64,000 nt of DNA from Rhodovulum sp. P5 (GTDB taxonomy: Bacteria > Pseudomonadota > Alphaproteobacteria > Rhodobacterales > Rhodobacteraceae). A program made the position numbers and the translations under genes. Below are positions 1 to 64,000 of the stretch, one piece after another (the first letter of the stretch is position 1; every line of letters starts with the position of its first letter). Location: assembly GCF_002079305.1 (NCBI RefSeq), contig NZ_CP015039.1, forward strand, positions 2,712,001-2,776,000, written 5' to 3'. The notes beneath the pieces were generated by a model. The model was not told the DNA's origin and searched no databases. It saw only the letters and a program-made list of their open reading frames with translations.

Positions 1-2093
1 GCGTTCTCGGCCATGGTGACAAAACGTTCGTTTGCCAGACGGGCTGCCTTGACGGCCTCTTCGGCCCGTTGTTCGGCTTCGACCTGATCGGTCACGTCGT
101 GAACGCTGCCATATGAAATGACCGATCCGTCAGCTTGCGCATGCGGAAGCGAGGCGATGATGATCCAGCGCAGTCCCTTTTCGGGATGCTGCACCCGGAC
201 CTTTTCCTTGAACGGGGTGAGGTGCCCGATTGATTCCGCCGCCTTCGTCGCGATCCGTTCGACATCCTCGGCAACGACGTTCTTCAGGTTTGCCCGGGCA
301 TCGAACCGGATCTCGTCGGGACAAGAACCGAACAGGTCTGGCATGTTCGCGCTGAAATAGGGGAACTCGGCGCGCCCGTCAGGCCATGTCCGGCGTTCGA
401 ACACTGCGCCGGGGATGTTGTCGACGAGATTGCTCAGGCGCATTTGCGCCTGCCGGGCCGCCTCTGCCGCCTGGGCCAGGTCTTCCTCGCTTTGCTTGAC
501 ATGTTCGATATCGGTCATGCTGCCGCAAATCAGCAGCGGCAACCCATCGGCCGATCTGTCGACCTTCTTGGCCATCGCGCTGAACCAGCACCATGTTCCA
601 TCGGCCCGGCGCATGCGGAAACTGTGGGTGTAGGCGTCGATCTCGCCACGATCCAGGGCATGGAAATCAGCCGCCGCCTGCTTGAGGTCGTCGGGATGGA
701 TCATGGTACGCAGCTTCGGCCGGTCGATCACGAAATCGGGGCCGTAGCCCAGTATCGTGGCCATGTGATCGGCGATCTTGCCCTGGTCCGATCCCGGATA
801 GCGATACCAGGGCACCACATTGCTGTTTTCCGTCGAGTGGCGCAGGACATCGGCGGCCTCTTGCGCTTGCGCGCGCGCGATATGCGCCTCTTCCAGCGCG
901 GCGGCCAGTTTGTCCGCGGCGCTTTTTCGTTCCGAAATGTCGAAGGTGACACCGCAGATCAGGGCTGCTTCTCCCGGGCCGGCATGCGGGAACGGTCTGG
1001 CCACCGACGTGCACCAGACCCAGTGACCGTCCCGGTGCAAAAGGCGGAAATCGGCCTTCGCCTCGGGGCTTTGGCCCTCGGCCAGCGCCCCCAGTTCCTT
1101 TTGTACCAAGGGCACGTCATCGGGATGAATCAGCTCGAATATCCCGGCAAAACTCTTGGGCAATTCTGCGCCCGTGCGCCCGGTGATCGTTCCGAACTGA
1201 TCGTTTCGGGTGAATTCGCCCGTTGCGGGGTTCAGGACCCATGGGGCAATCCCGGCGTGGTGGGTCGCAACATAGAGGAGGCGCTCGTTCATCTTCGCCG
1301 TTGCAAGGGCTGCGCCTAGGCGATCCTCGGTCTCCTTGCGTGCCGAAATCTCCGTCAGGTTGCCACAGACGAGCGGCGCGGCGCCCGCTTCGGTGCGTGC
1401 ATAGACCCGCGCGAATGCCTGAAACCACTTGTAGGACCCATCCTTGCAGCGAAGGCGATAGTCGATGTCGTAGCTGTCGGACTCTCCGGCCAGCAACCGT
1501 TCCATCTTTTCGATGGCGGCTGCGCGGTCGTCGCCATGCAGGCGGTCGCGCACCCAGTCGCTGTCAAGCGCCACCTCGAACGGGTCAAAGCCGAGAAGTT
1601 GGAAATGGGCTTCGGTGGCCCGCATCTGGCGCGTGGACGGATCGAGAACCCATTGGGCGAAGCCCGCATCCTTCGCGGCCGCGCGCAGCATGTCGCAATG
1701 TCCGGGATCCTGTTCGGCCAGCGGCGCCGATCCTTCGTCATGTCCGGATAGCGGACCTTCCAACTCGACCATGATCGCGATGTTCTGGCCGCCCTCCACG
1801 ACCGGCGAGAGTGCGAGGCGCCACGGCTCCTGTCCGGCGTTAAATGCGATTTGCAGGTCATGTTCCGCCCGTGCCCCGTTGGTCAGCGACCGGGTCGCAG
1901 AGGTCAGCACCGCGGCATCGTCGCCCACGACCAACGCGCTGCACGGTCTTCCTACAAGGCCAGCGCCGGGGCCTCCAAGGGTACGTTCTGCCGAAGGGCT
2001 GGCCGCCAGAATTATGCCGGTCTTCGACAGGATCAGATAGGGGCGGGTCCGTGACAGGTCGGGGCCGGGGGAAACACTCTGACGGGGGGGCAT
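1..2093 (-). CDS. Multi-PAS sensory protein, 3' end beyond window
   Basis: The open frame enters from the left edge and begins at ATG 2093 (MPPRQSVSPG), with an in-frame stop just upstream at 2103-2105. About 697 codons are visible, and they form at least five successive PAS/PAC units. Each unit ends in a PAC-like segment such as LVCGNLTEISARKETEDR, LICGVTFDISERK, LICGSMTDIEHVKQSEEDL or SYGSVHDVTDQVEAEQRAEE, followed by a short alanine-rich helical linker. No membrane segment or signal peptide is seen, so the visible part is probably cytoplasmic. The output domain (histidine kinase or GGDEF/EAL) lies outside the window. The base composition matches the host side rather than the neighbouring element. 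The five-PAS architecture is certain from the translation; the ligand and output are unknown. It is the last host gene before the mobile element. Confidence 0.85.
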   Translation of the reverse strand, partial: MPPRQSVSPGPDLSRTRPYLILSKTGIILAASPSAERTLGGPGAGLVGRPCSALVVGDDAAVLTSATRSLTNGARAEHDLQIAFNAGQEPWRLALSPVVEGGQNIAIMVELEGPLSGHDEGSAPLAEQDPGHCDMLRAAAKDAGFAQWVLDPSTRQMRATEAHFQLLGFDPFEVALDSDWVRDRLHGDDRAAAIEKMERLLAGESDSYDIDYRLRCKDGSYKWFQAFARVYARTEAGAAPLVCGNLTEISARKETEDRLGAALATAKMNERLLYVATHHAGIAPWVLNPATGEFTRNDQFGTITGRTGAELPKSFAGIFELIHPDDVPLVQKELGALAEGQSPEAKADFRLLHRDGHWVWCTSVARPFPHAGPGEAALICGVTFDISERKSAADKLAAALEEAHIARAQAQEAADVLRHSTENSNVVPWYRYPGSDQGKIADHMATILGYGPDFVIDRPKLRTMIHPDDLKQAAADFHALDRGEIDAYTHSFRMRRADGTWCWFSAMAKKVDRSADGLPLLICGSMTDIEHVKQSEEDLAQAAEAARQAQMRLSNLVDNIPGAVFERRTWPDGRAEFPYFSANMPDLFGSCPDEIRFDARANLKNVVAEDVERIATKAAESIGHLTPFKEKVRVQHPEKGLRWIIIASLPHAQADGSVISYGSVHDVTDQVEAEQRAEEAVKAARLANERFVTMAEN

Positions 2094-2339
2094 GCGGCAT
2101 ACTCAACTGAAAAGTCCTGTCGCCGAGTGATCGGACGGGCGTCTTAACACCAGCCTTAGGAGCTGGTCAAATGGCCTTTCCGAATTGCGCGATAGAGTAC
2201 GCCAGAGCACGATAAGCACCTGAAATTCATTGATTTTCAGAACTTGCACTCCGAAGTCTCTATCCGAGAATACGCCTTGATTTCCGCCCGCTCACTTGCG
2301 TGTCGCTTGCGCGAAATCGGGTCTTCGAAGGGCCGGAGC
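2094..2339. other. Left junction region of the element (intergenic)
   Basis: This gap separates the host sensor gene from the recombinase and must contain or lie near the left attachment site if the element ends here. A hairpin with a 6-bp stem (ACCAGC/GCTGGT) and a 7-nt loop CTTAGGA lies at 2149-2167. It resembles a tRNA-Leu(UAG) anticodon arm, but no other tRNA part is present. I searched for a copy of the 3' part of the tRNA-Arg at the right end and found none longer than 8 bp (CTCTATCC). An upstream in-frame extension of the recombinase to 2244 is possible but lacks a good ribosome-binding site. Confidence 0.4.
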
Positions 2340-3662
2340 ATGAGCAAACTGACGAAACGATTTGTAGAGTCCGTAACACCAAGAAGCAAAGGCCATGTCG
2401 TATGGGACGACGAATTGCCGTGTTTCGGTCTTCGTGTCTATCCCTCCGGCAAACGAAGTTACCTCCTGCAGTATAGAGCTAAAGGTCGCTCGCGGCGATA
2501 TACGATCGGGCTACACGGCATTTGGACGCCGGAGACTGCACGGCGGGAAGCGAAGGCCTTGCTTGGGCAGATTGCGCAAGGAGAAGATCCTGCAACCGAA
2601 AGAGAGGAGGAAAGGCACGCCGTCACCGTCAGACAACTTTGTGAACAATACATCGCTGACATGGAGGCTGGCCTCATTCTCGGCAAAGGCGGACGGCCGA
2701 AGAAGCCCAAAACGATCGAAACGGACATCGGTCGCATTCGCCGGCACATCATCCCGTTGCTCGGCACACGGAGGATCAAGGACATCACCAAGCCGGATAT
2801 GAACAATCTCATGAAGGACATCATCGCCGGAAAAACGCGTGTTGTGATGAAGACGAAGAAGTTGCGTGGCAAAGCAATCGTCACAGGCGGTCCTGGCACC
2901 GCGATCCGCACAATGGGTCTCCTCGGCGGCATCTTCACCTACGCGATCGAAGCGGGGATCATCGACCAAAACCCGACGCACGGCCTCAAGAAGCCCAGAT
3001 ACAAGGTGCGGGATAGGCGGTTGAGCGAAGCAGAGTACCGAACGCTGGGTCAACTTCTCAAGGACGTGCAGCATGACAGCCACTATGGCATCCACGCCGA
3101 GATCCTTCGTCTCATCGCCCTGACCGGCTGCAGGCGTGGCGAGATAATCAGTCTGCGGTGGAGCGAGGTCGACATCGAAGGCAGTTGCCTGCGTCTGAAA
3201 GACAGCAAGGAAGGCGCATCCGTGCGACCGGTCGGCCTTCCGGTTGTCGACTATCTTGAGGCAGCGCGCCTGAAACGGAACGGAACCTTCGTCTTTCCCG
3301 GTCAGGGTGAGGACAACGCCGTTGGGAACTTCCCGCAGAGCTGGAAAAAGCTGTTCGCCGACACGCCTCTTTGGGATGTGACGCCGCATGTCCTGCGGCA
3401 CAGCTTCGCTAGCATCGCCAACGACCTCGGCTTCACCGAAATCACGATCGCTGCGCTGATCGGACACGCCAAAGGCTCCGTTACGAGCAAATACGTCCAC
3501 ACGCTCGACTCGACCCTGATCATGGCAGCCGACACAGTGTCTGGGTACGTGAAGGCGCTTCTCGACGGTGTGGAATTTAGAAGGAACACATATACGCTCG
3601 ACCGGCAGACACGCAGGAACGCGATTAACGACATGCTCATCGAGGCGCGCCCATACACCTAA
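2340..3662 (+). CDS. int: P4-type tyrosine recombinase (integrase)
   Basis: This 440-residue site-specific recombinase would integrate and excise the element. The N-terminal 85 residues form the DUF4102 arm-binding domain, and a core-binding region follows. The C-terminal catalytic domain carries the expected residues: Arg in ALTGCRRGEIISLRW (about residue 265), HVLRH (about 349-353), a His in LIGHAKG and the nucleophilic Tyr in SKYVHTL (about 384). ATG 2340 is preferred because AAGGG lies 7 nt upstream and the family start MSKLTKRFVES fits; the longer frame from 2244 adds 32 unlike residues. It is transcribed away from the left junction, as is usual for P4-type integrases. The gene looks intact. 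Confidence 0.93.
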   Translation: MSKLTKRFVESVTPRSKGHVVWDDELPCFGLRVYPSGKRSYLLQYRAKGRSRRYTIGLHGIWTPETARREAKALLGQIAQGEDPATEREEERHAVTVRQLCEQYIADMEAGLILGKGGRPKKPKTIETDIGRIRRHIIPLLGTRRIKDITKPDMNNLMKDIIAGKTRVVMKTKKLRGKAIVTGGPGTAIRTMGLLGGIFTYAIEAGIIDQNPTHGLKKPRYKVRDRRLSEAEYRTLGQLLKDVQHDSHYGIHAEILRLIALTGCRRGEIISLRWSEVDIEGSCLRLKDSKEGASVRPVGLPVVDYLEAARLKRNGTFVFPGQGEDNAVGNFPQSWKKLFADTPLWDVTPHVLRHSFASIANDLGFTEITIAALIGHAKGSVTSKYVHTLDSTLIMAADTVSGYVKALLDGVEFRRNTYTLDRQTRRNAINDMLIEARPYT

Positions 3663-3700
3663 TCAGCGTTCTCGATGCCAACACTGATAGCTCACTAACC

Positions 3701-3735
3701 GTTATATTTGACTGCTAAATTACCTATGGACGTCA
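3701..3735 (+). promoter_or_regulatory. Copy of the hipB upstream sequence
   Basis: These 35 bp match 27 of 35 positions of the sequence directly upstream of hipB (15729-15763, minus strand). The match includes a shared ATATTTGA block, a shared TAAATTA block and a shared CGTCA. It lies in the AT-rich gap after the integrase, with a CTGACAGTCAG inverted repeat just downstream. No gene follows on the same strand. It may be a second HipB operator or a relic of a lost toxin-antitoxin locus. Confidence 0.4.
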
Positions 3736-3869
3736 TATCTGACAGTCAGTATTTAGTTTGGCGCCTTTAGCGACCATGCGCCTATTAGACTATGAGTGCG
3801 CTCAAAAGACCATTGCCTTGGCGCGTTCAAGTCATCTCCATCGCTTCAACACAACGAAGATTGCGCCTC

Positions 3870-5036
3870 TTAAGCGGATTCTTCGTCGGGCTGTGAGCTC
3901 TCCGAGTCTCTCATCTCCATCTCTGTATCATGTAGTTGCTGCTTGATATTCGCGACCAAGGCATTGCCACCTGCTTCTCGCGCTTCGTGCATAATGGAAG
4001 CAACCGCACTCATGATCCGCGAAACGGTGCCGTTGAATTCTTGATCCACCTCCAACTGTTTCGGCTGCATAAGATTGCGGACAGATATCTTGGCGATACG
4101 GTCCTTTGCGGTCGGATGGGTCTCCGCGACGGTTGAACCATTTCCGTCCCGACTTTCAAACGCCCGCAGGATCTCAAGTGCAAGCAACATCAGGGAAGCA
4201 CCTGCACAGGTTCTTGTGTATGGGTTCGAAAGCAGCGGAAACGGCTCGAACTCAAGCCGCTCGCAGACCTTCGCCGCAAATGCATCGGCCTGGAACTCCT
4301 GCATCTTGGGATCTTCATCGATACTGCGATGGCTCAGGACATGGTGACCAAACTCGTGAGCAATGGTGAAATACTCCATTGCCCAGGCGACCTGCTCAAA
4401 TAGGTGAAACTCCATCGGCGATGACGGGCGAAATGGTACGAGAACGTGCGTACCAGTCCCTGAGAAGGACACGAAGATCCGAAACCAGTAGAGAACAACC
4501 GTTGGGTTCTTGAGTAGCAACTCGCGATCGTCTTTCGGGCTCGAACCTGGAGAGGTCCAATGCGCGATATCGGCGTAAAGTGTTCGAGTGTAGGCCCTTG
4601 CGACAAGTCCGCACCATCTGAAGAGGAACGAACTCACCGACAGAATGCCCTCATCAGTCATGATCACATTGGTGAGTGACGCAGAAACGCCCGCCACTGG
4701 ATCAATCGCAATCTCGACCTTTTCGTGAGATATGTCTCCTGTTTCAGAAATCGCCTGTCGAACGCGGTCCGAAAGGTGCTTCAATCTGTATTCAATGCCG
4801 GGCCCAACTCCAGGACTGTTTACATTCTCCAACTCCCCGTGAAGGCGTTCTGCATCGTTGCGCCGCTCGATTTGAGCTTCCGACCAGCCGGCATCTCTCA
4901 AAGCACTAATGGTCAACTCTCGCTGTGCAGCCTCACCTTTTTCGTCGGACTCGTGCATCGTCGCATTCAGGTCTACGGCGGCCCTTTCGAACATCTGCGC
5001 CCATAGATCACGCGCCGCGCCATTCCTTTGTTTCAT
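3870..5036 (-). CDS. HExxH metallopeptidase, M48-like
   Basis: A 388-residue protein with a zinc-peptidase signature: HEFGHH at about residue 227, a downstream glutamate in QEFQADAFAAK about 20 residues later as the likely third ligand, and a C-terminal THPTAKDRIAKI segment like the HPxxxxRI motif of M48 peptidases. The N-terminal 100 residues are charged and helical. No strong transmembrane segments are seen, unlike HtpX or Ste24, so a soluble enzyme is likely. It is the last gene of a four-gene minus-strand operon and starts within the stop codon of the DUF7002 gene (ATGA overlap). The substrate is unknown; by analogy with peptidases in conflict systems it could process a partner protein, which is inference. 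Confidence 0.7.
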   Translation of the reverse strand: MKQRNGAARDLWAQMFERAAVDLNATMHESDEKGEAAQRELTISALRDAGWSEAQIERRNDAERLHGELENVNSPGVGPGIEYRLKHLSDRVRQAISETGDISHEKVEIAIDPVAGVSASLTNVIMTDEGILSVSSFLFRWCGLVARAYTRTLYADIAHWTSPGSSPKDDRELLLKNPTVVLYWFRIFVSFSGTGTHVLVPFRPSSPMEFHLFEQVAWAMEYFTIAHEFGHHVLSHRSIDEDPKMQEFQADAFAAKVCERLEFEPFPLLSNPYTRTCAGASLMLLALEILRAFESRDGNGSTVAETHPTAKDRIAKISVRNLMQPKQLEVDQEFNGTVSRIMSAVASIMHEAREAGGNALVANIKQQLHDTEMEMRDSESSQPDEESA

Positions 5037-5704
5037 TCGAGCACACTGACGACCTGGGTGCCTCGCTTAACAACCGCGCGCTTTACATGGTCGCGAATGT
5101 CTTCAACCGAGTGATCAACGGCCAACTCAACCACACGTTCTTTGCGACCTCTCCGTTCCCGCCAGTGGGCATAGGGATAATCTGAGATGCGCGCGAAGAT
5201 CGTTTCATCGCGTGGATGTGGCATGGGCTTGGTACAACCGCTGTTGATAGGACAAAGCCAAATCGCCTCCCTATGCGCCTCGATTAGCGATCGCGTATCG
5301 ACCTCAAGAACGTCGTGCTCCTGGTCTCGGTAAGCCTTCGCATTTGTCAGCTTATGGAGGCGGTCCTCCGAGAGCCAAAAGAAAGCTTTCGCGTTCAGCA
5401 ATTCATACCAATCCGCTGGCGAGAGGCGTTCGGGCAAAGCCCGCCTTAGCCCCGCATCGCTCATCGGAATTTGGTCCCGCACGACGGCTCGTGGAAGACC
5501 GTCGCCCGTCACTTCGACGCTTTCGGGCCGATGTTGGCTTTCGATCTTAGTTCGTTTTGGTGGCTGGACGGCGTAGTGGTCCAAGAGCGCACTGGTACTT
5601 AGCAGACCATATTGCTTGATCGACTCCCATGAGCCTCGTTCCGCCATGTGATACAGCGTCGGGCAGTTCGCGATCAATTCTTCAAGTTCCTCTTCGTTCA
5701 CCAC
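5033..5704 (-). CDS. DUF7002/DarT-like protein, putative ADP-ribosyltransferase fold
   Basis: A 223-residue protein. Its N-terminus reads LYHMAERGSWESIKQYGLLS, the pattern LYH-x(8-10)-I-x-xGLLS seen at the start of DUF7002 and DarT-type proteins with an ADP-ribosyltransferase-like fold. Later segments KAFFWLSEDRLHKL and VLEVDTRSLI are also typical of DUF7002. I cannot identify a catalytic glutamate with confidence. The start is GTG 5704, 7 nt inside the 3' end of the kinase-PurZ gene, and the stop overlaps the peptidase start. An encoded macro domain two genes upstream makes a toxin/antidote relation like DarT/DarG attractive, but this is inference from family resemblance and context. Confidence 0.6.
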   Translation of the reverse strand: MVNEEELEELIANCPTLYHMAERGSWESIKQYGLLSTSALLDHYAVQPPKRTKIESQHRPESVEVTGDGLPRAVVRDQIPMSDAGLRRALPERLSPADWYELLNAKAFFWLSEDRLHKLTNAKAYRDQEHDVLEVDTRSLIEAHREAIWLCPINSGCTKPMPHPRDETIFARISDYPYAHWRERRGRKERVVELAVDHSVEDIRDHVKRAVVKRGTQVVSVLE

Positions 5705-7329
5705 GCTCTCCGATCAATGACGTTGCGCCAGTTAAAATCTGTCGACAGCAGCGAAACCGGCCGACCTGATATTCTCTCGATCTCTTCGACGAAACTGATT
5801 GTGTCTTCAGAAAGCTGCTCAAAGCGAAATGCCTTTCGGTTTTTAACATCGAAATAATCGACAAATGTGAGGGCGATATCCGTCGGCCCGTTTAGCTGAA
5901 CCGAGTCGCGAAACTGGAGCCAGTCGAACTCCGCGATCCGTCGCGGCCTGTCGGTGGTGGTCGTGCGCTCGGTCTTCTCAAGTTCCTCCAGCGGAATGCC
6001 ACTGCGCCGATGGATTTCCGCCATATCGACCTCGTGCGCCAGCGGACCGGAGGGGCCGCCCACCCGGATCGGATAGGTACGACAAACCATGATTACCTTC
6101 CGGACGTTTGAAGGCGCAATGCCAGCATCGGCAAGACAACCCGACACAGTCGTATCTCTAGTCGTTACATGGGGGTAGTCGCCGTGGTGAAGGCTTAGGC
6201 CAGTGCCCTGCGTGCCCTCCAAGAGGATGCGCTGTCCCGCCACCATCGCGTCTGCCAAGATCTGACGAGCGCTTCCCAGGTAAGGTTGGAGGACATCACA
6301 GTCGCGGGCAAGAAAGGCCGCCTTCTCCTCTTTGTAATCCGACCGACCAGTCATCTTGCGGGCAGAAGCGACGCCAACGCCTTGCGCCGTCGAGCTGATG
6401 CTACCGAACCGCTTTTCTTCCTCTTTCCGATCCTCATCGGTGATGATCATCGCGCGCGGGTCGATGGTGAGTCTGGCTGAATCAATCTTGTGCTCGGCGA
6501 TCTCTTCGAGCAGCTTCTTCGGGTAGATTACCGCACCTGGACCGAGCAGTAACTTCGCATTCGGGGCTCGCTGCGTGCCCGAAGGAAGGTGATAGTATTT
6601 TTCCGGCTTGGGCTCTGCATAAACTTGGTGGCCCGCGTTTGGCCCGCCAACACGCACCAGGAGGTCATATTCCGGCGCGATGTGACCAACGATGTTCCCC
6701 TTACCTTCACTTCCAAACTGGCCGCCGATGAGCACATCGACCACGGCGTCATTCGAACGCGGATAAAGATTGAGGAGCGCGGTAGCTCGAACGAGAACCG
6801 CTTCTTCATTGCAGCGGTCAGTCGAAACAACAATATCGGCGATGTCAGCGAGCTTCTCGATCTCCCGCTCCGTGCGGTTGCGCTTCAGCTCATCGTATGC
6901 AACCGCCTCGTCGTCCTCTCTGCTGCGCCCTTCGTAACGCTTTCGCAGTTCCTCGTCCGTGGCGGTCAAATGGATGTGATGGACCTCGGCACCGTATGCC
7001 CGTCGGATCGCCTCGATCTGACCCGGGATGCGGACAGAATCGACGACGTAGAGACCTTTTGGGGTTTGCCCCGTCGCATACGTGTCGATCGAACGCTGGA
7101 GGGCTTCGCCGACCCATGCGCCGCCGTCCTTCCTGTCGAGCCTCTGTCCCGCCAGCTGCAACGCTTTGCGTTCCGACTTGGTCTTGGGCGCCTTCTTCAG
7201 AATGAGCTCGCGCGTCTTGATGATCTTCGCGCCATGCCTTTCCTTGAGCAGTCGCACCAGAGCCGACTTGCCGGAGCAGATGGGTCCGGAAAGCAGAACG
7301 ACACGAAGATTTACGCTCGCGCCCCCCAA
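5698..7329 (-). CDS. Nucleotide kinase fused to PurZ-like adenylosuccinate synthetase
   Basis: A 543-residue fusion. Residues 1 to about 195 form a P-loop kinase (GPICSGKS at 15-22; lid-like Arg-rich segment near 131-155) resembling nucleoside monophosphate kinases. Residues about 199-543 are an adenylosuccinate synthetase domain with GGQFGSEGKGN (202-212), GGPNAGH (His234), EGTQGT...HHGDYPHVT (about 370-385) and DRPRRIAEFDW. Two PurA-diagnostic residues differ: the catalytic Asp of GDEGKGK is Ser207, as in phage PurZ (2-aminodeoxyadenylosuccinate synthetase), and the TKLD guanine-recognition motif reads TFVD (about 488). The domain (345 residues) is also nearer to PurZ than to PurA (about 430) in length. 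The start is TTG, immediately after the stop of the upstream gene. The dGMP-like substrate and ATP use are inference from known PurZ enzymes. Confidence 0.85.
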   Translation of the reverse strand: MGGASVNLRVVLLSGPICSGKSALVRLLKERHGAKIIKTRELILKKAPKTKSERKALQLAGQRLDRKDGGAWVGEALQRSIDTYATGQTPKGLYVVDSVRIPGQIEAIRRAYGAEVHHIHLTATDEELRKRYEGRSREDDEAVAYDELKRNRTEREIEKLADIADIVVSTDRCNEEAVLVRATALLNLYPRSNDAVVDVLIGGQFGSEGKGNIVGHIAPEYDLLVRVGGPNAGHQVYAEPKPEKYYHLPSGTQRAPNAKLLLGPGAVIYPKKLLEEIAEHKIDSARLTIDPRAMIITDEDRKEEEKRFGSISSTAQGVGVASARKMTGRSDYKEEKAAFLARDCDVLQPYLGSARQILADAMVAGQRILLEGTQGTGLSLHHGDYPHVTTRDTTVSGCLADAGIAPSNVRKVIMVCRTYPIRVGGPSGPLAHEVDMAEIHRRSGIPLEELEKTERTTTTDRPRRIAEFDWLQFRDSVQLNGPTDIALTFVDYFDVKNRKAFRFEQLSEDTISFVEEIERISGRPVSLLSTDFNWRNVIDRRAW

Positions 7330-8664
7330 TTAGAACAACTCGAGCTGCGCGCGCTTCGGCGGGACATCATAGACAGTTACAAACAAACCGGCACGCACCA
7401 TCACATCATCAAGCATCTCTTCTATCGTTGACCAATCGCCTCCCGCAGATCCTGTGCCGATCTTTGGCATATGAATACTCGCTCCAATGGATGAGGCTTG
7501 ATCGGCAACTTGTTCAAGGCAGGTTTGTAGTTCTGCATATCTTATGCGGGGAAAAAGTGAGGGACCGAAGCCTTCCTGTCCAATCAGACTTGCGATGATC
7601 AGATCATCGCTGGCCTCCGAAAAAATCACGCGGCCCAAACGTTCGCCTTGGGGAATCTGCATGACTTTCTCCGAATAGGCATTTTCCGCATCCGGAAAAC
7701 GTTTTGCAATCTTGCGCGCAACTCCTCCGCCCCATTTGATCGCCTTGTCGTTGACCAGCTGACAGATGATCTTTTTGCCGCCGTTGCGGGGCTCAAGGAC
7801 ATTCCCATGAAGCAAGCGTATCGGACGATGGTTTTCTTGGCCTTGGTCAAACCTGACCAGGCCGGCCACTCTGGGGTAAACGCTTCCTGGATAAGCCGTC
7901 AGACCTACACACTCGATCTGGGTCGGCTTATCCATCACCCAGCTCTCAACTGAACGGTCTGTATGACCGATCGCTGTGCAGCGATGCACAATGCTCTCGT
8001 CGGGAATGGCCATCCCTGATAGGCGAATCTTCGGCGCGGTCGGCGAGCCGATGAAATAGTCGATCCTGTAATGGCGCGTCCCATTCTCCGAGACTGTGGG
8101 CGACGAAACGAAGATTCCGATGGGCTGACTGGATATCTTGGCCAATCGAATGAGAAAGGCTTCGGCCGATACGTCATAGTCTCGACGCTGACGCATCAAG
8201 TCCTCGATTGGAGGAATGTCTGTTGCAGCCGATAGACTTCCGATTGGAAGTACGAATTCCGAAGCGGCCAAATTGCACAGCATTTCCAACTGCCAATCGT
8301 CCGGTGTCTTATCGCCACCTCGGTTGCGGATCTGCTCCGACCAGTCAGGGAAGAGAAGGTGGGCGATTTCATGCGCAATCGAGAACCGCACCCGCTCCCG
8401 CGGCTGCTGGGGATTGAACTCGATCTTCGGACCGCTTTCCGTCGCAACCAGTCGAGCGTCGGCGACGCTCGAATTGGCCTCGATCTGTACCTCCAGCATC
8501 TCAGCGATGTGCAGAGGATTGTAAGGTGGCCCTTCCCAGCCTTTCTCACGGGCTTTCAAAACAAGAGCGCGTGCTGCTTCTTCCATTGCGGTCAATGGGT
8601 CTGCGTTCTTCGCAAAAGCCCTTACTGAGGCATTGGTCCAATTGATTGATGGGGCGTTCGTCAT
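7330..8664 (-). CDS. ImmA/IrrE peptidase fused to DarG/ALC1-like macro domain
   Basis: A 444-residue protein with two recognisable parts. The N-terminal half is an ImmA/IrrE-type metallopeptidase: VRFSIAHEIAHLLFPDWSEQ contains HEIAH at about 95-99. The C-terminal part (about 280-440) is a macro domain with LLHGNVLEP, a glycine loop GGGVARKIAK (about 310) and MPKIGTGSAGGDW (about 400), closest in pattern to ALC1-like macro domains such as DarG and TARG1, which remove ADP-ribose. ImmA-type peptidases usually cleave a repressor, so the fusion could sense stress and also reverse ADP-ribosylation. It is the first gene of the operon, and two palindromes lie upstream. Both domain calls are firm; their joint role is inferred. 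Confidence 0.85.
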   Translation of the reverse strand: MTNAPSINWTNASVRAFAKNADPLTAMEEAARALVLKAREKGWEGPPYNPLHIAEMLEVQIEANSSVADARLVATESGPKIEFNPQQPRERVRFSIAHEIAHLLFPDWSEQIRNRGGDKTPDDWQLEMLCNLAASEFVLPIGSLSAATDIPPIEDLMRQRRDYDVSAEAFLIRLAKISSQPIGIFVSSPTVSENGTRHYRIDYFIGSPTAPKIRLSGMAIPDESIVHRCTAIGHTDRSVESWVMDKPTQIECVGLTAYPGSVYPRVAGLVRFDQGQENHRPIRLLHGNVLEPRNGGKKIICQLVNDKAIKWGGGVARKIAKRFPDAENAYSEKVMQIPQGERLGRVIFSEASDDLIIASLIGQEGFGPSLFPRIRYAELQTCLEQVADQASSIGASIHMPKIGTGSAGGDWSTIEEMLDDVMVRAGLFVTVYDVPPKRAQLELF

Positions 8665-8702
8665 CGTGTCGAAAAATCGGGGCTAGAGTCATGAGCAATG
8701 AT

Positions 8703-8758
8703 TCTTATTTGCGAGGCGGTAAACGCAAATCGTAAGAAGAACGTGTCGATCATCGACA
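8703..8758 (-). promoter_or_regulatory. Two palindromes upstream of the ImmA-macro operon
   Basis: Between the operon start and the 3' end of the PIN gene lie two inverted repeats. The first has arms ATTTGCG/CGCAAAT (8707-8713 and 8724-8730), extended by outer TTCTTA/TAAGAA. The second is TGTCGAT-C-ATCGACA (8744-8758), a perfect 15-bp palindrome. Neither is followed by a T-run, so operators are more likely than terminators. An ImmA-linked operon would normally be controlled by an XRE repressor, but none is encoded next to it here. Confidence 0.5.
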
Positions 8759-8790
8759 GATGAAAACCAGTCCTCGCAAAACCAATATAC

Positions 8791-9360
8791 CTATAAGACA
8801 TCCGAATAATCCTGGATTGCCGAAGCAAATTTGGTCATGCCCATTCCTTCATAAGCTTCGATATGCTCCTCAGAGCTTCGGGGTTGCCGCTTTAGCGCAG
8901 CCCTGTGGTCTCGAACCGCTCCGAGAACAGCGCCCGGGTAAAGATCGAACAAACTGAAAGCGAAATCATCTGGATGCTGAGCTTCAATCTCGTAGGGGTC
9001 GAGCTCTTCCTGCGGGAAGTCCTTCAAATTCTGTGTGACGATGACATCAGCTCGGCCCCTGATCGCTGCTGCAAGAACGTGCCGATCGTCTGCATCGGGA
9101 AGCGTCAAGCCATCAATCAGCGGCTCGAACCCCACAACCACCGCATCGGGGAAATGCCGATCCATGGTCTCTCTGGTTCGTTGAAGTTTATCGGCGGTTA
9201 GGTCAGGTCGGTCCTTCAGCACATTTCTCGTCCATTCGTCGTGGATGATCTCACTCCAGCGAACGCGGTAGAGATTGCGATCAGCGAGGCGTAGGAGCAA
9301 ATCGCGCAGGCCGACCGGATAGATGACGTTGGCGTCCAGTAACGCAGTGAACCGGTCCAT
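8791..9360 (-). CDS. PIN-domain toxin
   Basis: A 189-residue PIN-fold ribonuclease, the likely toxin of a type II pair. Conserved acidic residues are visible in LLDANVIYP (Asp9), the central Glu/Asp of IIHDEW, LPDADDRHVLAAAI and VTQNLKDFP. These would hold Mg2+ for RNA cleavage. ATG 9360 follows the stop of the antitoxin gene by 3 nt, so the two are translated together. The C-terminal 60 residues go beyond the usual VapC length and are of unknown use. The gene is intact. The family is known as PIN paired with an excisionase-type HTH antitoxin; the RNA target cannot be read from the sequence. Confidence 0.82.
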   Translation of the reverse strand: MDRFTALLDANVIYPVGLRDLLLRLADRNLYRVRWSEIIHDEWTRNVLKDRPDLTADKLQRTRETMDRHFPDAVVVGFEPLIDGLTLPDADDRHVLAAAIRGRADVIVTQNLKDFPQEELDPYEIEAQHPDDFAFSLFDLYPGAVLGAVRDHRAALKRQPRSSEEHIEAYEGMGMTKFASAIQDYSDVL

Positions 9361-9363
9361 GCG

Positions 9364-9822
9364 CTATTGAAGGCCAAGCTCTTCATCGAGTTCGGTCAGT
9401 TCATCGAGTGCCTTGCGACGCGCCCGCTCTGTCTCGCGGCGGTAGGTAAGAACATCTTCGGCCCGAACCCGTCGGTGCGTGCCAACCTTTCGGTGTGGGA
9501 TCTTTTCTTCATCGAGAAGCTGCACGAGATGGGTCCGCGAAACATTGAGCAAATCGGCCGCTTGCTGCGTCGTCAGCTCCGCATGAACGGGCATAAGCGT
9601 TACTGCATTGCCGCGCGCCATCTGCTCAAGGATGTCGAGGAGCAGCCGCACCGCTGCAACCGGCAAGTCGACGGTTGCGGCACCCTTTGAGCCAAAATGC
9701 GCACGCACGGTTTCTGCGCCGTTGATGATGGACGCAATTTGACGACCCGTCTCCGCCGCAAGCGCCGATTCCTTATCGGTCGGCATGACCAGTTCGGCTT
9801 CCTTCAAGACCGCGAGGTTCAT
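9364..9822 (-). CDS. Excisionase-type HTH antitoxin
   Basis: A 152-residue protein with a central MerR/excisionase-like helix-turn-helix: LTTQQAADLLNVSRTHLVQL followed by a wing-like KVGTHRRVRAEDVLTYR. The C-terminus is a charged helix (RARRKALDELTELDEEL) of the sort that wraps a toxin. It precedes the PIN gene by 3 nt, the normal antitoxin-first order. The ribosome-binding site AAGGAGAT sits upstream of ATG 9822. It probably represses its own promoter; an AT-rich near-palindrome lies in the upstream region. Excisionase activity is unlikely, since a better excisionase candidate is at 29766. Confidence 0.78.
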   Translation of the reverse strand: MNLAVLKEAELVMPTDKESALAAETGRQIASIINGAETVRAHFGSKGAATVDLPVAAVRLLLDILEQMARGNAVTLMPVHAELTTQQAADLLNVSRTHLVQLLDEEKIPHRKVGTHRRVRAEDVLTYRRETERARRKALDELTELDEELGLQ

Positions 9823-9847
9823 GGCTGATCTCCTTTCACCAGCCCTA

Positions 9848-9858
9848 TATAGCTTATA
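9848..9858 (-). promoter_or_regulatory. Near-palindrome in the antitoxin promoter
   Basis: The 11-bp sequence TATAGCTTATA has 4-bp matching arms around a 3-nt centre. It sits about 25 bp before the antitoxin start in a TATA-rich stretch that would hold the -10 region on the minus strand. It is a plausible autoregulatory operator of the PIN/HTH pair. Confidence 0.35.
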
Positions 9859-9916
9859 AACGACACAAGCGCAACAAACAACACAAACGAAAGCGGCTCC
9901 TTCCGTGCGAGAAGGA

Positions 9917-9944
9917 CCAAAAATCCAGTGTCTTCAGAGGATTT
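9917..9944 (-). terminator. Possible terminator after the helicase gene
   Basis: On the minus strand, a 6-bp stem AAATCC/GGATTT closes a 12-nt loop and runs directly into a T-rich end. It lies about 60 bp after the helicase stop codon. The stem is AT-rich and weak, so the call is tentative. Confidence 0.35.
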
Positions 9945-10001
9945 CTAATGGGATCTAATAGATGGTGCCGCTTTGCATTAGCGAGCATCTGCCGGATGAA
10001 A

Positions 10002-13000
10002 TCACAGAAGATCTGACCAGTCTCGATTGTTAAGTTCCGCGTCAGAAGCTGCTTCGACGCGAGTCTCCAGCATGGATACAGTTTCCCCGTCCGAAGCCGA
10101 TTTAAGGTGCACCGCGACGTCCGCAAATCGTCGATGGGTCTCCCGCCTCGGCCATTTGGCCGAGCGCATCTGGACAGCATAGGCAGCCATTTCAGCACTA
10201 CTGTAGCCACGTCGGATACACTGGTTCAAATATGTCAGACCCGGGCTCGCTTCGACCGGTTCGTCTTTCTCCGCACTGACAAGACGGAGGAATATCTGAT
10301 GCGGAACTGCCAGCACATGCGCGAGGTCAGGAACTAAACGGATGACAAACTTCCGCGCACTTGTGCTGCGTTTGATGTCCCGCGCTTTTTGGGAAAGCAC
10401 CTTCTGAACGTTGACAAGTGCAGCACCACCCATCCATTCACCAAGCGCGGATCGCAACAGAGGAACAGCGAAAGCCGCCCGATCCGCGCTTCTGCTGAGT
10501 TCTTTGAATTCCTTGCCGAGCAGGTATTCAATACTCTCAATCCTTAGAAGCCTGAACATCTCATTTGGATGCGATTCCAGCCATTCGAACATCCACGCAC
10601 ACCAATCCGCTACGGTCGTGTTTGCGGCCAGACCGCTTCCGACAACATCTTTGGCAAGTGTTGCAAGAACATCTTCTGGCATGCCAACCATCGAAGCCAG
10701 ATCGCGAAGTGGCTGACGGTCCACGGCAGACTCATCGTCGCCGTCGCTCAAGAGCGCCAAAGCGGCGGCAGTTCGACTGGCAATCCAGTCTTCTTCAGCG
10801 GCCTGTTTTTTACGGAAAGCTCCGAAACTGCGGGCAAGGCCGAGGCGTACGTCCTTGACGCCATCTTCGCCTTCGCTGGTCTCAGCGAGGCGCGCGACCA
10901 CGTATTTCTCGAGATCGCCAATCTCTGACGTTTTGTCATGGATGCGATCCATCAACGCCGTAAACGGGTCATCAAGAACCAAGCATTGGTCCGACTGACC
11001 GAAGATGTCCCGCAAGCGCGACCACCGAGAGCCGATCTTATTCTCCTTATCGTCAAGACCAACGACTTTTCCTGGGATCACCAACACGATGCCGGTCGCA
11101 CTCTCACCGGCACGCCCCGCGCGGCCTGCAGCGTTCAGCAAATCTTCCGGGTCCAGAATGTCGCGGCGGCCGGCATCGGCGTTGTACTGACTATCTTCAG
11201 CAATGATGACGAGTTCCGCAGGCAGATTCATCCCTTGACCGAGCGTTGGCGTGGCCGCGAGCACCGATATTCCGCCTTTGCGCTTGTACAGCGATTCCGC
11301 CAGTTGGCGCTCTTCCGGCAGCAGTTGCCCATGATGGGTGGTCGCAAGAGCCGCGAGGTTTCCGTCCTTGAGTTCTAAGTAAAGTTGTTCTGCATCGCCA
11401 AATTCGTCCGCCGCAATATCGACAAGGCGCCGCTCGGCCTCCGTTAGTTCAACATTGCACGCTCCCAACGCTTTCCCAGCTTTGTCGGCAATCGACACGG
11501 CGTTAGGGATGGATTGCGAGAACACCAGTGTACGGATCCCGGCTTTGGCCGCGGCAGCGGCTATCGAAGCGGCGACCACGCCAGAATTCGGGGTTAAACC
11601 CCACCCTTTGTTTACGGATAGCGGCAGTGGATCGGGGAAAAAAGGAACGAGCGCATAGTCGCTGCGCGCCTGCGACACCCAGGTCTGCTTCACGCTAAAG
11701 AAACCGCTCGGAAGTGCGGTCATCTGTCGTTGCAAGGCAACGGGCGCTCCTCCACTTGGCTTCTTCCGACGTCCCTCGCGGAGTTGCTTCTCCAAATTTC
11801 GGATGCGTGCGATGTCATAGACGACGCAACCGCGCAGCTGGCGGGTTGGTTTCCATGCATTATCCAACGCAAGCGCATCGCGCCCGGTCAGGTCTGCTAG
11901 CCAAGCACTAATTTCATCTGTGTTCTTCATCATGGCAGATAGAAGGACGAGATCAGCCTGAGGCGCGACCCGCACAAACCCCAAGATACAAAGCATGCCG
12001 TCTATCGCGCGCCGATCAGCTCCATCGTCCGGGTGGATGAGGTGGCATTCGTCGAAGATGAGGAGCCCTACATCCTCAAATCTTTCCGGTTCCATATGGC
12101 TCAGCAACAAACAGGCCTCGGGCGTCATCACCATGACATCTGGTAGCTCATCCTCGCCGCTCGCAAATCCGAACTCATCGACACGCTCACCCTGGACGCT
12201 GGCCGTCGGAAATGCCTCGCGTAGGTCTCGCGCCGTCTGATCGACCAGCGCATGCGTCGGCGCGAGGAACACCGCCTTGCGGCCCGAAAGCAACACCGAG
12301 TGGATCTTGAGCTGCGCCGTCGTCGATTTGCCGGCTCCCGTCGGGAACCCAATTGCCGATGATGTTCCAATCTCAAGGTATCCTCGTGCTGCCGCCTCTT
12401 TGTGATTGCGCCATAGATAAGGCCGCGTCTTGGCAACGCTTTTCATGGCGGATCGCCAACGAGCCGCCGGTACGCCGTTCGGTGGCGGCAAATTGACGAC
12501 GGCCCCCTCCATCAGCGCTGAACCCGCCGCGATCAAGAGACTCGCCAAATGAAGAGGCCCAGGGAAGACCACAAAAGCACCGTGGCTTAACTCGTCTATG
12601 TCATCTTCGCTTCTCGGTGACGCTAGCGCCTTTACCTCCGTGAAGACTGCAATAGGATCAGCCATACCTGTAATCCGGCGGCCTTGGAGCGTGAAGGCCA
12701 AAGCGCGCACGCCGCGTAGTAGCCGGTAATACAGCGCCGCATTTGCGCGCTCGGCCCCTGAACCGGTCACAACCGCCGACATCCGGAGACGTTTACGATC
12801 GGTGATCTGTCCGACTTGCCCGCGTGCCAACCAGATCAAGTGGAGGATCAACTCAGATTGAAGCCGCGAGTCCCGTGGGCGCTGTATTGTCCGAGCCACT
12901 TCGGACGCGTCGGCCGACGCCTCCGCGACGAGAAATAGAAGCATTGCCGAGATGTCTGGACTGATGCCATTGACGCTGAGATTGGCGGGAGGTCGAGTCC

Positions 13001-13304
13001 CTCCGCCCAGAGCGGACGCCTGATACACGAGTTGATATGCCGTCGCAGCCACGAAGCCAGCCGCCGCTCTGTTCTCCCGGTCCGGATCCAGCGACACCAA
13101 AGCTTCATAGGCTTGCGCGAGCCGTTTCGCGAAGTCGATTGTTTCGGTCAGGCCTTCTGGATCGTCGACTCCTTGTCGGAGAAGCACCCGCGCCGAAGCG
13201 ATTTCGGCAAAGGCTCGCGATAGCTCATCGGGCAAGCTCTCTAGATCCAGTTCGGGGAGGTTCGGTGCCGACCTGATGAGCGCAGCTGTATCTGGATCAT
13301 ACAT
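10002..13304 (-). CDS. Ski2-like DECH-box helicase, HamB-like
   Basis: An 1100-residue superfamily 2 helicase. Motif I is GFPTGAGKST (about 318), motif II is the unusual DECH in LLIFDECHLIHP (about 416), motif III is LLSAM, and motif VI is NAAGRAGRAGES (about 723), as in Ski2/Hel308-like enzymes. The N-terminal 300 residues are helical and unassigned, and a 340-residue C-terminal extension follows the core. It starts 8 nt inside the 3' end of a gene for a PD-(D/E)XK-like protein. A small nuclease plus a helicase of about 1000 residues is the architecture of the Hachiman defence system (HamA/HamB). The helicase call is firm; the Hachiman assignment needs a profile search. Confidence 0.8.
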   Translation of the reverse strand: MYDPDTAALIRSAPNLPELDLESLPDELSRAFAEIASARVLLRQGVDDPEGLTETIDFAKRLAQAYEALVSLDPDRENRAAAGFVAATAYQLVYQASALGGGTRPPANLSVNGISPDISAMLLFLVAEASADASEVARTIQRPRDSRLQSELILHLIWLARGQVGQITDRKRLRMSAVVTGSGAERANAALYYRLLRGVRALAFTLQGRRITGMADPIAVFTEVKALASPRSEDDIDELSHGAFVVFPGPLHLASLLIAAGSALMEGAVVNLPPPNGVPAARWRSAMKSVAKTRPYLWRNHKEAAARGYLEIGTSSAIGFPTGAGKSTTAQLKIHSVLLSGRKAVFLAPTHALVDQTARDLREAFPTASVQGERVDEFGFASGEDELPDVMVMTPEACLLLSHMEPERFEDVGLLIFDECHLIHPDDGADRRAIDGMLCILGFVRVAPQADLVLLSAMMKNTDEISAWLADLTGRDALALDNAWKPTRQLRGCVVYDIARIRNLEKQLREGRRKKPSGGAPVALQRQMTALPSGFFSVKQTWVSQARSDYALVPFFPDPLPLSVNKGWGLTPNSGVVAASIAAAAAKAGIRTLVFSQSIPNAVSIADKAGKALGACNVELTEAERRLVDIAADEFGDAEQLYLELKDGNLAALATTHHGQLLPEERQLAESLYKRKGGISVLAATPTLGQGMNLPAELVIIAEDSQYNADAGRRDILDPEDLLNAAGRAGRAGESATGIVLVIPGKVVGLDDKENKIGSRWSRLRDIFGQSDQCLVLDDPFTALMDRIHDKTSEIGDLEKYVVARLAETSEGEDGVKDVRLGLARSFGAFRKKQAAEEDWIASRTAAALALLSDGDDESAVDRQPLRDLASMVGMPEDVLATLAKDVVGSGLAANTTVADWCAWMFEWLESHPNEMFRLLRIESIEYLLGKEFKELSRSADRAAFAVPLLRSALGEWMGGAALVNVQKVLSQKARDIKRSTSARKFVIRLVPDLAHVLAVPHQIFLRLVSAEKDEPVEASPGLTYLNQCIRRGYSSAEMAAYAVQMRSAKWPRRETHRRFADVAVHLKSASDGETVSMLETRVEAASDAELNNRDWSDLL

Positions 13305-14085
13305 CGGCCTGCTCCTCTGCGTCCGCTACGATGTCAGCCGCTTTCGACGCGATTGAGGCGATCCACGCGCGAATATCACCGAGCAGCAAAGTCTCTGCAC
13401 GTCTGCGCATGACTTCTCCGGAAACAATGCCCTCGAAGCCTTTAAATAGCCGCTTGCGCCCAGCCTCGCTGGCATGGGTCTCATTCACCGTCACCGCGAC
13501 CCTGAATGCGCGCGTATCATTCCAGAGAATGTCGGCAACAATCTTGTCCGCCTCCGTGTCACGCGATCGCTCCAAGAGCGATGTCACGGTCGCGACGAGT
13601 TCATTGTCACGGGCACCTGTTTCGAAATTCGCGAACTCAGGCCAAACGGACCCACTGATTTTCTGCCGGGCATTTTCGGTCGCTTTTTCTTCGCAGATCA
13701 CCACGCGCGCGACGTCGCCGTCGTTGAACTGGATCATTAGACCGTCCAATCCCTTATCAGCCTTGATCATCTGCGGTGCTCGAATATGTGCCTCTCCATC
13801 TTGGCGATGAGCTGCGATCCACGAGATGACCTGAAAGACCCATCCATCCCTGTGATACGGGTCCGCACCTTCCTCAACGGTGAGCAGTGCCATGGCACCG
13901 GCGAAGCCCCCGGTGGGGTAATCAGCGGGCAATGCATCCGTCGCCGACAGGATGCGCTCAACCGCCCGCGATTGACCGAGCGCCACGCGCGCAATCATTT
14001 CCGCTAAGGCATCCTCGTCATCGACTGTCCAGGTCGATCCGTGCCAGCAGCCGTCTTCGTGAATGGGAGAGAAGGAGATCGGCAA
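13297..14085 (-). CDS. PD-(D/E)XK nuclease-like protein, HamA-like
   Basis: A 262-residue protein with a nuclease-like core: Asp114 in KGLDGLMIQF, followed after about 18 residues by Glu132-x-Lys134 in VVICEEKATENAR. This is the D...ExK pattern of PD-(D/E)XK enzymes. HamA (DUF1837) of Hachiman has a comparable core and partner. The start is TTG 14085 with GGAG upstream; no ATG is available in frame before the upstream stop codon. It lies 24 bp after hipA and overlaps the helicase gene by 8 nt, so it may share the hipBA transcript. The nuclease reading is based on one motif and on context. Confidence 0.65.
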   Translation of the reverse strand: MPISFSPIHEDGCWHGSTWTVDDEDALAEMIARVALGQSRAVERILSATDALPADYPTGGFAGAMALLTVEEGADPYHRDGWVFQVISWIAAHRQDGEAHIRAPQMIKADKGLDGLMIQFNDGDVARVVICEEKATENARQKISGSVWPEFANFETGARDNELVATVTSLLERSRDTEADKIVADILWNDTRAFRVAVTVNETHASEAGRKRLFKGFEGIVSGEVMRRRAETLLLGDIRAWIASIASKAADIVADAEEQADV

Positions 14086-14109
14086 GTCTACTCGTCTCCG
14101 TCGTCGGTA

Positions 14110-15339
14110 TTATGATCCAAAATTCAAAGCCTCCTGTGTCTCTGCATGTTCGAAGGCGTTGGCATAACCACGAACATCTTCAGAAGATGTTCCTTCCTCT
14201 CGGAAAGCTGCCTTCCATCGACCGGTAATGATTTCTGCCATTTCGTGCGCAAGTCGTTGACCTTCCTCTATTTTGATGTCGAAGAACTCGCACGCTTCCA
14301 ACGCAATCTCGAGCGACGCATCGAACGACCCGCCCTGGATGATACCAGTTTCGAGAACGCGGTGCCGGGAGGGGGACGGGTTGATGTCGAACGCCGGTGA
14401 CAGGCGCCACCGGTCATTCCCGGCATAGATGAACCCGTGGTTCTTCAGATGATCGTCCTTGTTTGACACCAGGATGGTGAAGACGATCCGTCGCCAGAGT
14501 TCATGCAGATCCTCGACCGGCTTGCTCGAAATCTGGCGGATCACCTCGGCGATGTCTGTGTAGTAACCGCCTTCCTCGCTTTGCCAGTCCAGTGCGGTGC
14601 GCGCTGAGATATAGGGAATACGCGCGTCGCCGCGGCGGTCGAACCGGCGGATCAGCGCAATGGGACTGTCGCTGTCACGCAGCTCAAGCCGGGCATCGGC
14701 CACGCGCAGCCCGCACATGCGCGCCAGTTTCAGCGTCGCCACTTCGGCGCGCTCGACCGGTTTGGTGTCCTGTGCGGAGGTGAACTTGGCGATCCAGAGA
14801 TGTCCGTCGCCTTCGACGTTGGCCTTCGGGCGCGCACCACCCAGAGAACCAGCGACACCGGCAAGATCGCGCGCCTCCTCTTCGGCCCCACCCGGATCCC
14901 GTTCGAAACGCTGCGCGAGCGTGCGCAAGCGTTCCAGCTCGACCAGTCGGGGAATGGGCGGTGTGAGATCGGAGAGCGGCTCCATGTCTTCGCCCAGGAA
15001 CCGCAATGCGCCTTGCCGGGTGCGATCGTCTGACAGGACGAGATAGTCGAACTCGCTGAGGCCGCCGCCAAGCGCCTTGGTCATCAGCGCACGTCCCCAG
15101 GAATCGGGCGCTGCATCGGCAAAGCATCCCGGCAAGGCCGAGCGCTTGTCGTCCTTCCCGGATGAAAAATGGCTTCCCTCGCGCAGCGGCAATCCCGGTG
15201 ACAGCGCAAAGCGATCCTCGACGGCGAGCCAGGCGTCATCGTATTCGAACTGCGAATGCTGGCGCCGCCCATCGCTTTCGAAGCGCAGGCGTCCCACGAT
15301 CCGTTTTCCTTCGCCAAGCGCGACGATGGCCTCGGGCAT
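14110..15339 (-). CDS. hipA: HipA-family Ser/Thr kinase toxin
   Basis: A 409-residue HipA-like kinase. The nucleotide-binding loop is GSLGGARPKANV, the lysine is in LWIAKFTS, the catalytic segment is LVSNKDDHLKNHGF, and the metal-binding loop is LSPAFDINPS. All key residues are present, so the kinase should be active. E. coli HipA phosphorylates glutamyl-tRNA synthetase and induces dormancy; the target here is unknown. The start codon overlaps the hipB stop (TGATG, 1 nt). The gene lies upstream of the Hachiman-like pair in the same orientation with only a 24-bp gap. Confidence 0.9.
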   Translation of the reverse strand: MPEAIVALGEGKRIVGRLRFESDGRRQHSQFEYDDAWLAVEDRFALSPGLPLREGSHFSSGKDDKRSALPGCFADAAPDSWGRALMTKALGGGLSEFDYLVLSDDRTRQGALRFLGEDMEPLSDLTPPIPRLVELERLRTLAQRFERDPGGAEEEARDLAGVAGSLGGARPKANVEGDGHLWIAKFTSAQDTKPVERAEVATLKLARMCGLRVADARLELRDSDSPIALIRRFDRRGDARIPYISARTALDWQSEEGGYYTDIAEVIRQISSKPVEDLHELWRRIVFTILVSNKDDHLKNHGFIYAGNDRWRLSPAFDINPSPSRHRVLETGIIQGGSFDASLEIALEACEFFDIKIEEGQRLAHEMAEIITGRWKAAFREEGTSSEDVRGYANAFEHAETQEALNFGS

Positions 15340-15725
15340 CAGAAACCGACCCCTTCTTCGTCATCGCCATCGTCTATCGGAGTAGCGTTGTCCTGGCTTT
15401 TGCTCGAAGACTTCGGTGTGCGCTTGCGATCGATCCGCTTGGGGAGGCTTTCCCGGTCGAGCAGCAATCCGGTGTCATCTGTGCCTGCATCCAGGAAGTC
15501 CGAGATGCGGTCGATCTCGCCCAGGACGAGGCACGCCATGGCGAGCGTACCGATGCTCACACCATCATCGCCTTTCTCGAGCCGGGCCACAGTGCTTTCG
15601 GACACACCAATTCGCTCCGCGAAGCCTTTCACGGAGATGCGCCGTTTCAAACGCGCCGTCTTTATATTTGCGCCCAGAGCCTCCAAGGCTCGACGTGCGC
15701 TTACTGAGTTCACTTTAACCGCCAT
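15339..15725 (-). CDS. hipB: HipB-like XRE antitoxin/repressor
   Basis: A 128-residue protein with an XRE helix-turn-helix near residues 20-75 (ARLKRRISVKGFAERIGVSE, then STVARLEKGDDGVSIGTLAM) and a charged C-terminal tail rich in Ser/Lys/Asp. It precedes and overlaps hipA, as expected for an antitoxin that represses its own operon. The upstream region is AT-rich, and a related sequence recurs at 3701-3735. The start ATG 15725 gives MAVKVNSVSARRAL and matches the length of longer HipB proteins. Confidence 0.85.
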   Translation of the reverse strand: MAVKVNSVSARRALEALGANIKTARLKRRISVKGFAERIGVSESTVARLEKGDDGVSIGTLAMACLVLGEIDRISDFLDAGTDDTGLLLDRESLPKRIDRKRTPKSSSKSQDNATPIDDGDDEEGVGF

Positions 15726-15728
15726 ATC

Positions 15729-15763
15729 TGACGCCCAAACATAATTTAACCATCAAATATGAC
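15729..15763 (-). promoter_or_regulatory. hipB promoter/operator region
   Basis: This AT-rich stretch ends 4 nt before the hipB start codon and contains ATATTTGA, TAAATTA and CGTCA blocks that recur with the same spacing at 3701-3735 on the other strand. Part of it reads ATTT-N7-AAAT, a possible dyad for a HipB dimer. Confidence 0.45.
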
Positions 15764-16250
15764 TGATAGTGGAATTTTGGCCCCTTGGCAAGATTATTGC
15801 CCGGTGAGCGGCCAGAGGCACTCTTGTCCGAAATCTGTCTACACGCCCCGGACAGACCATGCCGAGTGTTGTGTAAGGTCTGACAAAACTAGAGGTCTGC
15901 TGCTGCCGACGGCGGTGACGCCCCGGAACCAGCGGGGCAAGTGCCAACAATCTAAAGCTGAAATTCATAGTCTTAAGTGCGCGCCAGACGCGGAGATCGC
16001 ATTATGATTCTGCGAAACCACGAATGATACCTTTCCTCCCACTCTGGGTGCCGTTGTTGGAGGTTTCGTATCATCTGAGGAAACAAAGGGGCGTCTCCCT
16101 GCGGGTCGGGCTGTCGGCGAAGCGGAAGCCCCGGCGGGTCTTCCCCCTGACGGGCGTTCATCCCTGACCCGGGGTGTGTAGCGCCGATTTCGATCGACAC
16201 CACCAGGTCCTGCGAAGGGATCAGAGTGAGAGGCCTGCGGCTGTCGCCGT
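15764..16250. other. Non-coding region between hipB and DUF932 gene
   Basis: No convincing gene lies in this stretch of nearly 500 bp. The left part carries upstream sequences of hipB. The right part (from about 16050) is GC-rich with several short inverted repeats and leads into the structured leader of the DUF932 gene. It marks the change from minus-strand cargo to plus-strand backbone, so promoters for both directions should be here. A non-coding RNA in 16080-16240 is possible but not supported by a clear terminator. Confidence 0.4.
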
Positions 16251-16300
16251 GACGGGTTTGGAGGTCGAGAGAGAGGCTCTCGGACCGCCCGTCGTGGAGA
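16251..16300 (+). promoter_or_regulatory. Structured 5' leader, copy A
   Basis: An outer stem GACGGG (16251-16256)/CCCGTC (16288-16293) encloses a second stem GGTCGAGAG/CTCTCG-g-ACC with a 5-nt loop. The ribosome-binding GGAGA follows 2 nt after the outer stem, and the ATG is 7 nt further on. A near-identical element precedes the ParB-like gene (17582). The two copies differ in the inner stem while keeping it paired, which points to a conserved RNA structure. Confidence 0.65.
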
Positions 16301-16306
16301 ATAGCC

Positions 16307-17500
16307 ATGACAGCAATAGAGATCATGAACGGCCGCCCCGAGAGCGGCGGCTACAAGGTGGATATGTCCCGCGGCAGGCATGACGGGCGAGTCTCGTCCG
16401 AATGGTTTTCCCGGCCCGACGACGAGAAGTATCTCTCCCTCTCGGACCTCTACGCTTCGGTCAGACGCCGCACCGAGCGGAGCCGGACGCGCACAGTCGA
16501 TAGCGCTGCGATCCGCGTCGAAGCGCACCGCGACGATCCCGAGAAGCTCGCGCTCGTCCTGCCGGACGCCGACGCACCCGTCGCGCCGACTCATTGGAGC
16601 TTCGGACAACTCGCGAGCCTTGTCGGTGCACCTGCCGCCTATCTGCGCCAGCTCCCGGCGCCACTCGCCGGCATCAACCTGCAATACGGTCTCACCAACC
16701 ACCGCGCCGAGCAGGTGAAGACGATGGAGGTAGCGAACGGGCGAACGGAATTGCGCGCCGTCACCGGCCCGGACTATGGCCGCATCTATGACCACGAACT
16801 CGTCTCCGCCGTGCAGCGCATTGCAGGTGACGGCGTCGGCGACACACGCTGGAAAGTGCCAGGCGTGCTCGACTGGTCGACGGGCATCTACAACCCGATG
16901 GTCGATGTCACCAAAGACACGACCACGCTTTACGCCTCGGACCGCGATGTTTTCCTGTTCCTGGTCGACGACAGGAATCCGATCGAGGCGGGCACGCTGC
17001 CCGACGGCTCGCCCGATCTCTTCTTCCGGGGCTTCTATTGCTGGAACTCCGAGGTCGGCGCAAAAACGCTCGGCATTGCGAGCTTCTATCTACGCGCCGT
17101 CTGCCAGAACCGCAATCTCTGGGGCGTCGAAGACTTCCAGGAGATCACGATCCGGCACTCGAAATACGCGGCCAACCGGTTCGCGCACGAAGCGGCCCCG
17201 GCGCTCGCCAACTTTGCCGACTCCTCGCCGCAGCCCTTCATCCAGGGCATTCGATCCGCACGCGAAAGGATCGTCGCGCGCAGCGATGAGGACCGCACCG
17301 ACTTCCTGCGCAAGCGCGGCTTCTCGAAGGCGGAGACCGGCAAGATCGTCGAGACCGTCCTTGCCGAGGAAGGCCGCCCGCCGGAGAGCGTCTTCGACTT
17401 CGTTCAGGGCATCACCGCCGTCGCGCGAACGAAGCCGCAGCAGGACGCGCGGCTCGCCATGGAAACCCGCGCCAAGAAGCTGCTAGAGGCCGCCGCCTAG
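16307..17500 (+). CDS. DUF932 protein of mobile elements
   Basis: A 397-residue DUF932 family member, found on plasmids, phages and ICEs of proteobacteria. Typical segments are FGQLASLVGAPAAYLRQLP, TGPDYGRIYDHELVSAV, LFLVDDRNPIE and GFYCWNSEVG followed by a fold-conserved tail. There is no catalytic signature that I can name; some relatives resemble phage-encoded DNA-metabolism proteins, but the function is not established. ATG 16307 has GGAG 7 nt upstream, directly after the structured leader. It opens the plus-strand backbone and is co-oriented with the ParB-like gene about 140 bp further on. Confidence 0.85.
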   Translation: MTAIEIMNGRPESGGYKVDMSRGRHDGRVSSEWFSRPDDEKYLSLSDLYASVRRRTERSRTRTVDSAAIRVEAHRDDPEKLALVLPDADAPVAPTHWSFGQLASLVGAPAAYLRQLPAPLAGINLQYGLTNHRAEQVKTMEVANGRTELRAVTGPDYGRIYDHELVSAVQRIAGDGVGDTRWKVPGVLDWSTGIYNPMVDVTKDTTTLYASDRDVFLFLVDDRNPIEAGTLPDGSPDLFFRGFYCWNSEVGAKTLGIASFYLRAVCQNRNLWGVEDFQEITIRHSKYAANRFAHEAAPALANFADSSPQPFIQGIRSARERIVARSDEDRTDFLRKRGFSKAETGKIVETVLAEEGRPPESVFDFVQGITAVARTKPQQDARLAMETRAKKLLEAAA

Positions 17501-17581
17501 GCATGCGGTTCTGCTTAAGCCCCAGCCGTCCATCCACGGTCCATCGCTTCCGGAGAGGAAGAGGTGGGCCGTGGTTTTCGT

Positions 17582-17630
17582 GACGGGTTTGGAGGTCGAG
17601 AGAGTGTCTCTGGATCGCCCGTCGCGGAGA
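17582..17630 (+). promoter_or_regulatory. Structured 5' leader, copy B
   Basis: The same element as before the DUF932 gene: identical TGACGGGTTTGGAGGTCGAG start, outer stem GACGGG (17582-17587)/CCCGTC (17618-17623) and an inner stem AGAGA-GTG-TCTCT. Overall length differs by 1 nt. GGAG follows and the start codon of the ParB-like gene is 7 nt later. Two genes sharing one leader suggests common control at RNA level or by a repressor. Confidence 0.65.
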
Positions 17631-17636
17631 AAACCC

Positions 17637-19685
17637 ATGACGAAGTCCAAGAAAATCACCCTCAGCGCCTCGCGCGACATCCCCTTCAACAAGCTGCTGC
17701 TCAGCCAGTCCAACGTCCGGAAGGTCAAGGCCGGCGTGTCGATCGAGGAGCTCGCCGAGGACATCGCCCGGCGCACGCTCCTGTCGTCGATCACGGTCCG
17801 CCCTGTTCTCGATGATGATGGCGCGGAAACCGGCATGTTCGAGATTCCGGCGGGCGGGCGCCGCTACCGCGCGCTCGAACTGCTCGTGAAGCACCGCCGC
17901 CTCAACAAGACCGCGGCCGTGCCCTGCATCGTGCGCACCGATGGCCTCGCCGAAGAGGACAGTCTGGCCGAGAACATCCAGCGCGCACCGCTCCATCCGC
18001 TCGACCAGTTTCGCGCCTTCCAGGCGATGCGCGAGAAGGGCAAGTCCGAGGAGGAGATCGCCGCGGCCTTCTTCGTCTCCGTGGGCGTCGTCAAGCAGCG
18101 CCTCAAGCTGGCCGCCGTCTCGGCGACACTGCTCGACGCCTATGCCGAAGAGCAGATGACCCTCGATCAGCTCATGGCCTTCACGGTCAATCCCGACCAC
18201 GAGCGCCAGGAACAGGTCTGGGACGCGCTCAAGCAACACTATTCGAAGCAGCCCTATGAGATCCGCCGCATGCTGACCGAAGGGGCCGTGCGCGCCTCCG
18301 ACCGGCGGGCGCAATTCGTCGGGGTCGACAATTACGTCGAAGCGGGTGGCGAGGTGCTGCGCGACCTTTTCCAAACCGACGATGGCGGCTGGCTACAGGA
18401 TGCCGCCCTGCTTGAGACCATGGTCACCGAGAAACTGAACGAAGAAGCCGAATCCATTCGCGCCGAAGGCTGGCACTGGATCGAGGTCGCGACCGATTTT
18501 CCCTACGGCCACACCTACGACCTGCGGCGCATTCGCGGCGAAGCCGAGCGGATGAGCGATGAGGAAGACGCGACCTACGCCGCACTCAAGGCCGAATATG
18601 ACAAACTCGAAGAGGAGTATGCCGAAGCAGACGAGCTTCCCGAAGAGGTCGACGAACGGCTCGGCGAGATCGAGACGGCCATGGAAGCTCTCCAGAATCG
18701 TCCGATCCGGTTCGAGCCGGAGGACTACGCCATCGCGGGCGCCTTCGTCAGTATCGACGGCTCTGGTCGTCTGCGCGTCGAGCGCGGCTATGTCCGGCCC
18801 CAGGACGAACCCGCTATTGAGTGCGATGACGGTTCCGAAGGCGATGAAGTCCATCCGAACACGGATGATGAAGCCGTAGATGGCATTGGCCAGGCCACCG
18901 ATCTGGATGAGGAAGAGGACGATGACGGCACCAAGCCGCTGTCGGATCGTCTTGTCTGCGATCTGACCGTCCACCGCACGATGGCGCTGCGCAACGCGTT
19001 GGCCAATGATCCGCAACTGGCGATGCTCGCCTGCCTGCACGCGATGGTGCTGCAACTCTTCTACCATTACGGTCAAGACAGCTGCATCGAGATCAGCCCG
19101 CGCTCCACCCAATTCGGATCGCAGGCGCCGAACCTCGGCGACGCCCGCTATGTCCAGTCGATCGATCTCGGCATCGAGACCTGGGCAGGCAACCTGCCGA
19201 AACAGCCGGAAAAGCTGTGGGACGCGCTGACCGAATGGGACAGCGACAGCCACGACGCGCTCTTCGCCCATTGCGTGGCGATGACCGTCAACGCGGTGCA
19301 GGAACCGCATCATCGCAAGCCGCGCCAGATCGCGCATGCAGATATCCTCGCATCGACGCTGGGCCTGGACATGGTGAAGGCGGGCTGGACGCCGACGGCG
19401 GACAGCTATCTCGGCCGCGTGACCAAGGCGCAGATCCTCGCCGCGGTGCGCGAGGCGAAGGGCGACAAGGACGCCGACCGCATCGCCGGGTTCAAGAAGC
19501 CCGACATGGTCGAAGCCGCGGAGGAACTGCTGGCGGGCACGGGCTGGCTCCCGCAACCGCTGCGCACGGCCCCGCTCGCGGAAGAGCCCGACGAGCCGGA
19601 GTTCGAGATCGTCGATGACGGCGATGTCGCACCCGACGAAGCGGCGGTCGAGGACGACGAGGCTGCGCTTCAGGCCGCGGAATAA
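17637..19685 (+). CDS. ParB/RepB/Spo0J-type DNA-binding protein, long form
   Basis: A 682-residue protein. Residues 1-120 are the ParB N-terminal domain with GGRRYRALELL and AENIQRAPLHPLDQFRAFQ, and the KorB/ParB helix-turn-helix follows (EEIAAAFFVSVGVVKQRLKL). The remaining 450 residues include an acidic, Glu/Asp-rich middle and a C-terminal region found only in element-borne relatives. The known family binds parS-like sites and hydrolyses CTP. No ParA is encoded nearby, so it may serve transcription or maintenance rather than classical partition. ATG 17637 is chosen over 17571 because GGAG lies 7 nt upstream. A strong terminator follows. Confidence 0.88.
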   Translation: MTKSKKITLSASRDIPFNKLLLSQSNVRKVKAGVSIEELAEDIARRTLLSSITVRPVLDDDGAETGMFEIPAGGRRYRALELLVKHRRLNKTAAVPCIVRTDGLAEEDSLAENIQRAPLHPLDQFRAFQAMREKGKSEEEIAAAFFVSVGVVKQRLKLAAVSATLLDAYAEEQMTLDQLMAFTVNPDHERQEQVWDALKQHYSKQPYEIRRMLTEGAVRASDRRAQFVGVDNYVEAGGEVLRDLFQTDDGGWLQDAALLETMVTEKLNEEAESIRAEGWHWIEVATDFPYGHTYDLRRIRGEAERMSDEEDATYAALKAEYDKLEEEYAEADELPEEVDERLGEIETAMEALQNRPIRFEPEDYAIAGAFVSIDGSGRLRVERGYVRPQDEPAIECDDGSEGDEVHPNTDDEAVDGIGQATDLDEEEDDDGTKPLSDRLVCDLTVHRTMALRNALANDPQLAMLACLHAMVLQLFYHYGQDSCIEISPRSTQFGSQAPNLGDARYVQSIDLGIETWAGNLPKQPEKLWDALTEWDSDSHDALFAHCVAMTVNAVQEPHHRKPRQIAHADILASTLGLDMVKAGWTPTADSYLGRVTKAQILAAVREAKGDKDADRIAGFKKPDMVEAAEELLAGTGWLPQPLRTAPLAEEPDEPEFEIVDDGDVAPDEAAVEDDEAALQAAE

Positions 19686-19711
19686 GTCCGCAAACCCATC
19701 AAACCCCCTCA

Positions 19712-19740
19712 AAGGCCCGGCCCTCGCGCCGGGCCTTCTT
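19712..19740 (+). terminator. Terminator after the ParB-like gene
   Basis: AAGGCCCGG pairs with CCGGGCCTT around an 8-nt loop, followed by CTTCTT. It lies 27 bp after the stop codon and 20 bp before the next start, so it probably reduces rather than ends downstream transcription. Confidence 0.75.
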
Positions 19741-19759
19741 CGTTTCAAGGAGATGTCCG

Positions 19760-20251
19760 ATGACAGATACAACCGAACAGACGGCACCTGCCGCACCCAC
19801 CCCGACTTTCGACTTCGCCAAATGGGAGGCGGAGCAGCGCGCGCGCAACGCATTGCTCGAAATCATCCGCCCCAAGAACAAGGCGGCGATCTTCGCGCTT
19901 CTCGCAGAGGCCAGCATCGCCAATGTGACCGTCGAGTTCGACGGCTATGGCGACAGCGGCAGCATCGAAAGCGTCCATGCCGAAGCCGATGGCAGTGAGA
20001 TCGCGCTTCCCGACGGCTCAGTCGCGCTGCTCACGCTCGGCTGGCGCGAGACCGAACCGACCGAGAAGACCATGCCCCTTGGCGAAGCCATAGAGCACAT
20101 GGTCTACGAGCTGCTCGGGCAGACCCATGGCGGCTGGGAGAACAATGCCGGGGCCTATGGCGAGTTCGTCTTCAACGTCGCCGCCGCGACCATCACCCTC
20201 GAATTCAACATGCGCTTCGAAGACACCGAATTCTTCGAGCACACATTCTGA
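19760..20251 (+). CDS. DUF6878 family protein
   Basis: A 163-residue acidic protein of unknown function, recognised as DUF6878-like from FDFAKWEAEQRARNALLE, NVTVEFDGYGDSGSIESV and HMVYELLGQTHGGWENNAGA. Relatives occur beside DUF932, ParB-like and DUF736 genes in alphaproteobacterial ICEs. No membrane segment or catalytic motif is seen. It starts 75 bp after the ParB-like gene, behind the terminator, and has an AAGGAG ribosome-binding site. The downstream DUF6915 gene follows after 11 bp, so they form one unit. Confidence 0.8.
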   Translation: MTDTTEQTAPAAPTPTFDFAKWEAEQRARNALLEIIRPKNKAAIFALLAEASIANVTVEFDGYGDSGSIESVHAEADGSEIALPDGSVALLTLGWRETEPTEKTMPLGEAIEHMVYELLGQTHGGWENNAGAYGEFVFNVAAATITLEFNMRFEDTEFFEHTF

Positions 20252-20262
20252 GGGAGGCGGAG

Positions 20263-20667
20263 ATGGGACATTGCTATCACCACGCGCTTTCCTCAGCGCG
20301 CAAGTTCGGCGGCACGGCAGAGGATTACATCGCCCTGCATAACTGGTTCGACGAGTCCAAGTGCATCACTGCCGATTTTCGGCACCGGGCGCTGCGGCAC
20401 CACGCCGAGGGCATCTTCATGCTCGAACGCATCTTCGGAACCGTCATCACAGTCTCGACCGGCCGCGAGGTGCCCGTCCGGCAGATCGGCGAGCAGCACG
20501 TGATCGAGGACCTCGGCTTCATCCCGAGCTTCGCCGACTGGGTGCGCTGCATCCGGCCCGAACCGTGGATGCAGCGCGCGCAGCCCATCCACAAGATCGT
20601 CGATCCGTTCGCGGCTGAGGCCGAACCTCGCACGGGCGTAGTGCAAAGGCAGGCTCGCGGCGGCTGA
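20263..20667 (+). CDS. DUF6915 family protein
   Basis: A 134-residue protein of unknown function, similar to DUF6915 members in element backbones: MGHCYHHALSSARKFGG, ALHNWFDESK, RHRALRHHAEGIFMLERIFG and EQHVIEDLGFIPSFADW. The many His residues could bind metal, but this is speculation. It follows DUF6878 by 11 bp with a GGAGG-like site before the ATG. The last 20 residues differ from the rest in composition and may have been added recently. Confidence 0.75.
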   Translation: MGHCYHHALSSARKFGGTAEDYIALHNWFDESKCITADFRHRALRHHAEGIFMLERIFGTVITVSTGREVPVRQIGEQHVIEDLGFIPSFADWVRCIRPEPWMQRAQPIHKIVDPFAAEAEPRTGVVQRQARGG

Positions 20668-20788
20668 CGGTCCATCGCCCAACATCGCCTCATCGGCGAA
20701 GATGGGTCTGTCGCCGCCGCCTTCGCCCACATTCGAGCAGTTGGCGACCACCAACCGAGGGAGACGTTCCCCCAACTCCCTCACGCTG

Positions 20789-20818
20789 GGGCCTGTCGGA
20801 CGCGGCAGGCCCTTTTTT
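20789..20818 (+). terminator. Terminator before the Toprim gene
   Basis: GGGCCTG pairs with CAGGCCC around a 10-nt loop, followed directly by TTTTTT. This is a textbook intrinsic terminator, 120 bp after the DUF6915 stop and 25 bp before the Toprim start. It may also act as an attenuator for the downstream gene. Confidence 0.8.
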
Positions 20819-20842
20819 CTGCGCATTTTTCAGGAGACCGAC

Positions 20843-21889
20843 ATGGACAGCCCCGCCGCAAACCTATCCCAGAAGCTCAGTCGCGAGACCGAGGCCGTGT
20901 GCCGCCAGTACCTCTCCAATGGACGAAAGCACGGACATTACTGGGTCGTCGGCGATGTCGACAACACTCCCGGCCGCAGCCTCTATGTCCGACTCACCGG
21001 GCCGACCCGCGGCAAGGGTGCGGCGGGCAAATGGACCGACGCCGCCACGGGCGAGCATGGCGATCTGCTCGACCTCATCGCGGCCAATCTCAATCTCTCG
21101 ACGCTGCGTGACACGCTCGACGAGGCGCGTCGCTTTCTCAGCCTGCCACGTCCCGAACCGCCCGCAAGACAGCTGCAGACGCCGGTAGCGCGTGGATCAC
21201 CTAAGGCGGCACGACGCCTTTGGGCCATGGGCCAACCTATCGCGGGGACGTTGGCGGAGCGCTATCTCTGTTCACGCGATCTGAAAGACCTTCAAAGCGT
21301 GAGCGCCCTTCGGTTCCATCCGAACTGCTACTATTGGCGAGAAGACGCAGACGCCGACGACCCACCCGAAGCCTGGCCGGCATTGCTGGCAAAGGTAACC
21401 GACATTGCCGGAACACTGACTGGCGTGCATCGGACCTGGCTCGATCCACAGACGGCGGACAAGGCTACGCTCAATCCCAACCGCAAGGCGATGGGCAATC
21501 TGCTTGGCCATGCTGTCAGCGTCGGATCACCGACCGACATTCTCGCTGTTGGTGAAGGCTTGGAAACGATGCTCTCGCTGAGGCTTGCACTTGCCGGTCT
21601 GCCGATTGCTGCGGCGCTGTCTGGCAACCATCTTGCGGCGTTCGATCCGCCCGCAGATCTCCGTCGGCTCTATGTCGCCATCGACAGTGACGAGGCTGGC
21701 CAAGCGGCCTTTGACGCATTGACTGATCGCTTCACGGACCGGGAACTTCACCTTCTGCCGTTGCGGGCGATGCTGGACGACTTCAACGGCGATCTCCGGA
21801 ACTGCGGCATCGACGAGATGCGCAACCAATTGCGTCCCCAGCTCTTGCCGGTCGATGTTCCGACCTTGCTCGCGGTCGAGGCCGGCTGA
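20843..21889 (+). CDS. Toprim-domain primase-like protein
   Basis: A 348-residue protein. The N-terminal part (GRSLYVRLTGPTRG...KWTDAATGEHGDLLDLI) resembles the CHC2/DUF7146 portion of plasmid primases, though no zinc-binding cysteine set is evident. The C-terminal part is a Toprim fold with the Glu in ILAVGEGLETMLSL and DxD in LYVAIDSDEAGQAA. Such proteins are thought to make or handle primers during conjugative DNA replication; the exact activity is unknown. ATG 20843 has AGGAG 7 nt upstream, so the longer frame from 20702, which crosses the terminator, is rejected. Confidence 0.85.
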   Translation: MDSPAANLSQKLSRETEAVCRQYLSNGRKHGHYWVVGDVDNTPGRSLYVRLTGPTRGKGAAGKWTDAATGEHGDLLDLIAANLNLSTLRDTLDEARRFLSLPRPEPPARQLQTPVARGSPKAARRLWAMGQPIAGTLAERYLCSRDLKDLQSVSALRFHPNCYYWREDADADDPPEAWPALLAKVTDIAGTLTGVHRTWLDPQTADKATLNPNRKAMGNLLGHAVSVGSPTDILAVGEGLETMLSLRLALAGLPIAAALSGNHLAAFDPPADLRRLYVAIDSDEAGQAAFDALTDRFTDRELHLLPLRAMLDDFNGDLRNCGIDEMRNQLRPQLLPVDVPTLLAVEAG

Positions 21890-22236
21890 AGCAGAGAACC
21901 GGTCTCGTCAGCTGGACAGGTGAAATGAACCTCACGCCGTAGAGCCGCGCCCGACGGCCTTCCCGAGAGGGGCGAGCCGGAGCGGAACGCGCCCGGTCCG
22001 GCAATGGCTGCGGCGACACCGTTTTCCGCCGCCGGGCAAGCCCGGCTTTGCATCGCGATCCAAAACGGCATCGCCTCCGCCATCCTCCGCTGACGCTCCG
22101 GCCGACGCAGCTACGGGGTCCCCGCGAAGTACCACTTCGTGTGGAATTGCGTCGGTGCAGGCCCGGTCGCGTGCCGCTTTCCGTCGCCCATGAAGGCCGC
22201 GCGAGGCGCGATCAGCGACAAGGAGACACAACGCCC
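21890..22236 (+). other. Non-coding region before the SLOG gene
   Basis: No supported gene. It is GC-rich, with short inverted repeats (for example GCCGGGC/GCCCGGC around 22030). The open frame that continues upstream from the SLOG gene into this stretch is Arg-rich and lacks a ribosome-binding site, so I read it as untranslated leader. A structured RNA is possible. Confidence 0.4.
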
Positions 22237-23163
22237 ATGACCCAGCACGAACCCGACACGCTATCCGCCACAGCGCTCGTCCTCGACGAATTGCAGCTCT
22301 TCGGACATCGACCCTTCGCCGACGAGCCCGATCCACGGGCACTGCCAGACGCCAGCACCGTCGAAGGCGCGATCGCGGACATCTTCGACGCCTTGGTCGT
22401 CGCCCTCGGCGACACGCGGCTCGAACCCGACCTCGAAGACCTGCTCTGGTCGACCACCAATGTCTTTCACCGCATGGCGACCCGCATCGACCGCAAGCTC
22501 GACGACAACGAACAGGCGCAGCGGCGCGCGCAGCGCAGCCAGGACGGGTCAGAAGTCCGCTCGGTCGAACTGGAACGCCTGATCGCCGAAGGGCTGACGC
22601 TCACCGAACAGCGCAACGCCTATGAAAGCATGCGCGATCTCGCCGCCGAGCATTTCGAAGCGCATCTCGGCCAGACCTGGCATCCTCGTTCCGGCAGCCA
22701 CGTCAACCGCAGGCACATGACCGCCGCGATGATCGACAGTCGTGACTATCTCGATGCGAAGCGCAAGACCGAACTCGAACCACTCATCCCAACCGGCACC
22801 AAGATCGCCTTCACCGGCGGACAGGATGTTAATGACACCGGAGCCATCTGGGCCGCCCTCGACAAGGTTCGCGCCAAGCATGACGACATGGTGCTCCTGC
22901 ATGGCGGGTCGCCCAAGGGTGCAGAACGCATCGCGGCCTGCTGGGCCGACAATCGCAAATGCCAACAGATCGTCTTCAAGCCCGACTGGACGCGCCACGG
23001 CAAGGCCGCGCCGTTCAAGCGCAACGATCTACTCCTGGAGACGCTGCCGATCGGGCTGCTCGTCTTTCCGGGCTCCGGCATCACCGACAATCTCGCCGAC
23101 AAGGCCAAGGTGCTCGGCATCCCGCTCTACGATTTCCGCATCTCGAAAGGCGAGTCGTCATGA
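22237..23163 (+). CDS. DUF2493/SLOG-domain protein
   Basis: A 308-residue protein with a helical N-terminal half and a C-terminal SLOG fold of the YspA/DUF2493 type: TKIAFTGGQDVNDTGAIWAA, VLLHGGSPKGAERIAACWA and LVFPGSGITDNLADKAK. SLOG proteins bind nucleotides or nucleotide-derived ligands, and several act in conflict systems; here it is part of the ICE backbone and is common in this element type. The start is ATG 22237 with AAGGAGA 10 nt upstream. The next gene, a membrane protein, follows after 124 bp. Confidence 0.85.
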   Translation: MTQHEPDTLSATALVLDELQLFGHRPFADEPDPRALPDASTVEGAIADIFDALVVALGDTRLEPDLEDLLWSTTNVFHRMATRIDRKLDDNEQAQRRAQRSQDGSEVRSVELERLIAEGLTLTEQRNAYESMRDLAAEHFEAHLGQTWHPRSGSHVNRRHMTAAMIDSRDYLDAKRKTELEPLIPTGTKIAFTGGQDVNDTGAIWAALDKVRAKHDDMVLLHGGSPKGAERIAACWADNRKCQQIVFKPDWTRHGKAAPFKRNDLLLETLPIGLLVFPGSGITDNLADKAKVLGIPLYDFRISKGESS

Positions 23164-23287
23164 CCCGTGATGCGCCTATCGCATCGCGATGTGCTGCACG
23201 GGTATATTCCGTGAACATCGCCGATATGCTATACTTGGCCAGCGCCGTGGCGGTGGTGGAGGCGCAGCCCTTGAGAGGAGACCGCCC

Positions 23288-23758
23288 ATGTTCGTATCAG
23301 CCTTCCTGAGTGTCATCGGCCTCGGCTTCCTCGTCTGGGTCCTGTTCGCATTGGCCGTCTACGCGCTACCCGCATTCGTCGGGGTGAGCGTCGGCATGTA
23401 TGTCTACGACACCGAAGCGGGCGTGATCGCAGCATTGGTCGCCGGCATGTTCGCCGCCGTCTTCACCTATCTCATCGGTCAGATCGTTTTCGCCAAGGTC
23501 CAGTCCGTCCCGATCCGCCTCGCCATCGGCGCGCTCTTCGCTACCCCAGCGGGCGTCGCCGGTTTCTCCGCGATCAAAGGCTTGTCGCAGATCGGTGACG
23601 CTTCCGAAGGCTGGACACTGGCCTTCGCGATTATCGGCGGGATCGTCACCGCAGGCACCGCCTGGGTGCGGATCGCAAGCCTCGCCGCTCCCATCGGCGA
23701 GGATGATGGGCAGCACACAGACGCCATGCAGGCGAGTTCGTTCGCGAACGATCGCTGA
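23288..23758 (+). CDS. Small multi-pass membrane protein
   Basis: A 156-residue hydrophobic protein with about four to five transmembrane helices (FLSVIGLGFLVWVLFALAVY; AALVAGMFAAVFTYLIG; LAIGALFATPAGVAGFSA; LAFAIIGGIVTAGTAW). The function is unknown. Similar proteins occur next to DUF2493 genes in related elements. ATG 23288 has GAGAGGAG upstream, so the longer frame from 23189 is not used. It lacks known transporter motifs. Confidence 0.75.
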   Translation: MFVSAFLSVIGLGFLVWVLFALAVYALPAFVGVSVGMYVYDTEAGVIAALVAGMFAAVFTYLIGQIVFAKVQSVPIRLAIGALFATPAGVAGFSAIKGLSQIGDASEGWTLAFAIIGGIVTAGTAWVRIASLAAPIGEDDGQHTDAMQASSFANDR

Positions 23759-24325
23759 AAGCACGCCGCCGAAGACCACGCAGCATCACGGTATAGAGCG
23801 AGGCACGTTGAAGCTCGGATATGGGTGTTCGGCTGAGCGCGTCTGATCTCGTTCGAGCGGCCCGACCGAGCACAGCGCATATCGAGCACCGCCAAGCCTC
23901 AGTGGGAGGGAACATTCTCGCATCGCCGGGAGAGCTTGGCGATGAACATGCTCTGCGCCGTTCTGCACGCCAGAGCCTGTCTTTCTCCGATCGACATTGC
24001 CGATGGATTGCCCGGTCCGAGGGTGGCGGTCATTTCTCGTTCCATGCCCTCGTCACCCGCGTCCGTCACGGCCTCTCATTGGGCTGACCTGACCGGGATC
24101 GGCTGACGCCTCGACCGCCTCAGCCGCAACGCCGGGTTCGGACTTTCTTCCCCTGGGCTTTGCCCATTCCTCGCGGGACGACCCTTGACGGGTCCAAGAA
24201 AGACCGCCCCCGGCGTCTTACGCTGGCGCTGCGGGCCAAGGGCTGCGTCGGCGGATCGTCCCGGTCCTGACGATCGCCATCGAGACCGCGACGGGCGCGG
24301 GATCGAAAGCCAAAGGAGAAATGAC
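23759..24325 (+). other. Non-coding region before DUF736
   Basis: A stretch of 567 bp without a supported gene. The 88-codon frame at 23821-24087 has no ribosome-binding site and unconvincing composition. The last 180 bp before DUF736 contain several GC-rich inverted repeats (such as CCCTGGGCTTTGCCC) and probably form the long leader of that gene. Confidence 0.4.
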
Positions 24326-24661
24326 ATGGCCACCATCGGAACCTTCAATAAGACCGGCAACGAATACGTCGGAGAAATCGTCACCCTCAACGTGCAGGCG
24401 CAGAACGTCCGCATCGTGCCCGAGGACAGCACCTCCGGCGAGAACGCCCCCTCCCACCGGGTCTTCGTCGGTCGGGCCGAAATCGGCGCCGCCTGGTCCA
24501 AGACCTCCAACGAGCAGCGCGACTATCTGAGCCTCAAGCTGGACGATCCGAGCTTCACCCAGCCGATCTACGCCAACCTCTTCGATGACACCGTCGTCGA
24601 AGGCGGCGAAGAGACCTTCAGCCTCATCTGGTCCCGGGCACGTCGCAAGAACGGCGACTGA
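24326..24661 (+). CDS. DUF736 family protein
   Basis: A 111-residue protein with the DUF736 pattern MATIGTFNKTGNEYVGEI, ...SHRVFVGRAEIGAAW, YLSLKLDDPSFTQPIYANLF and SLIWSRARR. It is a marker of alphaproteobacterial plasmids and ICEs; the function is unknown, and the beta-rich fold suggests a small binding protein. ATG 24326 has GGAG 7 nt upstream. The second ATG 5 nt earlier is in another frame. A strong terminator follows, which closes the first backbone block. Confidence 0.9.
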   Translation: MATIGTFNKTGNEYVGEIVTLNVQAQNVRIVPEDSTSGENAPSHRVFVGRAEIGAAWSKTSNEQRDYLSLKLDDPSFTQPIYANLFDDTVVEGGEETFSLIWSRARRKNGD

Positions 24662-24675
24662 GCACCGCGATCGCA

Positions 24676-24712
24676 GCCCCGCCCGGCAGACCGGGCGGGG
24701 CCTGACTCTTTT
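24676..24712 (+). terminator. Strong terminator after DUF736
   Basis: GCCCCGCCCGG pairs perfectly with CCGGGCGGGGC around a CAGA loop (24676-24701), followed by CTGACTCTTTT. It would also shield DUF736 from the convergent exporter gene. Confidence 0.85.
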
Positions 24713-24762
24713 CCGCATTGCAGAAATTGATGCAGCGGAGGTCGGCTTCGAGCCCGACCTGA

Positions 24763-25677
24763 TCACTCGTCGGACCGCAGCGAATGCCCGGTTTTTCCTT
24801 TTGCTGGCCAGTTAATCAGCGCGACCCCCGCTATCGCCGCACAGAGGCCTGCCGCGACCGGCAGAGTGAATGTCTCGCCCAGGAACACGATGCCGAGGAT
24901 GACGCCGATGCCTGCCCGCAGATAGCTTTGGCTCGCAACACCCATGGACCCGAGTGTGCGCACCAGCCGGAAGTAGATCAGGAGCGCAACCCCGGTGCAA
25001 AGGATCGACAAGATCGCCGTTGCGGCCATAGCCGTCAGGCTTGGAGCCAGCGTCCACGGACGATCCAGAAAGAGCGCAAAAGGCGCGAGAACGACCGACG
25101 CCCAGATCATCGTGCCTGTGGCCGTGGCAACGGCGGTGATATGGCCGAACCGTTTGCCGTAGATCGCCGCACCTGCATAAAGCGCAGCGCCAACCAGACA
25201 GGCGATTTGCCCGGCGACCTGATCACCAAGACCGCGCAGGACATCCACGCCGACGATCAGCGCAACACCCATGAAACCAAGAACCGCACCGGCCAGCTTG
25301 CGCCCGTTGAGCGCTTCGTGCCGCGTCACGAGCGCGGTGATGAGAAAGACGAAGATCGGGGAGGTCGAGTTCAGAACGCTGGCGAGGCCTGACTCGACGT
25401 ATTGCTGCCCCCAGGCAAGAACAGTCCAGGCGCCGATGCTGTTGAGCAAGGATTGCACCAGAAGCATCCGCCAAGCGCGCGCGTCGCGCGGCAGCCTTTC
25501 TGATCGTGCGCCCATCACGAGCAGCAAAAAAATGGTCGCGCCGAGAACGCGGAGCGCGATCAGCGTGACCGGGGGAATCTCGGCGACGGCGACCTTGATG
25601 AAGAGGTAGGACGACCCCCAGAGCAACGCCAGAAGGGCCAGCAAAGGCAGCTCGGTCCGTAAGTTGGCCGACTTCAT
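24763..25677 (-). CDS. DMT-superfamily (EamA) transporter
   Basis: A 304-residue inner-membrane protein with ten predicted helices in two EamA repeats (LLALLALLWGSSYLFIKVAV at the start; YLRAGIGVILGIVFLGETFT in the second repeat). EamA proteins export metabolites or amino acids; the substrate is not predictable. It is the last gene of a minus-strand trio (NIPSNAP, ABM, transporter) with ATGA overlaps, and a divergent ArsR-type regulator lies upstream. The trio is cargo between backbone genes. The gene appears intact. Confidence 0.85.
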   Translation of the reverse strand: MKSANLRTELPLLALLALLWGSSYLFIKVAVAEIPPVTLIALRVLGATIFLLLVMGARSERLPRDARAWRMLLVQSLLNSIGAWTVLAWGQQYVESGLASVLNSTSPIFVFLITALVTRHEALNGRKLAGAVLGFMGVALIVGVDVLRGLGDQVAGQIACLVGAALYAGAAIYGKRFGHITAVATATGTMIWASVVLAPFALFLDRPWTLAPSLTAMAATAILSILCTGVALLIYFRLVRTLGSMGVASQSYLRAGIGVILGIVFLGETFTLPVAAGLCAAIAGVALINWPAKGKTGHSLRSDE

Positions 25678-26021
25678 GCCGGATGCGCCTTCTGGCTGTC
25701 AGCCGGAGCCTGTGCGCGGTCGAACATGCCGTAGTCCCGGATCACGCTGGCGATCCGGAGCCGGTAGTCATCGAACACACCACTCCGTCCTTTCGCCTGC
25801 GCGCCACGATGGGCGTTGAGGTTGCGCCAACGTGCTATCGCGTCTTCATCCTCGAAGAACGACAGGGACAGGATTTTGCGTGGATCGGTGAGGCTCTGGA
25901 ACCGCTCCACGGAAATGAAGCCGTCGATCCCATCGAGCATCGGGCGCATCTCGGCAGCGATGTCGAGATAATCGTCCTTGCGGCCCTCTGCGGGTTCAAC
26001 TTCGAAGATCACAGCGATCAT
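25674..26021 (-). CDS. ABM-domain (antibiotic biosynthesis monooxygenase-like) protein
   Basis: A 115-residue ferredoxin-like protein of the ABM family: IAVIFEVEPAEGRKDDYLDI, GIDGFISVERFQSLTDPRKI and LSFFEDEDAIARWRNLNAHR. Members oxidise small aromatic or quinone-like compounds or degrade haem; the substrate here is unknown. Start and stop both overlap the neighbouring genes by 4 nt, so it is co-translated with the NIPSNAP protein and the exporter, which suggests detoxification and export of one compound. Confidence 0.82.
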   Translation of the reverse strand: MIAVIFEVEPAEGRKDDYLDIAAEMRPMLDGIDGFISVERFQSLTDPRKILSLSFFEDEDAIARWRNLNAHRGAQAKGRSGVFDDYRLRIASVIRDYGMFDRAQAPADSQKAHPA

Positions 26022-26341
26022 GCGCTGTCTCCGTGCGGTGCAGAGGCGAGCTTGAGCCAGGTTCGGTCTTCCCGGAGCAGAAACTTCTCCTTTTGGGCAA
26101 ACTCGTAGTTCTCGCGGCCGAGTGGGTCAGCGGCGAGACGGGTGCGATAGGCTTCGTAGTCGGCCAGGCTCGCCACGTTGTAGATGCCATAGGCAAGCGT
26201 CGATGAACCCTCGTGCGGGGCATAGTAGCCAATCAGATCAGCGCCGCAGCGCGGGATTGCCTGCCCCCAATTACGGGAATATTCCTCGAACTGGGCCTTC
26301 TTTGTCGGGTCGATGTGGTAGCGGATGATACAGGTCAGCAT
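26018..26341 (-). CDS. NIPSNAP family protein
   Basis: A 107-residue dimeric alpha-beta barrel-type protein of the NIPSNAP family: MLTCIIRYHIDPTKKAQFEE, GADLIGYYAPHEGSSTLAYG and RTWLKLAS. The family function is unclear, and the fold is shared with ABM proteins. It is the first gene of the cargo trio and is divergent from the ArsR-type regulator across a 73-bp gap that should hold both promoters. Confidence 0.85.
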   Translation of the reverse strand: MLTCIIRYHIDPTKKAQFEEYSRNWGQAIPRCGADLIGYYAPHEGSSTLAYGIYNVASLADYEAYRTRLAADPLGRENYEFAQKEKFLLREDRTWLKLASAPHGDSA

Positions 26342-26414
26342 GACGAAATCCTTCGAGTAATTTTCCCGATCCTAGACGTTTGCTTCTCGCGGATGCTTCG
26401 ATTAAGGTCGAACT

Positions 26415-27098
26415 ATGAGAGAAGGCCCAGACATTGCCCATATCGCCGCTTTGATCGGCGATCCCGCCCGCGCCAACATGCTGACTGCGCTTATGAGCGG
26501 AAAAGCTCTGACAGTCAGCGAGTTGGCTGAGGAAGCCGGGGTAACGATCCAGACGGCGAGCTCCCACCTGTCGAAACTCGATGAAGGTGGTTTGCTTCGT
26601 CCCCGCAAACAGGGACGGCACAAGTATTTCGCGCTTGCCAGTGACGAGGTGGCCCACGTCCTTGAAGGTCTGATGGGGCTTGCGGCTGGGTCGGGATACT
26701 TACGGAAGCGGACAGGCCCGCGAGATGCAGAGCTGCGCCAAGCGCGTGTCTGCTACAACCATCTAGCGGGGGACATGGGCACGCAGATGTTCGACAGCCT
26801 GGTGGCGCAGGGCCATTTAGTATTGGATGCCGAGGAGCTGGAGCTGACCGAGGCGGGTGCCGCATTCGCCTCAGAACTTGAGATCGACGTAGACGGCTTG
26901 CGCAAGGCGCGCGCGCCGGTTTGCCGGGAATGCCTCGACTGGAGTGAGCGCAGATCACATCTGGCGGGTAGCTTGGGGCGCGCGTTTCTGAGCCGCTTTG
27001 AGGAGCTGTCCTGGGCAAAACGAGATCAGAAAACACGGGTCGTGACTTTCTCACGGATTGGAGCAGAGAAGTTCAGCAAGCTCTTTCCGGTGAGTTAA
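26415..27098 (+). CDS. ArsR-type winged-helix regulator
   Basis: A 227-residue regulator. The N-terminal 80 residues are an ArsR-like winged helix (HIAALIGDPARANMLTALMS; LTVSELAEEAGVTIQTASSH). The C-terminal part is an effector domain with a Cys-containing stretch (VCRECLDWSERRSHLAGSLG) that recurs in longer ArsR relatives. It probably represses the divergent NIPSNAP-ABM-exporter trio and itself until an inducer binds. The short 73-bp divergent spacer supports this. The inducer is unknown; the two Cys could bind metal or react with oxidants, which is speculation. Confidence 0.85.
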   Translation: MREGPDIAHIAALIGDPARANMLTALMSGKALTVSELAEEAGVTIQTASSHLSKLDEGGLLRPRKQGRHKYFALASDEVAHVLEGLMGLAAGSGYLRKRTGPRDAELRQARVCYNHLAGDMGTQMFDSLVAQGHLVLDAEELELTEAGAAFASELEIDVDGLRKARAPVCRECLDWSERRSHLAGSLGRAFLSRFEELSWAKRDQKTRVVTFSRIGAEKFSKLFPVS

Positions 27099-27187
27099 AG
27101 ATCGTTTGGGATTTCGCCAAAGCGCACATTGCACGAACGGCAGCAAAGTCCGCACAGCCGACATATGTGTAGGCCGCCGTCCATAGA

Positions 27188-27412
27188 TTAGGTCCCGTCT
27201 GGCGCGTCTTCCTTCAACAAGAGATGCGGCCGCACATCCAGCGCGAGCGCGGCGTGCCAAAGCGTGATGATCGTGACGTTCTGCTGCCCGCGCTCCATCG
27301 AGCTCACATGAGCGCGATCCACGCCCATCTTCACAGCCAACGCGGCCTGACTCATATCAGCTAAGGTTCTGTAGTGCTTGAGATTGTTTCCAAAAGTCTG
27401 CCGAATATCCAT
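27188..27412 (-). CDS. qseC: QseC-like XRE repressor
   Basis: A 74-residue helix-turn-helix protein (HYRTLADMSQAALAVKMGVD, HVSSMERGQQNVTIITLW). It is divergent from a small DUF2285 gene, with an inverted-repeat operator between them. This is the layout of qseC/qseM in ICEMlSym of Mesorhizobium loti, where QseC controls the antiactivator QseM and itself, giving a bistable switch. The name is given by that synteny and family match. It starts at ATG 27412. Confidence 0.72.
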   Translation of the reverse strand: MDIRQTFGNNLKHYRTLADMSQAALAVKMGVDRAHVSSMERGQQNVTIITLWHAALALDVRPHLLLKEDAPDGT

Positions 27413-27431
27413 CCGACGACAAAAGACGTAT

Positions 27432-27464
27432 CGCGTATTTTAGTGCGACGTACTATAATACGCG
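27432..27464. promoter_or_regulatory. Operator between qseC-like and qseM-like genes
   Basis: Two 13-bp arms, CGCGTATTTTAGT and ACTATAATACGCG, are inverted copies with one mismatch around a 7-nt spacer. A TATAAT box lies inside the right arm on the plus strand and TAAAAT on the minus strand, so a bound repressor would cover both divergent promoters. Confidence 0.65.
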
Positions 27465-27533
27465 GAATCTTGATCTATCGATCAGGATTGATGCTTCAAA
27501 ACGGTGTCATAAACCGAGTGACAGTTGCGCGGA

Positions 27534-27548
27534 CCCCATAAACTGGGG
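27534..27548 (+). promoter_or_regulatory. Hairpin overlapping the DUF2285 ribosome-binding site
   Basis: CCCCA-TAAAC-TGGGG is a perfect 5-bp stem ending 8 nt before ATG 27557. The TGGGG arm is the only purine-rich sequence placed to bind ribosomes for that start, so the hairpin could hide it. If ATG 27590 is used, the GGGGGAAT just upstream of it would serve instead. Confidence 0.4.
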
Positions 27549-27556
27549 CAATAGTC

Positions 27557-27856
27557 ATGTGGGCGCAACGTCGTCCGCTGGGGGAATATATGGGTAACCA
27601 ACAAAGTTCCGAACTTGCTGAATCGCCGCCTGAAAGCGACAGCCTGACCGAGTATGATCAAGCTCAATTGAAGCTATATGCACGTCTTCTCGATGCAGAA
27701 GCCGATGGGGCCACGCTTTCCGAAATTGTCCTTCACCTCTTTGGAATTGATGCTTCTCAAGAGCCAAAGCGTGCCCAGCAGGTGCATGAAAGCCACCTTA
27801 GGCGAGCGCATTGGATCGCCCAGCAAGGCTATCGCGAACTCCTCCGGAAGGCCTGA
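27557..27856 (+). CDS. qseM: QseM-like DUF2285 antiactivator
   Basis: A 99-residue protein (88 if ATG 27590 is the start) with the DUF2285 pattern: YDQAQLKLYARLLDAEADGA, HLFGIDASQEPKRAQQVHES and HLRRAHWIAQQGYRELLRKA. In ICEMlSym(R7A), QseM is a DUF2285 protein that binds TraR and FseA and blocks excision and transfer. The position here, between the QseC-like repressor and the fseA-like gene, is the same. No TraR homologue is visible in the window, so FseA would be its only nearby target. The assignment is by family and synteny. Confidence 0.7.
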   Translation: MWAQRRPLGEYMGNQQSSELAESPPESDSLTEYDQAQLKLYARLLDAEADGATLSEIVLHLFGIDASQEPKRAQQVHESHLRRAHWIAQQGYRELLRKA

Positions 27857-27998
27857 GACCGCGAGTCGCCTGCATTGCGGCGATGCTCTATTCGCATCGC
27901 TATATGCCCTTCGTCTGTCTACAAATTCCCGTTTAGCGCGAGCACATTAGTGAGTCTTAGGCGCATGACGCTGAGAGCTTAACAGTAGGAGAGCGGAT

Positions 27999-28713
27999 AT
28001 GCCTTCGAACTGGCGAGAAGAAAGCGATTACGATTACATCGAAACACTCGATGCGTCCGGCCTGGCGTGGGAATGCCTCAGGCGCAATACCGACTACCGT
28101 GCCGCGTTTCCGAACATGACCGAGAACGAGGCGGCCGCTTGGGGGTTACGATTTCCCGGTCGATCCTGAGCTCAAGGCGACGGACGCGAAACTCTACTGG
28201 CGACCTTCTATTGCACCAGCCGTGACCTCTTTGATGACGGCCGGGACACTCCGCGACGCAGAGCCAACGGCTTTTAATCATGTGATCGTGGAAGCAAGGC
28301 GCGGCACCCGTGGCCGCTATTGGACCCGCATTCGTTCCGGATTGATCGTCGTTTCCGACGATAAATTGACCACAGAACGGCCGCGCGCTTTCATCGTCCC
28401 GTGGTCGCCCGACTGGTCGATTAGCATCGCCACCGCGGAGCGCCTTAGGCGCGTCTGGCGTGGTCAGACACCGCGCGCTCTGTTCAGCCTGCAACGGCGA
28501 AAACGCATCGGTCATGCGCTGCGCACGGACGATGCGCGTCAATCCGGCGCGAAGCTGCGAGACATCGCGACCAGCTATTTCGGCGCTCGGAGGGTCGCCG
28601 ACGAACCTTGGAAGACGAGCGCGCTGAAAGCGCAGATCGCGCGTCTTGCAAACTACGGCAGACATCTGACGGAAACGGGTTTCAAACAGCTTCTGCGCGG
28701 AAAAACGAAGTGA
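27999..28713 (+). CDS. fseA: FseA-like DUF6499-DUF2285 activator requiring +1 frameshift
   Basis: Frame 1 starts at ATG 27999 (PSNWREESDYDYIETLDASG, a DUF6499 N-terminus) and ends at TGA 28169 after 56 codons. The +1 frame continues FPVDPELKATDAKLYWRPSI to a C-terminal DUF2285 domain (WKTSALKAQIARLANYGRHL) and stops at 28713. Joining them by a +1 slip on UUU-C at codon 52 gives WGLRFPVDP, exactly the family consensus, and a 237-residue protein. In ICEMlSym, FseA is made from two overlapping frames by programmed +1 frameshifting and activates rdfS. The same arrangement here argues against a pseudogene. Ribosome-binding site AGGAGAG is upstream. Confidence 0.82.
28152..28155 (+). other. Likely +1 ribosomal frameshift site (TTT C)
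   Basis: In the zero frame the codons read CGA TTT CCC GGT. tRNA-Phe (anticodon GAA) on TTT can re-pair with TTC one base on, after which CCG GTC GAT CCT restores the DUF6499/DUF2285 reading. The zero-frame stop codon lies five codons later. The exact slip point is inferred from the consensus peptide; shifts at the preceding GGG or TTA codons would also restore the frame. Confidence 0.6.
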
Positions 28714-28757
28714 TGCCAAATGATTGCGGCAGGTTCTCCGACTGATATTCTACAATC

Positions 28758-29588
28758 ATGTCGATCGAGTCTAAACCTTCAGTCAGCCCTCCGCGCATTC
28801 TCGGTCGCACGCGCCGCTTGCCTACGAAATCTCGAACTGTTTTCGATCAGATTTTTCACAGCGGTGGCGGATATGTGCTCGATTTTTCGGACCGGACGAT
28901 GGCCGAATGGTTCGAGGAGACGTTCGATCTGAATATCTTCCAAGAGCGATTCCAGATCGAAGGCCAGAGCAAAGGAAAGACGCTGCGCGGATTTGTCGAG
29001 GTCGCGGAACCGCGCTTTGTGGCCAGCGTCATGCGGGCGCTTTGGGACTATCGATGCAGCGAGGCCGACTACCGTGAGGACGATGCAGACGAAGAAGCGC
29101 GCCTCGCAGACTGGCTTAAACGCTTCGCAGACGAGCTCGAAGCCGCGTCGACGATGAAGCTCGAAGATGCGCTGACCGACTTCTCGCGCGACACGACGCT
29201 GCCGAAGCTACGCGCCGCTATTGCAAACGATCTGGTTGCCGAGAAGCCCGACGTCGCGCTTGATCGTGTGCATACCTATTGCGTGAAACGCTTCCGTCAT
29301 CTGCTCTCTGAACGTGGCCAGCCGGTAGACCCAAAGACGCCGCTTCACGCGATTTTCGGCGCATATGGAAAGCTTCTCCGCGATGCAGGAGAGGTCACAG
29401 AGTTCGCGCTGCCGACGCTCCGTGTACAACATAAGCTGTTCGAAAGTCTCAACGACGCGCGCAACAAGCGATCCTTCGCGCACGACAATGACCTGCTTTC
29501 GGTCTCCGAGGCACAGTTTCTGATCGACTGCGTACTCTCTTCTCTGGCCTTTATCGAACGGATCGAGAGCAGCCGTTCGCAATCCTAA
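28758..29588 (+). CDS. Abi_C/HEPN-type abortive infection protein
   Basis: A 276-residue protein. The C-terminal 60 residues match the abortive infection C-terminal domain (Abi_C): FESLNDARNKRSFAHDNDLL contains R-x6-H, the HEPN ribonuclease signature, followed by a hydrophobic helix (LIDCVLSSLAFIERIES). The N-terminal 200 residues are charged, helical and unassigned. It starts 45 bp after the fseA-like gene and ends before the rdfS-like operon, a position not occupied by such a gene in ICEMlSym. A role in abortive phage defence is inferred from the family. Confidence 0.75.
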   Translation: MSIESKPSVSPPRILGRTRRLPTKSRTVFDQIFHSGGGYVLDFSDRTMAEWFEETFDLNIFQERFQIEGQSKGKTLRGFVEVAEPRFVASVMRALWDYRCSEADYREDDADEEARLADWLKRFADELEAASTMKLEDALTDFSRDTTLPKLRAAIANDLVAEKPDVALDRVHTYCVKRFRHLLSERGQPVDPKTPLHAIFGAYGKLLRDAGEVTEFALPTLRVQHKLFESLNDARNKRSFAHDNDLLSVSEAQFLIDCVLSSLAFIERIESSRSQS

Positions 29589-29765
29589 GACGACATTCCA
29601 TTCTGAAAAATACCGACTGAACTTACGCTTATCTGCATTTTTTCAGGGGTAACGATTTTTCGCCAAAATCTTCGTCATCCCTCCCGGGCGCTCTTTTCCG
29701 CTTCTCTGGCCGCGAGCCGTCTCTCGCATCCCGCGACGGACCCGCGATGACCAGAGGAGCCCCCC

Positions 29766-30050
29766 ATGCCCGATCCCAATGCCGGCCTGCCGCCGCGCTA
29801 TCTCAGAACCCCTGAAGCCGCCCGCTTTCTCAGCCTGTCCGGCCGGACGCTGGAGAAACACCGCACCTACGGCACCGGTCCGAAGTATTCCAAGATCGGC
29901 GGCCGTGTCGTTTACGCGGTCGAGGATTTGCAATCCTGGGTCAGCCGCGGCGAGAAACGCTCGACCTCCGACGACACGGGCGACACTGTCCTTCCGGCCA
30001 AACGCCATGCGGCGATCTCGCCCGCCTATAGCGGCGAGAAGCGTTCATGA
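29766..30050 (+). CDS. rdfS: RdfS-like excisionase (recombination directionality factor)
   Basis: A 94-residue AlpA/excisionase-type winged HTH protein: RYLRTPEAARFLSLSGRTLE, KYSKIGGRVVYAVEDLQSW. It heads an operon DUF2840-traF-transglycosylase-rlxS, the order of the rdfS operon in ICEMlSym, where RdfS drives excision and is induced by FseA. GAGG lies about 7 nt before ATG 29766. The 177-bp region upstream should contain the FseA-responsive promoter. The next gene overlaps by 4 nt. Confidence 0.82.
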   Translation: MPDPNAGLPPRYLRTPEAARFLSLSGRTLEKHRTYGTGPKYSKIGGRVVYAVEDLQSWVSRGEKRSTSDDTGDTVLPAKRHAAISPAYSGEKRS

Positions 30051-30511
30051 GCGCGCGCACTTTCATCGAACTGACGTGGATCGAAGGCCGCATCGAGCGC
30101 TGGCTACGCTTCGGCCGAGTCGTTCAGGGGACGATCAGAAGCCGGTCGGTCCGCGTGGTCGGTGTCGATCCCGGCGGCATCTTCGCCTTCGTCCGCTGGG
30201 CTGCGAACGACTACGGCACGGTCGAGAGCCGGATCGATATCCTGCAAGCCGTCAGCCCCGGCGAGCGATTTTCGACGGTCCCGTTCGTGACGCCCGGCGG
30301 GGTGTCTCTGTTGCGGCTTTCCGGCTGGCCCAAGGTCGAAGCGGTCCTACTCTGCATCGACCAGATCGAGGCGGAGAAGATCGCGCCGGAAGACGTCTGC
30401 CCGGACCATTGGCGGCATGTTCATAACCGCCTCGGCTGCAATCTCGAACCTCGTCCGTACACGCACTTCCGGCATGACGCCTGGCTCAAAAGACGGGCAC
30501 TGGCGGCATGA
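30047..30511 (+). CDS. DUF2840 family protein
   Basis: A 154-residue protein of the DUF2840 family (FIELTWIEGRIERWLRFG, VVGVDPGGIFAFVRWAANDY, CPDHWRHVHNRLGC). It is always found between an excisionase-like gene and traF in this ICE type. The function is unknown. Start and stop overlap both neighbours by 4 nt, so it is translationally coupled. Confidence 0.88.
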   Translation: MSARTFIELTWIEGRIERWLRFGRVVQGTIRSRSVRVVGVDPGGIFAFVRWAANDYGTVESRIDILQAVSPGERFSTVPFVTPGGVSLLRLSGWPKVEAVLLCIDQIEAEKIAPEDVCPDHWRHVHNRLGCNLEPRPYTHFRHDAWLKRRALAA

Positions 30512-31020
30512 AACGTGCGCGCCCTTCGCTCCTCATCGGCAGCGCCGGTATCGCCCTCATCGCATTCTCTGCGATCATCCACGCCAACCCGATCCTCGTC
30601 TGGAACGCGTCGGCGAGCGTCCCCATCGGCTTCTACGCCGTGCAGCCACTCGACACGCCGAATGTCGGCGATCTCGTCGTGCTCGAACCGCCATCGCCGC
30701 TCGGCGACTGGCTTTTGGAACACGGCTATCTCGGCGCCGATGTCCCGCTCATCAAGCACGTCGCGGCAATTCCCGGACAGCGTGTCTGCCGTACTGGCGT
30801 AACCATCAGCATCGACGGAGAGACCGTCGCGACTGCAAGAGAGCGCGACCGTTTCGCCCGCCCGCTGCCGGTCTGGCAGGGCTGCCAACGGCTCACCAAC
30901 GATCAGGTCTTCTTCCTCAATCCCGACACCGAGGCGAGCCTAGACGGGCGCTATTTCGGACCGTTGCCGCGCGACACGATCATCGGCCGCACTGTGCCGA
31001 TCTGGACGCGTGAGGGCTGA
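30508..31020 (+). CDS. traF: TraF-type signal peptidase (S26)
   Basis: A 170-residue S26 peptidase with an N-terminal membrane helix. The catalytic Ser37 lies in SASVPIGFY and the general-base Lys83 in LIKHVAAIPGQ; FFLNPDTEASLDGRYFGPLP completes the fold. In P-type systems TraF processes and cyclises the TrbC pilin, and a TrbC gene is present at 37332. It acts at the periplasmic face of the inner membrane. All active-site elements are present. Confidence 0.92.
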   Translation: MKRARPSLLIGSAGIALIAFSAIIHANPILVWNASASVPIGFYAVQPLDTPNVGDLVVLEPPSPLGDWLLEHGYLGADVPLIKHVAAIPGQRVCRTGVTISIDGETVATARERDRFARPLPVWQGCQRLTNDQVFFLNPDTEASLDGRYFGPLPRDTIIGRTVPIWTREG

Positions 31021-31024
31021 CGCG

Positions 31025-31774
31025 ATGGCCTTTCTTCTCCCTTCCGGCCGTCGTCTTGTCGCCTCTTCCGCGATCCTGATCACACTTTCCGGTTGCGCCA
31101 ATCCGCCCGCCGCTGACGCACAAGATACGGTCTCGCACTCCGCAGAAATCGCCGCGCCGACGTCCGATGTCGACGCTTACGTTGCCGAAGCGGCGCAACG
31201 CTTCCGCATCCCCGAGCGCTGGATACGCGCCGTCATGCAAGCCGAAAGCGCGGGCAATGCGCGCGCCGTCAGCAGCGCCGGTGCGATGGGCCTCATGCAG
31301 ATCATGCCCGGCACCTGGGCGGAACTGCGTGCCGAACATGGCTTCGGATCGGACCCGTTCGACCGCCGCGATAACATCCTCGCGGGCACGGCCTATCTGC
31401 GCCAGATGTACGACCAATTTGGTGCGCCGGGGTTTCTCGCGGCCTACAATGCTGGCCCCGGACGGTATGCCGAGCACCTTCACACGGGGCGGAAATTGCC
31501 GCGTGAGACCCGTCGTTACGTTGCCGTCCTTTCGCAGGAGCTTAGCTTTTCGGATGCAGCGCCGTTGCAGCCGGTGCGCACCGTTTCTGCCGACCGATGG
31601 CAAGCTGCCCCGCTCTTTGCGCCCGTCACAGCTTCGCGTGAAACGCAACGCAGAACCGAACCAGGCCGCACATCAATCGATGTTCAGACCGCAGAAGAAC
31701 CGGCGCAGTCAGGTTCACAGAACAGCCAATCGAACCCGCTTTTCGTCTCCAGAACCGGGGAGCCAGAGCGATGA
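31025..31774 (+). CDS. Lytic transglycosylase lipoprotein
   Basis: A 249-residue SLT-type enzyme. The N-terminus is a lipoprotein signal (lipobox LSGC, Cys24). The catalytic Glu74 lies in VMQAESAGNARAVSSAGAMG, followed by LMQIMPGTWAEL and FLAAYNAGPGRYAEHL. It would open the peptidoglycan for the conjugative channel. ATG 31025 is 4 nt after the traF stop; the frame could begin at 31010, but that adds only five residues. The C-terminal 90 residues are low-complexity. Confidence 0.88.
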   Translation: MAFLLPSGRRLVASSAILITLSGCANPPAADAQDTVSHSAEIAAPTSDVDAYVAEAAQRFRIPERWIRAVMQAESAGNARAVSSAGAMGLMQIMPGTWAELRAEHGFGSDPFDRRDNILAGTAYLRQMYDQFGAPGFLAAYNAGPGRYAEHLHTGRKLPRETRRYVAVLSQELSFSDAAPLQPVRTVSADRWQAAPLFAPVTASRETQRRTEPGRTSIDVQTAEEPAQSGSQNSQSNPLFVSRTGEPER

Positions 31775-31922
31775 GCGCACTGATCTGGCTCCGCCCCGTT
31801 CTGTCGTGCTGTCTCGTATGGAATTCGGCAGGCGGAGAATTGCAGCCGATATCAACGACGGGAGGGCAAGATAAAAGGGCCGGCGCACATGGGCGCTACG
31901 GCATTGTTGTTGTTGACGTTTT

Positions 31923-31963
31923 TGCGTGCTGTGCACTTGACCGCAGTGCCACAGGCGCACTTA
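31923..31963 (-). other. Candidate oriT
   Basis: In the gap before the relaxase gene, an imperfect inverted repeat (arms TGCGTGCTGTGCACT and AGTGCCACAGGCGCA, 7-nt spacer) abuts the minus-strand sequence TAAGTGCGCC (31954-31963). That core occurs at the nick region of several MOBQ/MOBP plasmids. The location next to the relaxase is as expected for this ICE type. In characterised plasmids the repeat usually precedes the core, whereas here it overlaps and follows it, so the call is tentative. Confidence 0.4.
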
Positions 31964-32021
31964 TAAACCTGATTTCATTCATCTTTTTCCGTCCCACGCC
32001 ATCCTTTCGTGAGGTTTCGGC

Positions 32022-33776
32022 ATGAGCGGACGCGACAATGACATCCGCATCAAGCCCGGGCGCATCCGCGACAAGGGTCCGTCGGCCAGGCGCGCGAAGA
32101 GCTTCGTCGGGCAGGTCATGCGTGCCGCGAAGAAGGCGGGACATACCGGTAACAACTTCAGAACGAGCGGCGGTCGCGCCGGTCGATCGACCTTCGGACG
32201 CGGGCGCTTCGTCAGAGTGTCTCGCGGGCTTGCGCGGACGCAGCGCCGCGTAGTCGTGAACGCGCGGATCGTCAGACATCGTGGCCAGAAGTTTCGGTCA
32301 GCCCCGCTCGCCAGGCATCTCGACTATCTGAAGCGCGAGGGTGTCACCAAGGACGGCCGAGATGCGGCCACGTTCGACAAGGAGCACGACCGAGCCAACG
32401 ACCGCGCCTTCGCCGCCAGCGCCGAAGACGACCGGCATCATTTCCGCTTCATCATCTCGCCGGAAGACGCCGGTCAGATGGAAGACTTGCGCGCCTTCAC
32501 CCGCGACCTGATGGCCCAGGCCGAACGCGATCTCGGCACCGAGCTCGATTGGGTCGCAGTCGATCATTGGAACACCGACAATCCGCATGTCCACGTGCTG
32601 GTGCGCGGCAAAGCCGATGATGGGAAAGACCTCGTCATCTCTCGCCATTACATCAGCCGCGGTCTGCGGGGCCGCGCTGAAGAGCTTGTGAAGTTGGAGC
32701 TCGGTCCCCGCAGTGAGAAGGAGATCGCGACCGGGCTCGATGCCGAAGTGAAGGCCGAGCGCTGGACCGGTCTGGATCGGGCGCTGCGGTCCTATGCCCA
32801 CGATACGCTCGGTGTGGCCGACCTGCGGCCCGGCGCGCCTGATCTCGACGACAAAGAGCTCAAGCGCCGAATGATCGGCCGTGCGCAGGCGTTGGAACGG
32901 TTTGGGCTTGCAGACAAACTCGTACCCTCCGTCTGGCAGTTGAAGCCAGGGATGGAAGACACGCTGCGCGAAATGGCCGTGCGCGGCGACATCATCAAGA
33001 CGATGCATCGGGCGATGGGTGGACAGTCCCGCGCACAAACTGACTTTGCGATCGAGGGGCAACCGGAAACACTGGTTCTCGGCAAGCTGGTCGATCGCGG
33101 GTTGCACAACGAACTTTCCGGCGAGGCCTACGCCATCATCGACGGGGTCGATGGCCGTCTCCATCACCTGCGTTTCCGCGATCTCGATCTGACGGGCGAC
33201 ACACCGGTCGGCGGGATCGTCGAGACGCGGAGCTGGGCCGGGAAGGATGGTGGGGCGCGGCGCCTCGCTTTGGTCGGGAGATCGGACATTGCGCTCGCCA
33301 AACAAGTCAACGCCGATGGCGCGACCTGGGTCGATCGGTTGGCGCTTGCCAAGACCAGCGCGCCGCTCGCGCAGAGCGGGTTTGGCGCGGAGGTCCGCGA
33401 CGCATTGGAGAAGCGGGCCGAGCATTTGGTTGGACAGGGTCTGGCGACGCGGCAAGGTCAGCGCGTCACCTTCAACCGCGATCTCCTGAAGACACTGCGC
33501 CGGCGCGATCTCGATCAAGCTGCAAGCAAGATCGCCGACGACACCGGTCTGTCCTTCCGCAAGTCCGGTGACGGCGAGACCGTGGCTGGCACGTATCGCC
33601 AGCGCCTAGATCTCGCCTCCGGCCGCTTCGCCATGATCGATGACGGCATGGGGTTCGAGCTCGTCCCCTGGAAGCCCCAGCTCGAAAAGCATCTCGGCCA
33701 GACCGTCTCTGGCACCGTCGCGACCGGCGGCGGCATCGACTGGTCGCTCGGCCGCAAGCGCGGCCTGTCGATCTGA
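32022..33776 (+). CDS. rlxS: RlxS-type relaxase (DUF3363)
   Basis: A 584-residue relaxase. The basic N-terminus is followed by a HUH-type core with VAVDHWNTDNPHVHVLVRG (about 177-195), containing the metal-binding His residues. Upstream HHFRFIISPEDAGQMEDLRA is typical of the DUF3363 family. It would nick oriT and pilot the strand. The ATG lies 248 bp after the transglycosylase gene, behind the candidate oriT. TraG follows after 13 bp. The gene is full length. Confidence 0.9.
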   Translation: MSGRDNDIRIKPGRIRDKGPSARRAKSFVGQVMRAAKKAGHTGNNFRTSGGRAGRSTFGRGRFVRVSRGLARTQRRVVVNARIVRHRGQKFRSAPLARHLDYLKREGVTKDGRDAATFDKEHDRANDRAFAASAEDDRHHFRFIISPEDAGQMEDLRAFTRDLMAQAERDLGTELDWVAVDHWNTDNPHVHVLVRGKADDGKDLVISRHYISRGLRGRAEELVKLELGPRSEKEIATGLDAEVKAERWTGLDRALRSYAHDTLGVADLRPGAPDLDDKELKRRMIGRAQALERFGLADKLVPSVWQLKPGMEDTLREMAVRGDIIKTMHRAMGGQSRAQTDFAIEGQPETLVLGKLVDRGLHNELSGEAYAIIDGVDGRLHHLRFRDLDLTGDTPVGGIVETRSWAGKDGGARRLALVGRSDIALAKQVNADGATWVDRLALAKTSAPLAQSGFGAEVRDALEKRAEHLVGQGLATRQGQRVTFNRDLLKTLRRRDLDQAASKIADDTGLSFRKSGDGETVAGTYRQRLDLASGRFAMIDDGMGFELVPWKPQLEKHLGQTVSGTVATGGGIDWSLGRKRGLSI

Positions 33777-33789
33777 CCCGGAGAACTCT

Positions 33790-35784
33790 ATGACCTCGAA
33801 GAAACATGCATCACCGGCCACCGCCATCCTCTGGGGCCAGATCCTCGTCGTCTCGACGGTCGCGCTGCTCTTCGTCTGGGCGGCGACGCAATGGGTGGCG
33901 TTCCGGCTCGGCTTCCAGTCCGAACTGGGCGACCCGGTGGCGACCATCTTCGGCCTGCCGATCTACCCGCCCTGGAACGTCTTTGTCTGGTGGTACTGGT
34001 ACGACGCCTATGCGCCGCGCGTCTTCATGGAGGGCGCAATCATCGCGGGCGCGGGCGGCATCGCCGCTGTATGCGTTGCGATCTTTCTTTCCGTCCTGCG
34101 CGCCCGCGAAGCGAGCAACGTGACGACCTATGGTTCCGCCCGGTGGGGGACCGAGAAGGATATGCGCGAGGCGGGATTGTTCGTGGATGATGGCGTGGTC
34201 CTCGGACGCTACCGGTCCCGCTACCTCCGCCATGACGGGCCTGAACATGTGCTCTGCTTCGCGCCGACGCGCTCCGGCAAAGGTGTCGGTCTGGTCGTGC
34301 CGTCACTGCTCACTTGGCCGGGCTCGGCCATCGTCCACGACATCAAGGGCGAGAACTGGGAGCTCACGGCGAACTACCGCGCCCGCTTCAGCCGGGTGTT
34401 GCTCTTCGATCCAACCGATCCGAACTCGGCGGCCTACAATCCGCTGCTCGAAGTGCGGCGCGGCGATAGCGAGGTGCGCGACGTTCAGAACGTCGCCGAC
34501 ATCTTGGTCGATCCCGAGGGTCTGCTCGAACGGCGGAACCATTGGGAAAAGACGAGCCACTCGCTCTTGGTCGGCGCGATCCTGCATGTCCTCTACGCCG
34601 AAGCCGACAAGACGCTGGCGGGCGTCGCGGCCTTCCTCTCCGATCCGAAGCGTCCGATCGAGTCGACGCTCGCGGCGATGATGCGCACCCCGCATCTCGG
34701 CGATCACCCGCATCCCGTCGTCGCGCAGGCCGCGCGTGAGCTTTTGAACAAGTCGGAGAACGAACGCTCCGGTGTTCTCTCGACCGCCATGAGTTTTCTT
34801 GGGCTCTATCGTGATCCAGTTGTCGCCAAGGTCACGCGCCGCTGCGACTGGCGGATCGACGATCTCGCGACAGGCGACAGGCCGGTGACGCTGTACCTCG
34901 TGGTGCCACCATCAGACATCTCACGGACGAAGCCGCTGATCCGGCTCGTGCTCAACCAGATCGGTCGACGACTGACGGAAGACCTGCATGCTAAGCGCAC
35001 CCACCGCATGCTGCTCATGCTGGACGAGTTTCCGGCGCTCGGGCGGCTCGACTTCTTCGAGAGCCAGCTCGCCTTCATGGCGGGCTATGGGATCAAGGCC
35101 TTCCTCATCGCCCAGTCGCTCAATCAGATCGAGAAGGCCTACGGGCAAAACAACGCGATCCTCGACAATTGCCATGTGCGCGTCGCCTTTGCGACCAATG
35201 ACGAGCGCACCGCGAAGCGCGTATCCGATGCGCTCGGCACAGCGACCGAGATGCGCGCCATGAAGAACTATGCCGGACATCGGCTATCGCCTTGGCTCGG
35301 GCATCTGATGGTCTCACGGCAGGAGACGGCGCGGCCGCTGCTCACACCCGGCGAGATGATGCAGCTTCCCCCGACCGAGGAGATCGTCCTCGTCTCCGGT
35401 GCGCCGCCGGTGCGGGCGAAGAAGGCGCGCTACTACACCGATCCTCAGTTCAAAGCGCGGATCGCACCACCGCCAGATCGCACTGCCAGCGATGAGTCAG
35501 TTAGCAGCACGGCAGACGATTGGAGCGGCTGCGAACCGATCGCTGCGCCGCCACCGAAGAAGCGAAAGTCATCAACGGACGACACCGATGGCGGTGTCCG
35601 TCGCGAACCCGACCTGCCGGAACATGAAGACATCGCGTCCGAACCAGCACCGGCACGCAGCGAGTTCGCCGATCTCGATGACGAACCGGAGGATGATGTC
35701 CAGCGGGCCAAAGCCATGCGCGACCGGTTCGCCACGGTCGCGCGGCAAGCTTCGCTCGATCCCGATGACGGGATCGAGCTCTAG
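33790..35784 (+). CDS. traG: TraG/VirD4 coupling protein
   Basis: A 664-residue type IV coupling protein. Two N-terminal membrane helices are followed by Walker A APTRSGKGVGLVV (about 158) and Walker B LLMLDEFPALG (about 407). It links the relaxosome to the Trb channel. The C-terminal 90 residues are hydrophilic and acidic, probably for substrate recognition. ATG 33790 has GGAG upstream; the longer frame from 33640 overlaps rlxS and is rejected. Confidence 0.93.
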   Translation: MTSKKHASPATAILWGQILVVSTVALLFVWAATQWVAFRLGFQSELGDPVATIFGLPIYPPWNVFVWWYWYDAYAPRVFMEGAIIAGAGGIAAVCVAIFLSVLRAREASNVTTYGSARWGTEKDMREAGLFVDDGVVLGRYRSRYLRHDGPEHVLCFAPTRSGKGVGLVVPSLLTWPGSAIVHDIKGENWELTANYRARFSRVLLFDPTDPNSAAYNPLLEVRRGDSEVRDVQNVADILVDPEGLLERRNHWEKTSHSLLVGAILHVLYAEADKTLAGVAAFLSDPKRPIESTLAAMMRTPHLGDHPHPVVAQAARELLNKSENERSGVLSTAMSFLGLYRDPVVAKVTRRCDWRIDDLATGDRPVTLYLVVPPSDISRTKPLIRLVLNQIGRRLTEDLHAKRTHRMLLMLDEFPALGRLDFFESQLAFMAGYGIKAFLIAQSLNQIEKAYGQNNAILDNCHVRVAFATNDERTAKRVSDALGTATEMRAMKNYAGHRLSPWLGHLMVSRQETARPLLTPGEMMQLPPTEEIVLVSGAPPVRAKKARYYTDPQFKARIAPPPDRTASDESVSSTADDWSGCEPIAAPPPKKRKSSTDDTDGGVRREPDLPEHEDIASEPAPARSEFADLDDEPEDDVQRAKAMRDRFATVARQASLDPDDGIEL

Positions 35785-35787
35785 GAT

Positions 35788-36216
35788 GTGGCCGTGAAGA
35801 AGGACCGATTGAATGTGTATTTCGATCCGGTTCTGTCCGGTGAGCTGGAGGCGTTAGCCGCCCGCCGGAAGGTCTCGAAATCGCAGATCGTGGAGGCGGC
35901 ACTCGCGGCGTTCCTGTCGCCGGATGGCGCGGACCAACGCGAGGCCGCGATCGTCCGGCGCCTTGATCGGCTCACGCGCGCGGTCGAGCGGCTGGAACGC
36001 GATCAATCCATCGGCAATGAGGCGATGGCGCTCTTCGTGAAGTTCTGGCTGACCACCACGCCGCCATTACCCGACGAGATGCGCGATGCGGCACAAGCCT
36101 CGGGCAAGGAGCGCTATGACCGGTTCGTCGAAGCGCTCGGGCGGCGACTCGCAAAGGGAAAAACGCTTACCAAGGAAGTCTCGGACGACATACCAGACCG
36201 AACATCCACTGTCTGA
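35788..36216 (+). CDS. CopG-type regulator beside traG
   Basis: A 142-residue protein with a ribbon-helix-helix N-terminus (RLNVYFDPVLSGELEALAAR, KVSKSQIVEAALAAFL). It is a regular member of these trb loci and may regulate transfer genes or help the relaxosome. The start is GTG 35788, 3 nt after the traG stop. The rest is helical. Confidence 0.8.
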   Translation: MAVKKDRLNVYFDPVLSGELEALAARRKVSKSQIVEAALAAFLSPDGADQREAAIVRRLDRLTRAVERLERDQSIGNEAMALFVKFWLTTTPPLPDEMRDAAQASGKERYDRFVEALGRRLAKGKTLTKEVSDDIPDRTSTV

Positions 36217-36351
36217 AGCCATCGCGACTTCATGCAAAATGCGCTTATGCCTGCCTCTCTACCCCGCCGCACTACTACGCCCTCAAACCTGTTGCCGATG
36301 ACCGATTAACGGTCTTCTTGATCGACCCCATAACCAGATGCGGGGCCGCCA

Positions 36352-37335
36352 ATGACCGTCCACACTCTCAAATCAGCAGCGATCGAGCGCGGTTCCCGCA
36401 TGCTCCGCACGGCGCTTGGGGCCGATATCGCGGCCTGGCTCGACGAGGACGCCGTCGTCGAAGTGATGCTTAATCCATGCGGACGCCTCTGGGTCGACCG
36501 GCTCGGCGAGGGTCTCTGCGATACGGGCGCCACGCTTACCGCCGACGATGGCGAGCGGATCGTTCGCCTCGTCGCCCATCATGTCGGCGCCGAAGTCCAT
36601 GCGGATGCGCCGCGAGTATCCGCCGAGCTACCCGGAACCGGCGAACGCTTCGAGGGATTGCTCCCTCCGGTCGTCGCCGCGCCCACGTTCGCGATCCGCA
36701 AGCCCGCCGTCGCCGTCTTCACGCTCGACGATTATGTCCGCGCCGGGATCATGGCCGCAGCCGCAGCCGGTGCATTGCGCGATGCCGTCGCGTCCCGCGC
36801 CAATATCCTCGTCGCCGGTGGCACCTCGACCGGAAAGACCACGCTCACCAACGCGCTGCTCGCCGAAGTCGCCAAGACCTCCGATCGCGTGGTCCTCATC
36901 GAGGACACACGCGAGTTGCAATGCACGACGCCCAACCTCGTGGCGCTCCGCACCAAGGACGGCGTTGCGACGCTGTCCGACCTTGTCCGCTCCTCGCTGC
37001 GCCTGCGCCCGGATCGCATTCCCGTCGGTGAGGTGCGGGGCGCCGAAGCGCTCGATCTCCTCAAGGCCTGGGGCACGGGACATCCCGGCGGGATCGGCAC
37101 GATCCACGCAGGCTCAGCCATCGGCGCACTGCGCCGCCTCGAACAACTCATCCAGGAAGCCGTTGTTACCGTCCCGCGGGCGCTCATCGCGGAGACCATC
37201 GACGTGCTCGCCGTCCTTCAAGGACGCGGCAGCAATCGCCGCCTCGCGGACCTCGCGCGCGTCACTGGCCTCACCGACACCGGCGATTACGCGCTCCACT
37301 CCCTTCTTACCAACCCGAAAGGAACCGCCCCATGA
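36352..37335 (+). CDS. trbB: TrbB ATPase (VirB11-like)
   Basis: A 327-residue secretion ATPase with Walker [10 protein letters not shown] (about 155-163), an Asp box [11 protein letters not shown] and the His box [14 protein letters not shown]. It forms the hexameric cytoplasmic motor. It opens the trb operon after a 135-bp gap that probably holds the operon promoter. TrbC overlaps its stop by 4 nt. Confidence 0.93.
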
Positions 37336-37667
37336 GCACTCGACTCAATCTCCTCTATCCCCGCTGGCCCATCTATGTCGGCGCCACCGCGATCGGCTTT
37401 CTGCTGGCCGCAGGACAGGCCGAGGCCGCGGGCTCCGGCATGCCCTGGGAAGCGCCGCTGCAAGCGATCCTCGAATCCATCGAAGGACCGGTCGCCAAGA
37501 TCGTCGCGGTCATGATCATCATCATCACCGGGCTGACGCTCGCCTTCGGCGACACGTCAGGTGGCGCGCGCCGGCTTGTGCAGATCGTCTTCGGTTTGTC
37601 GATCGCCTTCGCAGCGTCGAGCTTCTTCCTGTCTTTCTTCTCCTTCGGCGGCGGGGCTCTGGTATGA
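37332..37667 (+). CDS. trbC: TrbC major pilin precursor
   Basis: A 111-residue protein with a signal sequence (VGATAIGFLLAAGQAEAAGS) and two hydrophobic helices (IVAVMIIIITGLTLAFGD; IVFGLSIAFAASSFFLSFFS). It should be processed by TraF and form the conjugative pilus. Both ends overlap neighbours by ATGA. Confidence 0.9.
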   Translation: MSTRLNLLYPRWPIYVGATAIGFLLAAGQAEAAGSGMPWEAPLQAILESIEGPVAKIVAVMIIIITGLTLAFGDTSGGARRLVQIVFGLSIAFAASSFFLSFFSFGGGALV

Positions 37668-37933
37668 GTGATCCGACCGACATCCCCGGCTTCACCGCGC
37701 CCGTCCATCGCGCCCTCACCGAACCGATCCTGCTCGGCGGGGCGCCGCGGACCATCGCGATCGCCAACGGCACCATAGCGGCCGCCGTGGGTCTGGGCCT
37801 CCGGCTCTGGCTGGTCGGGCTCGCCCTCTGGGCCATCGGTCACATGCTGGCGGTCTATGCCGCCAAGCGCGATGCGCAGATCGCCGACGTCGCGCGCCGT
37901 CATCTCCGTTATCCGACCTGGATGGGGGTGTGA
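37664..37933 (+). CDS. trbD: TrbD (VirB3-like) membrane protein
   Basis: An 89-residue protein with two transmembrane helices, following the VirB3/TrbD pattern (PVHRALTEPILLGGAPRTIA at the start). It belongs to the inner-membrane complex with TrbE. The start overlaps the trbC stop by ATGA, and trbE follows after 4 nt. Confidence 0.9.
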   Translation: MSDPTDIPGFTAPVHRALTEPILLGGAPRTIAIANGTIAAAVGLGLRLWLVGLALWAIGHMLAVYAAKRDAQIADVARRHLRYPTWMGV

Positions 37934-37937
37934 GGAG

Positions 37938-40436
37938 ATGATGCGCCTCGCCGAATACCGGTCCAAAGCCGCGATGCTCGCCGATTTCCTGCCCTGGGCC
38001 GCGCTGATCGGCGAAGGCGTGATCCTCAACAAGGATGGCAGCTTCCAGCGCACGGCGCGGTTCCGCGGTCCCGATCTCGACTCAGCGACACCCGCTGAAT
38101 TGGTCGCGACAGCGGCACGCCTCAACAGCGCCTTGCGTCGCCTCGGCTCGGGATGGGCGGTCTTCGTAGAAGCGCAGCGCATCCCGGCGCGAGACTATCC
38201 GCTCTCGGAGTTTCCCGATCCAATTTCGGCTCTGGTCGATGCGGAGCGGCGCGCGCAATTCGAAGAAGCCTCATCCCACTATGAGAGCCGGTATTTCCTG
38301 ACCCTAACGTGGATGCCGCCCGCCGATGACACGAGTCGGGCGAGTGGCTGGCTGTACGAGGACGCGCCGAGCAAGTGCGCCAATCCAAACGAACATCTCG
38401 CGGCGTTCCGGTCACGTTCGGACCGGCTACTCGACCTGTTCGAGGGCTTCATGCCCGAGGCCGTTTGGCTCGATGACGCGGAGACGCTGTCTTATCTCCA
38501 TTCGACGATTTCGACACGGGCGCAGTCCGTCCGTGTGCCCGAGACGCCGATGCATCTCGACGCCTATCTCGCGGACGAGCCGCTGGTCGCCGGGCTCGCG
38601 CCAAGACTCGGCGAAGCCCATCTGCGCACGCTGTCCATCATCGGGTTCCCGACAGCGACCTGGCCGGGTCTGCTCGACGAGTTGAATGCACAGGCTTTCG
38701 AATATCGCTGGGCGACACGCGCCATCTGTCTCGACAAGACCGACGCCACCAAGCTTTTCACCCGCATTCGCCGCCAATGGTTCGCCAAGCGCAAATCAGT
38801 CGCCGCGATCCTGAAGGAGGTGATGACCAACGAAGCCTCGACACTTCTGGACTCGGACGCTGACAACAAAGCGCTCGATGCAGACGAAGCCTTGCAAGAA
38901 CTCGGGAGCGACATCGTCGGCGCGGCCTATGTCACCGCGACGATCACTGTCTGGGACGCGGATGAACGCGTGGCAGAGGCCAAGATCAAGCTCGCGGAAA
39001 AGGTCGTGCAGGGCCGGGACTTCACCTGCATCCCCGAGACGCTGAACGCCATCGAAGCCTGGCTCGGATCGCTGCCAGGGCATCTCTACGCCAATGTCCG
39101 CCAGCCGCCGATTTCGACGTTAAATCTCGCCCACATGATCCCGATCTCCGCGGTCTGGGCCGGACCGGCGCGCGACGACCATCTGGACGGACCGCCGCTT
39201 TTCTATGCCGAGACGCAAGGCGCGACGCCGTTCCGCTTCTCGACCCATGTCGGCGATGTCGGCCATACCCTCATGGTCGGCCCTACCGGTGCGGGCAAAT
39301 CCGTATTGCTGGCGCTCATGGCCTTGCAGTTTCGGCGTTACGAGGGCGCGCAGATTTTCGCCTTCGATTTCGGCGGCTCGATCCGCTGCGCGACGATGGC
39401 CTGCGGCGGGGATTGGGAAGATCTCGGTCTCGCCCCGTCGGACGAAGACGATGCGGTCCAACTGCAACCGCTCGCGCGGATCGACGATGCGGCGGAGCGC
39501 AGCTGGGCGCAGGACTGGCTCGCCGGACTGCTCGCCCGCGAAGGCGTCACCATAGATCCGGTGGCGCGGGATCATCTCTGGTCGGCTCTGACCTCGCTCG
39601 CCTCGGCCCCGATAGAAGAGCGCACGCTGACGGGCCTCTCGGTGCTCCTGCAGTCGAATGATCTCAAACGCGCGCTGGCGCCGTTCTGCCTCGGCGGTCC
39701 CTTCGGACGCCTGCTCGACGCGGAGAGCGAAGCGCTTGGCGCCGCTGACTTCCAGGCCTTCGAGACCGAAGGGCTGATCGGCTCCACCGCTGCGCCCGCC
39801 GTGCTCGCCTATCTGTTCCACCGGATCGAAGCGCGGCTCGACGGGCGCCCGAGCCTGATTATCGTCGATGAAGGCTGGCTCGCCTTGGATGACGCGACCT
39901 TCGGCTCGCAGCTGCGCGAATGGTTGAAGACCCTACGCAAGAAAAACGCGAGCGTCATCTTCGCCACTCAATCGCTGGCCGACATCGACGGTTCGGACAT
40001 CGCGCCCGCGATCGTCGAGAGCTGTCCGACCCGCATCTTCCTACCCAACGAGCGCGCCTTCCAGCCACAGATTGCCGCCACCTACCGCAGCTTCGGGCTC
40101 AACGACCGCCAGATCGAGATCATCGCAAGGGCGACGCCCAAGCGCGACTATTACTGCCAGTCGCGCCGCGGCAACCGGCTCTTTGCCCTCGGTCTCGGCG
40201 AGGTCGCACTCGCCTTTACCGCCGCGTCCTCCAAATCCGATCACGCCGCGATCGACTCGATCCTCGACGAGCACGGGCGAGACGGCTTCGCCGCCGCCTG
40301 GCTCGCGCGCCGCGATCTCGGCTGGGCCACCGAATTGCTCGGTCCCTCTGATGCCGTGATCGACGCCACCCCATCCGCAACCCCAGAAGCCAAAGACGAC
40401 AAGGAGACAACTGATGTTCAAGACCAAGACACGTAA
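37938..40436 (+). CDS. trbE: TrbE ATPase (VirB4-like)
   Basis: An 832-residue VirB4-family ATPase, the largest motor of the mating-pair apparatus. Walker A is MVGPTGAGKSVLLAL (about 448) and Walker B is LIIVDEGWLAL (about 640). The preceding TrbE N-terminal domain (RLAEYRSKAAMLADFLPWAA) is complete. Two adjacent ATG codons (37938 and 37941) are possible starts, with TGAGGAG upstream. The 3' end overlaps trbJ by 23 nt. Confidence 0.94.
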   Translation: MMRLAEYRSKAAMLADFLPWAALIGEGVILNKDGSFQRTARFRGPDLDSATPAELVATAARLNSALRRLGSGWAVFVEAQRIPARDYPLSEFPDPISALVDAERRAQFEEASSHYESRYFLTLTWMPPADDTSRASGWLYEDAPSKCANPNEHLAAFRSRSDRLLDLFEGFMPEAVWLDDAETLSYLHSTISTRAQSVRVPETPMHLDAYLADEPLVAGLAPRLGEAHLRTLSIIGFPTATWPGLLDELNAQAFEYRWATRAICLDKTDATKLFTRIRRQWFAKRKSVAAILKEVMTNEASTLLDSDADNKALDADEALQELGSDIVGAAYVTATITVWDADERVAEAKIKLAEKVVQGRDFTCIPETLNAIEAWLGSLPGHLYANVRQPPISTLNLAHMIPISAVWAGPARDDHLDGPPLFYAETQGATPFRFSTHVGDVGHTLMVGPTGAGKSVLLALMALQFRRYEGAQIFAFDFGGSIRCATMACGGDWEDLGLAPSDEDDAVQLQPLARIDDAAERSWAQDWLAGLLAREGVTIDPVARDHLWSALTSLASAPIEERTLTGLSVLLQSNDLKRALAPFCLGGPFGRLLDAESEALGAADFQAFETEGLIGSTAAPAVLAYLFHRIEARLDGRPSLIIVDEGWLALDDATFGSQLREWLKTLRKKNASVIFATQSLADIDGSDIAPAIVESCPTRIFLPNERAFQPQIAATYRSFGLNDRQIEIIARATPKRDYYCQSRRGNRLFALGLGEVALAFTAASSKSDHAAIDSILDEHGRDGFAAAWLARRDLGWATELLGPSDAVIDATPSATPEAKDDKETTDVQDQDT

Positions 40437-41193
40437 ACTCGCAGGGCGCGCTGCCGCGGCTCTGCTGCTGTCGAGCGCGATCTCGCTCACCCCGGCGGCG
40501 GCGCCGCCCGCCCACGCATTCTTCGGCGGCGGGTTCGGTGGGATCGTCTACGACCCGACCAACCATGCGGAGAACCTGCTGACCGCCGCGCGGACGCTGG
40601 AGCAGATCAACAACCAGATCGCCCAACTCCAGAACGAGGCGCAGATGTTGGTCAACCAGGCCCGCAATCTCGCGAGCCTGCCATATTCGTCGCTCTCGCG
40701 CCTGCAATCCTCGGTGCAACAGACCCAGCAACTCTTGGGTGAAGCACAGCGCATCGCCCATGACGTGGCAACGATCGACGAGGCCTTCACGCAAGACTAC
40801 GGCGCAGCCGCTGCGCGGGGCGATTTCGACGAGATGATCGCGGGCGCGCAGGACCGCTGGCGCACTTCGGTTGCCGGGTTCGAGGATGCGCTCAAGGTCC
40901 AGGCGGGCGTCGTCGGCAATATCGAGACCGCCCGCACCGAAATGCAGGCGCTCGTCGGCCGGAGTCAGGCCGCCACAGGGGCACTGCAAGCGACCCAGGC
41001 CGGCAATCAGCTGCTCGCGCTGCAGAGCCAGCAGATATCCGATCTGACCGCCGCGATCGCCGCGCAGAACCGGGCGCAATCGCTCGAAGCCGCGCGGGTT
41101 GCGACGGCCGAAGCGCAGGCGCGCGAGAATCTCACCCGCTTTCTCGATTACGGCTCCGGCTATGAGCCGACGACCGTGCGGATGTTCCGGTAG
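40414..41193 (+). CDS. trbJ: TrbJ (VirB5-like) protein
   Basis: A 259-residue periplasmic protein with a signal peptide (ALLLSSAISLTPAAAPPAHA) and long coiled-coil helices rich in Gln/Ala (TLEQINNQIAQLQNEAQMLV). VirB5-like proteins sit at the pilus tip. The start lies within the 3' end of trbE. Confidence 0.92.
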   Translation: MFKTKTRKLAGRAAAALLLSSAISLTPAAAPPAHAFFGGGFGGIVYDPTNHAENLLTAARTLEQINNQIAQLQNEAQMLVNQARNLASLPYSSLSRLQSSVQQTQQLLGEAQRIAHDVATIDEAFTQDYGAAAARGDFDEMIAGAQDRWRTSVAGFEDALKVQAGVVGNIETARTEMQALVGRSQAATGALQATQAGNQLLALQSQQISDLTAAIAAQNRAQSLEAARVATAEAQARENLTRFLDYGSGYEPTTVRMFR

Positions 41194-41199
41194 GCCGCG

Positions 41200-41478
41200 A
41201 TGAAGTTGACCGCCGAGACCACGCTGAGAGGGATCGCCATCGCCTTGGGCGCAATCGCCGCGCTCATGGCGGCGATCGAACTCCAGCACGCCATTGAAGA
41301 GGAGCATGCGGCCGAACCGGCAGCGGTGGTTTCGGACGATCCGCGTCGGGAGACCTTGCAGCGCTGCCGCACACTCACCCCGGAGGCGCTCGAAGCCGAT
41401 GCCGAGTGTCAGGCCGCCTGGGAAGAGAACCGCCGCCGCTTCTTCGGCATCTCCACCAACGATCCTGAGACGGAGTAG
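41200..41478 (+). CDS. TrbK-alt entry exclusion protein
   Basis: A 92-residue protein with one N-terminal membrane helix (GIAIALGAIAALMAAIELQH) and a Cys-containing tail (TLQRCRTLTPEALEADAECQ). It lies between trbJ and trbL, where the alternative TrbK entry exclusion protein is found in these loci. Such proteins block transfer into cells that already carry the element. Confidence 0.8.
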   Translation: MKLTAETTLRGIAIALGAIAALMAAIELQHAIEEEHAAEPAAVVSDDPRRETLQRCRTLTPEALEADAECQAAWEENRRRFFGISTNDPETE

Positions 41479-41481
41479 GCC

Positions 41482-42771
41482 ATGGACGGCGTCGGCGTCA
41501 TCGATCGGTTCCTGGAGGTCTTCACGACCTACATCGACAGCGGGTTCGGGCTGCTCGGCGGCGATGTCGCCTTTCTTGCCACGACGCTGATTGTCATCGA
41601 CGTCACGCTCGCGGCACTGTTTTGGGCTTGGGGTGCCGATGACGATATCATCGGACGGCTCGTCAAGAAGACGCTCTTCGTCGGCGTCTTCGCCTACATC
41701 ATCAGCAACTGGAACACGCTCGCGCGCATCGTCTTCGAGAGTTTCGCGGGGTTGGGTCTCGTCGCCACCGGCGGCGCGATCGGTGCGGGCGAGCTATTGC
41801 AGCCCGGACGCATCGCCGCCGTCGGGCTCGAAGCCGGGCAACCGATCCTGGAATCCATCGCCGACCTGATGGGGTTTGTCTCCTTCTTCGAGAACTTCAT
41901 CCAAATCTCGATCCTGCTCTTCGCATGGATGGTCGTGCTGCTCTCCTTCTTCATCCTCGCGATCCAGCTCTTCGTTACCCTCATCGAGTTCAAGCTCGCG
42001 ACGCTCGCGGGCTTCATCCTCGTGCCCTTCGGCCTCTTCAACAAGACCGCCTTCATGGCCGAGCGCGTGCTCGGCCTCGTCATCTCGTCCGGGGTCAAGG
42101 TGCTCGTGCTCGCCGTCATCGTCGGCATCGGCTCGACGATCTTCGGGGAGTTCACCGCCGGGTTCACGGGTGAGCCCACCATCGAGGACGCGATGGCCGT
42201 CGTCCTCGCTGCGCTGTCGCTGCTCGCGCTCGGCATCTTCGGCCCCGGCATCGCAAACGGCATCGTCTCGGGCGGTCCGCAGCTCGGCGCAGGCGCAGCG
42301 GTGGGAGCCGGCCTCGCAGCAGGCGGTGTTGTCGCGGGAGGTCTCGCAGGCGCAAAGATCGCCGGAGCCGCCGGTGGAGCCGCCCTGCGCGGCGGTTCTG
42401 CCGTCGCCGGTGGCGCTTCGACCGCCTTCAAGATCGGCGCGGCCTCGGGCACGTCCACGGCCGGGAAAGCCGCGAGCGGCATAGCGGCCATCGGTCAGGC
42501 CGGAGTCAATACCGCCGTCAGCCCCCTCAAGCGCGCCGTCGGCGACAGCTATCGCTCGGGCTCACGCGCCGCCTTCGAAGCCACGGGCGGCAAGTTCAGT
42601 AATTCCCCGTCTTCCATGCCCACGCCCGCCAATGACGGACCGCCCGCCTGGGCGCGCCGCATGAAGCGCCAGCATAGCCTTCAGCACGGCACCGCCGTCG
42701 CCGCACACGCCATCCGCTCCGGCGATGGCGGCGGCGCGGGCACGGCCGTCAGCCTTTCGGAGAGATCATGA
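41482..42771 (+). CDS. trbL: TrbL (VirB6-like) channel protein
   Basis: A 429-residue polytopic inner-membrane protein with about six helices in residues 20-270 and a Gly/Ala-rich, low-complexity C-terminus (GAGAAVGAGLAAGGVVAGGL). It forms part of the inner-membrane channel. Start 3 nt after the TrbK-alt stop; trbF overlaps the end by ATGA. Confidence 0.92.
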   Translation: MDGVGVIDRFLEVFTTYIDSGFGLLGGDVAFLATTLIVIDVTLAALFWAWGADDDIIGRLVKKTLFVGVFAYIISNWNTLARIVFESFAGLGLVATGGAIGAGELLQPGRIAAVGLEAGQPILESIADLMGFVSFFENFIQISILLFAWMVVLLSFFILAIQLFVTLIEFKLATLAGFILVPFGLFNKTAFMAERVLGLVISSGVKVLVLAVIVGIGSTIFGEFTAGFTGEPTIEDAMAVVLAALSLLALGIFGPGIANGIVSGGPQLGAGAAVGAGLAAGGVVAGGLAGAKIAGAAGGAALRGGSAVAGGASTAFKIGAASGTSTAGKAASGIAAIGQAGVNTAVSPLKRAVGDSYRSGSRAAFEATGGKFSNSPSSMPTPANDGPPAWARRMKRQHSLQHGTAVAAHAIRSGDGGGAGTAVSLSERS

Positions 42772-43450
42772 GATTCAAGCGACCCAGCGTGCGATACGCA
42801 AAGACCCCAGACCCCGTTACCCCCTACCAGAAAGCCTCCCAGGTGTGGGACGAGCGCATGGGCTCCGCCCGCGTCCAGGCCCTCAACTGGCGCCTCATGG
42901 CCATCGGATGCCTCGCCACGACGGCGACCTTCGGCCTCGCGCTGGTCTGGCAATCGACGCAAGGCACGATCGTGCCCTACGTCGTCGAGGTCGATCGGCT
43001 CGGCGCGGCTCAGGCCGTCGCGCCCGCAACTGCCAACTACCGCCCGACCGATCCGCAGATCGCCTTCCACCTCGCGCGTTTCATCGAGAATGTCCGCCAG
43101 GTTCCCGCCGACCCGATCGTGCTCCGCCAGAACTGGCTCAGGGCCTACGATTTCACGACCGATCGCGGCTCCGTCGCGCTCAACGACTTCGCCCGCGAGA
43201 ACGACCCCTTCGCCCGCGTCGGCGAGGTCCAAGTCACTGCGGAGATCTCCAGCGTCATCCGCGCCTCCGACAACAGCTTCCGCGTCGCCTGGACGGAACG
43301 CCGCTATGTGAACGGCCAACTCTCCGGCACCGAACGCTGGACCGGCATCCTCAGCGTCGTCGTCCAACCACCCCGCGATGCCGAACGCCTCCGCAAGAAT
43401 CCCCTCGGCGTCTTCGTCCACGCCATCAACTGGTCAAGGGAGAACGCCCA

Positions 43451-43454
<4 letters not shown>
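42768..43454 (+). CDS. trbF: TrbF (VirB8-like) protein
   Basis: A 228-residue VirB8-type protein with one N-terminal membrane helix (RLMAIGCLATTATFGLALVW) and a periplasmic domain (YVVEVDRLGAAQAV, FIENVRQVPADPIVLRQNWL). It is a scaffold of the inner-membrane complex. Its stop overlaps trbG by ATGA. Confidence 0.93.
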
Positions 43455-44491
<1,037 letters not shown>

Positions 44492-44494
44492 GCC

Positions 44495-45718
44495 ATGACC
44501 GGCACCGAAAACCAGCAACAAGACGACCACCCCGAAGAGCCGCCACGCACCGAACAGGACATCGCCAAGGAACTGCGCCTGCGGCCCGATCCGCCACGGG
44601 TCATGCGGCTCTCGCGCAAGGCGATCACTGTTCTGGCCGTCGCGGGCGGGCTCGGCATCGGCGCGATCCTGATCGTCGCCTTGCAAGGTTCCGATCAAGG
44701 CGATGGGCCGTCAGAACTCTTCTCGACGGAACGGGTCCAAGAGGCCGAGGGCCTTTTGGGTCTGCCGCGCGACTACGCATCGATCCCACAGCTCGGGCCA
44801 CCGCTTCCGGGAGAACTCGGACGTCCCGTTCTATCGGCGCAGCAGCGGGGTGAACCCGTGCCCGTCGTGCCGGCGACCGGCCCAGCTGTCGATCCGGAAG
44901 AACAACTTCGCTTGCAGGAGGCCGAAGCCGCGCGGCTCGCAACGCTCTTTGCCGACGCGAGGACGAACGGCGCGGGTGCTGCGAACCCACAAACTGCACC
45001 GGTCGCAGCCCCAAGCCCTAGCTTGCAAGGGCTGTTCCCGGCATCGGCCGGGCAGGCACGACAACCGGACACGACGGAGCGACAGGAAGCCTTCTTGGAT
45101 CGCGAGGTCGACCGACGGACCACTGCCGCGGACCGCGTGCAGTCACCGGCGAGCCCTTACGTCTTGCAGGCTGGATCGGTGATCGAGGCGGCGCTTCTAA
45201 CGGGGCTGCGCTCGGATCTACCCGGACAGATTACCGCGCAGGTCACCGCAAACGTCTATGACAGCCCGACCGGGCAATTTTTATTGATCCCCCAGGGCGC
45301 GCGCCTGTTGGGCGAATATGACAGCAGCGTGGAGACCGGCCAGCGCCGCCTGCTGCTCGCTTGGACGCGCCTGATTCTGCCTGGCGGTCGCTCCATCGTC
45401 CTCGAACGCCAGCCCGGCACCGACCAGGCCGGATATGCGGGCCTCGAAGACGGTGTCGACAACCACTGGGGTCAGCTCTTTCGCGCGGCCGGTCTCGCCA
45501 CCATCCTCAATATCGGCCTCGAAACCGGTGAGGGTGGCGGCGATGAGATCGCCGAAGCGATCCGCGACGGCACACAGGATACGATCGGCCGCGCGGGCGA
45601 GGCCATTGTTCAGCGCCAGCTTCAGATTCCGCCGACACTGACGATCCGACCGGGATTTCCCGTTCGGGTGATGGTCACACGCGATCTCGTTCTCGAACCT
45701 TATGGAGATGCGCGATGA
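44495..45718 (+). CDS. trbI: TrbI (VirB10-like) protein
   Basis: A 407-residue VirB10-type protein: cytoplasmic tail, one membrane helix (AITVLAVAGGLGIGAILIVA), Pro/Gln-rich linker and a C-terminal domain (YVLQAGSVIEAALLTGLRSD, FLLIPQGARLLGEYDSSV). It spans both membranes and links energy to the channel. The 3' end overlaps the DUF2274 gene by 4 nt. Confidence 0.93.
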   Translation: MTGTENQQQDDHPEEPPRTEQDIAKELRLRPDPPRVMRLSRKAITVLAVAGGLGIGAILIVALQGSDQGDGPSELFSTERVQEAEGLLGLPRDYASIPQLGPPLPGELGRPVLSAQQRGEPVPVVPATGPAVDPEEQLRLQEAEAARLATLFADARTNGAGAANPQTAPVAAPSPSLQGLFPASAGQARQPDTTERQEAFLDREVDRRTTAADRVQSPASPYVLQAGSVIEAALLTGLRSDLPGQITAQVTANVYDSPTGQFLLIPQGARLLGEYDSSVETGQRRLLLAWTRLILPGGRSIVLERQPGTDQAGYAGLEDGVDNHWGQLFRAAGLATILNIGLETGEGGGDEIAEAIRDGTQDTIGRAGEAIVQRQLQIPPTLTIRPGFPVRVMVTRDLVLEPYGDAR

Positions 45719-45960
45719 GCAAGCTGAAGCTGGGAAATATCCGCAACGACAAGCCGGTCAAGGTCACGGTAGAACTGCCCGCGCAGGTCCATCGAGACCT
45801 AGCGGTCTATGCGGAAATCCTCGGCGCGGAGAATGGCCAGACGCTCGAGGCCGCGAAGCTCATCGCGCCAATGCTGGAGCGGTTCATGAAGACCGACCGC
45901 GGCTTTGCGAAGCTCAGGAAAGAGCGCCGTTCCGCTTCGCCTCGATCCTTGCGAGACTGA
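45715..45960 (+). CDS. DUF2274 family protein
   Basis: An 81-residue protein with the DUF2274 pattern KLGNIRNDKPVKVTVELPAQ and HRDLAVYAEILGAENGQTLE. It regularly closes trb operons in alphaproteobacterial ICEs. The function is unknown; the motif hints at a ribbon-helix-helix DNA-binding fold. Its 3' end overlaps the convergent LysR gene by 47 bp. Confidence 0.88.
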   Translation: MSKLKLGNIRNDKPVKVTVELPAQVHRDLAVYAEILGAENGQTLEAAKLIAPMLERFMKTDRGFAKLRKERRSASPRSLRD

Positions 45961-46822
45961 TGAAGCGCCGGAGTGCGGGATTGTCGTTTTCCGGACGCCA
46001 AGCCAAAGAGACTGGGAGACTCTCTTCAGCGCCAAGAATGGGGCGAGTCGACACAGTTGGATAACGTGTGGCCGCAGATTGATCTGCGGTCAAAGCCGCT
46101 CCGAAACCAAGTGCGACGAGGCCCATCACATCTCCTCCGCCAAGCATATGATGGTGGAACTTGGCACGACAACCAAGTTCTGAAAAACGAATGGTCATAC
46201 GTTTCTCAATCTCGAGCTGATCATCCGATGACCCTATCAGGAGTGTTCGTTGAGCTAGGTCTGTCCACGTTACGTCTCGCTCGCCGGCCCACTGGTCGTT
46301 GTCAGCGATTGCAATTACGATCCTTTTAGAGCCAAGGGAGAGCTGGTCCCCAAACTCACTGGGTGGGACGCCCATGACGAACCCGAGATCCACTTCCCGG
46401 TGGCTCAGGCGGGTAAACGTCTCGTCTTTCTCTAACCTATGAAACTCTAATCTTACATCGGGATGCGCTTTTGAAAATGCGCTCAACAACTCTCGAGCGA
46501 TCGAGTCCCGCAAGCTGATACTTAACGCGATTAGGAGTTTTCCCTCGTCCCCAACCGCGCATGTCCTTGCGTCTCGTACTGCCACTTCAATTTTTTTGCT
46601 TGCGCTTCGCGTAGTTGCCACAAACCTTCTGCCCGCATAGGTCAAGCTGGCACCAGTTGTTTGACGCTCAAAGACTGAGATGCCGAGAAATTCTTCGACT
46701 TTGTGTACCCGACGAGAAACAGCGGATTGACCTATACCAAGCTTCTGCCCTGCTTTGCGAAAGCTACCCGCGGCAGCCACAACGCGAAGTATTTCCAGAT
46801 CACGCAGATCAATGCCGATCAC
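45914..46822 (-). CDS. LysR-family regulator
   Basis: A 302-residue LysR-type regulator: N-terminal HTH (LEILRVVAAAGSFRKAGQKL, GIGQSAVSRRVHKVEEFLGI) and a substrate-binding domain. A LysR gene convergent with DUF2274 is frequent at the end of these trb loci, so it may belong to the backbone. The overlap of 47 bp with DUF2274 in convergent orientation could allow antisense effects. The inducer is unknown. Confidence 0.88.
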   Translation of the reverse strand: MIGIDLRDLEILRVVAAAGSFRKAGQKLGIGQSAVSRRVHKVEEFLGISVFERQTTGASLTYAGRRFVATTRSASKKIEVAVRDARTCAVGDEGKLLIALSISLRDSIARELLSAFSKAHPDVRLEFHRLEKDETFTRLSHREVDLGFVMGVPPSEFGDQLSLGSKRIVIAIADNDQWAGERDVTWTDLAQRTLLIGSSDDQLEIEKRMTIRFSELGCRAKFHHHMLGGGDVMGLVALGFGAALTADQSAATRYPTVSTRPILGAEESLPVSLAWRPENDNPALRRFISLARIEAKRNGALS

Positions 46823-46917
46823 CGGAATTTCTCCTTAGTTCGCAATCGACTGCCTTCAGCTTGAGAGAGCTGAAAGAGCTTTTGGCAACATGGAAGCCAA
46901 AACCGCTTAACATCAAA

Positions 46918-47301
46918 TCAGACGCTGATGTTCGCAAAGGCGGCTTTTGCTGCAGTAACGGCGTTCATCGCAGCGGGAACGCCAGCATAAACCGATACTT
47001 GCAGGACGATTTCGACGATTTCTTCTCGCGTCACGCCCGTATTCATCGCGGCTCTTATATGGAACTCAAGCTGCCCCTGAGCGGTGCCCATGGCCGCCAG
47101 CATGGCAACGGTGAGCATTTCACGCGTGCGTAGATCAATTCCATCACGGCTGACGATATCGGAGAAGGCATAGCCCAGAATGAGTTCTGCTGCCTCGGGC
47201 GAAAAGGCATCAAGATTGGCCTGGACCCGGTTCGGTGCACCCGGCTCAAGCCGTTCAAGCAGGCCCATGGCGGATGCGAGAGGCTCTCTTTCCCGGCTCA
47301 T
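46918..47301 (-). CDS. Carboxymuconolactone decarboxylase family protein
   Basis: A 127-residue all-helical protein of the CMD family ([60 protein letters not shown]). It lacks the CxxC of AhpD-type members, so a decarboxylase/isomerase-like role is more likely than peroxidase support. ATG 47301 overlaps the stop of the aldo-keto reductase gene (ATGA); a longer frame is rejected. The two form a unit under the divergent LysR regulator. Confidence 0.85.
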
Positions 47302-48362
47302 GCGTTCACCCCTTTCATGCCTTCGACGGTGTAGCGTTCGCCTGAAGCGGCACCGGGCGGGACAAGGCGGTTGAGGTCGTCGAGATCTTCGCGCGTCAGT
47401 TCGACAGAAAGTGCGCCAACATTCTGTTCGAGGTATTTCGAGCGTTTGGTTCCTGGGATGGGAACCATCGAGACGCCATGCTCTTTCCCTTGTGCGATCA
47501 CCCATGCAAGAGCGACCTGTGCTGGGGTGCAGCCTTTGTCCGACGCCATCGCCTGAACCGCTTGCACGATGAACAGGTTGCGATTGATGCTTTCGTCCGC
47601 GAAACGCGGATTGGAACGGCGGAAATCATTGTCGGCCAAGCCATCGGTCGAGCTCATCGCGCCCGTCAGGAATCCACGACCCAAGGGCGAATATGGCACA
47701 AATCCAATCCCCATCTCGCGGCAGGTGTCGAAGACTCCGTCTTCGGGATCGCGCGTCCACAGCGAATACTCCGATTGAAGCGCCGTAATCTGATGAACCG
47801 CATTAGCCCGGCGAAGCGTTGTGGGACTGGCTTCGCAGATCCCGATGTGCCTGATCTTGCCCTCATCCACGAGCTGCGACAGTGCCTCCATCGCTTCTTC
47901 AATCGGCCGTTCTTTCTCGATCCGGTGGATATAGTAGAGATCGATTGTCTCGACCCCGAGACGCTTGAGCGACTTTTCGCAAGCTTCACGAATGTAAGCG
48001 GGATCGTTGGAGATGCCGCGCGCGTAGGCACCAGGTTCTCGGCGGATGCCGAACTTCGTGGCGATCGTCACGGCATCGCTTCCGCGTTCGGCAATCAGGC
48101 GGCCGATCAATTCTTCGTTGTGACCGAGGCCATATGTCTCGGCCGTATCCAGAAAGCTCACGCCAAGGTCGATGGCCCGATTGAGCGTCGCTAAAGACCG
48201 CTCGTCGTCGCGGGGGCCGTAGAATTCACTCATGCCCATACAGCCGAGACCGAGGGCGGAGACGGTCAATGGGTTTTCGGCAGACCCAAGCTGAACTGTC
48301 GAAATCGATGTTGATTCTGGTGCCATTGGTGATGCTCGCTCCATATCCTGTGGTTTATCCAA
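47298..48362 (-). CDS. Aldo/keto reductase
   Basis: A 354-residue NADPH-dependent oxidoreductase: [30 protein letters not shown] with the catalytic Asp/Tyr, TIATKFGI (Lys), [10 protein letters not shown] (His), and [20 protein letters not shown] for cofactor binding. It resembles AKRs of the YajO/AKR13 type that reduce aldehydes and ketones. The N-terminal 15-20 residues may be shorter if a later ATG is used. It is divergent from a LysR gene over 37 bp. Confidence 0.92.
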
Positions 48363-48399
48363 ACCTAGACCTGCATGATGTGGACTTGTAGAGAACCCA

Positions 48400-49338
48400 A
48401 TGCATCCCTATGCTGCAAATATGCAGCACTCTGACTGGAACACCATTCGGGATTTTCTAGCGGTCGCGCGAGGCGGTAGCCTCAATCAGGCCGCCAACAC
48501 ACTGGGTGTCAATGCAACCACCGTTGGCAGACGCGTAGAGTCATTAGAGGCAGCCTTGGGTGTACGCCTCTTCCAAAGGGCGCAAACAGGATTCGTTCTC
48601 ACCGACGAAGGTCGCGATCTTGTCGATCCCGCCGAGAAGGTTGAGGATGCCGCACTGGCGTTCGAGCGCCGCGCTGAGCCTACTGATACAGTAAGCGGTC
48701 ACGTTCGACTGGCGACAGCCGAAAACCTCGCCAACTTTATCATCCTCCCAGCGTTGAGTTCGCTGCGCAGAAAGCACCCCAATCTAGTGGTTGAGGTCTT
48801 GACCGACGTTCAATCCGCCAACCTTCATCGACGGGAAGCGGACCTCGCGCTTCGGTTGGTCCGCCCAACCCAGGGCAACGTCACGATCAAACGGTTGGGT
48901 GAAATGCGCTATGGCCTCTACGCATCGTCCGAGTATCTCTCTCAACAGGGCGGTACTGAAGTTAGGAGCGACGCGGGCCGTCTCGACACAGATCAGTTCA
49001 TCGCTTGGTCAGACAACTATCAAAACCTTCCGGCAGCAAAATGGGTTGAACGAACCCTTCAGGGTCGAAGTCCGGCACTTGTCGCTACCAGTCTCTATGC
49101 ACAGTTGGTCGCTGCGCGCGAGAGTCTTGGGATGGCGGTCTTGCCGTGCTTTCTGGCAGCGAGCGAGCCAACCCTGCGCCACGTGCCAAGTGAAGCGGAT
49201 ACCATAAAACAAGACCTATGGGTTGTCTTGCACTCTGACCTGGTCGCATCGGCCCGAGTTAGGGCAGTTGCTGACTTTGTGGAAGAGATTGTGACCAATA
49301 ACATGGGAAAACTCTCGAAATTCAGCGAGAAACATTGA
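48400..49338 (+). CDS. LysR-family regulator
   Basis: A 312-residue LysR-type regulator ([40 protein letters not shown]). The short divergent spacer to the aldo/keto reductase gene makes it the likely regulator of the reductase/decarboxylase pair. ATG 48421 ([12 protein letters not shown]) is an alternative start. It is the last protein gene before the tRNA; whether it belongs to the element or the host cannot be decided, but its AT-richer composition is closer to the element. Confidence 0.88.
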
Positions 49339-49475
49339 AGAGTTTTGCCGAGGTGACCTGAGGCTGCGCATTTATGAGCCGCGACGCGAACCTCTGTGAT
49401 GGCAGGCAACGAACATTGTCGTTACCTTCATGCATCTTCTGCGATAGTCTGCTCCAAAAGTGCCAAGTAAGCAGC

Positions 49476-49645
49476 GCGTAAGCAGGTGTCACCGAAGCTG
49501 CCCAATTCTATCTATATGATTTTATTGAAGAAATGGCGCACCCGAGAGGATTCGAACCTCTGGCCTCCGCCTTCGGAGGGCGGCGCTCTATCCAGCTGAG
49601 CTACGGGTGCATACCGTTCGCGAGATGCTTACGCCATGCTTACGC
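49476..49645. repeat. Four GTAAGCA repeats around the tRNA gene
   Basis: GTAAGCA occurs at 49467-49473 and 49478-49484 on the plus strand and twice in inverted orientation right of the tRNA, inside the tandem ATGCTTACGC repeats at 49625-49634 and 49636-49645. Three of the four extend to GCGTAAGCA. They may be recombinase arm sites, tRNA promoter elements or chance. Confidence 0.4.
49534..49610 (-). tRNA. tRNA-Arg (anticodon CCG)
   Basis: Read on the minus strand, the cloverleaf is complete: acceptor GCACCCG/CGGGTGC, D arm GCTC...GAGC, anticodon stem CCGCC/GGCGG with loop CTCCGAA (anticodon CCG), T arm AGAGG-TTCGAAT-CCTCT, discriminator G and an encoded CCA. The anticodon reads CGG. The 3' end faces the element, the usual side for insertion by a P4-type recombinase. 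Confidence 0.96.
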
Positions 49646-50035
49646 GAGATTTTCGGCCTCTTGAAGAGCGAACCCGATATCCGCTCAAGCCGTTGTTTAG
49701 TCACTTCTTTCTTCATGCACCTTTCGCCATCACCAGACTTGACATCCGCCTTCGGAGGGCCAAGGTGCTTTGGTGTTTTAATTACTTTTCCCCGCGGTTG
49801 CCTGCGGGATGCACGCTTTGCGCCAAACGCCCCCTGCAAGCGCCGGACCGCCTGTTGCCGCGGGCCCGCAGTCGGCCGGGGACATTACGCAATCACGCTT
49901 CGTACCAAACCGAGGTACGTGGTTGCGACCGATTGCATCGGGCCGGCCGGCGTTGACCGAGATCAAGGTCGGCCGGTTCGGAAGCCGACATGGATGGGCA
50001 TGTTTCCGGGGCTGTGCCAGGAGGAGGCCGGAAAT
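49611..50035. other. Region between tRNA-Arg and the ATPase operon
   Basis: A 425-bp stretch without a supported gene. It holds the tandem ATGCTTACGC repeats next to the tRNA, a 16-bp copy of the tRNA anticodon region (49745-49760) and an AT-rich part near 49775-49790 before composition turns to the host level. Promoters for the tRNA (minus) and for the ATPase operon (plus) must be here. Open frames crossing it lack ribosome-binding sites. Confidence 0.45.
49745..49760. repeat. 16-bp copy of the tRNA-Arg anticodon region
   Basis: TCCGCCTTCGGAGGGC is identical to 49566-49581, the anticodon loop and 3' stem of tRNA-Arg, in the same orientation and 179 bp away. Anticodon loops are frequent crossover sites of tyrosine recombinases, so it may be an old attachment-site scar. 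The sequence is also partly self-complementary, which makes chance less improbable. Confidence 0.5.
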
Positions 50036-50392
50036 ATGGGGGACGACGCCAAGGCGTCCGTCGGATCGATGTCCGGCGGCGCGGCTGATAATGTGCTTGA
50101 ACAGGTGCTTCGGGCCGAGCGCGAGGCCGAGGACCGTGTTGCCGATGCGCGTCTGTGTGCGGAACGCACCATCGACGCCGCCCGTACTGCTGCTCAAGCC
50201 GTGGAGCGGACCACGGACCGGAGGCTGGAGGCGATCCGGCGCAGCTATGGCCAGCAGACCGACGCCCTCGCGCAGGACATCGCGGCTCATGCCATTGACG
50301 AGACCGGCACAGGCACGGCGCCCGTCGATGAAGAAGCGGCCCGGCGCGCGGCATTGCGGATCGCCCGGCGGCTTGTCGGGCTTCCCGAATGA
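50036..50392 (+). CDS. V/A-type ATPase subunit G/H-like (peripheral stalk)
   Basis: A 118-residue, almost entirely helical and charged protein (LEQVLRAEREAEDRVADARL) with coiled-coil character and a short C-terminal helix (RRAALRIARRLVGLPE). It fits the stalk subunit that pairs with subunit E. ATG 50036 has GGAGG 8 nt upstream; earlier in-frame starts lack a site. It is the first gene of a nine-gene operon with overlapping ends. Confidence 0.75.
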   Translation: MGDDAKASVGSMSGGAADNVLEQVLRAEREAEDRVADARLCAERTIDAARTAAQAVERTTDRRLEAIRRSYGQQTDALAQDIAAHAIDETGTGTAPVDEEAARRAALRIARRLVGLPE

Positions 50393-51075
50393 CGCAGCGG
50401 TCGCCGGCATCCGCCTATGTTCTGGCGCGTATCCACGCGCGGCACGGCCTGCGGGCCGGGGATGCGGACTGGGCGCGCCTTGCGGCCCATCGGGACTATC
50501 ACGGCTATCTCAAGGCTGTGGCGGGCACGCCATTGGCCCCGTTCGTCGCAAATCTGCCGGCCGATGCCGATATTCACGGGGTCGAGCGTCACATGCGCGC
50601 CGTGTGGAGCGTCTATGTCGCGGACATTGCGCAGTGGCACGGTCCCGATGTCCGCGGCGCATTGCGGCGGCTGATCGACCTGCCTGCCTTGCCCGCCCGC
50701 GGCTATCTTGCGCGTGGTGAGGCGCAGCCGGGTTGGCTGACCGCCCCCGAAACCGGCGATCTGGATGCTGCGTCCGGCGATGGTTCAGCGCTGACTGTCT
50801 GGCGCACGGGGGTCCTGCGGGCGCTGCCGGACCGGACGGTTCGCCAAGTCGCAAAGGAAATGCTCGACGAGTTGATCGCCGTCGGGGACGGGGGCGTGCC
50901 GCATGCCGGTCCGCTCCGCGCCAAGGCGCAGCGGCTGTTTCGCCGCAGTCGTCACCCCATGGGACGCGTGCTTGCCCATCTGGCCTGCGTGGCAAGCGAT
51001 CTGCTTGAGTTGCGGGGGGAACTTTGTGTGCGGCTCGCGCTGGGCGATGTCGGGGCGCGAGAGGGGGCTTCCTGA
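50389..51075 (+). CDS. V/A-type ATPase subunit C-like
   Basis: A 228-residue Ala/Arg-rich helical protein in the position of the subunit that couples the rotor axle to the c-ring (YVLARIHARHGLRAGDADWA; FRRSRHPMGRVLAHLACVAS). The sequence is divergent, and I recognise it mainly by size and by its place between the stalk and I subunits. The start overlaps the preceding stop by ATGA, and the stop overlaps the next start (TGATG). Confidence 0.6.
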   Translation: MTQRSPASAYVLARIHARHGLRAGDADWARLAAHRDYHGYLKAVAGTPLAPFVANLPADADIHGVERHMRAVWSVYVADIAQWHGPDVRGALRRLIDLPALPARGYLARGEAQPGWLTAPETGDLDAASGDGSALTVWRTGVLRALPDRTVRQVAKEMLDELIAVGDGGVPHAGPLRAKAQRLFRRSRHPMGRVLAHLACVASDLLELRGELCVRLALGDVGAREGAS

Positions 51076-52910
51076 TGCTGCGCCCCATCGCCACGGTCTG
51101 GTTCGAACTGGTCGTTCTGAACCGGGATCTGGCGCGGGCAATGGACTGTGTCGCCCGCACGCGCGTCGTTCAGCTTGAGGCCCGGACAGCCAATGCCGGT
51201 GCCCTGACGGAGGCGCGGGCACAGATTGCAGAGGCGCAAACCCGGTACGAGGCCATTCGGGATCGCTTCAGGGGCTACTGGCCCGATCCGGTTTTCGGAC
51301 CTTTGCGGGACGATAGCGACCTGCCCGCGCGCTTTCGCGATGCGGTCGACCGGGTCGAGGCCTGGTCCGCGCGGGCAAAGGAAATCGTCGCCGATCTCGA
51401 CGCGGCCCGGCATGCGATTGATGAGCTGTCACTTCTGGAAGACCTGTTTGCCGCGGCCGAAAGTCAGCTCCCCGATCTTGGGCAACTCGGGCGGGTCGGG
51501 CCGCGCATGGCCGCGTTCGTGGGCGTCGCCCCGATTGGAACAGAGCGGCCCCAATCGCCCGATGGCCTGCCGGTCGAGGCGGCAATGGGCGCCAGGAATG
51601 CGTATATCTTTGCGCTCGGGCCGGCGGCAGACATCAATGATTTCGCGGCGCGGGCCGAGGGCACCGGCTGGCGCCCGGTGGATCTGCCGGGCTGGCTTCC
51701 GCCGGAAGCGGAAACCGCCCTTGGGGAGGTCCGGTCCCGCCTTGACCACCACAGGGCAAGGCACCGCCAGCGGGAGGATCACCTGATCGCGCTCCACGAA
51801 AGCCACAGGCTGGCAAATGTTCTGGGTACGGTGAAACAGGTTCAGTGGCTTTTCGGATGTGCACGCACGGTGGAAGAGAGCCCGCGGCTTGCGCGGATCA
51901 CCGGCTGGGCCCCGGCCCCCGAACTCGACCGTCTGCAGGCGGGGCTTGCCGATTGTCGCATCTTCCACGTTCTGGCCTTTCCGCCGCCGCCGAAGGATGC
52001 AGACCCGCCGGTCGTGCTGTTCAATCCGGCCTGGGCCCGCCGGTTCGAGGCCCTGACCCGGATGATCGGCATCCCGGCCTCGGGTGAGGCTGACCCGACC
52101 GTCGTCGTCGCGCTGGTTGCTCCGCTTCTGTTCGGGTTCATGTTCGGCGATGTCGGGCAGGGCCTTGTTCTGGTCTTGGCCGGGGTCTTGTTGCGCCGCC
52201 GCGTCCCGGCGCTTGCCATCCTGATCCCGGGCGGCGCAATGGCGATGGTCTTCGGCCTGTTGTTCGGCAGCGTCTTCGGGCGGGAAGATGTCATCCCGGC
52301 GCTTTGGCTGCATCCGCTTGAGGAACCGATCCTGCTTCTCGCGATCAGTGTCGGGGCCGGTGCGCTTCTGTTGCTGACCGGTCTCGCCTTCGGGGCGCTT
52401 CAGATGCACTGGCAGGGGCGCTGGCGGGACTGGGTGACCGCGGATGCCGGTCTTGTCCTGTGTTACCTTGGGCTCCTCGGGGCGTTCGTCTGGGGGGCCC
52501 CGGCCCTGGGCGTCGCGGGCGCGGGGACGGTTTGGTACATCGCCGGAACCATGCGGGCCAAGGGGCGCGGCTCCGCCTTCAAGGCGTTCGGCGAGATGGT
52601 CGAGGCCGTTCTGCAACTGATGGTGAACACGGTGTCTTTCGCACGGGCGGGGGCCTTTGCGCTGGCCCATGCGGGTCTGTCCGTGGCGGTTGTCGGTCTG
52701 GCCGATGCCGCCGGTCCGGTGGCCTATTGGGGTGTCCTCGCGCTTGGGAATGTCTTCGTTCTCGCGCTGGAAGGGCTTGTCGTCAGCATCCAGACCACCC
52801 GGCTGCTTCTGTTTGAATTCTTCATCCGGTTCCTGACAGGCGGCGGGCGCGAGTTCCGCCCCCTCGACCTGCCGGGGCGCCCGGACACATCCCCAAAGGA
52901 GGCCTTGTGA
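51075..52910 (+). CDS. V/A-type ATPase subunit I (a)
   Basis: A 611-residue protein with a soluble N-terminal half (coiled coils) and a membrane half of about seven to eight helices (APLLFGFMFGDVGQGLVLVL; TVSFARAGAFALAHAGLSVA). The conserved GFMFGDVGQG and the Arg in FARAGAFALAHAG are typical of the ion-channel subunit, where Arg faces the c-ring glutamate. It anchors the stalk and forms the ion path. Confidence 0.92.
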   Translation: MLRPIATVWFELVVLNRDLARAMDCVARTRVVQLEARTANAGALTEARAQIAEAQTRYEAIRDRFRGYWPDPVFGPLRDDSDLPARFRDAVDRVEAWSARAKEIVADLDAARHAIDELSLLEDLFAAAESQLPDLGQLGRVGPRMAAFVGVAPIGTERPQSPDGLPVEAAMGARNAYIFALGPAADINDFAARAEGTGWRPVDLPGWLPPEAETALGEVRSRLDHHRARHRQREDHLIALHESHRLANVLGTVKQVQWLFGCARTVEESPRLARITGWAPAPELDRLQAGLADCRIFHVLAFPPPPKDADPPVVLFNPAWARRFEALTRMIGIPASGEADPTVVVALVAPLLFGFMFGDVGQGLVLVLAGVLLRRRVPALAILIPGGAMAMVFGLLFGSVFGREDVIPALWLHPLEEPILLLAISVGAGALLLLTGLAFGALQMHWQGRWRDWVTADAGLVLCYLGLLGAFVWGAPALGVAGAGTVWYIAGTMRAKGRGSAFKAFGEMVEAVLQLMVNTVSFARAGAFALAHAGLSVAVVGLADAAGPVAYWGVLALGNVFVLALEGLVVSIQTTRLLLFEFFIRFLTGGGREFRPLDLPGRPDTSPKEAL

Positions 52911-53260
52911 TGCCTGACAAGACAACTGTTCTTCGCGTCCTCAGCGTCTTTGCGATTACGATTGCCGCCCTCGCCTTGCTGCTTGTCGTTCCGGAATTCG
53001 CGGTCGCGCAGGACCACGGGGCCGAGGCCGCCGCGAACCCTGAAGTGACGAAATGGGCCCTGTTCTCGGCCGCGATTGCGGCGGGGCTGGCGACACTTGC
53101 TGCGGGCTATGCGGTGGCGAGCGTGGGCAGCGCCGCCATCGGGGCGATTGCCGAGAAGCCCGAGCTTCTGGGCCGCGTCATCATTCTGGTCGGGCTGGCC
53201 GAGGGCATCGCGATCTACGGCCTGATCATGGCGATCCTGATCCTCAACCGGGCGGGTTAG
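52910..53260 (+). CDS. V/A-type ATPase subunit K (c-ring)
   Basis: A 116-residue proteolipid. An N-terminal hydrophobic segment ending in PEFAVAQ looks like a signal peptide; two ring helices follow (FSAAIAAGLATLAAGYAVAS and VGLAEGIAIYGLIMAILILN). The ion-binding Glu is in LAEGIAIYG. The single-hairpin form is like bacterial and archaeal A-type rings. The ion (H+ or Na+) cannot be decided; the residue after Glu is Gly rather than the Ser/Thr common in Na+ rings. The ATG overlaps the previous stop. Confidence 0.88.
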   Translation: MPDKTTVLRVLSVFAITIAALALLLVVPEFAVAQDHGAEAAANPEVTKWALFSAAIAAGLATLAAGYAVASVGSAAIGAIAEKPELLGRVIILVGLAEGIAIYGLIMAILILNRAG

Positions 53261-53262
53261 CC

Positions 53263-53565
53263 ATGGCCCGGGGGGAGGTCTGCTTTATCGGCGACGAGGT
53301 CACGGCGGCGGGGTTTCGCATGGCCGGCCTGCGCATCGTCGTGCCCGAACCCGGTGGTGCTGCACGCGCCTTCCGCGATGCGCAGGCGGACGCCGCGATG
53401 ATCTATCTTTCCCCCGAGGTTGCCGACGAGATCCCGTTCGCAGATTTGACGGCGGCGCTCCGAGGGGCCGACCCTCTGGTTCTTGTCGTGCCGGACATCG
53501 CCGGTCGCAAAACCCCGCCTGATCTTCCGAAGCGTATCCTGAGCTTGCTTGGACTGGACTCATGA
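53263..53565 (+). CDS. V/A-type ATPase subunit F
   Basis: A 100-residue CheY-like protein (EVCFIGDEVTAAGFRMAGLR; LVLVVPDIAGRKTPPD). Subunit F binds the central rotor and regulates activity. It begins 2 nt after subunit K and overlaps the subunit E gene by 4 nt. Confidence 0.88.
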   Translation: MARGEVCFIGDEVTAAGFRMAGLRIVVPEPGGAARAFRDAQADAAMIYLSPEVADEIPFADLTAALRGADPLVLVVPDIAGRKTPPDLPKRILSLLGLDS

Positions 53566-54203
53566 ACCGTCATGCGAAATCGCCCGAAACCGCGCCCCAT
53601 GCGTTGATCGCGGCCCTTGAGGCGGAGGTCGCGCGGGATGTCGAGACGATCCTGAGCGACGCCGAAGCAGAGGCCGCCGATATCGTTGCGCGGGCCCGCC
53701 ATCGAAATCGGCGGCGGTTTCGCCGGGCCGCGGCCCGGATGCGCAGCGAACGTGCCGCGACCCTTGCCAAGGCCCATGCGAAGGCACACCGCGCCCGGCA
53801 TCAGGTCTTCCTCGCCGAAAACGCCCGGATCGCCGAAACTGGTCTTGGCACAATCGAATCCTGTCTGGCGGAGCTTTGGGGCGATCCGGCGGTCCGGGCC
53901 GCATGGTGCCGGAATGCCGTGAAGCTGACCTGTGACCGTCTGGGCGATGTCGAACATTTTGTCGTCGAACACCCCGATCCGCTGCCTGACGAGACGCGCC
54001 GCGCCCTCCTCGATGCCCTGGCTGAGGCCGGGTGCAGGGCGCCGGAGTTGCGCCCCGATCCATCCCTTCGGGTCGGCATCAGGCTGCGGTCGGACCATGC
54101 CTGCCTTGACGCGACGCCCGCCGGGCTCTTGCGCGACCGCGCAAGGATCGCCGGGGAGTATCTGGCCGTTCTGGGCCGGGGCGAGGAGCAACACGATGGC
54201 TGA
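53562..54203 (+). CDS. V/A-type ATPase subunit E
   Basis: A 213-residue peripheral-stalk protein: a long charged N-terminal helix (AEAEAADIVARARHRNRRRF) and a C-terminal alpha/beta head (VEHPDPLPDETRRALLDALA; IRLRSDHACLDATPAGLL). It pairs with the G/H-like subunit. The 3' end overlaps subunit A by 8 nt. Confidence 0.85.
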   Translation: MNRHAKSPETAPHALIAALEAEVARDVETILSDAEAEAADIVARARHRNRRRFRRAAARMRSERAATLAKAHAKAHRARHQVFLAENARIAETGLGTIESCLAELWGDPAVRAAWCRNAVKLTCDRLGDVEHFVVEHPDPLPDETRRALLDALAEAGCRAPELRPDPSLRVGIRLRSDHACLDATPAGLLRDRARIAGEYLAVLGRGEEQHDG

Positions 54204-55917
54204 GGCCGCGATCAGCTGGGCCGGCGGGCCAATCGTTCACGGCCGCCCCGATGGTGCGTTTGCGGTGGGTGAGGCGATTACCGTGGCGGGCACGTCCCTG
54301 CTGGGGGAGGTCATCCGGGTCTCGCATGACCGGATCATTGCCCAGATTTACGGCGACACCACCGGCCTGCGCCCGGGGCTGCGTCTGGCAGGGACGGGCA
54401 GGGCGCTGTCGGTCACGATGGGGCCTCATCTTCTGGGCGGGATCTTCGACGGGCTGCTGCGGCCGCTTACCGGGGCGGCGGCCGATGACAGGTCGATGAC
54501 GTTCAGGCCGGGGCTTGCGCCCGGCGATGCCGTGGTTTCAGGCCAACCCTTTGGCACGGCCATCGCCGACGGGTCCGAACGGCCGATCCCCGTGCCGCCC
54601 GGCATCAGCGGAACGCTTCACGAGATCGCTCCGCCGGGCCACTACGGAATGACGGAACGCCTGGGACAAGTCCGGGCCGCGGACGGATCGCTTCATGATC
54701 TAAGCATGCTTGAAACCTGGCCGATCCGCCAGCCGCGCCCGATCCGGCGCCGCCTGTCCCCCAACCGCCCGATGGTGACGGGGCAACGCATTCTGGACTC
54801 GCTCTTCCCTGTGGCGCGCGGGGGCAAGGCCGCCATCCCCGGCGGGTTCGGCACGGGCAAGACCGTGCTTCAGGAAACGCTCGCCAAATGGTGCGATGCA
54901 GACATCATCATCTATGTCGGCTGTGGCGAACGGGGCAACGAGATGGCCGAGGTTCTGCACGAGTTCCCCGACCTCACGGACCCCAGAACCGGCCGGCCGC
55001 TGATGGAGCGGACTGTGATGATCGCCAACACGTCGAACATGCCGGTCGCCGCACGCGAGGCCAGCATCTACACCGCCGTGACGGTGGGCGAGTATTTCCG
55101 TGATCAGGGGCTGCATGTGGCGCTGATGGCCGACTCCACCTCTCGCTGGGCGGAGGCATTGCGAGAGGTTTCGGGGCGCTTGGGGGAATTGCCCGCAGAA
55201 GCGGGGTATCCCGCCTATCTCAGTTCGCGCCTGGCGGAATTCTACGAACGAGCGGCGCGGGTCGAAACCCTGTCAGGCGCCGAAGGCTCTCTGACGCTGA
55301 TCGGGGCGGTCAGCCCACCGGCCGGCGATTTCTCCGAACCCGTGACAAGCCACACCAAACGCTATGTCCGCAGCTTCTGGGGGCTGGACCGGGAGCGTGC
55401 GCAGGCACGGTTCTATCCTGCGATCCATCCGCTTCAGTCCTATTCGGAGGATGCCGAGGCCTTCGCGGCGTGGTGGGCCACCAAGGGCAACGACCAGTGG
55501 GACGCCCAGCGGCGGAGGATGCTGACCCTTCTGGAGGAAGAGGCGCGGCTGGAACGCATGACGCGGATCGTCGGCAAGGATGCCCTGCCTCCGGCCCAGC
55601 AGATGGTTCTGACTGCCGCGGAGCTTGTGAACGAGGCGATCCTGCGCCAGTCCGCGTTTTCCGAAAACGACCGTTACTGTTCCCCCGCCCGCCAGACGCG
55701 GATGCTGCGCCTTGTCATGCGGGCCATCGACCTTGGCAACAAGGCGCTGCAATCGGGCGTCGCCCCGCAGGACATCGCCGCGCTTGCCGTGCTGCGCCGT
55801 ATCAAGCGTATGGGCGAAGATATCTCTGACAGCGACCCCGACGCCTTCGACAGGCTGGGGCGAGAGATGGAGCAGGCCTTCAGCGACCTGACCGCGGAGG
55901 TGGCCGATGCGGGCTGA
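54196..55917 (+). CDS. V/A-type ATPase catalytic subunit A
   Basis: A 573-residue catalytic subunit with P-loop GGFGTGKTVLQ (about 215), the catalytic Glu in VGCGERGNEMAEVL and the bulge domain typical of A subunits. ATP is hydrolysed or made at the interface with subunit B. ATG 54196 lies inside the end of the E gene, and the frame overlaps subunit B by 11 nt. Length is normal for the family. Confidence 0.95.
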   Translation: MAEAAISWAGGPIVHGRPDGAFAVGEAITVAGTSLLGEVIRVSHDRIIAQIYGDTTGLRPGLRLAGTGRALSVTMGPHLLGGIFDGLLRPLTGAAADDRSMTFRPGLAPGDAVVSGQPFGTAIADGSERPIPVPPGISGTLHEIAPPGHYGMTERLGQVRAADGSLHDLSMLETWPIRQPRPIRRRLSPNRPMVTGQRILDSLFPVARGGKAAIPGGFGTGKTVLQETLAKWCDADIIIYVGCGERGNEMAEVLHEFPDLTDPRTGRPLMERTVMIANTSNMPVAAREASIYTAVTVGEYFRDQGLHVALMADSTSRWAEALREVSGRLGELPAEAGYPAYLSSRLAEFYERAARVETLSGAEGSLTLIGAVSPPAGDFSEPVTSHTKRYVRSFWGLDRERAQARFYPAIHPLQSYSEDAEAFAAWWATKGNDQWDAQRRRMLTLLEEEARLERMTRIVGKDALPPAQQMVLTAAELVNEAILRQSAFSENDRYCSPARQTRMLRLVMRAIDLGNKALQSGVAPQDIAALAVLRRIKRMGEDISDSDPDAFDRLGREMEQAFSDLTAEVADAG

Positions 55918-57313
55918 CATCACCCTTAACGGAACCGGCCGCAGCATCGAGGGGCCGTTGCTGACGCTTCGGCGCAATGTCGATATCGGGTTGAACGAGG
56001 CTGTCGACGTGATCGGGCAGGACGGCACCAGCCGGCTGGGCCGGGTCGTTGCGCTGGATGACGACAGCATGGTGGTCGAGGTTCTGGAAAGCACCGCGGG
56101 GTTGGCCCTTGCCGATATGCGCCTGCGGGTGCGGGGCGAGCCGCTGACCTTCCCGATTGGCCCTGACATCCTTGGGCGGGTCCTGGACGGGATCGGACGG
56201 CCCGTCGATGGCGGCCCGCCGATTGCCGCCGTGGAAAACCCCCGCATTGATGGAGAGGTCCTGAACCCTGCCCGCCGCGCCTTGCCCACGGATTTCATCG
56301 AGACGGGCGTGACGGCCATCGACCTGATGAACAGCCTTGTGCGCGGCCAGAAACTGCCGATCTTTTCCGGCGGCGGGCTGCCGCATGACCGGCTGGCGAT
56401 GGAGATCGCCACACAGGCCCGCCTGCGCAGCGATGCGGGCGAGTCCTTCTCGATCATCTTTGCCGGGATCGGCATTTCCTACGACACAGCCGCGAACTTC
56501 CGCCATGTCATGGAGGAGACCGGCGCGCTGGCGCATACGGTGATGTTCCTGAACATGGCCAACGACCCGTCGGCGCAACGGATCCTGACGCCGCGCTATG
56601 CTCTGACCGCGGCGGAATACCTTGCCTTCGGGCTGGGCCACCATGTGCTGGTCGTGATGACCGACATCACCAATTACTGCGAGGCGCTGAGGGAGGTTTC
56701 GGCCGGGCATGGCGAGATTCCCAGCCGCAAGGGCTATCCCGGTTATCTCTACTCCGACCTCGCGACCCTGTACGAACGCGCCGGCTGGATGACGGGCTCG
56801 TCCGGGACGGTCACGCAGGTGCCGATCCTGACCATGCCTTCCGACGATATCAGCCACCCGGTCCCGGACCTGACCGGATATATCACCGAGGGGCAGATCG
56901 TGCTGGACCGGGTGCTTGACCGCAAGGGAATCTACCCGCCGATCAACGTCCTGCCCAGCCTGTCGCGGCTGATTGATCAGGGGATCGGCGCGGGGTTCAC
57001 CGATGCGGACCACCCGGCGCTCGCCCAGCAGCTTTTCGCGACCTATTCCAAGGCGGTGCGCACGCGGGTTCTGGCCTCTGTCGTCGGGCGCGACGGGTTG
57101 ACCGAGATCGACCGGCAGCATCTCGATTTCGCCGACCGTTTCGAGACGGACCTTGTCCATCAGGACGGGCGGCGGGATCTGGAAGACAGCATGGAAACGG
57201 CTTGGGCCCTGTTGCGCACCCTGCCGGGATCGGAACTGATGCGCCTGTCTGACGCGCAGATCGAACGACACCTCATGGGCGACATCCCGGAGCCGGAGCC
57301 GCAGGATGACTGA
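55907..57313 (+). CDS. V/A-type ATPase subunit B
   Basis: A 468-residue non-catalytic subunit (FIETGVTAIDLMNSLVRGQK; IPSRKGYPGYLYSDLATLYE). It lacks a P-loop (GGGLPHDRL in its place), as usual for B. It alternates with A in the hexamer. It overlaps both neighbours. Confidence 0.95.
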   Translation: MRADITLNGTGRSIEGPLLTLRRNVDIGLNEAVDVIGQDGTSRLGRVVALDDDSMVVEVLESTAGLALADMRLRVRGEPLTFPIGPDILGRVLDGIGRPVDGGPPIAAVENPRIDGEVLNPARRALPTDFIETGVTAIDLMNSLVRGQKLPIFSGGGLPHDRLAMEIATQARLRSDAGESFSIIFAGIGISYDTAANFRHVMEETGALAHTVMFLNMANDPSAQRILTPRYALTAAEYLAFGLGHHVLVVMTDITNYCEALREVSAGHGEIPSRKGYPGYLYSDLATLYERAGWMTGSSGTVTQVPILTMPSDDISHPVPDLTGYITEGQIVLDRVLDRKGIYPPINVLPSLSRLIDQGIGAGFTDADHPALAQQLFATYSKAVRTRVLASVVGRDGLTEIDRQHLDFADRFETDLVHQDGRRDLEDSMETAWALLRTLPGSELMRLSDAQIERHLMGDIPEPEPQDD

Positions 57314-57905
57314 GCGCCCGATGACCCGGGCCGAGGCGGTGGCGCTGTCAGAGGAGAAGCGCCTTGTCGAACAGGGCTATGCGTTTCTCGACGAAAAGCG
57401 CGTGATCCTGGCTGGCGAGATCATGGCGCGGCTTGCGGATTGGCAGGCATTGCAGCTGCGCCTCGATGCCGCGCGAGAGGTCGCGCGCGATGCGTTGGGG
57501 GCACAGATCCGCCATCTGGGGTTGGAAACCCTTCAGCTTTGGCCCGCGCCGGGGCCGGTGCGCGGGCCCCAGTTGCGGCCTGTCCGGTTCCTTGGGGCCC
57601 GGCTTTTGGCGGCTGGACCGGAGCGACCCGACACCGTCGCCCCCAGCCCGCAGGATCCGCACGGGCGCGCCCTGGCAGAGGCATTCGGGGCCCTGCATGG
57701 CGTTTTGGCCGAGATGGCGCTGCTTTCCGCCAATCTCTATCGGCTGGCAGATGAATACCGGCGGACAGAACGGCGGGCCAAGGCGCTGGAAAACGTGCTG
57801 ATCCCCGAAATCGTGGCGGATCTGAAACGGATCGAGGCGCAGCTGGAGGCCAATGATCAGGAGGATGCCATCCGCGTTCGCGTGGCGGCCCGGCATCGCG
57901 CCTGA
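57306..57905 (+). CDS. V/A-type ATPase subunit D
   Basis: A 199-residue helical rotor-axle protein (LSEEKRLVEQGYAFLDEKRV; EYRRTERRAKALENVLIPEI). The motif RRAKALENV-PEI is a hallmark of subunit D. It starts 8 nt before the end of subunit B and closes the operon. Confidence 0.93.
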   Translation: MTERPMTRAEAVALSEEKRLVEQGYAFLDEKRVILAGEIMARLADWQALQLRLDAAREVARDALGAQIRHLGLETLQLWPAPGPVRGPQLRPVRFLGARLLAAGPERPDTVAPSPQDPHGRALAEAFGALHGVLAEMALLSANLYRLADEYRRTERRAKALENVLIPEIVADLKRIEAQLEANDQEDAIRVRVAARHRA

Positions 57906-58009
57906 CGTTCAATGCGCCCGCACAGACCGAAACGGGTAATGTTCCATTTACTTTGGCGGCGTATCATTTCCGGACTGGCCCGTCCGATCGGGCCGGGAGG
58001 AGACCCAGG

Positions 58010-59389
58010 ATGACCAAGGCTGCCGTTGCAAGGGCCAGAAATAGGCCATGCGACGCGAAGATCCGACTTCTTGCACTCGCGATGTTTGGCTTGATCGCCG
58101 CGGGGGTGATCCACAGCTTTGCGATTTCGCCCCGAACCGGGGGCGCCTCTCTGCATCCGTTGTCTGCCTTTGGCTATTTCGTGTTGGCCGCGCGGTTTGC
58201 GCGGTATTGCGGCGCCGATCGGTGGACCCCCAGCTGGGCCGGGATTCATGCTGTCGTGCTTGCCTATGCGGTGCAGAGGTTGTGCGAGGCTTTCGTGCCG
58301 GGCTGGCCGGTGCTGGTGACGCATCCCGCATTGCTGAACCTCAAGGCGCAGATCGGGTTTTCCGCCGGGTTCTCCGTCGAAACGGCATTGGGCCTGGCGT
58401 TCCTGCATCTTGCCTTCCTTGTCGAAGGACTGGGGCGGCGGGCCTCGGTCCTTGCGCTTATCGCCGCTGGCGGTGTGGCGACACTTGACCTGTTGCAGGC
58501 GGTGTTCGGCATGGTGTTGTGGCACAAGGAACTGTCGGTCTTCTCGTTGGGCTGTCTTCTGGCCGCAACATTGGGTGTGGCCTATCGGCTGCGGGCCGAA
58601 GACCTGATCCGCCCGCTGTTTGCGCGTGGGCTTCAGGCCATGATGCTGCGCGCCCTGTTCGCGGCGGCGTTGATGATTCCGTGGATCGCCGGGTATCTCT
58701 ATTTCCGGGTGGCCGATATCGACCAGACCGCGCATTACGCGCTGGAATTCGCCTTCGGCCTGATCGGCTGGCTGATGCTGGTGCTGGTCATGGTTGCGGG
58801 GCATTTCATGGAACGCGCGCGCCAGTCGATGAAACGCGCGGCCGAGCGGGACTTTCTGACCGGGGCGCTGAACCGGCAGGGGTTCTTTGCCGCGACCGAA
58901 GAACTTGCCGGGCCGCGCGGCGTCATCCTGTTCGATATCGACAGGTTCAAGCTGCACAACGACCTTCTGGGCCATGATGAGGGCGACCGGCTGTTGTGCG
59001 ATGTCGTGACGGCGGCGCGAAAGGCGCTTGGGCCGGGCGATGTGCTGGCCCGCTGGGGCGGAGAGGAGTTCGTCGCGGTCGTGCCTGCCCGGGACGAGGG
59101 GGCCTTGCGCGATAGGGCCGAACGGCTGCGCCGCGCCATCGAAGGCATTGAGCCGCGTCTTGCCGGGAACCGCGCCTTGCCGGTCTGCGCCTCGTTCGGC
59201 ATCGAAATGGCCGGCGAGGGCGCGACAGGGCTGTCAGACGCGATCAGTTTGGCCGATGAGGCGCTTTATGCCGCGAAGGCGCATGGGCGCAATCGCGTCT
59301 GCACGCGCGACGACATCGTTCGCCCGCATGGGGCAAACATGGCGTTGGGTCCGGGCGATGCGCCCGACCTTGGCCAGACCGGCAGTTAG
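58010..59389 (+). CDS. Membrane diguanylate cyclase (GGDEF)
   Basis: A 459-residue protein with about eight transmembrane helices (residues 20-265) and a C-terminal GGDEF domain: RDFLTGALNRQGFF, LFDIDRFKLHNDLLGHDEGD and the active-site RWGGEEFVAV (about 349). GGEEF is a functional variant, so cyclic di-GMP synthesis is expected. The RxxD inhibitory site expected just before the active site is absent (ALGPGDVLA). ATG 58010 has GGGAGGAG upstream. Confidence 0.92.
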   Translation: MTKAAVARARNRPCDAKIRLLALAMFGLIAAGVIHSFAISPRTGGASLHPLSAFGYFVLAARFARYCGADRWTPSWAGIHAVVLAYAVQRLCEAFVPGWPVLVTHPALLNLKAQIGFSAGFSVETALGLAFLHLAFLVEGLGRRASVLALIAAGGVATLDLLQAVFGMVLWHKELSVFSLGCLLAATLGVAYRLRAEDLIRPLFARGLQAMMLRALFAAALMIPWIAGYLYFRVADIDQTAHYALEFAFGLIGWLMLVLVMVAGHFMERARQSMKRAAERDFLTGALNRQGFFAATEELAGPRGVILFDIDRFKLHNDLLGHDEGDRLLCDVVTAARKALGPGDVLARWGGEEFVAVVPARDEGALRDRAERLRRAIEGIEPRLAGNRALPVCASFGIEMAGEGATGLSDAISLADEALYAAKAHGRNRVCTRDDIVRPHGANMALGPGDAPDLGQTGS

Positions 59390-59642
59390 CGGCATATGAC
59401 GGGCGATGCAGCGCGAAACCTCCCGATGCGGGGCACGGGTCTTCAGCCCGGATGGCCGCAGCTTAAGCGTGTCTTAACCATGACGCGACAGTATTGGAGG
59501 TTGAACAATGTTGTGTTCCCGAGTTCGATGGTAAACGGAATCCCGGCAGTTCTTCCCACTCCGCAAAACGGGTGGCAGATGCGGTGCCGCGAAGCCGGAC
59601 CGTTCTTGTCCTTGGTCTCTTGAGTCGGAGAAAGCCGTCGTC

Positions 59643-61472
59643 ATGCCCTACTCCCGGCCGAGAGATCAAAGCGAAACGGGAGAGGCCCTGGACGCCGATC
59701 TGCGCACGCTTCTTGAGGCCGTGCTGGATGCTGTTCTTTCCCATAACGTGCAGGCCTGTGTCGTCGTCCATGGGGCGGCGAATGGGGCCGAGGCGGACCA
59801 ATGGCTGACGCGCGGCCCCGATGCTGTCGCCGCGGCGGAGCTGGAGGCCTTCGTGCGTCAATCATCGCCCGTTGCCGACGATGGGGCGGACATGCCCGGG
59901 CCCGGCGGACCGCCGCCCCACCTTGGCCGGTGCGGGGCCGCGGGCACCGAGCATATCCTCGCCGTGTCGGAACTTGTCGGCGCCGACGCCGAGGTCATCG
60001 GCCGATTGGGGATCGCCTTCGACTGCCATTCTTGGGAGGTCGAGGCGGTTCGGAAATTCTGTACCGTTCAGGCGCGCCTGCTGGTCAAGGTCATAGAGGC
60101 ATGGCAGGCCCGCCAGTCCGCCGAGATCGACCTGATGGAAGAATCGCGCCGGGTGCAGCTTTTTCGGCGCACCGCTGAACTGGATCCGCTGACACATGTC
60201 GAGAACGCGATCACCTTCAAGCTGAAAGCGCAGGATCGGCTGCAAGGCGACACGGGCGCAACGGCCTTGATCCTTCTCGACATCGATCACTTCAAGGCGG
60301 TCAACGACATCTACGGGCACCAGTTCGGCGACCAGTATCTGAAAAGCATCGCAGAGGCGATCCAGCGGACCTTTACCTCCAATGCCCTGATCGGGCGGAT
60401 CGGGGGGGACGAGTTCGCGATCCTCCTGCCCTGCGTCAAGAACAGCACGTCCTATGTCCAGCGCATGATGGCCTTGTGCAGTTCTTCGATCCAGCGGTCC
60501 GCCGCGCGGCTGGGCCAACCCGATCTGGGTCGGGTCAGCATGGGCGCCAGCCAGTTCCCGCAACATGCAAACAACTATGGCCGGCTTTTCGATCTTGCCG
60601 ATGCCGCGCTTTATGCCTCGAAATCCTCGGGGCGGGCCACCAACACGATCTTCAGGGCCGACCAGCATGAAGGGTTCAACAACCGTCTGCTGCAGACCCG
60701 GTTCGAGGCCGCGATTGCCCGGGGCGAGGTCGTTCCGTTCTTTCAGCCCATCGTCTGCATGAATTCGGGGGACTGGCGGGGGTTCGAGGTTCTGGCCCGC
60801 TGGCGCGATCCAAGGCGCGGTCTGCTTGCGCCCAGTTCCTTCGGTCAGGTTCTTGGCAACCAGACGATGTCGGGGCAACTGACGCACTGTATCGTTTCGC
60901 TGGCACTCAAGGGGTTTCTGGAACGCTGCGGAAATGGCGCGCAATCGAGGCGCTACCTGTCGATCAACCTGACCACGTTCGAGTTGATGAACCCGGAATT
61001 CGTCTTCGATCTGCAAGCGATGCTGTCGGATGCCGGTCTGGATTGGTCCTCGATCGTGATCGAGGTCACAGAGACGGTGATGCTGGGCGAAGTCGGCGGC
61101 CCTGCCTATCGCAGCCTGTCGGAAATGCGGACGCGGGGCGCCCGGGTTGCTCTGGACGATTTCGGGACCGGCGTCGGCGGGTTGAAGCACCTGAAAGACT
61201 GGCCCATCGACATTCTGAAGATCGACCGGCATTTCGTCGGCCAACTCGGGCCGGATGCGCGGGACCAAAGCGTCGTGCGCGCGATCTTGGCCATTGGTCG
61301 CGATCTTGGGCTGGATGTCGTGGCGGAAGGGATCGAAACGGTCGAAACGCGCGACATGCTGACAGATTTGGGCTGTTTCCTCGGTCAGGGCTATCTGTTC
61401 GCGCGACCGTTTCCGGTGGAAGCGCTGCGCTTGCCGCCCTCCGCGCCGGTCACGGCTTCCTCTGCGACATGA
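59643..61472 (+). CDS. GGDEF-EAL bifunctional cyclic di-GMP protein
   Basis: A 609-residue soluble protein: N-terminal sensory region (1-170), GGDEF domain with GRIGGDEFAILLP (about 254), and an EAL domain whose first motif reads FEVLARW (about 381), with the other catalytic parts INLTTFELM, EVTETVM, DDFGTG, KIDRHFV and AEGIET present. Both activities are possible. The 3' end overlaps the convergent histidine kinase gene by 23 nt. Confidence 0.93.
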   Translation: MPYSRPRDQSETGEALDADLRTLLEAVLDAVLSHNVQACVVVHGAANGAEADQWLTRGPDAVAAAELEAFVRQSSPVADDGADMPGPGGPPPHLGRCGAAGTEHILAVSELVGADAEVIGRLGIAFDCHSWEVEAVRKFCTVQARLLVKVIEAWQARQSAEIDLMEESRRVQLFRRTAELDPLTHVENAITFKLKAQDRLQGDTGATALILLDIDHFKAVNDIYGHQFGDQYLKSIAEAIQRTFTSNALIGRIGGDEFAILLPCVKNSTSYVQRMMALCSSSIQRSAARLGQPDLGRVSMGASQFPQHANNYGRLFDLADAALYASKSSGRATNTIFRADQHEGFNNRLLQTRFEAAIARGEVVPFFQPIVCMNSGDWRGFEVLARWRDPRRGLLAPSSFGQVLGNQTMSGQLTHCIVSLALKGFLERCGNGAQSRRYLSINLTTFELMNPEFVFDLQAMLSDAGLDWSSIVIEVTETVMLGEVGGPAYRSLSEMRTRGARVALDDFGTGVGGLKHLKDWPIDILKIDRHFVGQLGPDARDQSVVRAILAIGRDLGLDVVAEGIETVETRDMLTDLGCFLGQGYLFARPFPVEALRLPPSAPVTASSAT

Positions 61473-63762
61473 CAAGGTCGATTGCATTGCACAGCGTCCC
61501 AAGCCGCACCGGCTTGCGCAGAAGGAGGCCGGGCGCCTCCTGATCGACGCGGCTGGTGGGATCGGTGTAGCCGGACAGGAAGATCACGCGCAGGCCGGGC
61601 CGCAGGGTGCGGGCGCGCTGGGCAAGGGCGTATCCGTCGATCGGCCCGGGCAGCAGGATGTCGGTCAGCAACAGATCGATCTGCCCGTCGGATTCAAGGA
61701 TCGACAGGGCCTTCTCGCTCGCCGGGGCGCGTTCCACGCGGGCGCCCAATGCGGACAACGCATCCGGCAGAATCTCAAGAAACTGCGGGTCGTCTTCGAC
61801 AACGAGAATGGAGCGTCCGGCCAGATCGGTTGCGATCTCCTCGGGGTTTTCCTCAAGGACAGCGCCTTCGGACCGGGGCAGGATGATCGAGGCCGTGAGG
61901 CCTTGGCGCGGATCGGATTGCAGGGTAAGTGCGCCGCCGCTTCTTCGTGCGAAACTGTCGACCATCGCGAGGCCAAGGCCGGTGCCACCTGCGTCGGTGC
62001 GGGTGGTGAAGAATGGCTCCTTCGCCCGGGCAAGGACCTCGGGCTCCATCCCGGGGCCATCGTCACGGACGGACAGGTGCAGGTCTGCGTCCATTTCGCG
62101 GATCGCCAGGGTTATGGTGCCCGATCCGCGCCCGGATTCCAGGATCGCGTTTCGGGCGTTCAGAACGAGGTTCAAGAGAGCGCGTTCCAGTTCGACCTCG
62201 TCGCACAGCACGATGCAGGGGGCCTTGGGCAGGTCGAGGAGGAGGCGAATGGTCGTCGGCAGCGCCGATTGCGCAAGTATGACGGCCCGTTCGGCGACCG
62301 CGACGATATCGACCGGGTGGTCGTCGGCGGCCTTGTCCCGGGTCAGGTTGAGCAGTCGTCCGGTCAGATCGGAGCCGCGCCTGCAGGCCGTTGCGATGCT
62401 TTCAAGCGTGGCGCGCTCCGCGGTGGAGGGGTCTTTCAGCAACGCCGCGTCCGCGGTCAACTGGATCACGCCAAGAATATTGGCCATCTCGTGGGAGATG
62501 CCGCCGGCAATCTGGTCGACGGCCTCTAGCCGCTCTGACCGGGCCAGGTTTTCGCGCAACCGCCAGGCTTCGGTTTCATCCACGATCGTCAGAAGCGTCA
62601 TGGCGGTTTCGGGGGCAAGCACCTCGGCCGAGGTCGCGGTGAATTTCAGCGCACGCTCATGGCCATCGGGGTCAAGCCATCCGGCATAGACCGCATGGGG
62701 TTGCCCCAGATCCATCAGCCGCCGCACGGGTTGGGCGGTTCCGTCAAGCCGCCGCCGGTCGGAGAGCGAATGGAAGGGCGTTTCGCGCAACCATGCCTCG
62801 GGCGTCGGGGTCCCTTGGGTCATCCTGTCGGCATTCCGGTTTGTCAGGCGCAAGACGCCAGAGGCATCGAAAACGAACACTGCCGATTCCAGCCCGTTGA
62901 GGATGGCGCGCAGGTGGCTTGCCTCGGCACGGCTTTCTTCTTCGAACTGGTAGCGGGCGCTGTGAACGGTCGCATAGACGGCCATACCCGACAAAGCGAT
63001 GGCGACCATGCCCAGCCGCAGGTTGGGGGTGATCACACCAAGCTCGGTCGACCAAAGCGCGGCGTAGCTGAGAACGACAGGCCCGATCAGGGCAAACGGC
63101 AGAATGCGCAGGGATCGCCGGCTTCCCGAATTGTCGGCGAACAGGACCCCCACCCACGTGCCCTCGGGCCTGTCCAGCAACAGGGCGAGGTAAAGCAGCA
63201 GCAGGCAGATCGCGGTGGGCAGCGAGGTGGCGGACAGAATGAAGAACTGATAGAGCGCCGGCGCATCGAAGATGTAGCCGTTGATGCATATCAGGGCCAG
63301 GATCGTGCCCGCGGTGGCGATGATCGTCTGGGCGCGCTTTGCGCGTTCGCCCGGCCGCGACGCCGCGACGATCCCCGCAGCCACCATCAGGACCCCGACA
63401 CTCGTCGCGATGGACATCCTGTCAGAGGTCGGGTCGATCTCTGCCGTCCGGACCAACAGGTCCCAGAGGTGAAACACGGCGTAAAGCCCCACCGCGACGG
63501 AAAGAAGAAGCGCACCGATCCGAAAGACCAGAGCCCGGAGCCGCAGTATCAGCAAGGCGATGGCAAGCAGGCAGACCGACAGGGCCGTCGCCGCCACCAT
63601 CGCGGCAAACCCGGAATGCAGGCGCACCACGATGTCGATGCCCGAGACCCAGCCGCCAACAAGGACAAGCATCGCGAAACCCAAGGCGAGCATGCTGCAG
63701 AGCCGGGACCAGCGGCCCAGATCGTACCGGATGGCCGTGCCTGCCAGTCGAAAAGGTGCCAT
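61450..63762 (-). CDS. Hybrid histidine kinase
   Basis: A 770-residue protein: about eight transmembrane helices (20-275), a PAS domain (LNGLESAVFVFDASGVLRLT), the H-box GGISHEMANILGVIQL (about 420), the ATPase region (NLVLNARNAI, DDGPGM, GGTGLGLAMV) and a C-terminal receiver domain with the phospho-acceptor Asp in LLLTDILLPG (about 699). Start 63762 is chosen for AGGAGG 7 nt upstream; an alternative ATG at 63831 overlaps the stop of the upstream gene. It is probably co-transcribed with the receiver protein to its right. Confidence 0.92.
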   Translation of the reverse strand: MAPFRLAGTAIRYDLGRWSRLCSMLALGFAMLVLVGGWVSGIDIVVRLHSGFAAMVAATALSVCLLAIALLILRLRALVFRIGALLLSVAVGLYAVFHLWDLLVRTAEIDPTSDRMSIATSVGVLMVAAGIVAASRPGERAKRAQTIIATAGTILALICINGYIFDAPALYQFFILSATSLPTAICLLLLYLALLLDRPEGTWVGVLFADNSGSRRSLRILPFALIGPVVLSYAALWSTELGVITPNLRLGMVAIALSGMAVYATVHSARYQFEEESRAEASHLRAILNGLESAVFVFDASGVLRLTNRNADRMTQGTPTPEAWLRETPFHSLSDRRRLDGTAQPVRRLMDLGQPHAVYAGWLDPDGHERALKFTATSAEVLAPETAMTLLTIVDETEAWRLRENLARSERLEAVDQIAGGISHEMANILGVIQLTADAALLKDPSTAERATLESIATACRRGSDLTGRLLNLTRDKAADDHPVDIVAVAERAVILAQSALPTTIRLLLDLPKAPCIVLCDEVELERALLNLVLNARNAILESGRGSGTITLAIREMDADLHLSVRDDGPGMEPEVLARAKEPFFTTRTDAGGTGLGLAMVDSFARRSGGALTLQSDPRQGLTASIILPRSEGAVLEENPEEIATDLAGRSILVVEDDPQFLEILPDALSALGARVERAPASEKALSILESDGQIDLLLTDILLPGPIDGYALAQRARTLRPGLRVIFLSGYTDPTSRVDQEAPGLLLRKPVRLGTLCNAIDLVMSQRKP

Positions 63763-63827
63763 CGAGGGACCTCCTGCCGCAGTTTCGCTGCAAGGACGCG
63801 CCGAAGCCGCGACGGCGCGATGTGAGC

Positions 63828-64000
63828 TCATTCGGCTGTCAGGGACCGGACGAGGGCATCCAGCTCCTTCAGATCAGCCGTCTTTCGAACGCGCGCCCGG
63901 GCGAGCCGCATGCCATGCTTGAAAAGCGGCGAATCCGCCACTTCGGCGCGCCCGGTGATGATGACGACGGGCAGGTCCGGAACAATCACCGTCATGCGAT
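63828..64000 (-). CDS. Receiver-domain protein, 5' end beyond window
   Basis: The last 56 codons of a protein whose end reads VPDLPVVIITGRAEVADSPL then FKHGMRLARARVRKTADLKE and stops at 63828-63830. PVVIITG matches the beta-4 region (conserved Thr/Ser) of response-regulator receivers, and KTADLKELDALV resembles the beta-5 to alpha-5 end (KP/KT). It is upstream of the hybrid kinase in the same orientation, so a partner response regulator is likely. Confidence 0.7.
   Translation of the reverse strand, partial: RMTVIVPDLPVVIITGRAEVADSPLFKHGMRLARARVRKTADLKELDALVRSLTAE

Follow-up and report, generated by a model that had tools for sequence, protein, structure and literature searches.

The window analyzed here, a 64,000-nucleotide stretch of DNA from the alphaproteobacterium Rhodovulum sp. 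P5, encodes a nucleotide kinase fused to an adenylosuccinate synthetase (AdSS) in which, as in the phage enzyme PurZ, the catalytic aspartate is replaced by serine; the fusion gene adjoins a gene for a DUF7002 protein that is predicted to be an ADP-ribosyltransferase. The best-supported interpretation of this arrangement involves PurZ-type chemistry on a guanine mononucleotide, a built-in NMP kinase and an ADP-ribosylation-based conflict module. The fusion gene, its domains and two informative codons are located as follows.

5698..7329, minus strand: kinase-AdSS fusion, 543 aa, predicted to be bifunctional (ORF, Pfam, AlphaFold model and solved-structure matches)
6760..7305, minus strand: N-terminal P-loop NMP-kinase-like domain, adenylate-kinase-like, residues 9-190
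5701..6741, minus strand: predicted PurZ-type adenylosuccinate synthetase domain, residues 197-543
6709..6711, minus strand: codon of Ser207, at the place of the catalytic Asp13 of E. coli PurA (alignment)
5857..5859, minus strand: codon of Asp491, at the place of the guanine-reading Asp333 (alignment)

In the ORF listing, the 543-codon frame is uninterrupted; it starts with a TTG codon that abuts the stop codon of the upstream gene (TAA TTG), and its 3' end overlaps the next gene, that of the DUF7002 protein, by 7 nt. Pfam places AAA_18/AAA_33 within residues 10-147 and recognizes Adenylsucc_synt with 181.4 bits, well above the Pfam cut-off. Among the NCBIfam models, the best match to the AdSS domain (from residue ~197) is PRK04293 (263.6 bits, cut-off 368), followed by the PurA and PurZ models, the latter with 196.3 bits and a cut-off of 300; all these scores are below the respective cut-offs. 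The AlphaFold model of the fusion has a mean pLDDT of 88.0 and a pTM of 0.83, both domains match solved structures, and the 120 listed of the 6195 protein matches cover 90-100% of the query. In comparisons of the window sequence with four other loci (L004, L006, L007 and L013), dN/dS is 0.056-0.085 for the kinase half and 0.024-0.043 for the synthetase half, a fifth comparison, with L008, having given no computable dS; both halves are under purifying selection. The fusion is no artefact of assembly or chance. Separate encoding of the two domains, the finding that a sequence-only reading of this DNA had set against its own claim of a PurZ-like synthetase joined to a nucleotide kinase, was looked at and is not the case: both matched domains, together with the Asp-to-Ser replacement at position 207, are encoded in a single ORF.

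The N-terminal domain displays the hallmarks of adenylate-kinase-like NMP kinases, namely, the Walker A motif (GPICSGKS, residues 15-22), the NMP-site arginine and the fold; R100 and Q104 occupy the positions of R88 and Q92 in E. coli Adk, and the kinase motifs are invariant across 33 fusion sequences. The fusion is also matched by the PADLOC dCTPase model (E 2.2e-10) and by NCBIfam NF041025 (E 6.7e-5, below its cut-off). As in the anti-phage dCTP deaminases of this PADLOC kind, named AvcD, a related P-loop kinase-like domain is fused to a nucleotide-modifying domain, but an AdSS stands where the deaminase would be.

To examine the active site of the synthetase domain, 22 AdSS domains were aligned and the residues numbered after E. 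coli PurA. In the window protein, S207 corresponds to Asp13, H234 to His41, Q374 to Gln224, R461 to Arg303, R463 to Arg305, F489 to Lys331 and D491 to Asp333; the equivalents of His41, Gln224, Lys16 and Arg305 are retained. The alignment bears out the earlier placement of Ser207 at the position of the catalytic Asp, that is, the Asp13-to-Ser replacement of PurZ. Serine occupies this position in seven fusions of both types (see below), in PurZ, PurZ0 and the short AdSS of S. medicae, and Asp in E. coli PurA, the PurA of the host, the P. horikoshii enzyme and an R. leguminosarum enzyme from a 7-deazapurine cluster; beyond this alignment, Ser is present in all 120 fusion proteins among the matches listed and in 33 of 33 aligned fusions. 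Asp13 is 99% conserved across the PurA group, and every one of 147 phage sequences in the PurZ group has Ser (PMC12884076); in PurZ of phage S-2L, this residue, Ser23, is close to the 2-amino group of dGMP (PMC8342488).

The motif that reads the base of the phosphate donor requires a revision of the sequence-only reading, which had considered TFVD a replacement of the GTP-specific TKLD and, accordingly, a sign of ATP or dATP use. T488-F-V-D491 of the window protein aligns with T-K331-L-D333 of E. coli PurA: the lysine is indeed replaced by Phe, but the equivalent of Asp333 is retained, as it is in 33 of 33 aligned fusions, and the ATP signature is absent, so that TFVD had to be rejected as evidence of ATP use. 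In S-2L PurZ, which uses ATP or dATP, the adenine of dATP is held by N305 and Q308 (PMC8342488). The places of T488 and D491 are occupied by these residues in S-2L and by N294/N297 in VP2, and the window protein does not have such an ATP-type site (N305/Q308 in S-2L, N297 in phiVC8); because the four PurZ0-type sequences aligned also keep the Asp, this difference bears on PurZ proper. PurZ0 and PurZ have been said to prefer ATP and GTP 'respectively' (PMC12884076), which is at odds with PMC8342488 on S-2L PurZ, and the PurZ donor was taken here from the latter source. Given that TFVD retains the guanine-reading Asp that is absent from ATP-using PurZ, GTP is the likelier phosphate donor of the synthetase domain, judging from the sequence.

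With respect to the substrate, Arg303 of PurA comes near the ribose O2' (PMC8342488), so the residue at this place makes GMP possible beside dGMP. Of the 33 aligned fusions, 22 have Arg here, 10 have Lys and 1 has Asn, and of the nine type II rows, 7 have Lys, 1 has Arg and 1 has Asn; the Arg of the window protein is shared with PurA, unlike the situation in phage PurZ and PurZ0. The place of Arg143 is taken by Gly in 31 of the 33 sequences and by Asn in 2, next to an invariant R329, and the other catalytic residues checked, in both domains, are invariant. The fusion resembles phage PurZ and PurZ0 in its fold, the Asp13-to-Ser replacement and an insertion bearing SG (GxSGP in the window protein) that is common to all three; it shares Phe at the position of Lys331 with PurZ and Asp at that of Asp333 with PurZ0. 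It differs from them in forming its own clade, in the fused kinase and in its location on a bacterial ICE or on plasmids; unlike in the case of phage PurZ, no set of DatZ, MazZ or DutZ was found in type I loci.

Phylogenetic trees were built from 43 AdSS rows and, with the long-branched MaF61 left out, from 42 rows, only four of which are of the Asp type. In both trees, these four are set apart at 100/100 (from the 38 others in the second), and the 17 fusions form one clade (100/99); PurZ, PurZ0 and the bacterial short Ser-type AdSS make up further, separate clades. The fusion lies inside neither the phage PurZ clade nor that of PurZ0, and in the second tree its clade joins PurZ and BpsS140 at 94/90. 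The AU test does not reject a branch with the fusions and PurA on the same side (p 0.104) but rejects a grouping of the fusions with four PurZ without BpsS140 (p 0.026), so that more than one deep branch order among the Ser-type clades is compatible with the data. The tree proposed along with the sequence-only reading places the fusion outside the Asp-bearing PurA clade (100/100). The fusion has neither the catalytic Asp13 nor the clade position of housekeeping PurA, and the host genome carries a separate, ordinary PurA with Asp; on the trees and this gene, housekeeping PurA was rejected as its clade. The best PDB match of the AdSS domain, in both sequence and structure, is the short AdSS of P. 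horikoshii (5k7x) which, unlike the fusion, has an Asp at the catalytic place and a single domain. The short AdSS of S. medicae belongs to a group that is largely bacterial by the names given, and in the 120 relatives listed the residue is Ser in 115 and Gly in 5; in the class genomes, a search for short Ser-type AdSS yielded 2 hits among 289 at E <= 1e-50, both of which are the fusion itself.

The genes next to the fusion include the following.

5033..5704, minus strand: DUF7002 protein, 223 aa, predicted DarT1-like ADP-ribosyltransferase (fold and profile)
3870..5036, minus strand: M48/M78-like metallopeptidase, HEFGH at residues 227-231 (Pfam)
7330..8664, minus strand: M78 (IrrE/CapP-like) metallopeptidase-macrodomain fusion, 444 aa (Pfam M78 and Macro)
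8143..8436, minus strand: M78 peptidase domain of this protein, HEIAH at residues 98-102 (Pfam)
7363..7824, minus strand: macrodomain of this protein, residues 281-434 (SCO6735 structure alignment)
8791..9360, minus strand: PIN-domain protein (Pfam)
9364..9822, minus strand: HTH_17 protein, beside the PIN gene (Pfam)

The genomic context was compared by partner HMM searches (E <= 1e-4) in 24 fusion loci, 23 of them distinct (12 of type I, including the window, and 11 of type II). The DUF7002 gene adjoins the fusion in 22 of the 23, the remaining locus, L009, ending inside the fusion gene. The DUF7002 protein is DarT1-like by fold and by profile, having an ART fold with DarT as its nearest solved relative, and E193, which is invariant in 27 DUF7002 sequences, is by its conservation the candidate ART glutamate; the structural model and the profile point to a DarT1-like ADP-ribosyltransferase. 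All 8 fusion-bearing records in PLSDB contain an adjoining DUF7002 gene, and two further DUF7002 records (Caballeronia and Streptomyces) have no AdSS within the 12.5 kb read. In a sample of the phylum, DUF7002 is present in 6 of 398 genomes (5 above the cut-off, the genome of the window included), with the fusion adjoining it in G488 and G349 and absent beside it in G678 and G702; a weak match in G589 was unconfirmed by the DUF7002 profile. No match to DUF7002 was detected in phage records at E 1e-5, and no paper on this family was found in a literature search.

In 11 of the 12 distinct type I loci (the other, L010, begins at the fusion), the M78-macro protein is encoded two genes upstream of DUF7002; none of the 11 type II loci has it. 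The protein matches PADLOC capP (E 2e-16), and the HExxH motif of its M78 half is kept in nine of nine homologues. The best solved relative of the macrodomain is SCO6735 (5e3b, E 1.6e-22); N305 and Q363 occupy the places of N27 and Q85 of SCO6735 (counted along the alignment, with a 20-residue tag offset), and the equivalents of both are conserved in all nine M78-macro homologues read. N27 and Q85 are reported to be needed in SCO6735, which removes thymidine-linked ADP-ribose, rescues E. coli from DarT and is inactive on guanosine-linked ADP-ribose (PMC9411070); such specificity makes for no simple fit with DarT1-type guanine modification. Relatives of the M48/M78-like metallopeptidase follow DUF7002 in L004, L005/L014 and L007, with a broken gene in L011, and the PIN-domain gene is upstream in L004 and L006 as well. 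The constant DarT1-like partner and the upstream DarG/SCO6735-like macrodomain had been overlooked in the sequence-only reading. With the DarT1-like partner and the macrodomain gene, the module has to do with ADP-ribosylation in addition to nucleotides.

Type II loci, found on plasmids of Rhizobiaceae and Methylobacterium and in three genomes, encode instead an HD protein and a 452-aa protein (11 of 11, as opposed to 0 of 12 in type I). The HD protein matches dNMP phosphatases in PHROGs (E 6.5e-63) and, less closely, dATP triphosphohydrolase (E 3.1e-7). In pairwise comparison with S-2L DatZ, it is similar only around the HD motif (E 5e-5 and 0.003), and DatZ was rejected as its identity because PHROGs place it with the dNMP phosphatases. 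Nothing in Pfam, PADLOC or PHROGs matched the 452-aa protein at the limits applied, and its PDB profile matches were no better than E 0.079.

The fusion is an accessory gene with a patchy distribution. A search of genome contigs gave 62 candidate stretches, 11 of which encode a relative, with the fusion in 10 loci; of these, L009 is cut by the contig end, and the gene is broken into frames in L011 and L012. The fusion was detected in 5 of 385 genomes of the class (E <= 1e-45, own genome included), in 1 of 16 genomes of the genus (its own), in 0 of 40 other relatives (the class-genome and relative samples overlap) and in 8 of 72,556 PLSDB plasmid records at >= 80% coverage; a near-match search of E. 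coli genomes produced no match. In one class genome, G089, which was left out of the neighbour reading, the fusion occurs as two separate pieces (L017 and L020). A phage origin of the fusion was rejected: 218 of 50,697 phage records match it, none over 80% of the query, and in the 40 listed of these 218 the starting residue of the match is at least 166. The sole IMG/VR locus, L014, is identical over 21,617 bases to L005 of Roseibium suaedae and was therefore counted once with it.

The copy in the window is carried by a Trb-type ICE, with genes for an integrase, a relaxase, a coupling protein and the T4SS.

2244..3662, plus strand: tyrosine integrase
32022..33776, plus strand: relaxase (DUF3363)
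33640..35784, plus strand: VirD4/TraG-type coupling protein
41482..42771, plus strand: TrbL
44495..45718, plus strand: TrbI

This agrees with the original placement of the fusion within a conflict operon on such an element, and, as also recognized then, no phage replication genes are beside it. A comparison of the left 3.7 kb with the 44-64 kb region revealed no exact attachment repeat longer than 14 bases. The 3.9-15.7 kb portion of the window contains the module, the PIN and HTH genes, a HamB-like helicase and HipA; some of the plasmid copies lie close to RdrA/RdrB of RADAR (L022), SIR2, DUF87 and AbiE genes (L044), AbiJ-NTD4 (L028) and AAA and UvrD genes (L023).

The fusion and its DarT-like neighbour, which would attach ADP-ribose to nucleic acid, suggest a conflict or defence system of a kind not yet described. 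The gene context suggests a defence role, and the system is best read as a defence or toxin-antitoxin module that links a modified purine nucleotide, derived from a guanine mononucleotide, to ADP-ribosylation. Taken loosely, the best explanation, which we put forward tentatively, is that the fusion serves a mobile conflict module as a bifunctional enzyme, in which a PurZ-type synthetase with its kinase feeds a DarT1-like transferase; behind it are the fusion itself, Ser207, the conserved active-site residues, the linkage with DUF7002, the ART-like fold and the macrodomain residues. The synthetase domain would attach aspartate to C6 of GMP or dGMP, with GTP as the probable donor, producing an N6-succino-2-aminoadenine nucleotide; a 2-amino purine is assumed as the substrate by analogy with PurZ. 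The PurB of the host could trim the succino product to a 2-aminoadenine nucleotide, a step known from the phage Z pathway, and the adenylate-kinase-like domain would phosphorylate either the product of the synthetase or its substrate. During an attack by phage or rival mobile DNA, the base-modified nucleotide may serve as an activator or a substrate of the DUF7002 transferase and, in type I, the macrodomain of the M78-macro protein would remove ADP-ribose, acting as an antitoxin until cleaved or lost. That the product signals to the transferase or is its substrate is a link that we infer and consider doubtful. Equally speculative is the proposal that a succinylated or 2-amino-adenine nucleotide is produced from guanine mononucleotides and phosphorylated by a single polypeptide, as a messenger for, or substrate of, the transferase, in bacterial immunity and not in genome modification.

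Several other explanations have to be weighed against that of a synthetase-kinase feeding the transferase. It is conceivable, although we would not expect it, that the fusion poisons nucleotide pools, by draining guanine mononucleotides or by providing Z-type nucleotides that directly stop the DNA or RNA synthesis of phages, with DUF7002 and the macrodomain being a separate toxin-antitoxin system. Such a role is compatible with the dNMP-phosphatase-like HD partner of type II, with the Ser-type AdSS on S. medicae pMl5, which is accompanied by HD and DCD-like genes, with no DUF7002 in the 15 kb read, and with RADAR, reported to disturb nucleotide pools (PMC12948488). Against it, DUF7002 and the fusion adjoin in 22 of the 23 distinct loci even though the two gene sets otherwise differ, as would be expected if they functioned together. 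Unlikely, in our view, is a nucleotide sensor or regulator that would bind guanine or modified nucleotides and switch the transferase, with catalysis secondary or lost: Gly or Asn in place of Arg143 is in line with this, but the invariance of the other catalytic residues checked in both domains and the low dN/dS are not. Modified nucleotides that would mark or protect the DNA or RNA of the element itself against the transferase or restriction are improbable because, although phage PurZ does serve genome modification, no polymerase was identified among the neighbours scanned for families, and host dATP would compete. Highly improbable is a metabolic paralogue, that is, a second AdSS in purine or natural-product metabolism comparable to 7-deazapurine clusters: the short AdSS of R. 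leguminosarum (L025) is found with PurB, FolE, QueC, QueE and an IMP-dehydrogenase gene, but this enzyme has Asp and groups with PurA, and the module contains none of these neighbour genes. Finally, an Asp-less but otherwise ordinary PurA using IMP is hardly credible: D491, kept as in PurA, R461 at the Arg303 place and the AU test (p 0.104) would allow it, whereas the 99% conservation of Asp13 in the PurA group (PMC12884076), the normal PurA of the host and the 100/100 branch that conflicts with a place in the PurA clade speak against it.

The proposed synthetase-kinase module has partial counterparts among known systems. As in DarTG and DarT1-NADAR, a predicted DarT1-like transferase is found, in type I, near a macrodomain of the ADP-ribosylhydrolase type; unlike in these systems, DUF7002 is distant in sequence from known DarTs, the SCO6735-like macrodomain shares a protein with an M78 protease, the gene of a nucleotide-modifying enzyme separates the two, and such a macrodomain is absent from type II. 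Kongming (KomABC) is an earlier reported example of immune signalling by base-modified nucleotides (PMC12948488, PMC12774641). The likeness to our module is one of idea only, a kinase-made base-modified purine nucleotide coupled to an NAD+-using effector; the enzymes are different, with Kongming relying on a phage kinase and on NAD+ depletion by KomB-KomC, and a Pfam scan of nine window proteins detected no deaminase and no SIR2.

Each domain of the fusion belongs to a known family; the fusion, its own clade and the two gene sets, as delineated here from sequence, were not found described. Among the titles and abstract openings listed in a literature search on PurZ or adenylosuccinate synthetase with kinase, conflict, macrodomain, defence and ADP-ribosyltransferase, with subscription journals mostly outside it, none deals with such a fusion, in keeping with the initial impression that a fusion of this kind inside a conflict operon is new. 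Until now, PurZ-type chemistry has been known mainly from Z-genome phages; these findings put it into a mobile conflict module of bacteria and connect it with ADP-ribosylation, and they allow DUF7002 to be tested as a DarT1-like transferase. Should the product be a poison, the module would represent a natural nucleotide-analogue defence; if it is a signal, nucleotide-based immunity would extend to aspartate-bearing or 2-amino purines, and the kinase that Kongming borrows from the phage would, if this is true, be built into the synthetase.

Single-domain adenylosuccinate synthetase (AdSS) proteins with Ser or Gly at the place of the catalytic Asp13 of Escherichia coli PurA form a large group, and their source label is often adenylosuccinate synthase. 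Among the matches listed for the short protein of Sinorhizobium medicae plasmid pMl5 (P0241-P0360), this residue is Ser in 115 of 120 and Gly in the remaining 5.

The pMl5 protein itself (stretch L024, 6296-9057) is a Ser-type AdSS consisting of this one domain only, with a DCD-like protein encoded downstream and a divergent gene for a dNMP-phosphatase-like HD protein upstream; a BilD gene lies near this group. These enzyme classes resemble those of phage Z-nucleotide clusters, here on a bacterial plasmid.

Rhizobium leguminosarum plasmid pCC283b_4 (L025, 6372-14720) encodes FolE, a short Asp-type AdSS, PurB, QueE, QueC, IMP dehydrogenase and 6-carboxytetrahydropterin synthase, which is probably a 7-deazapurine cluster.

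In the window, the region 10002-14085 encodes a HamB-like DEAD-box helicase (PADLOC E 1.9e-34) and an adjoining 262-aa protein for which no family match was found, possibly a Hachiman-like pair. Next to the defence-like genes, one HipA-like and one small HTH-like protein are encoded at 14110-15725. The window protein at 28758-29588 has a weak Abi_C match, under the curated cut-off.

The 452-aa protein of the type II loci (L021, 10104-11462) has no family match and is conserved, with homologues in all 11 of these loci, L021 included; the other ten are 55-86% identical to the L021 copy.

Four distant homologues of DUF7002, the predicted transferase, were located, one of them from Streptomyces:
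L037, 5258-5899, distant DUF7002 protein
L038, 5523-6164, distant DUF7002 protein
L042, 5992-6633, distant DUF7002 protein
L043, 5998-6642, distant DUF7002 protein
Given that none of the stretches read around these genes contains an AdSS, DUF7002 also occurs without the kinase-AdSS fusion.
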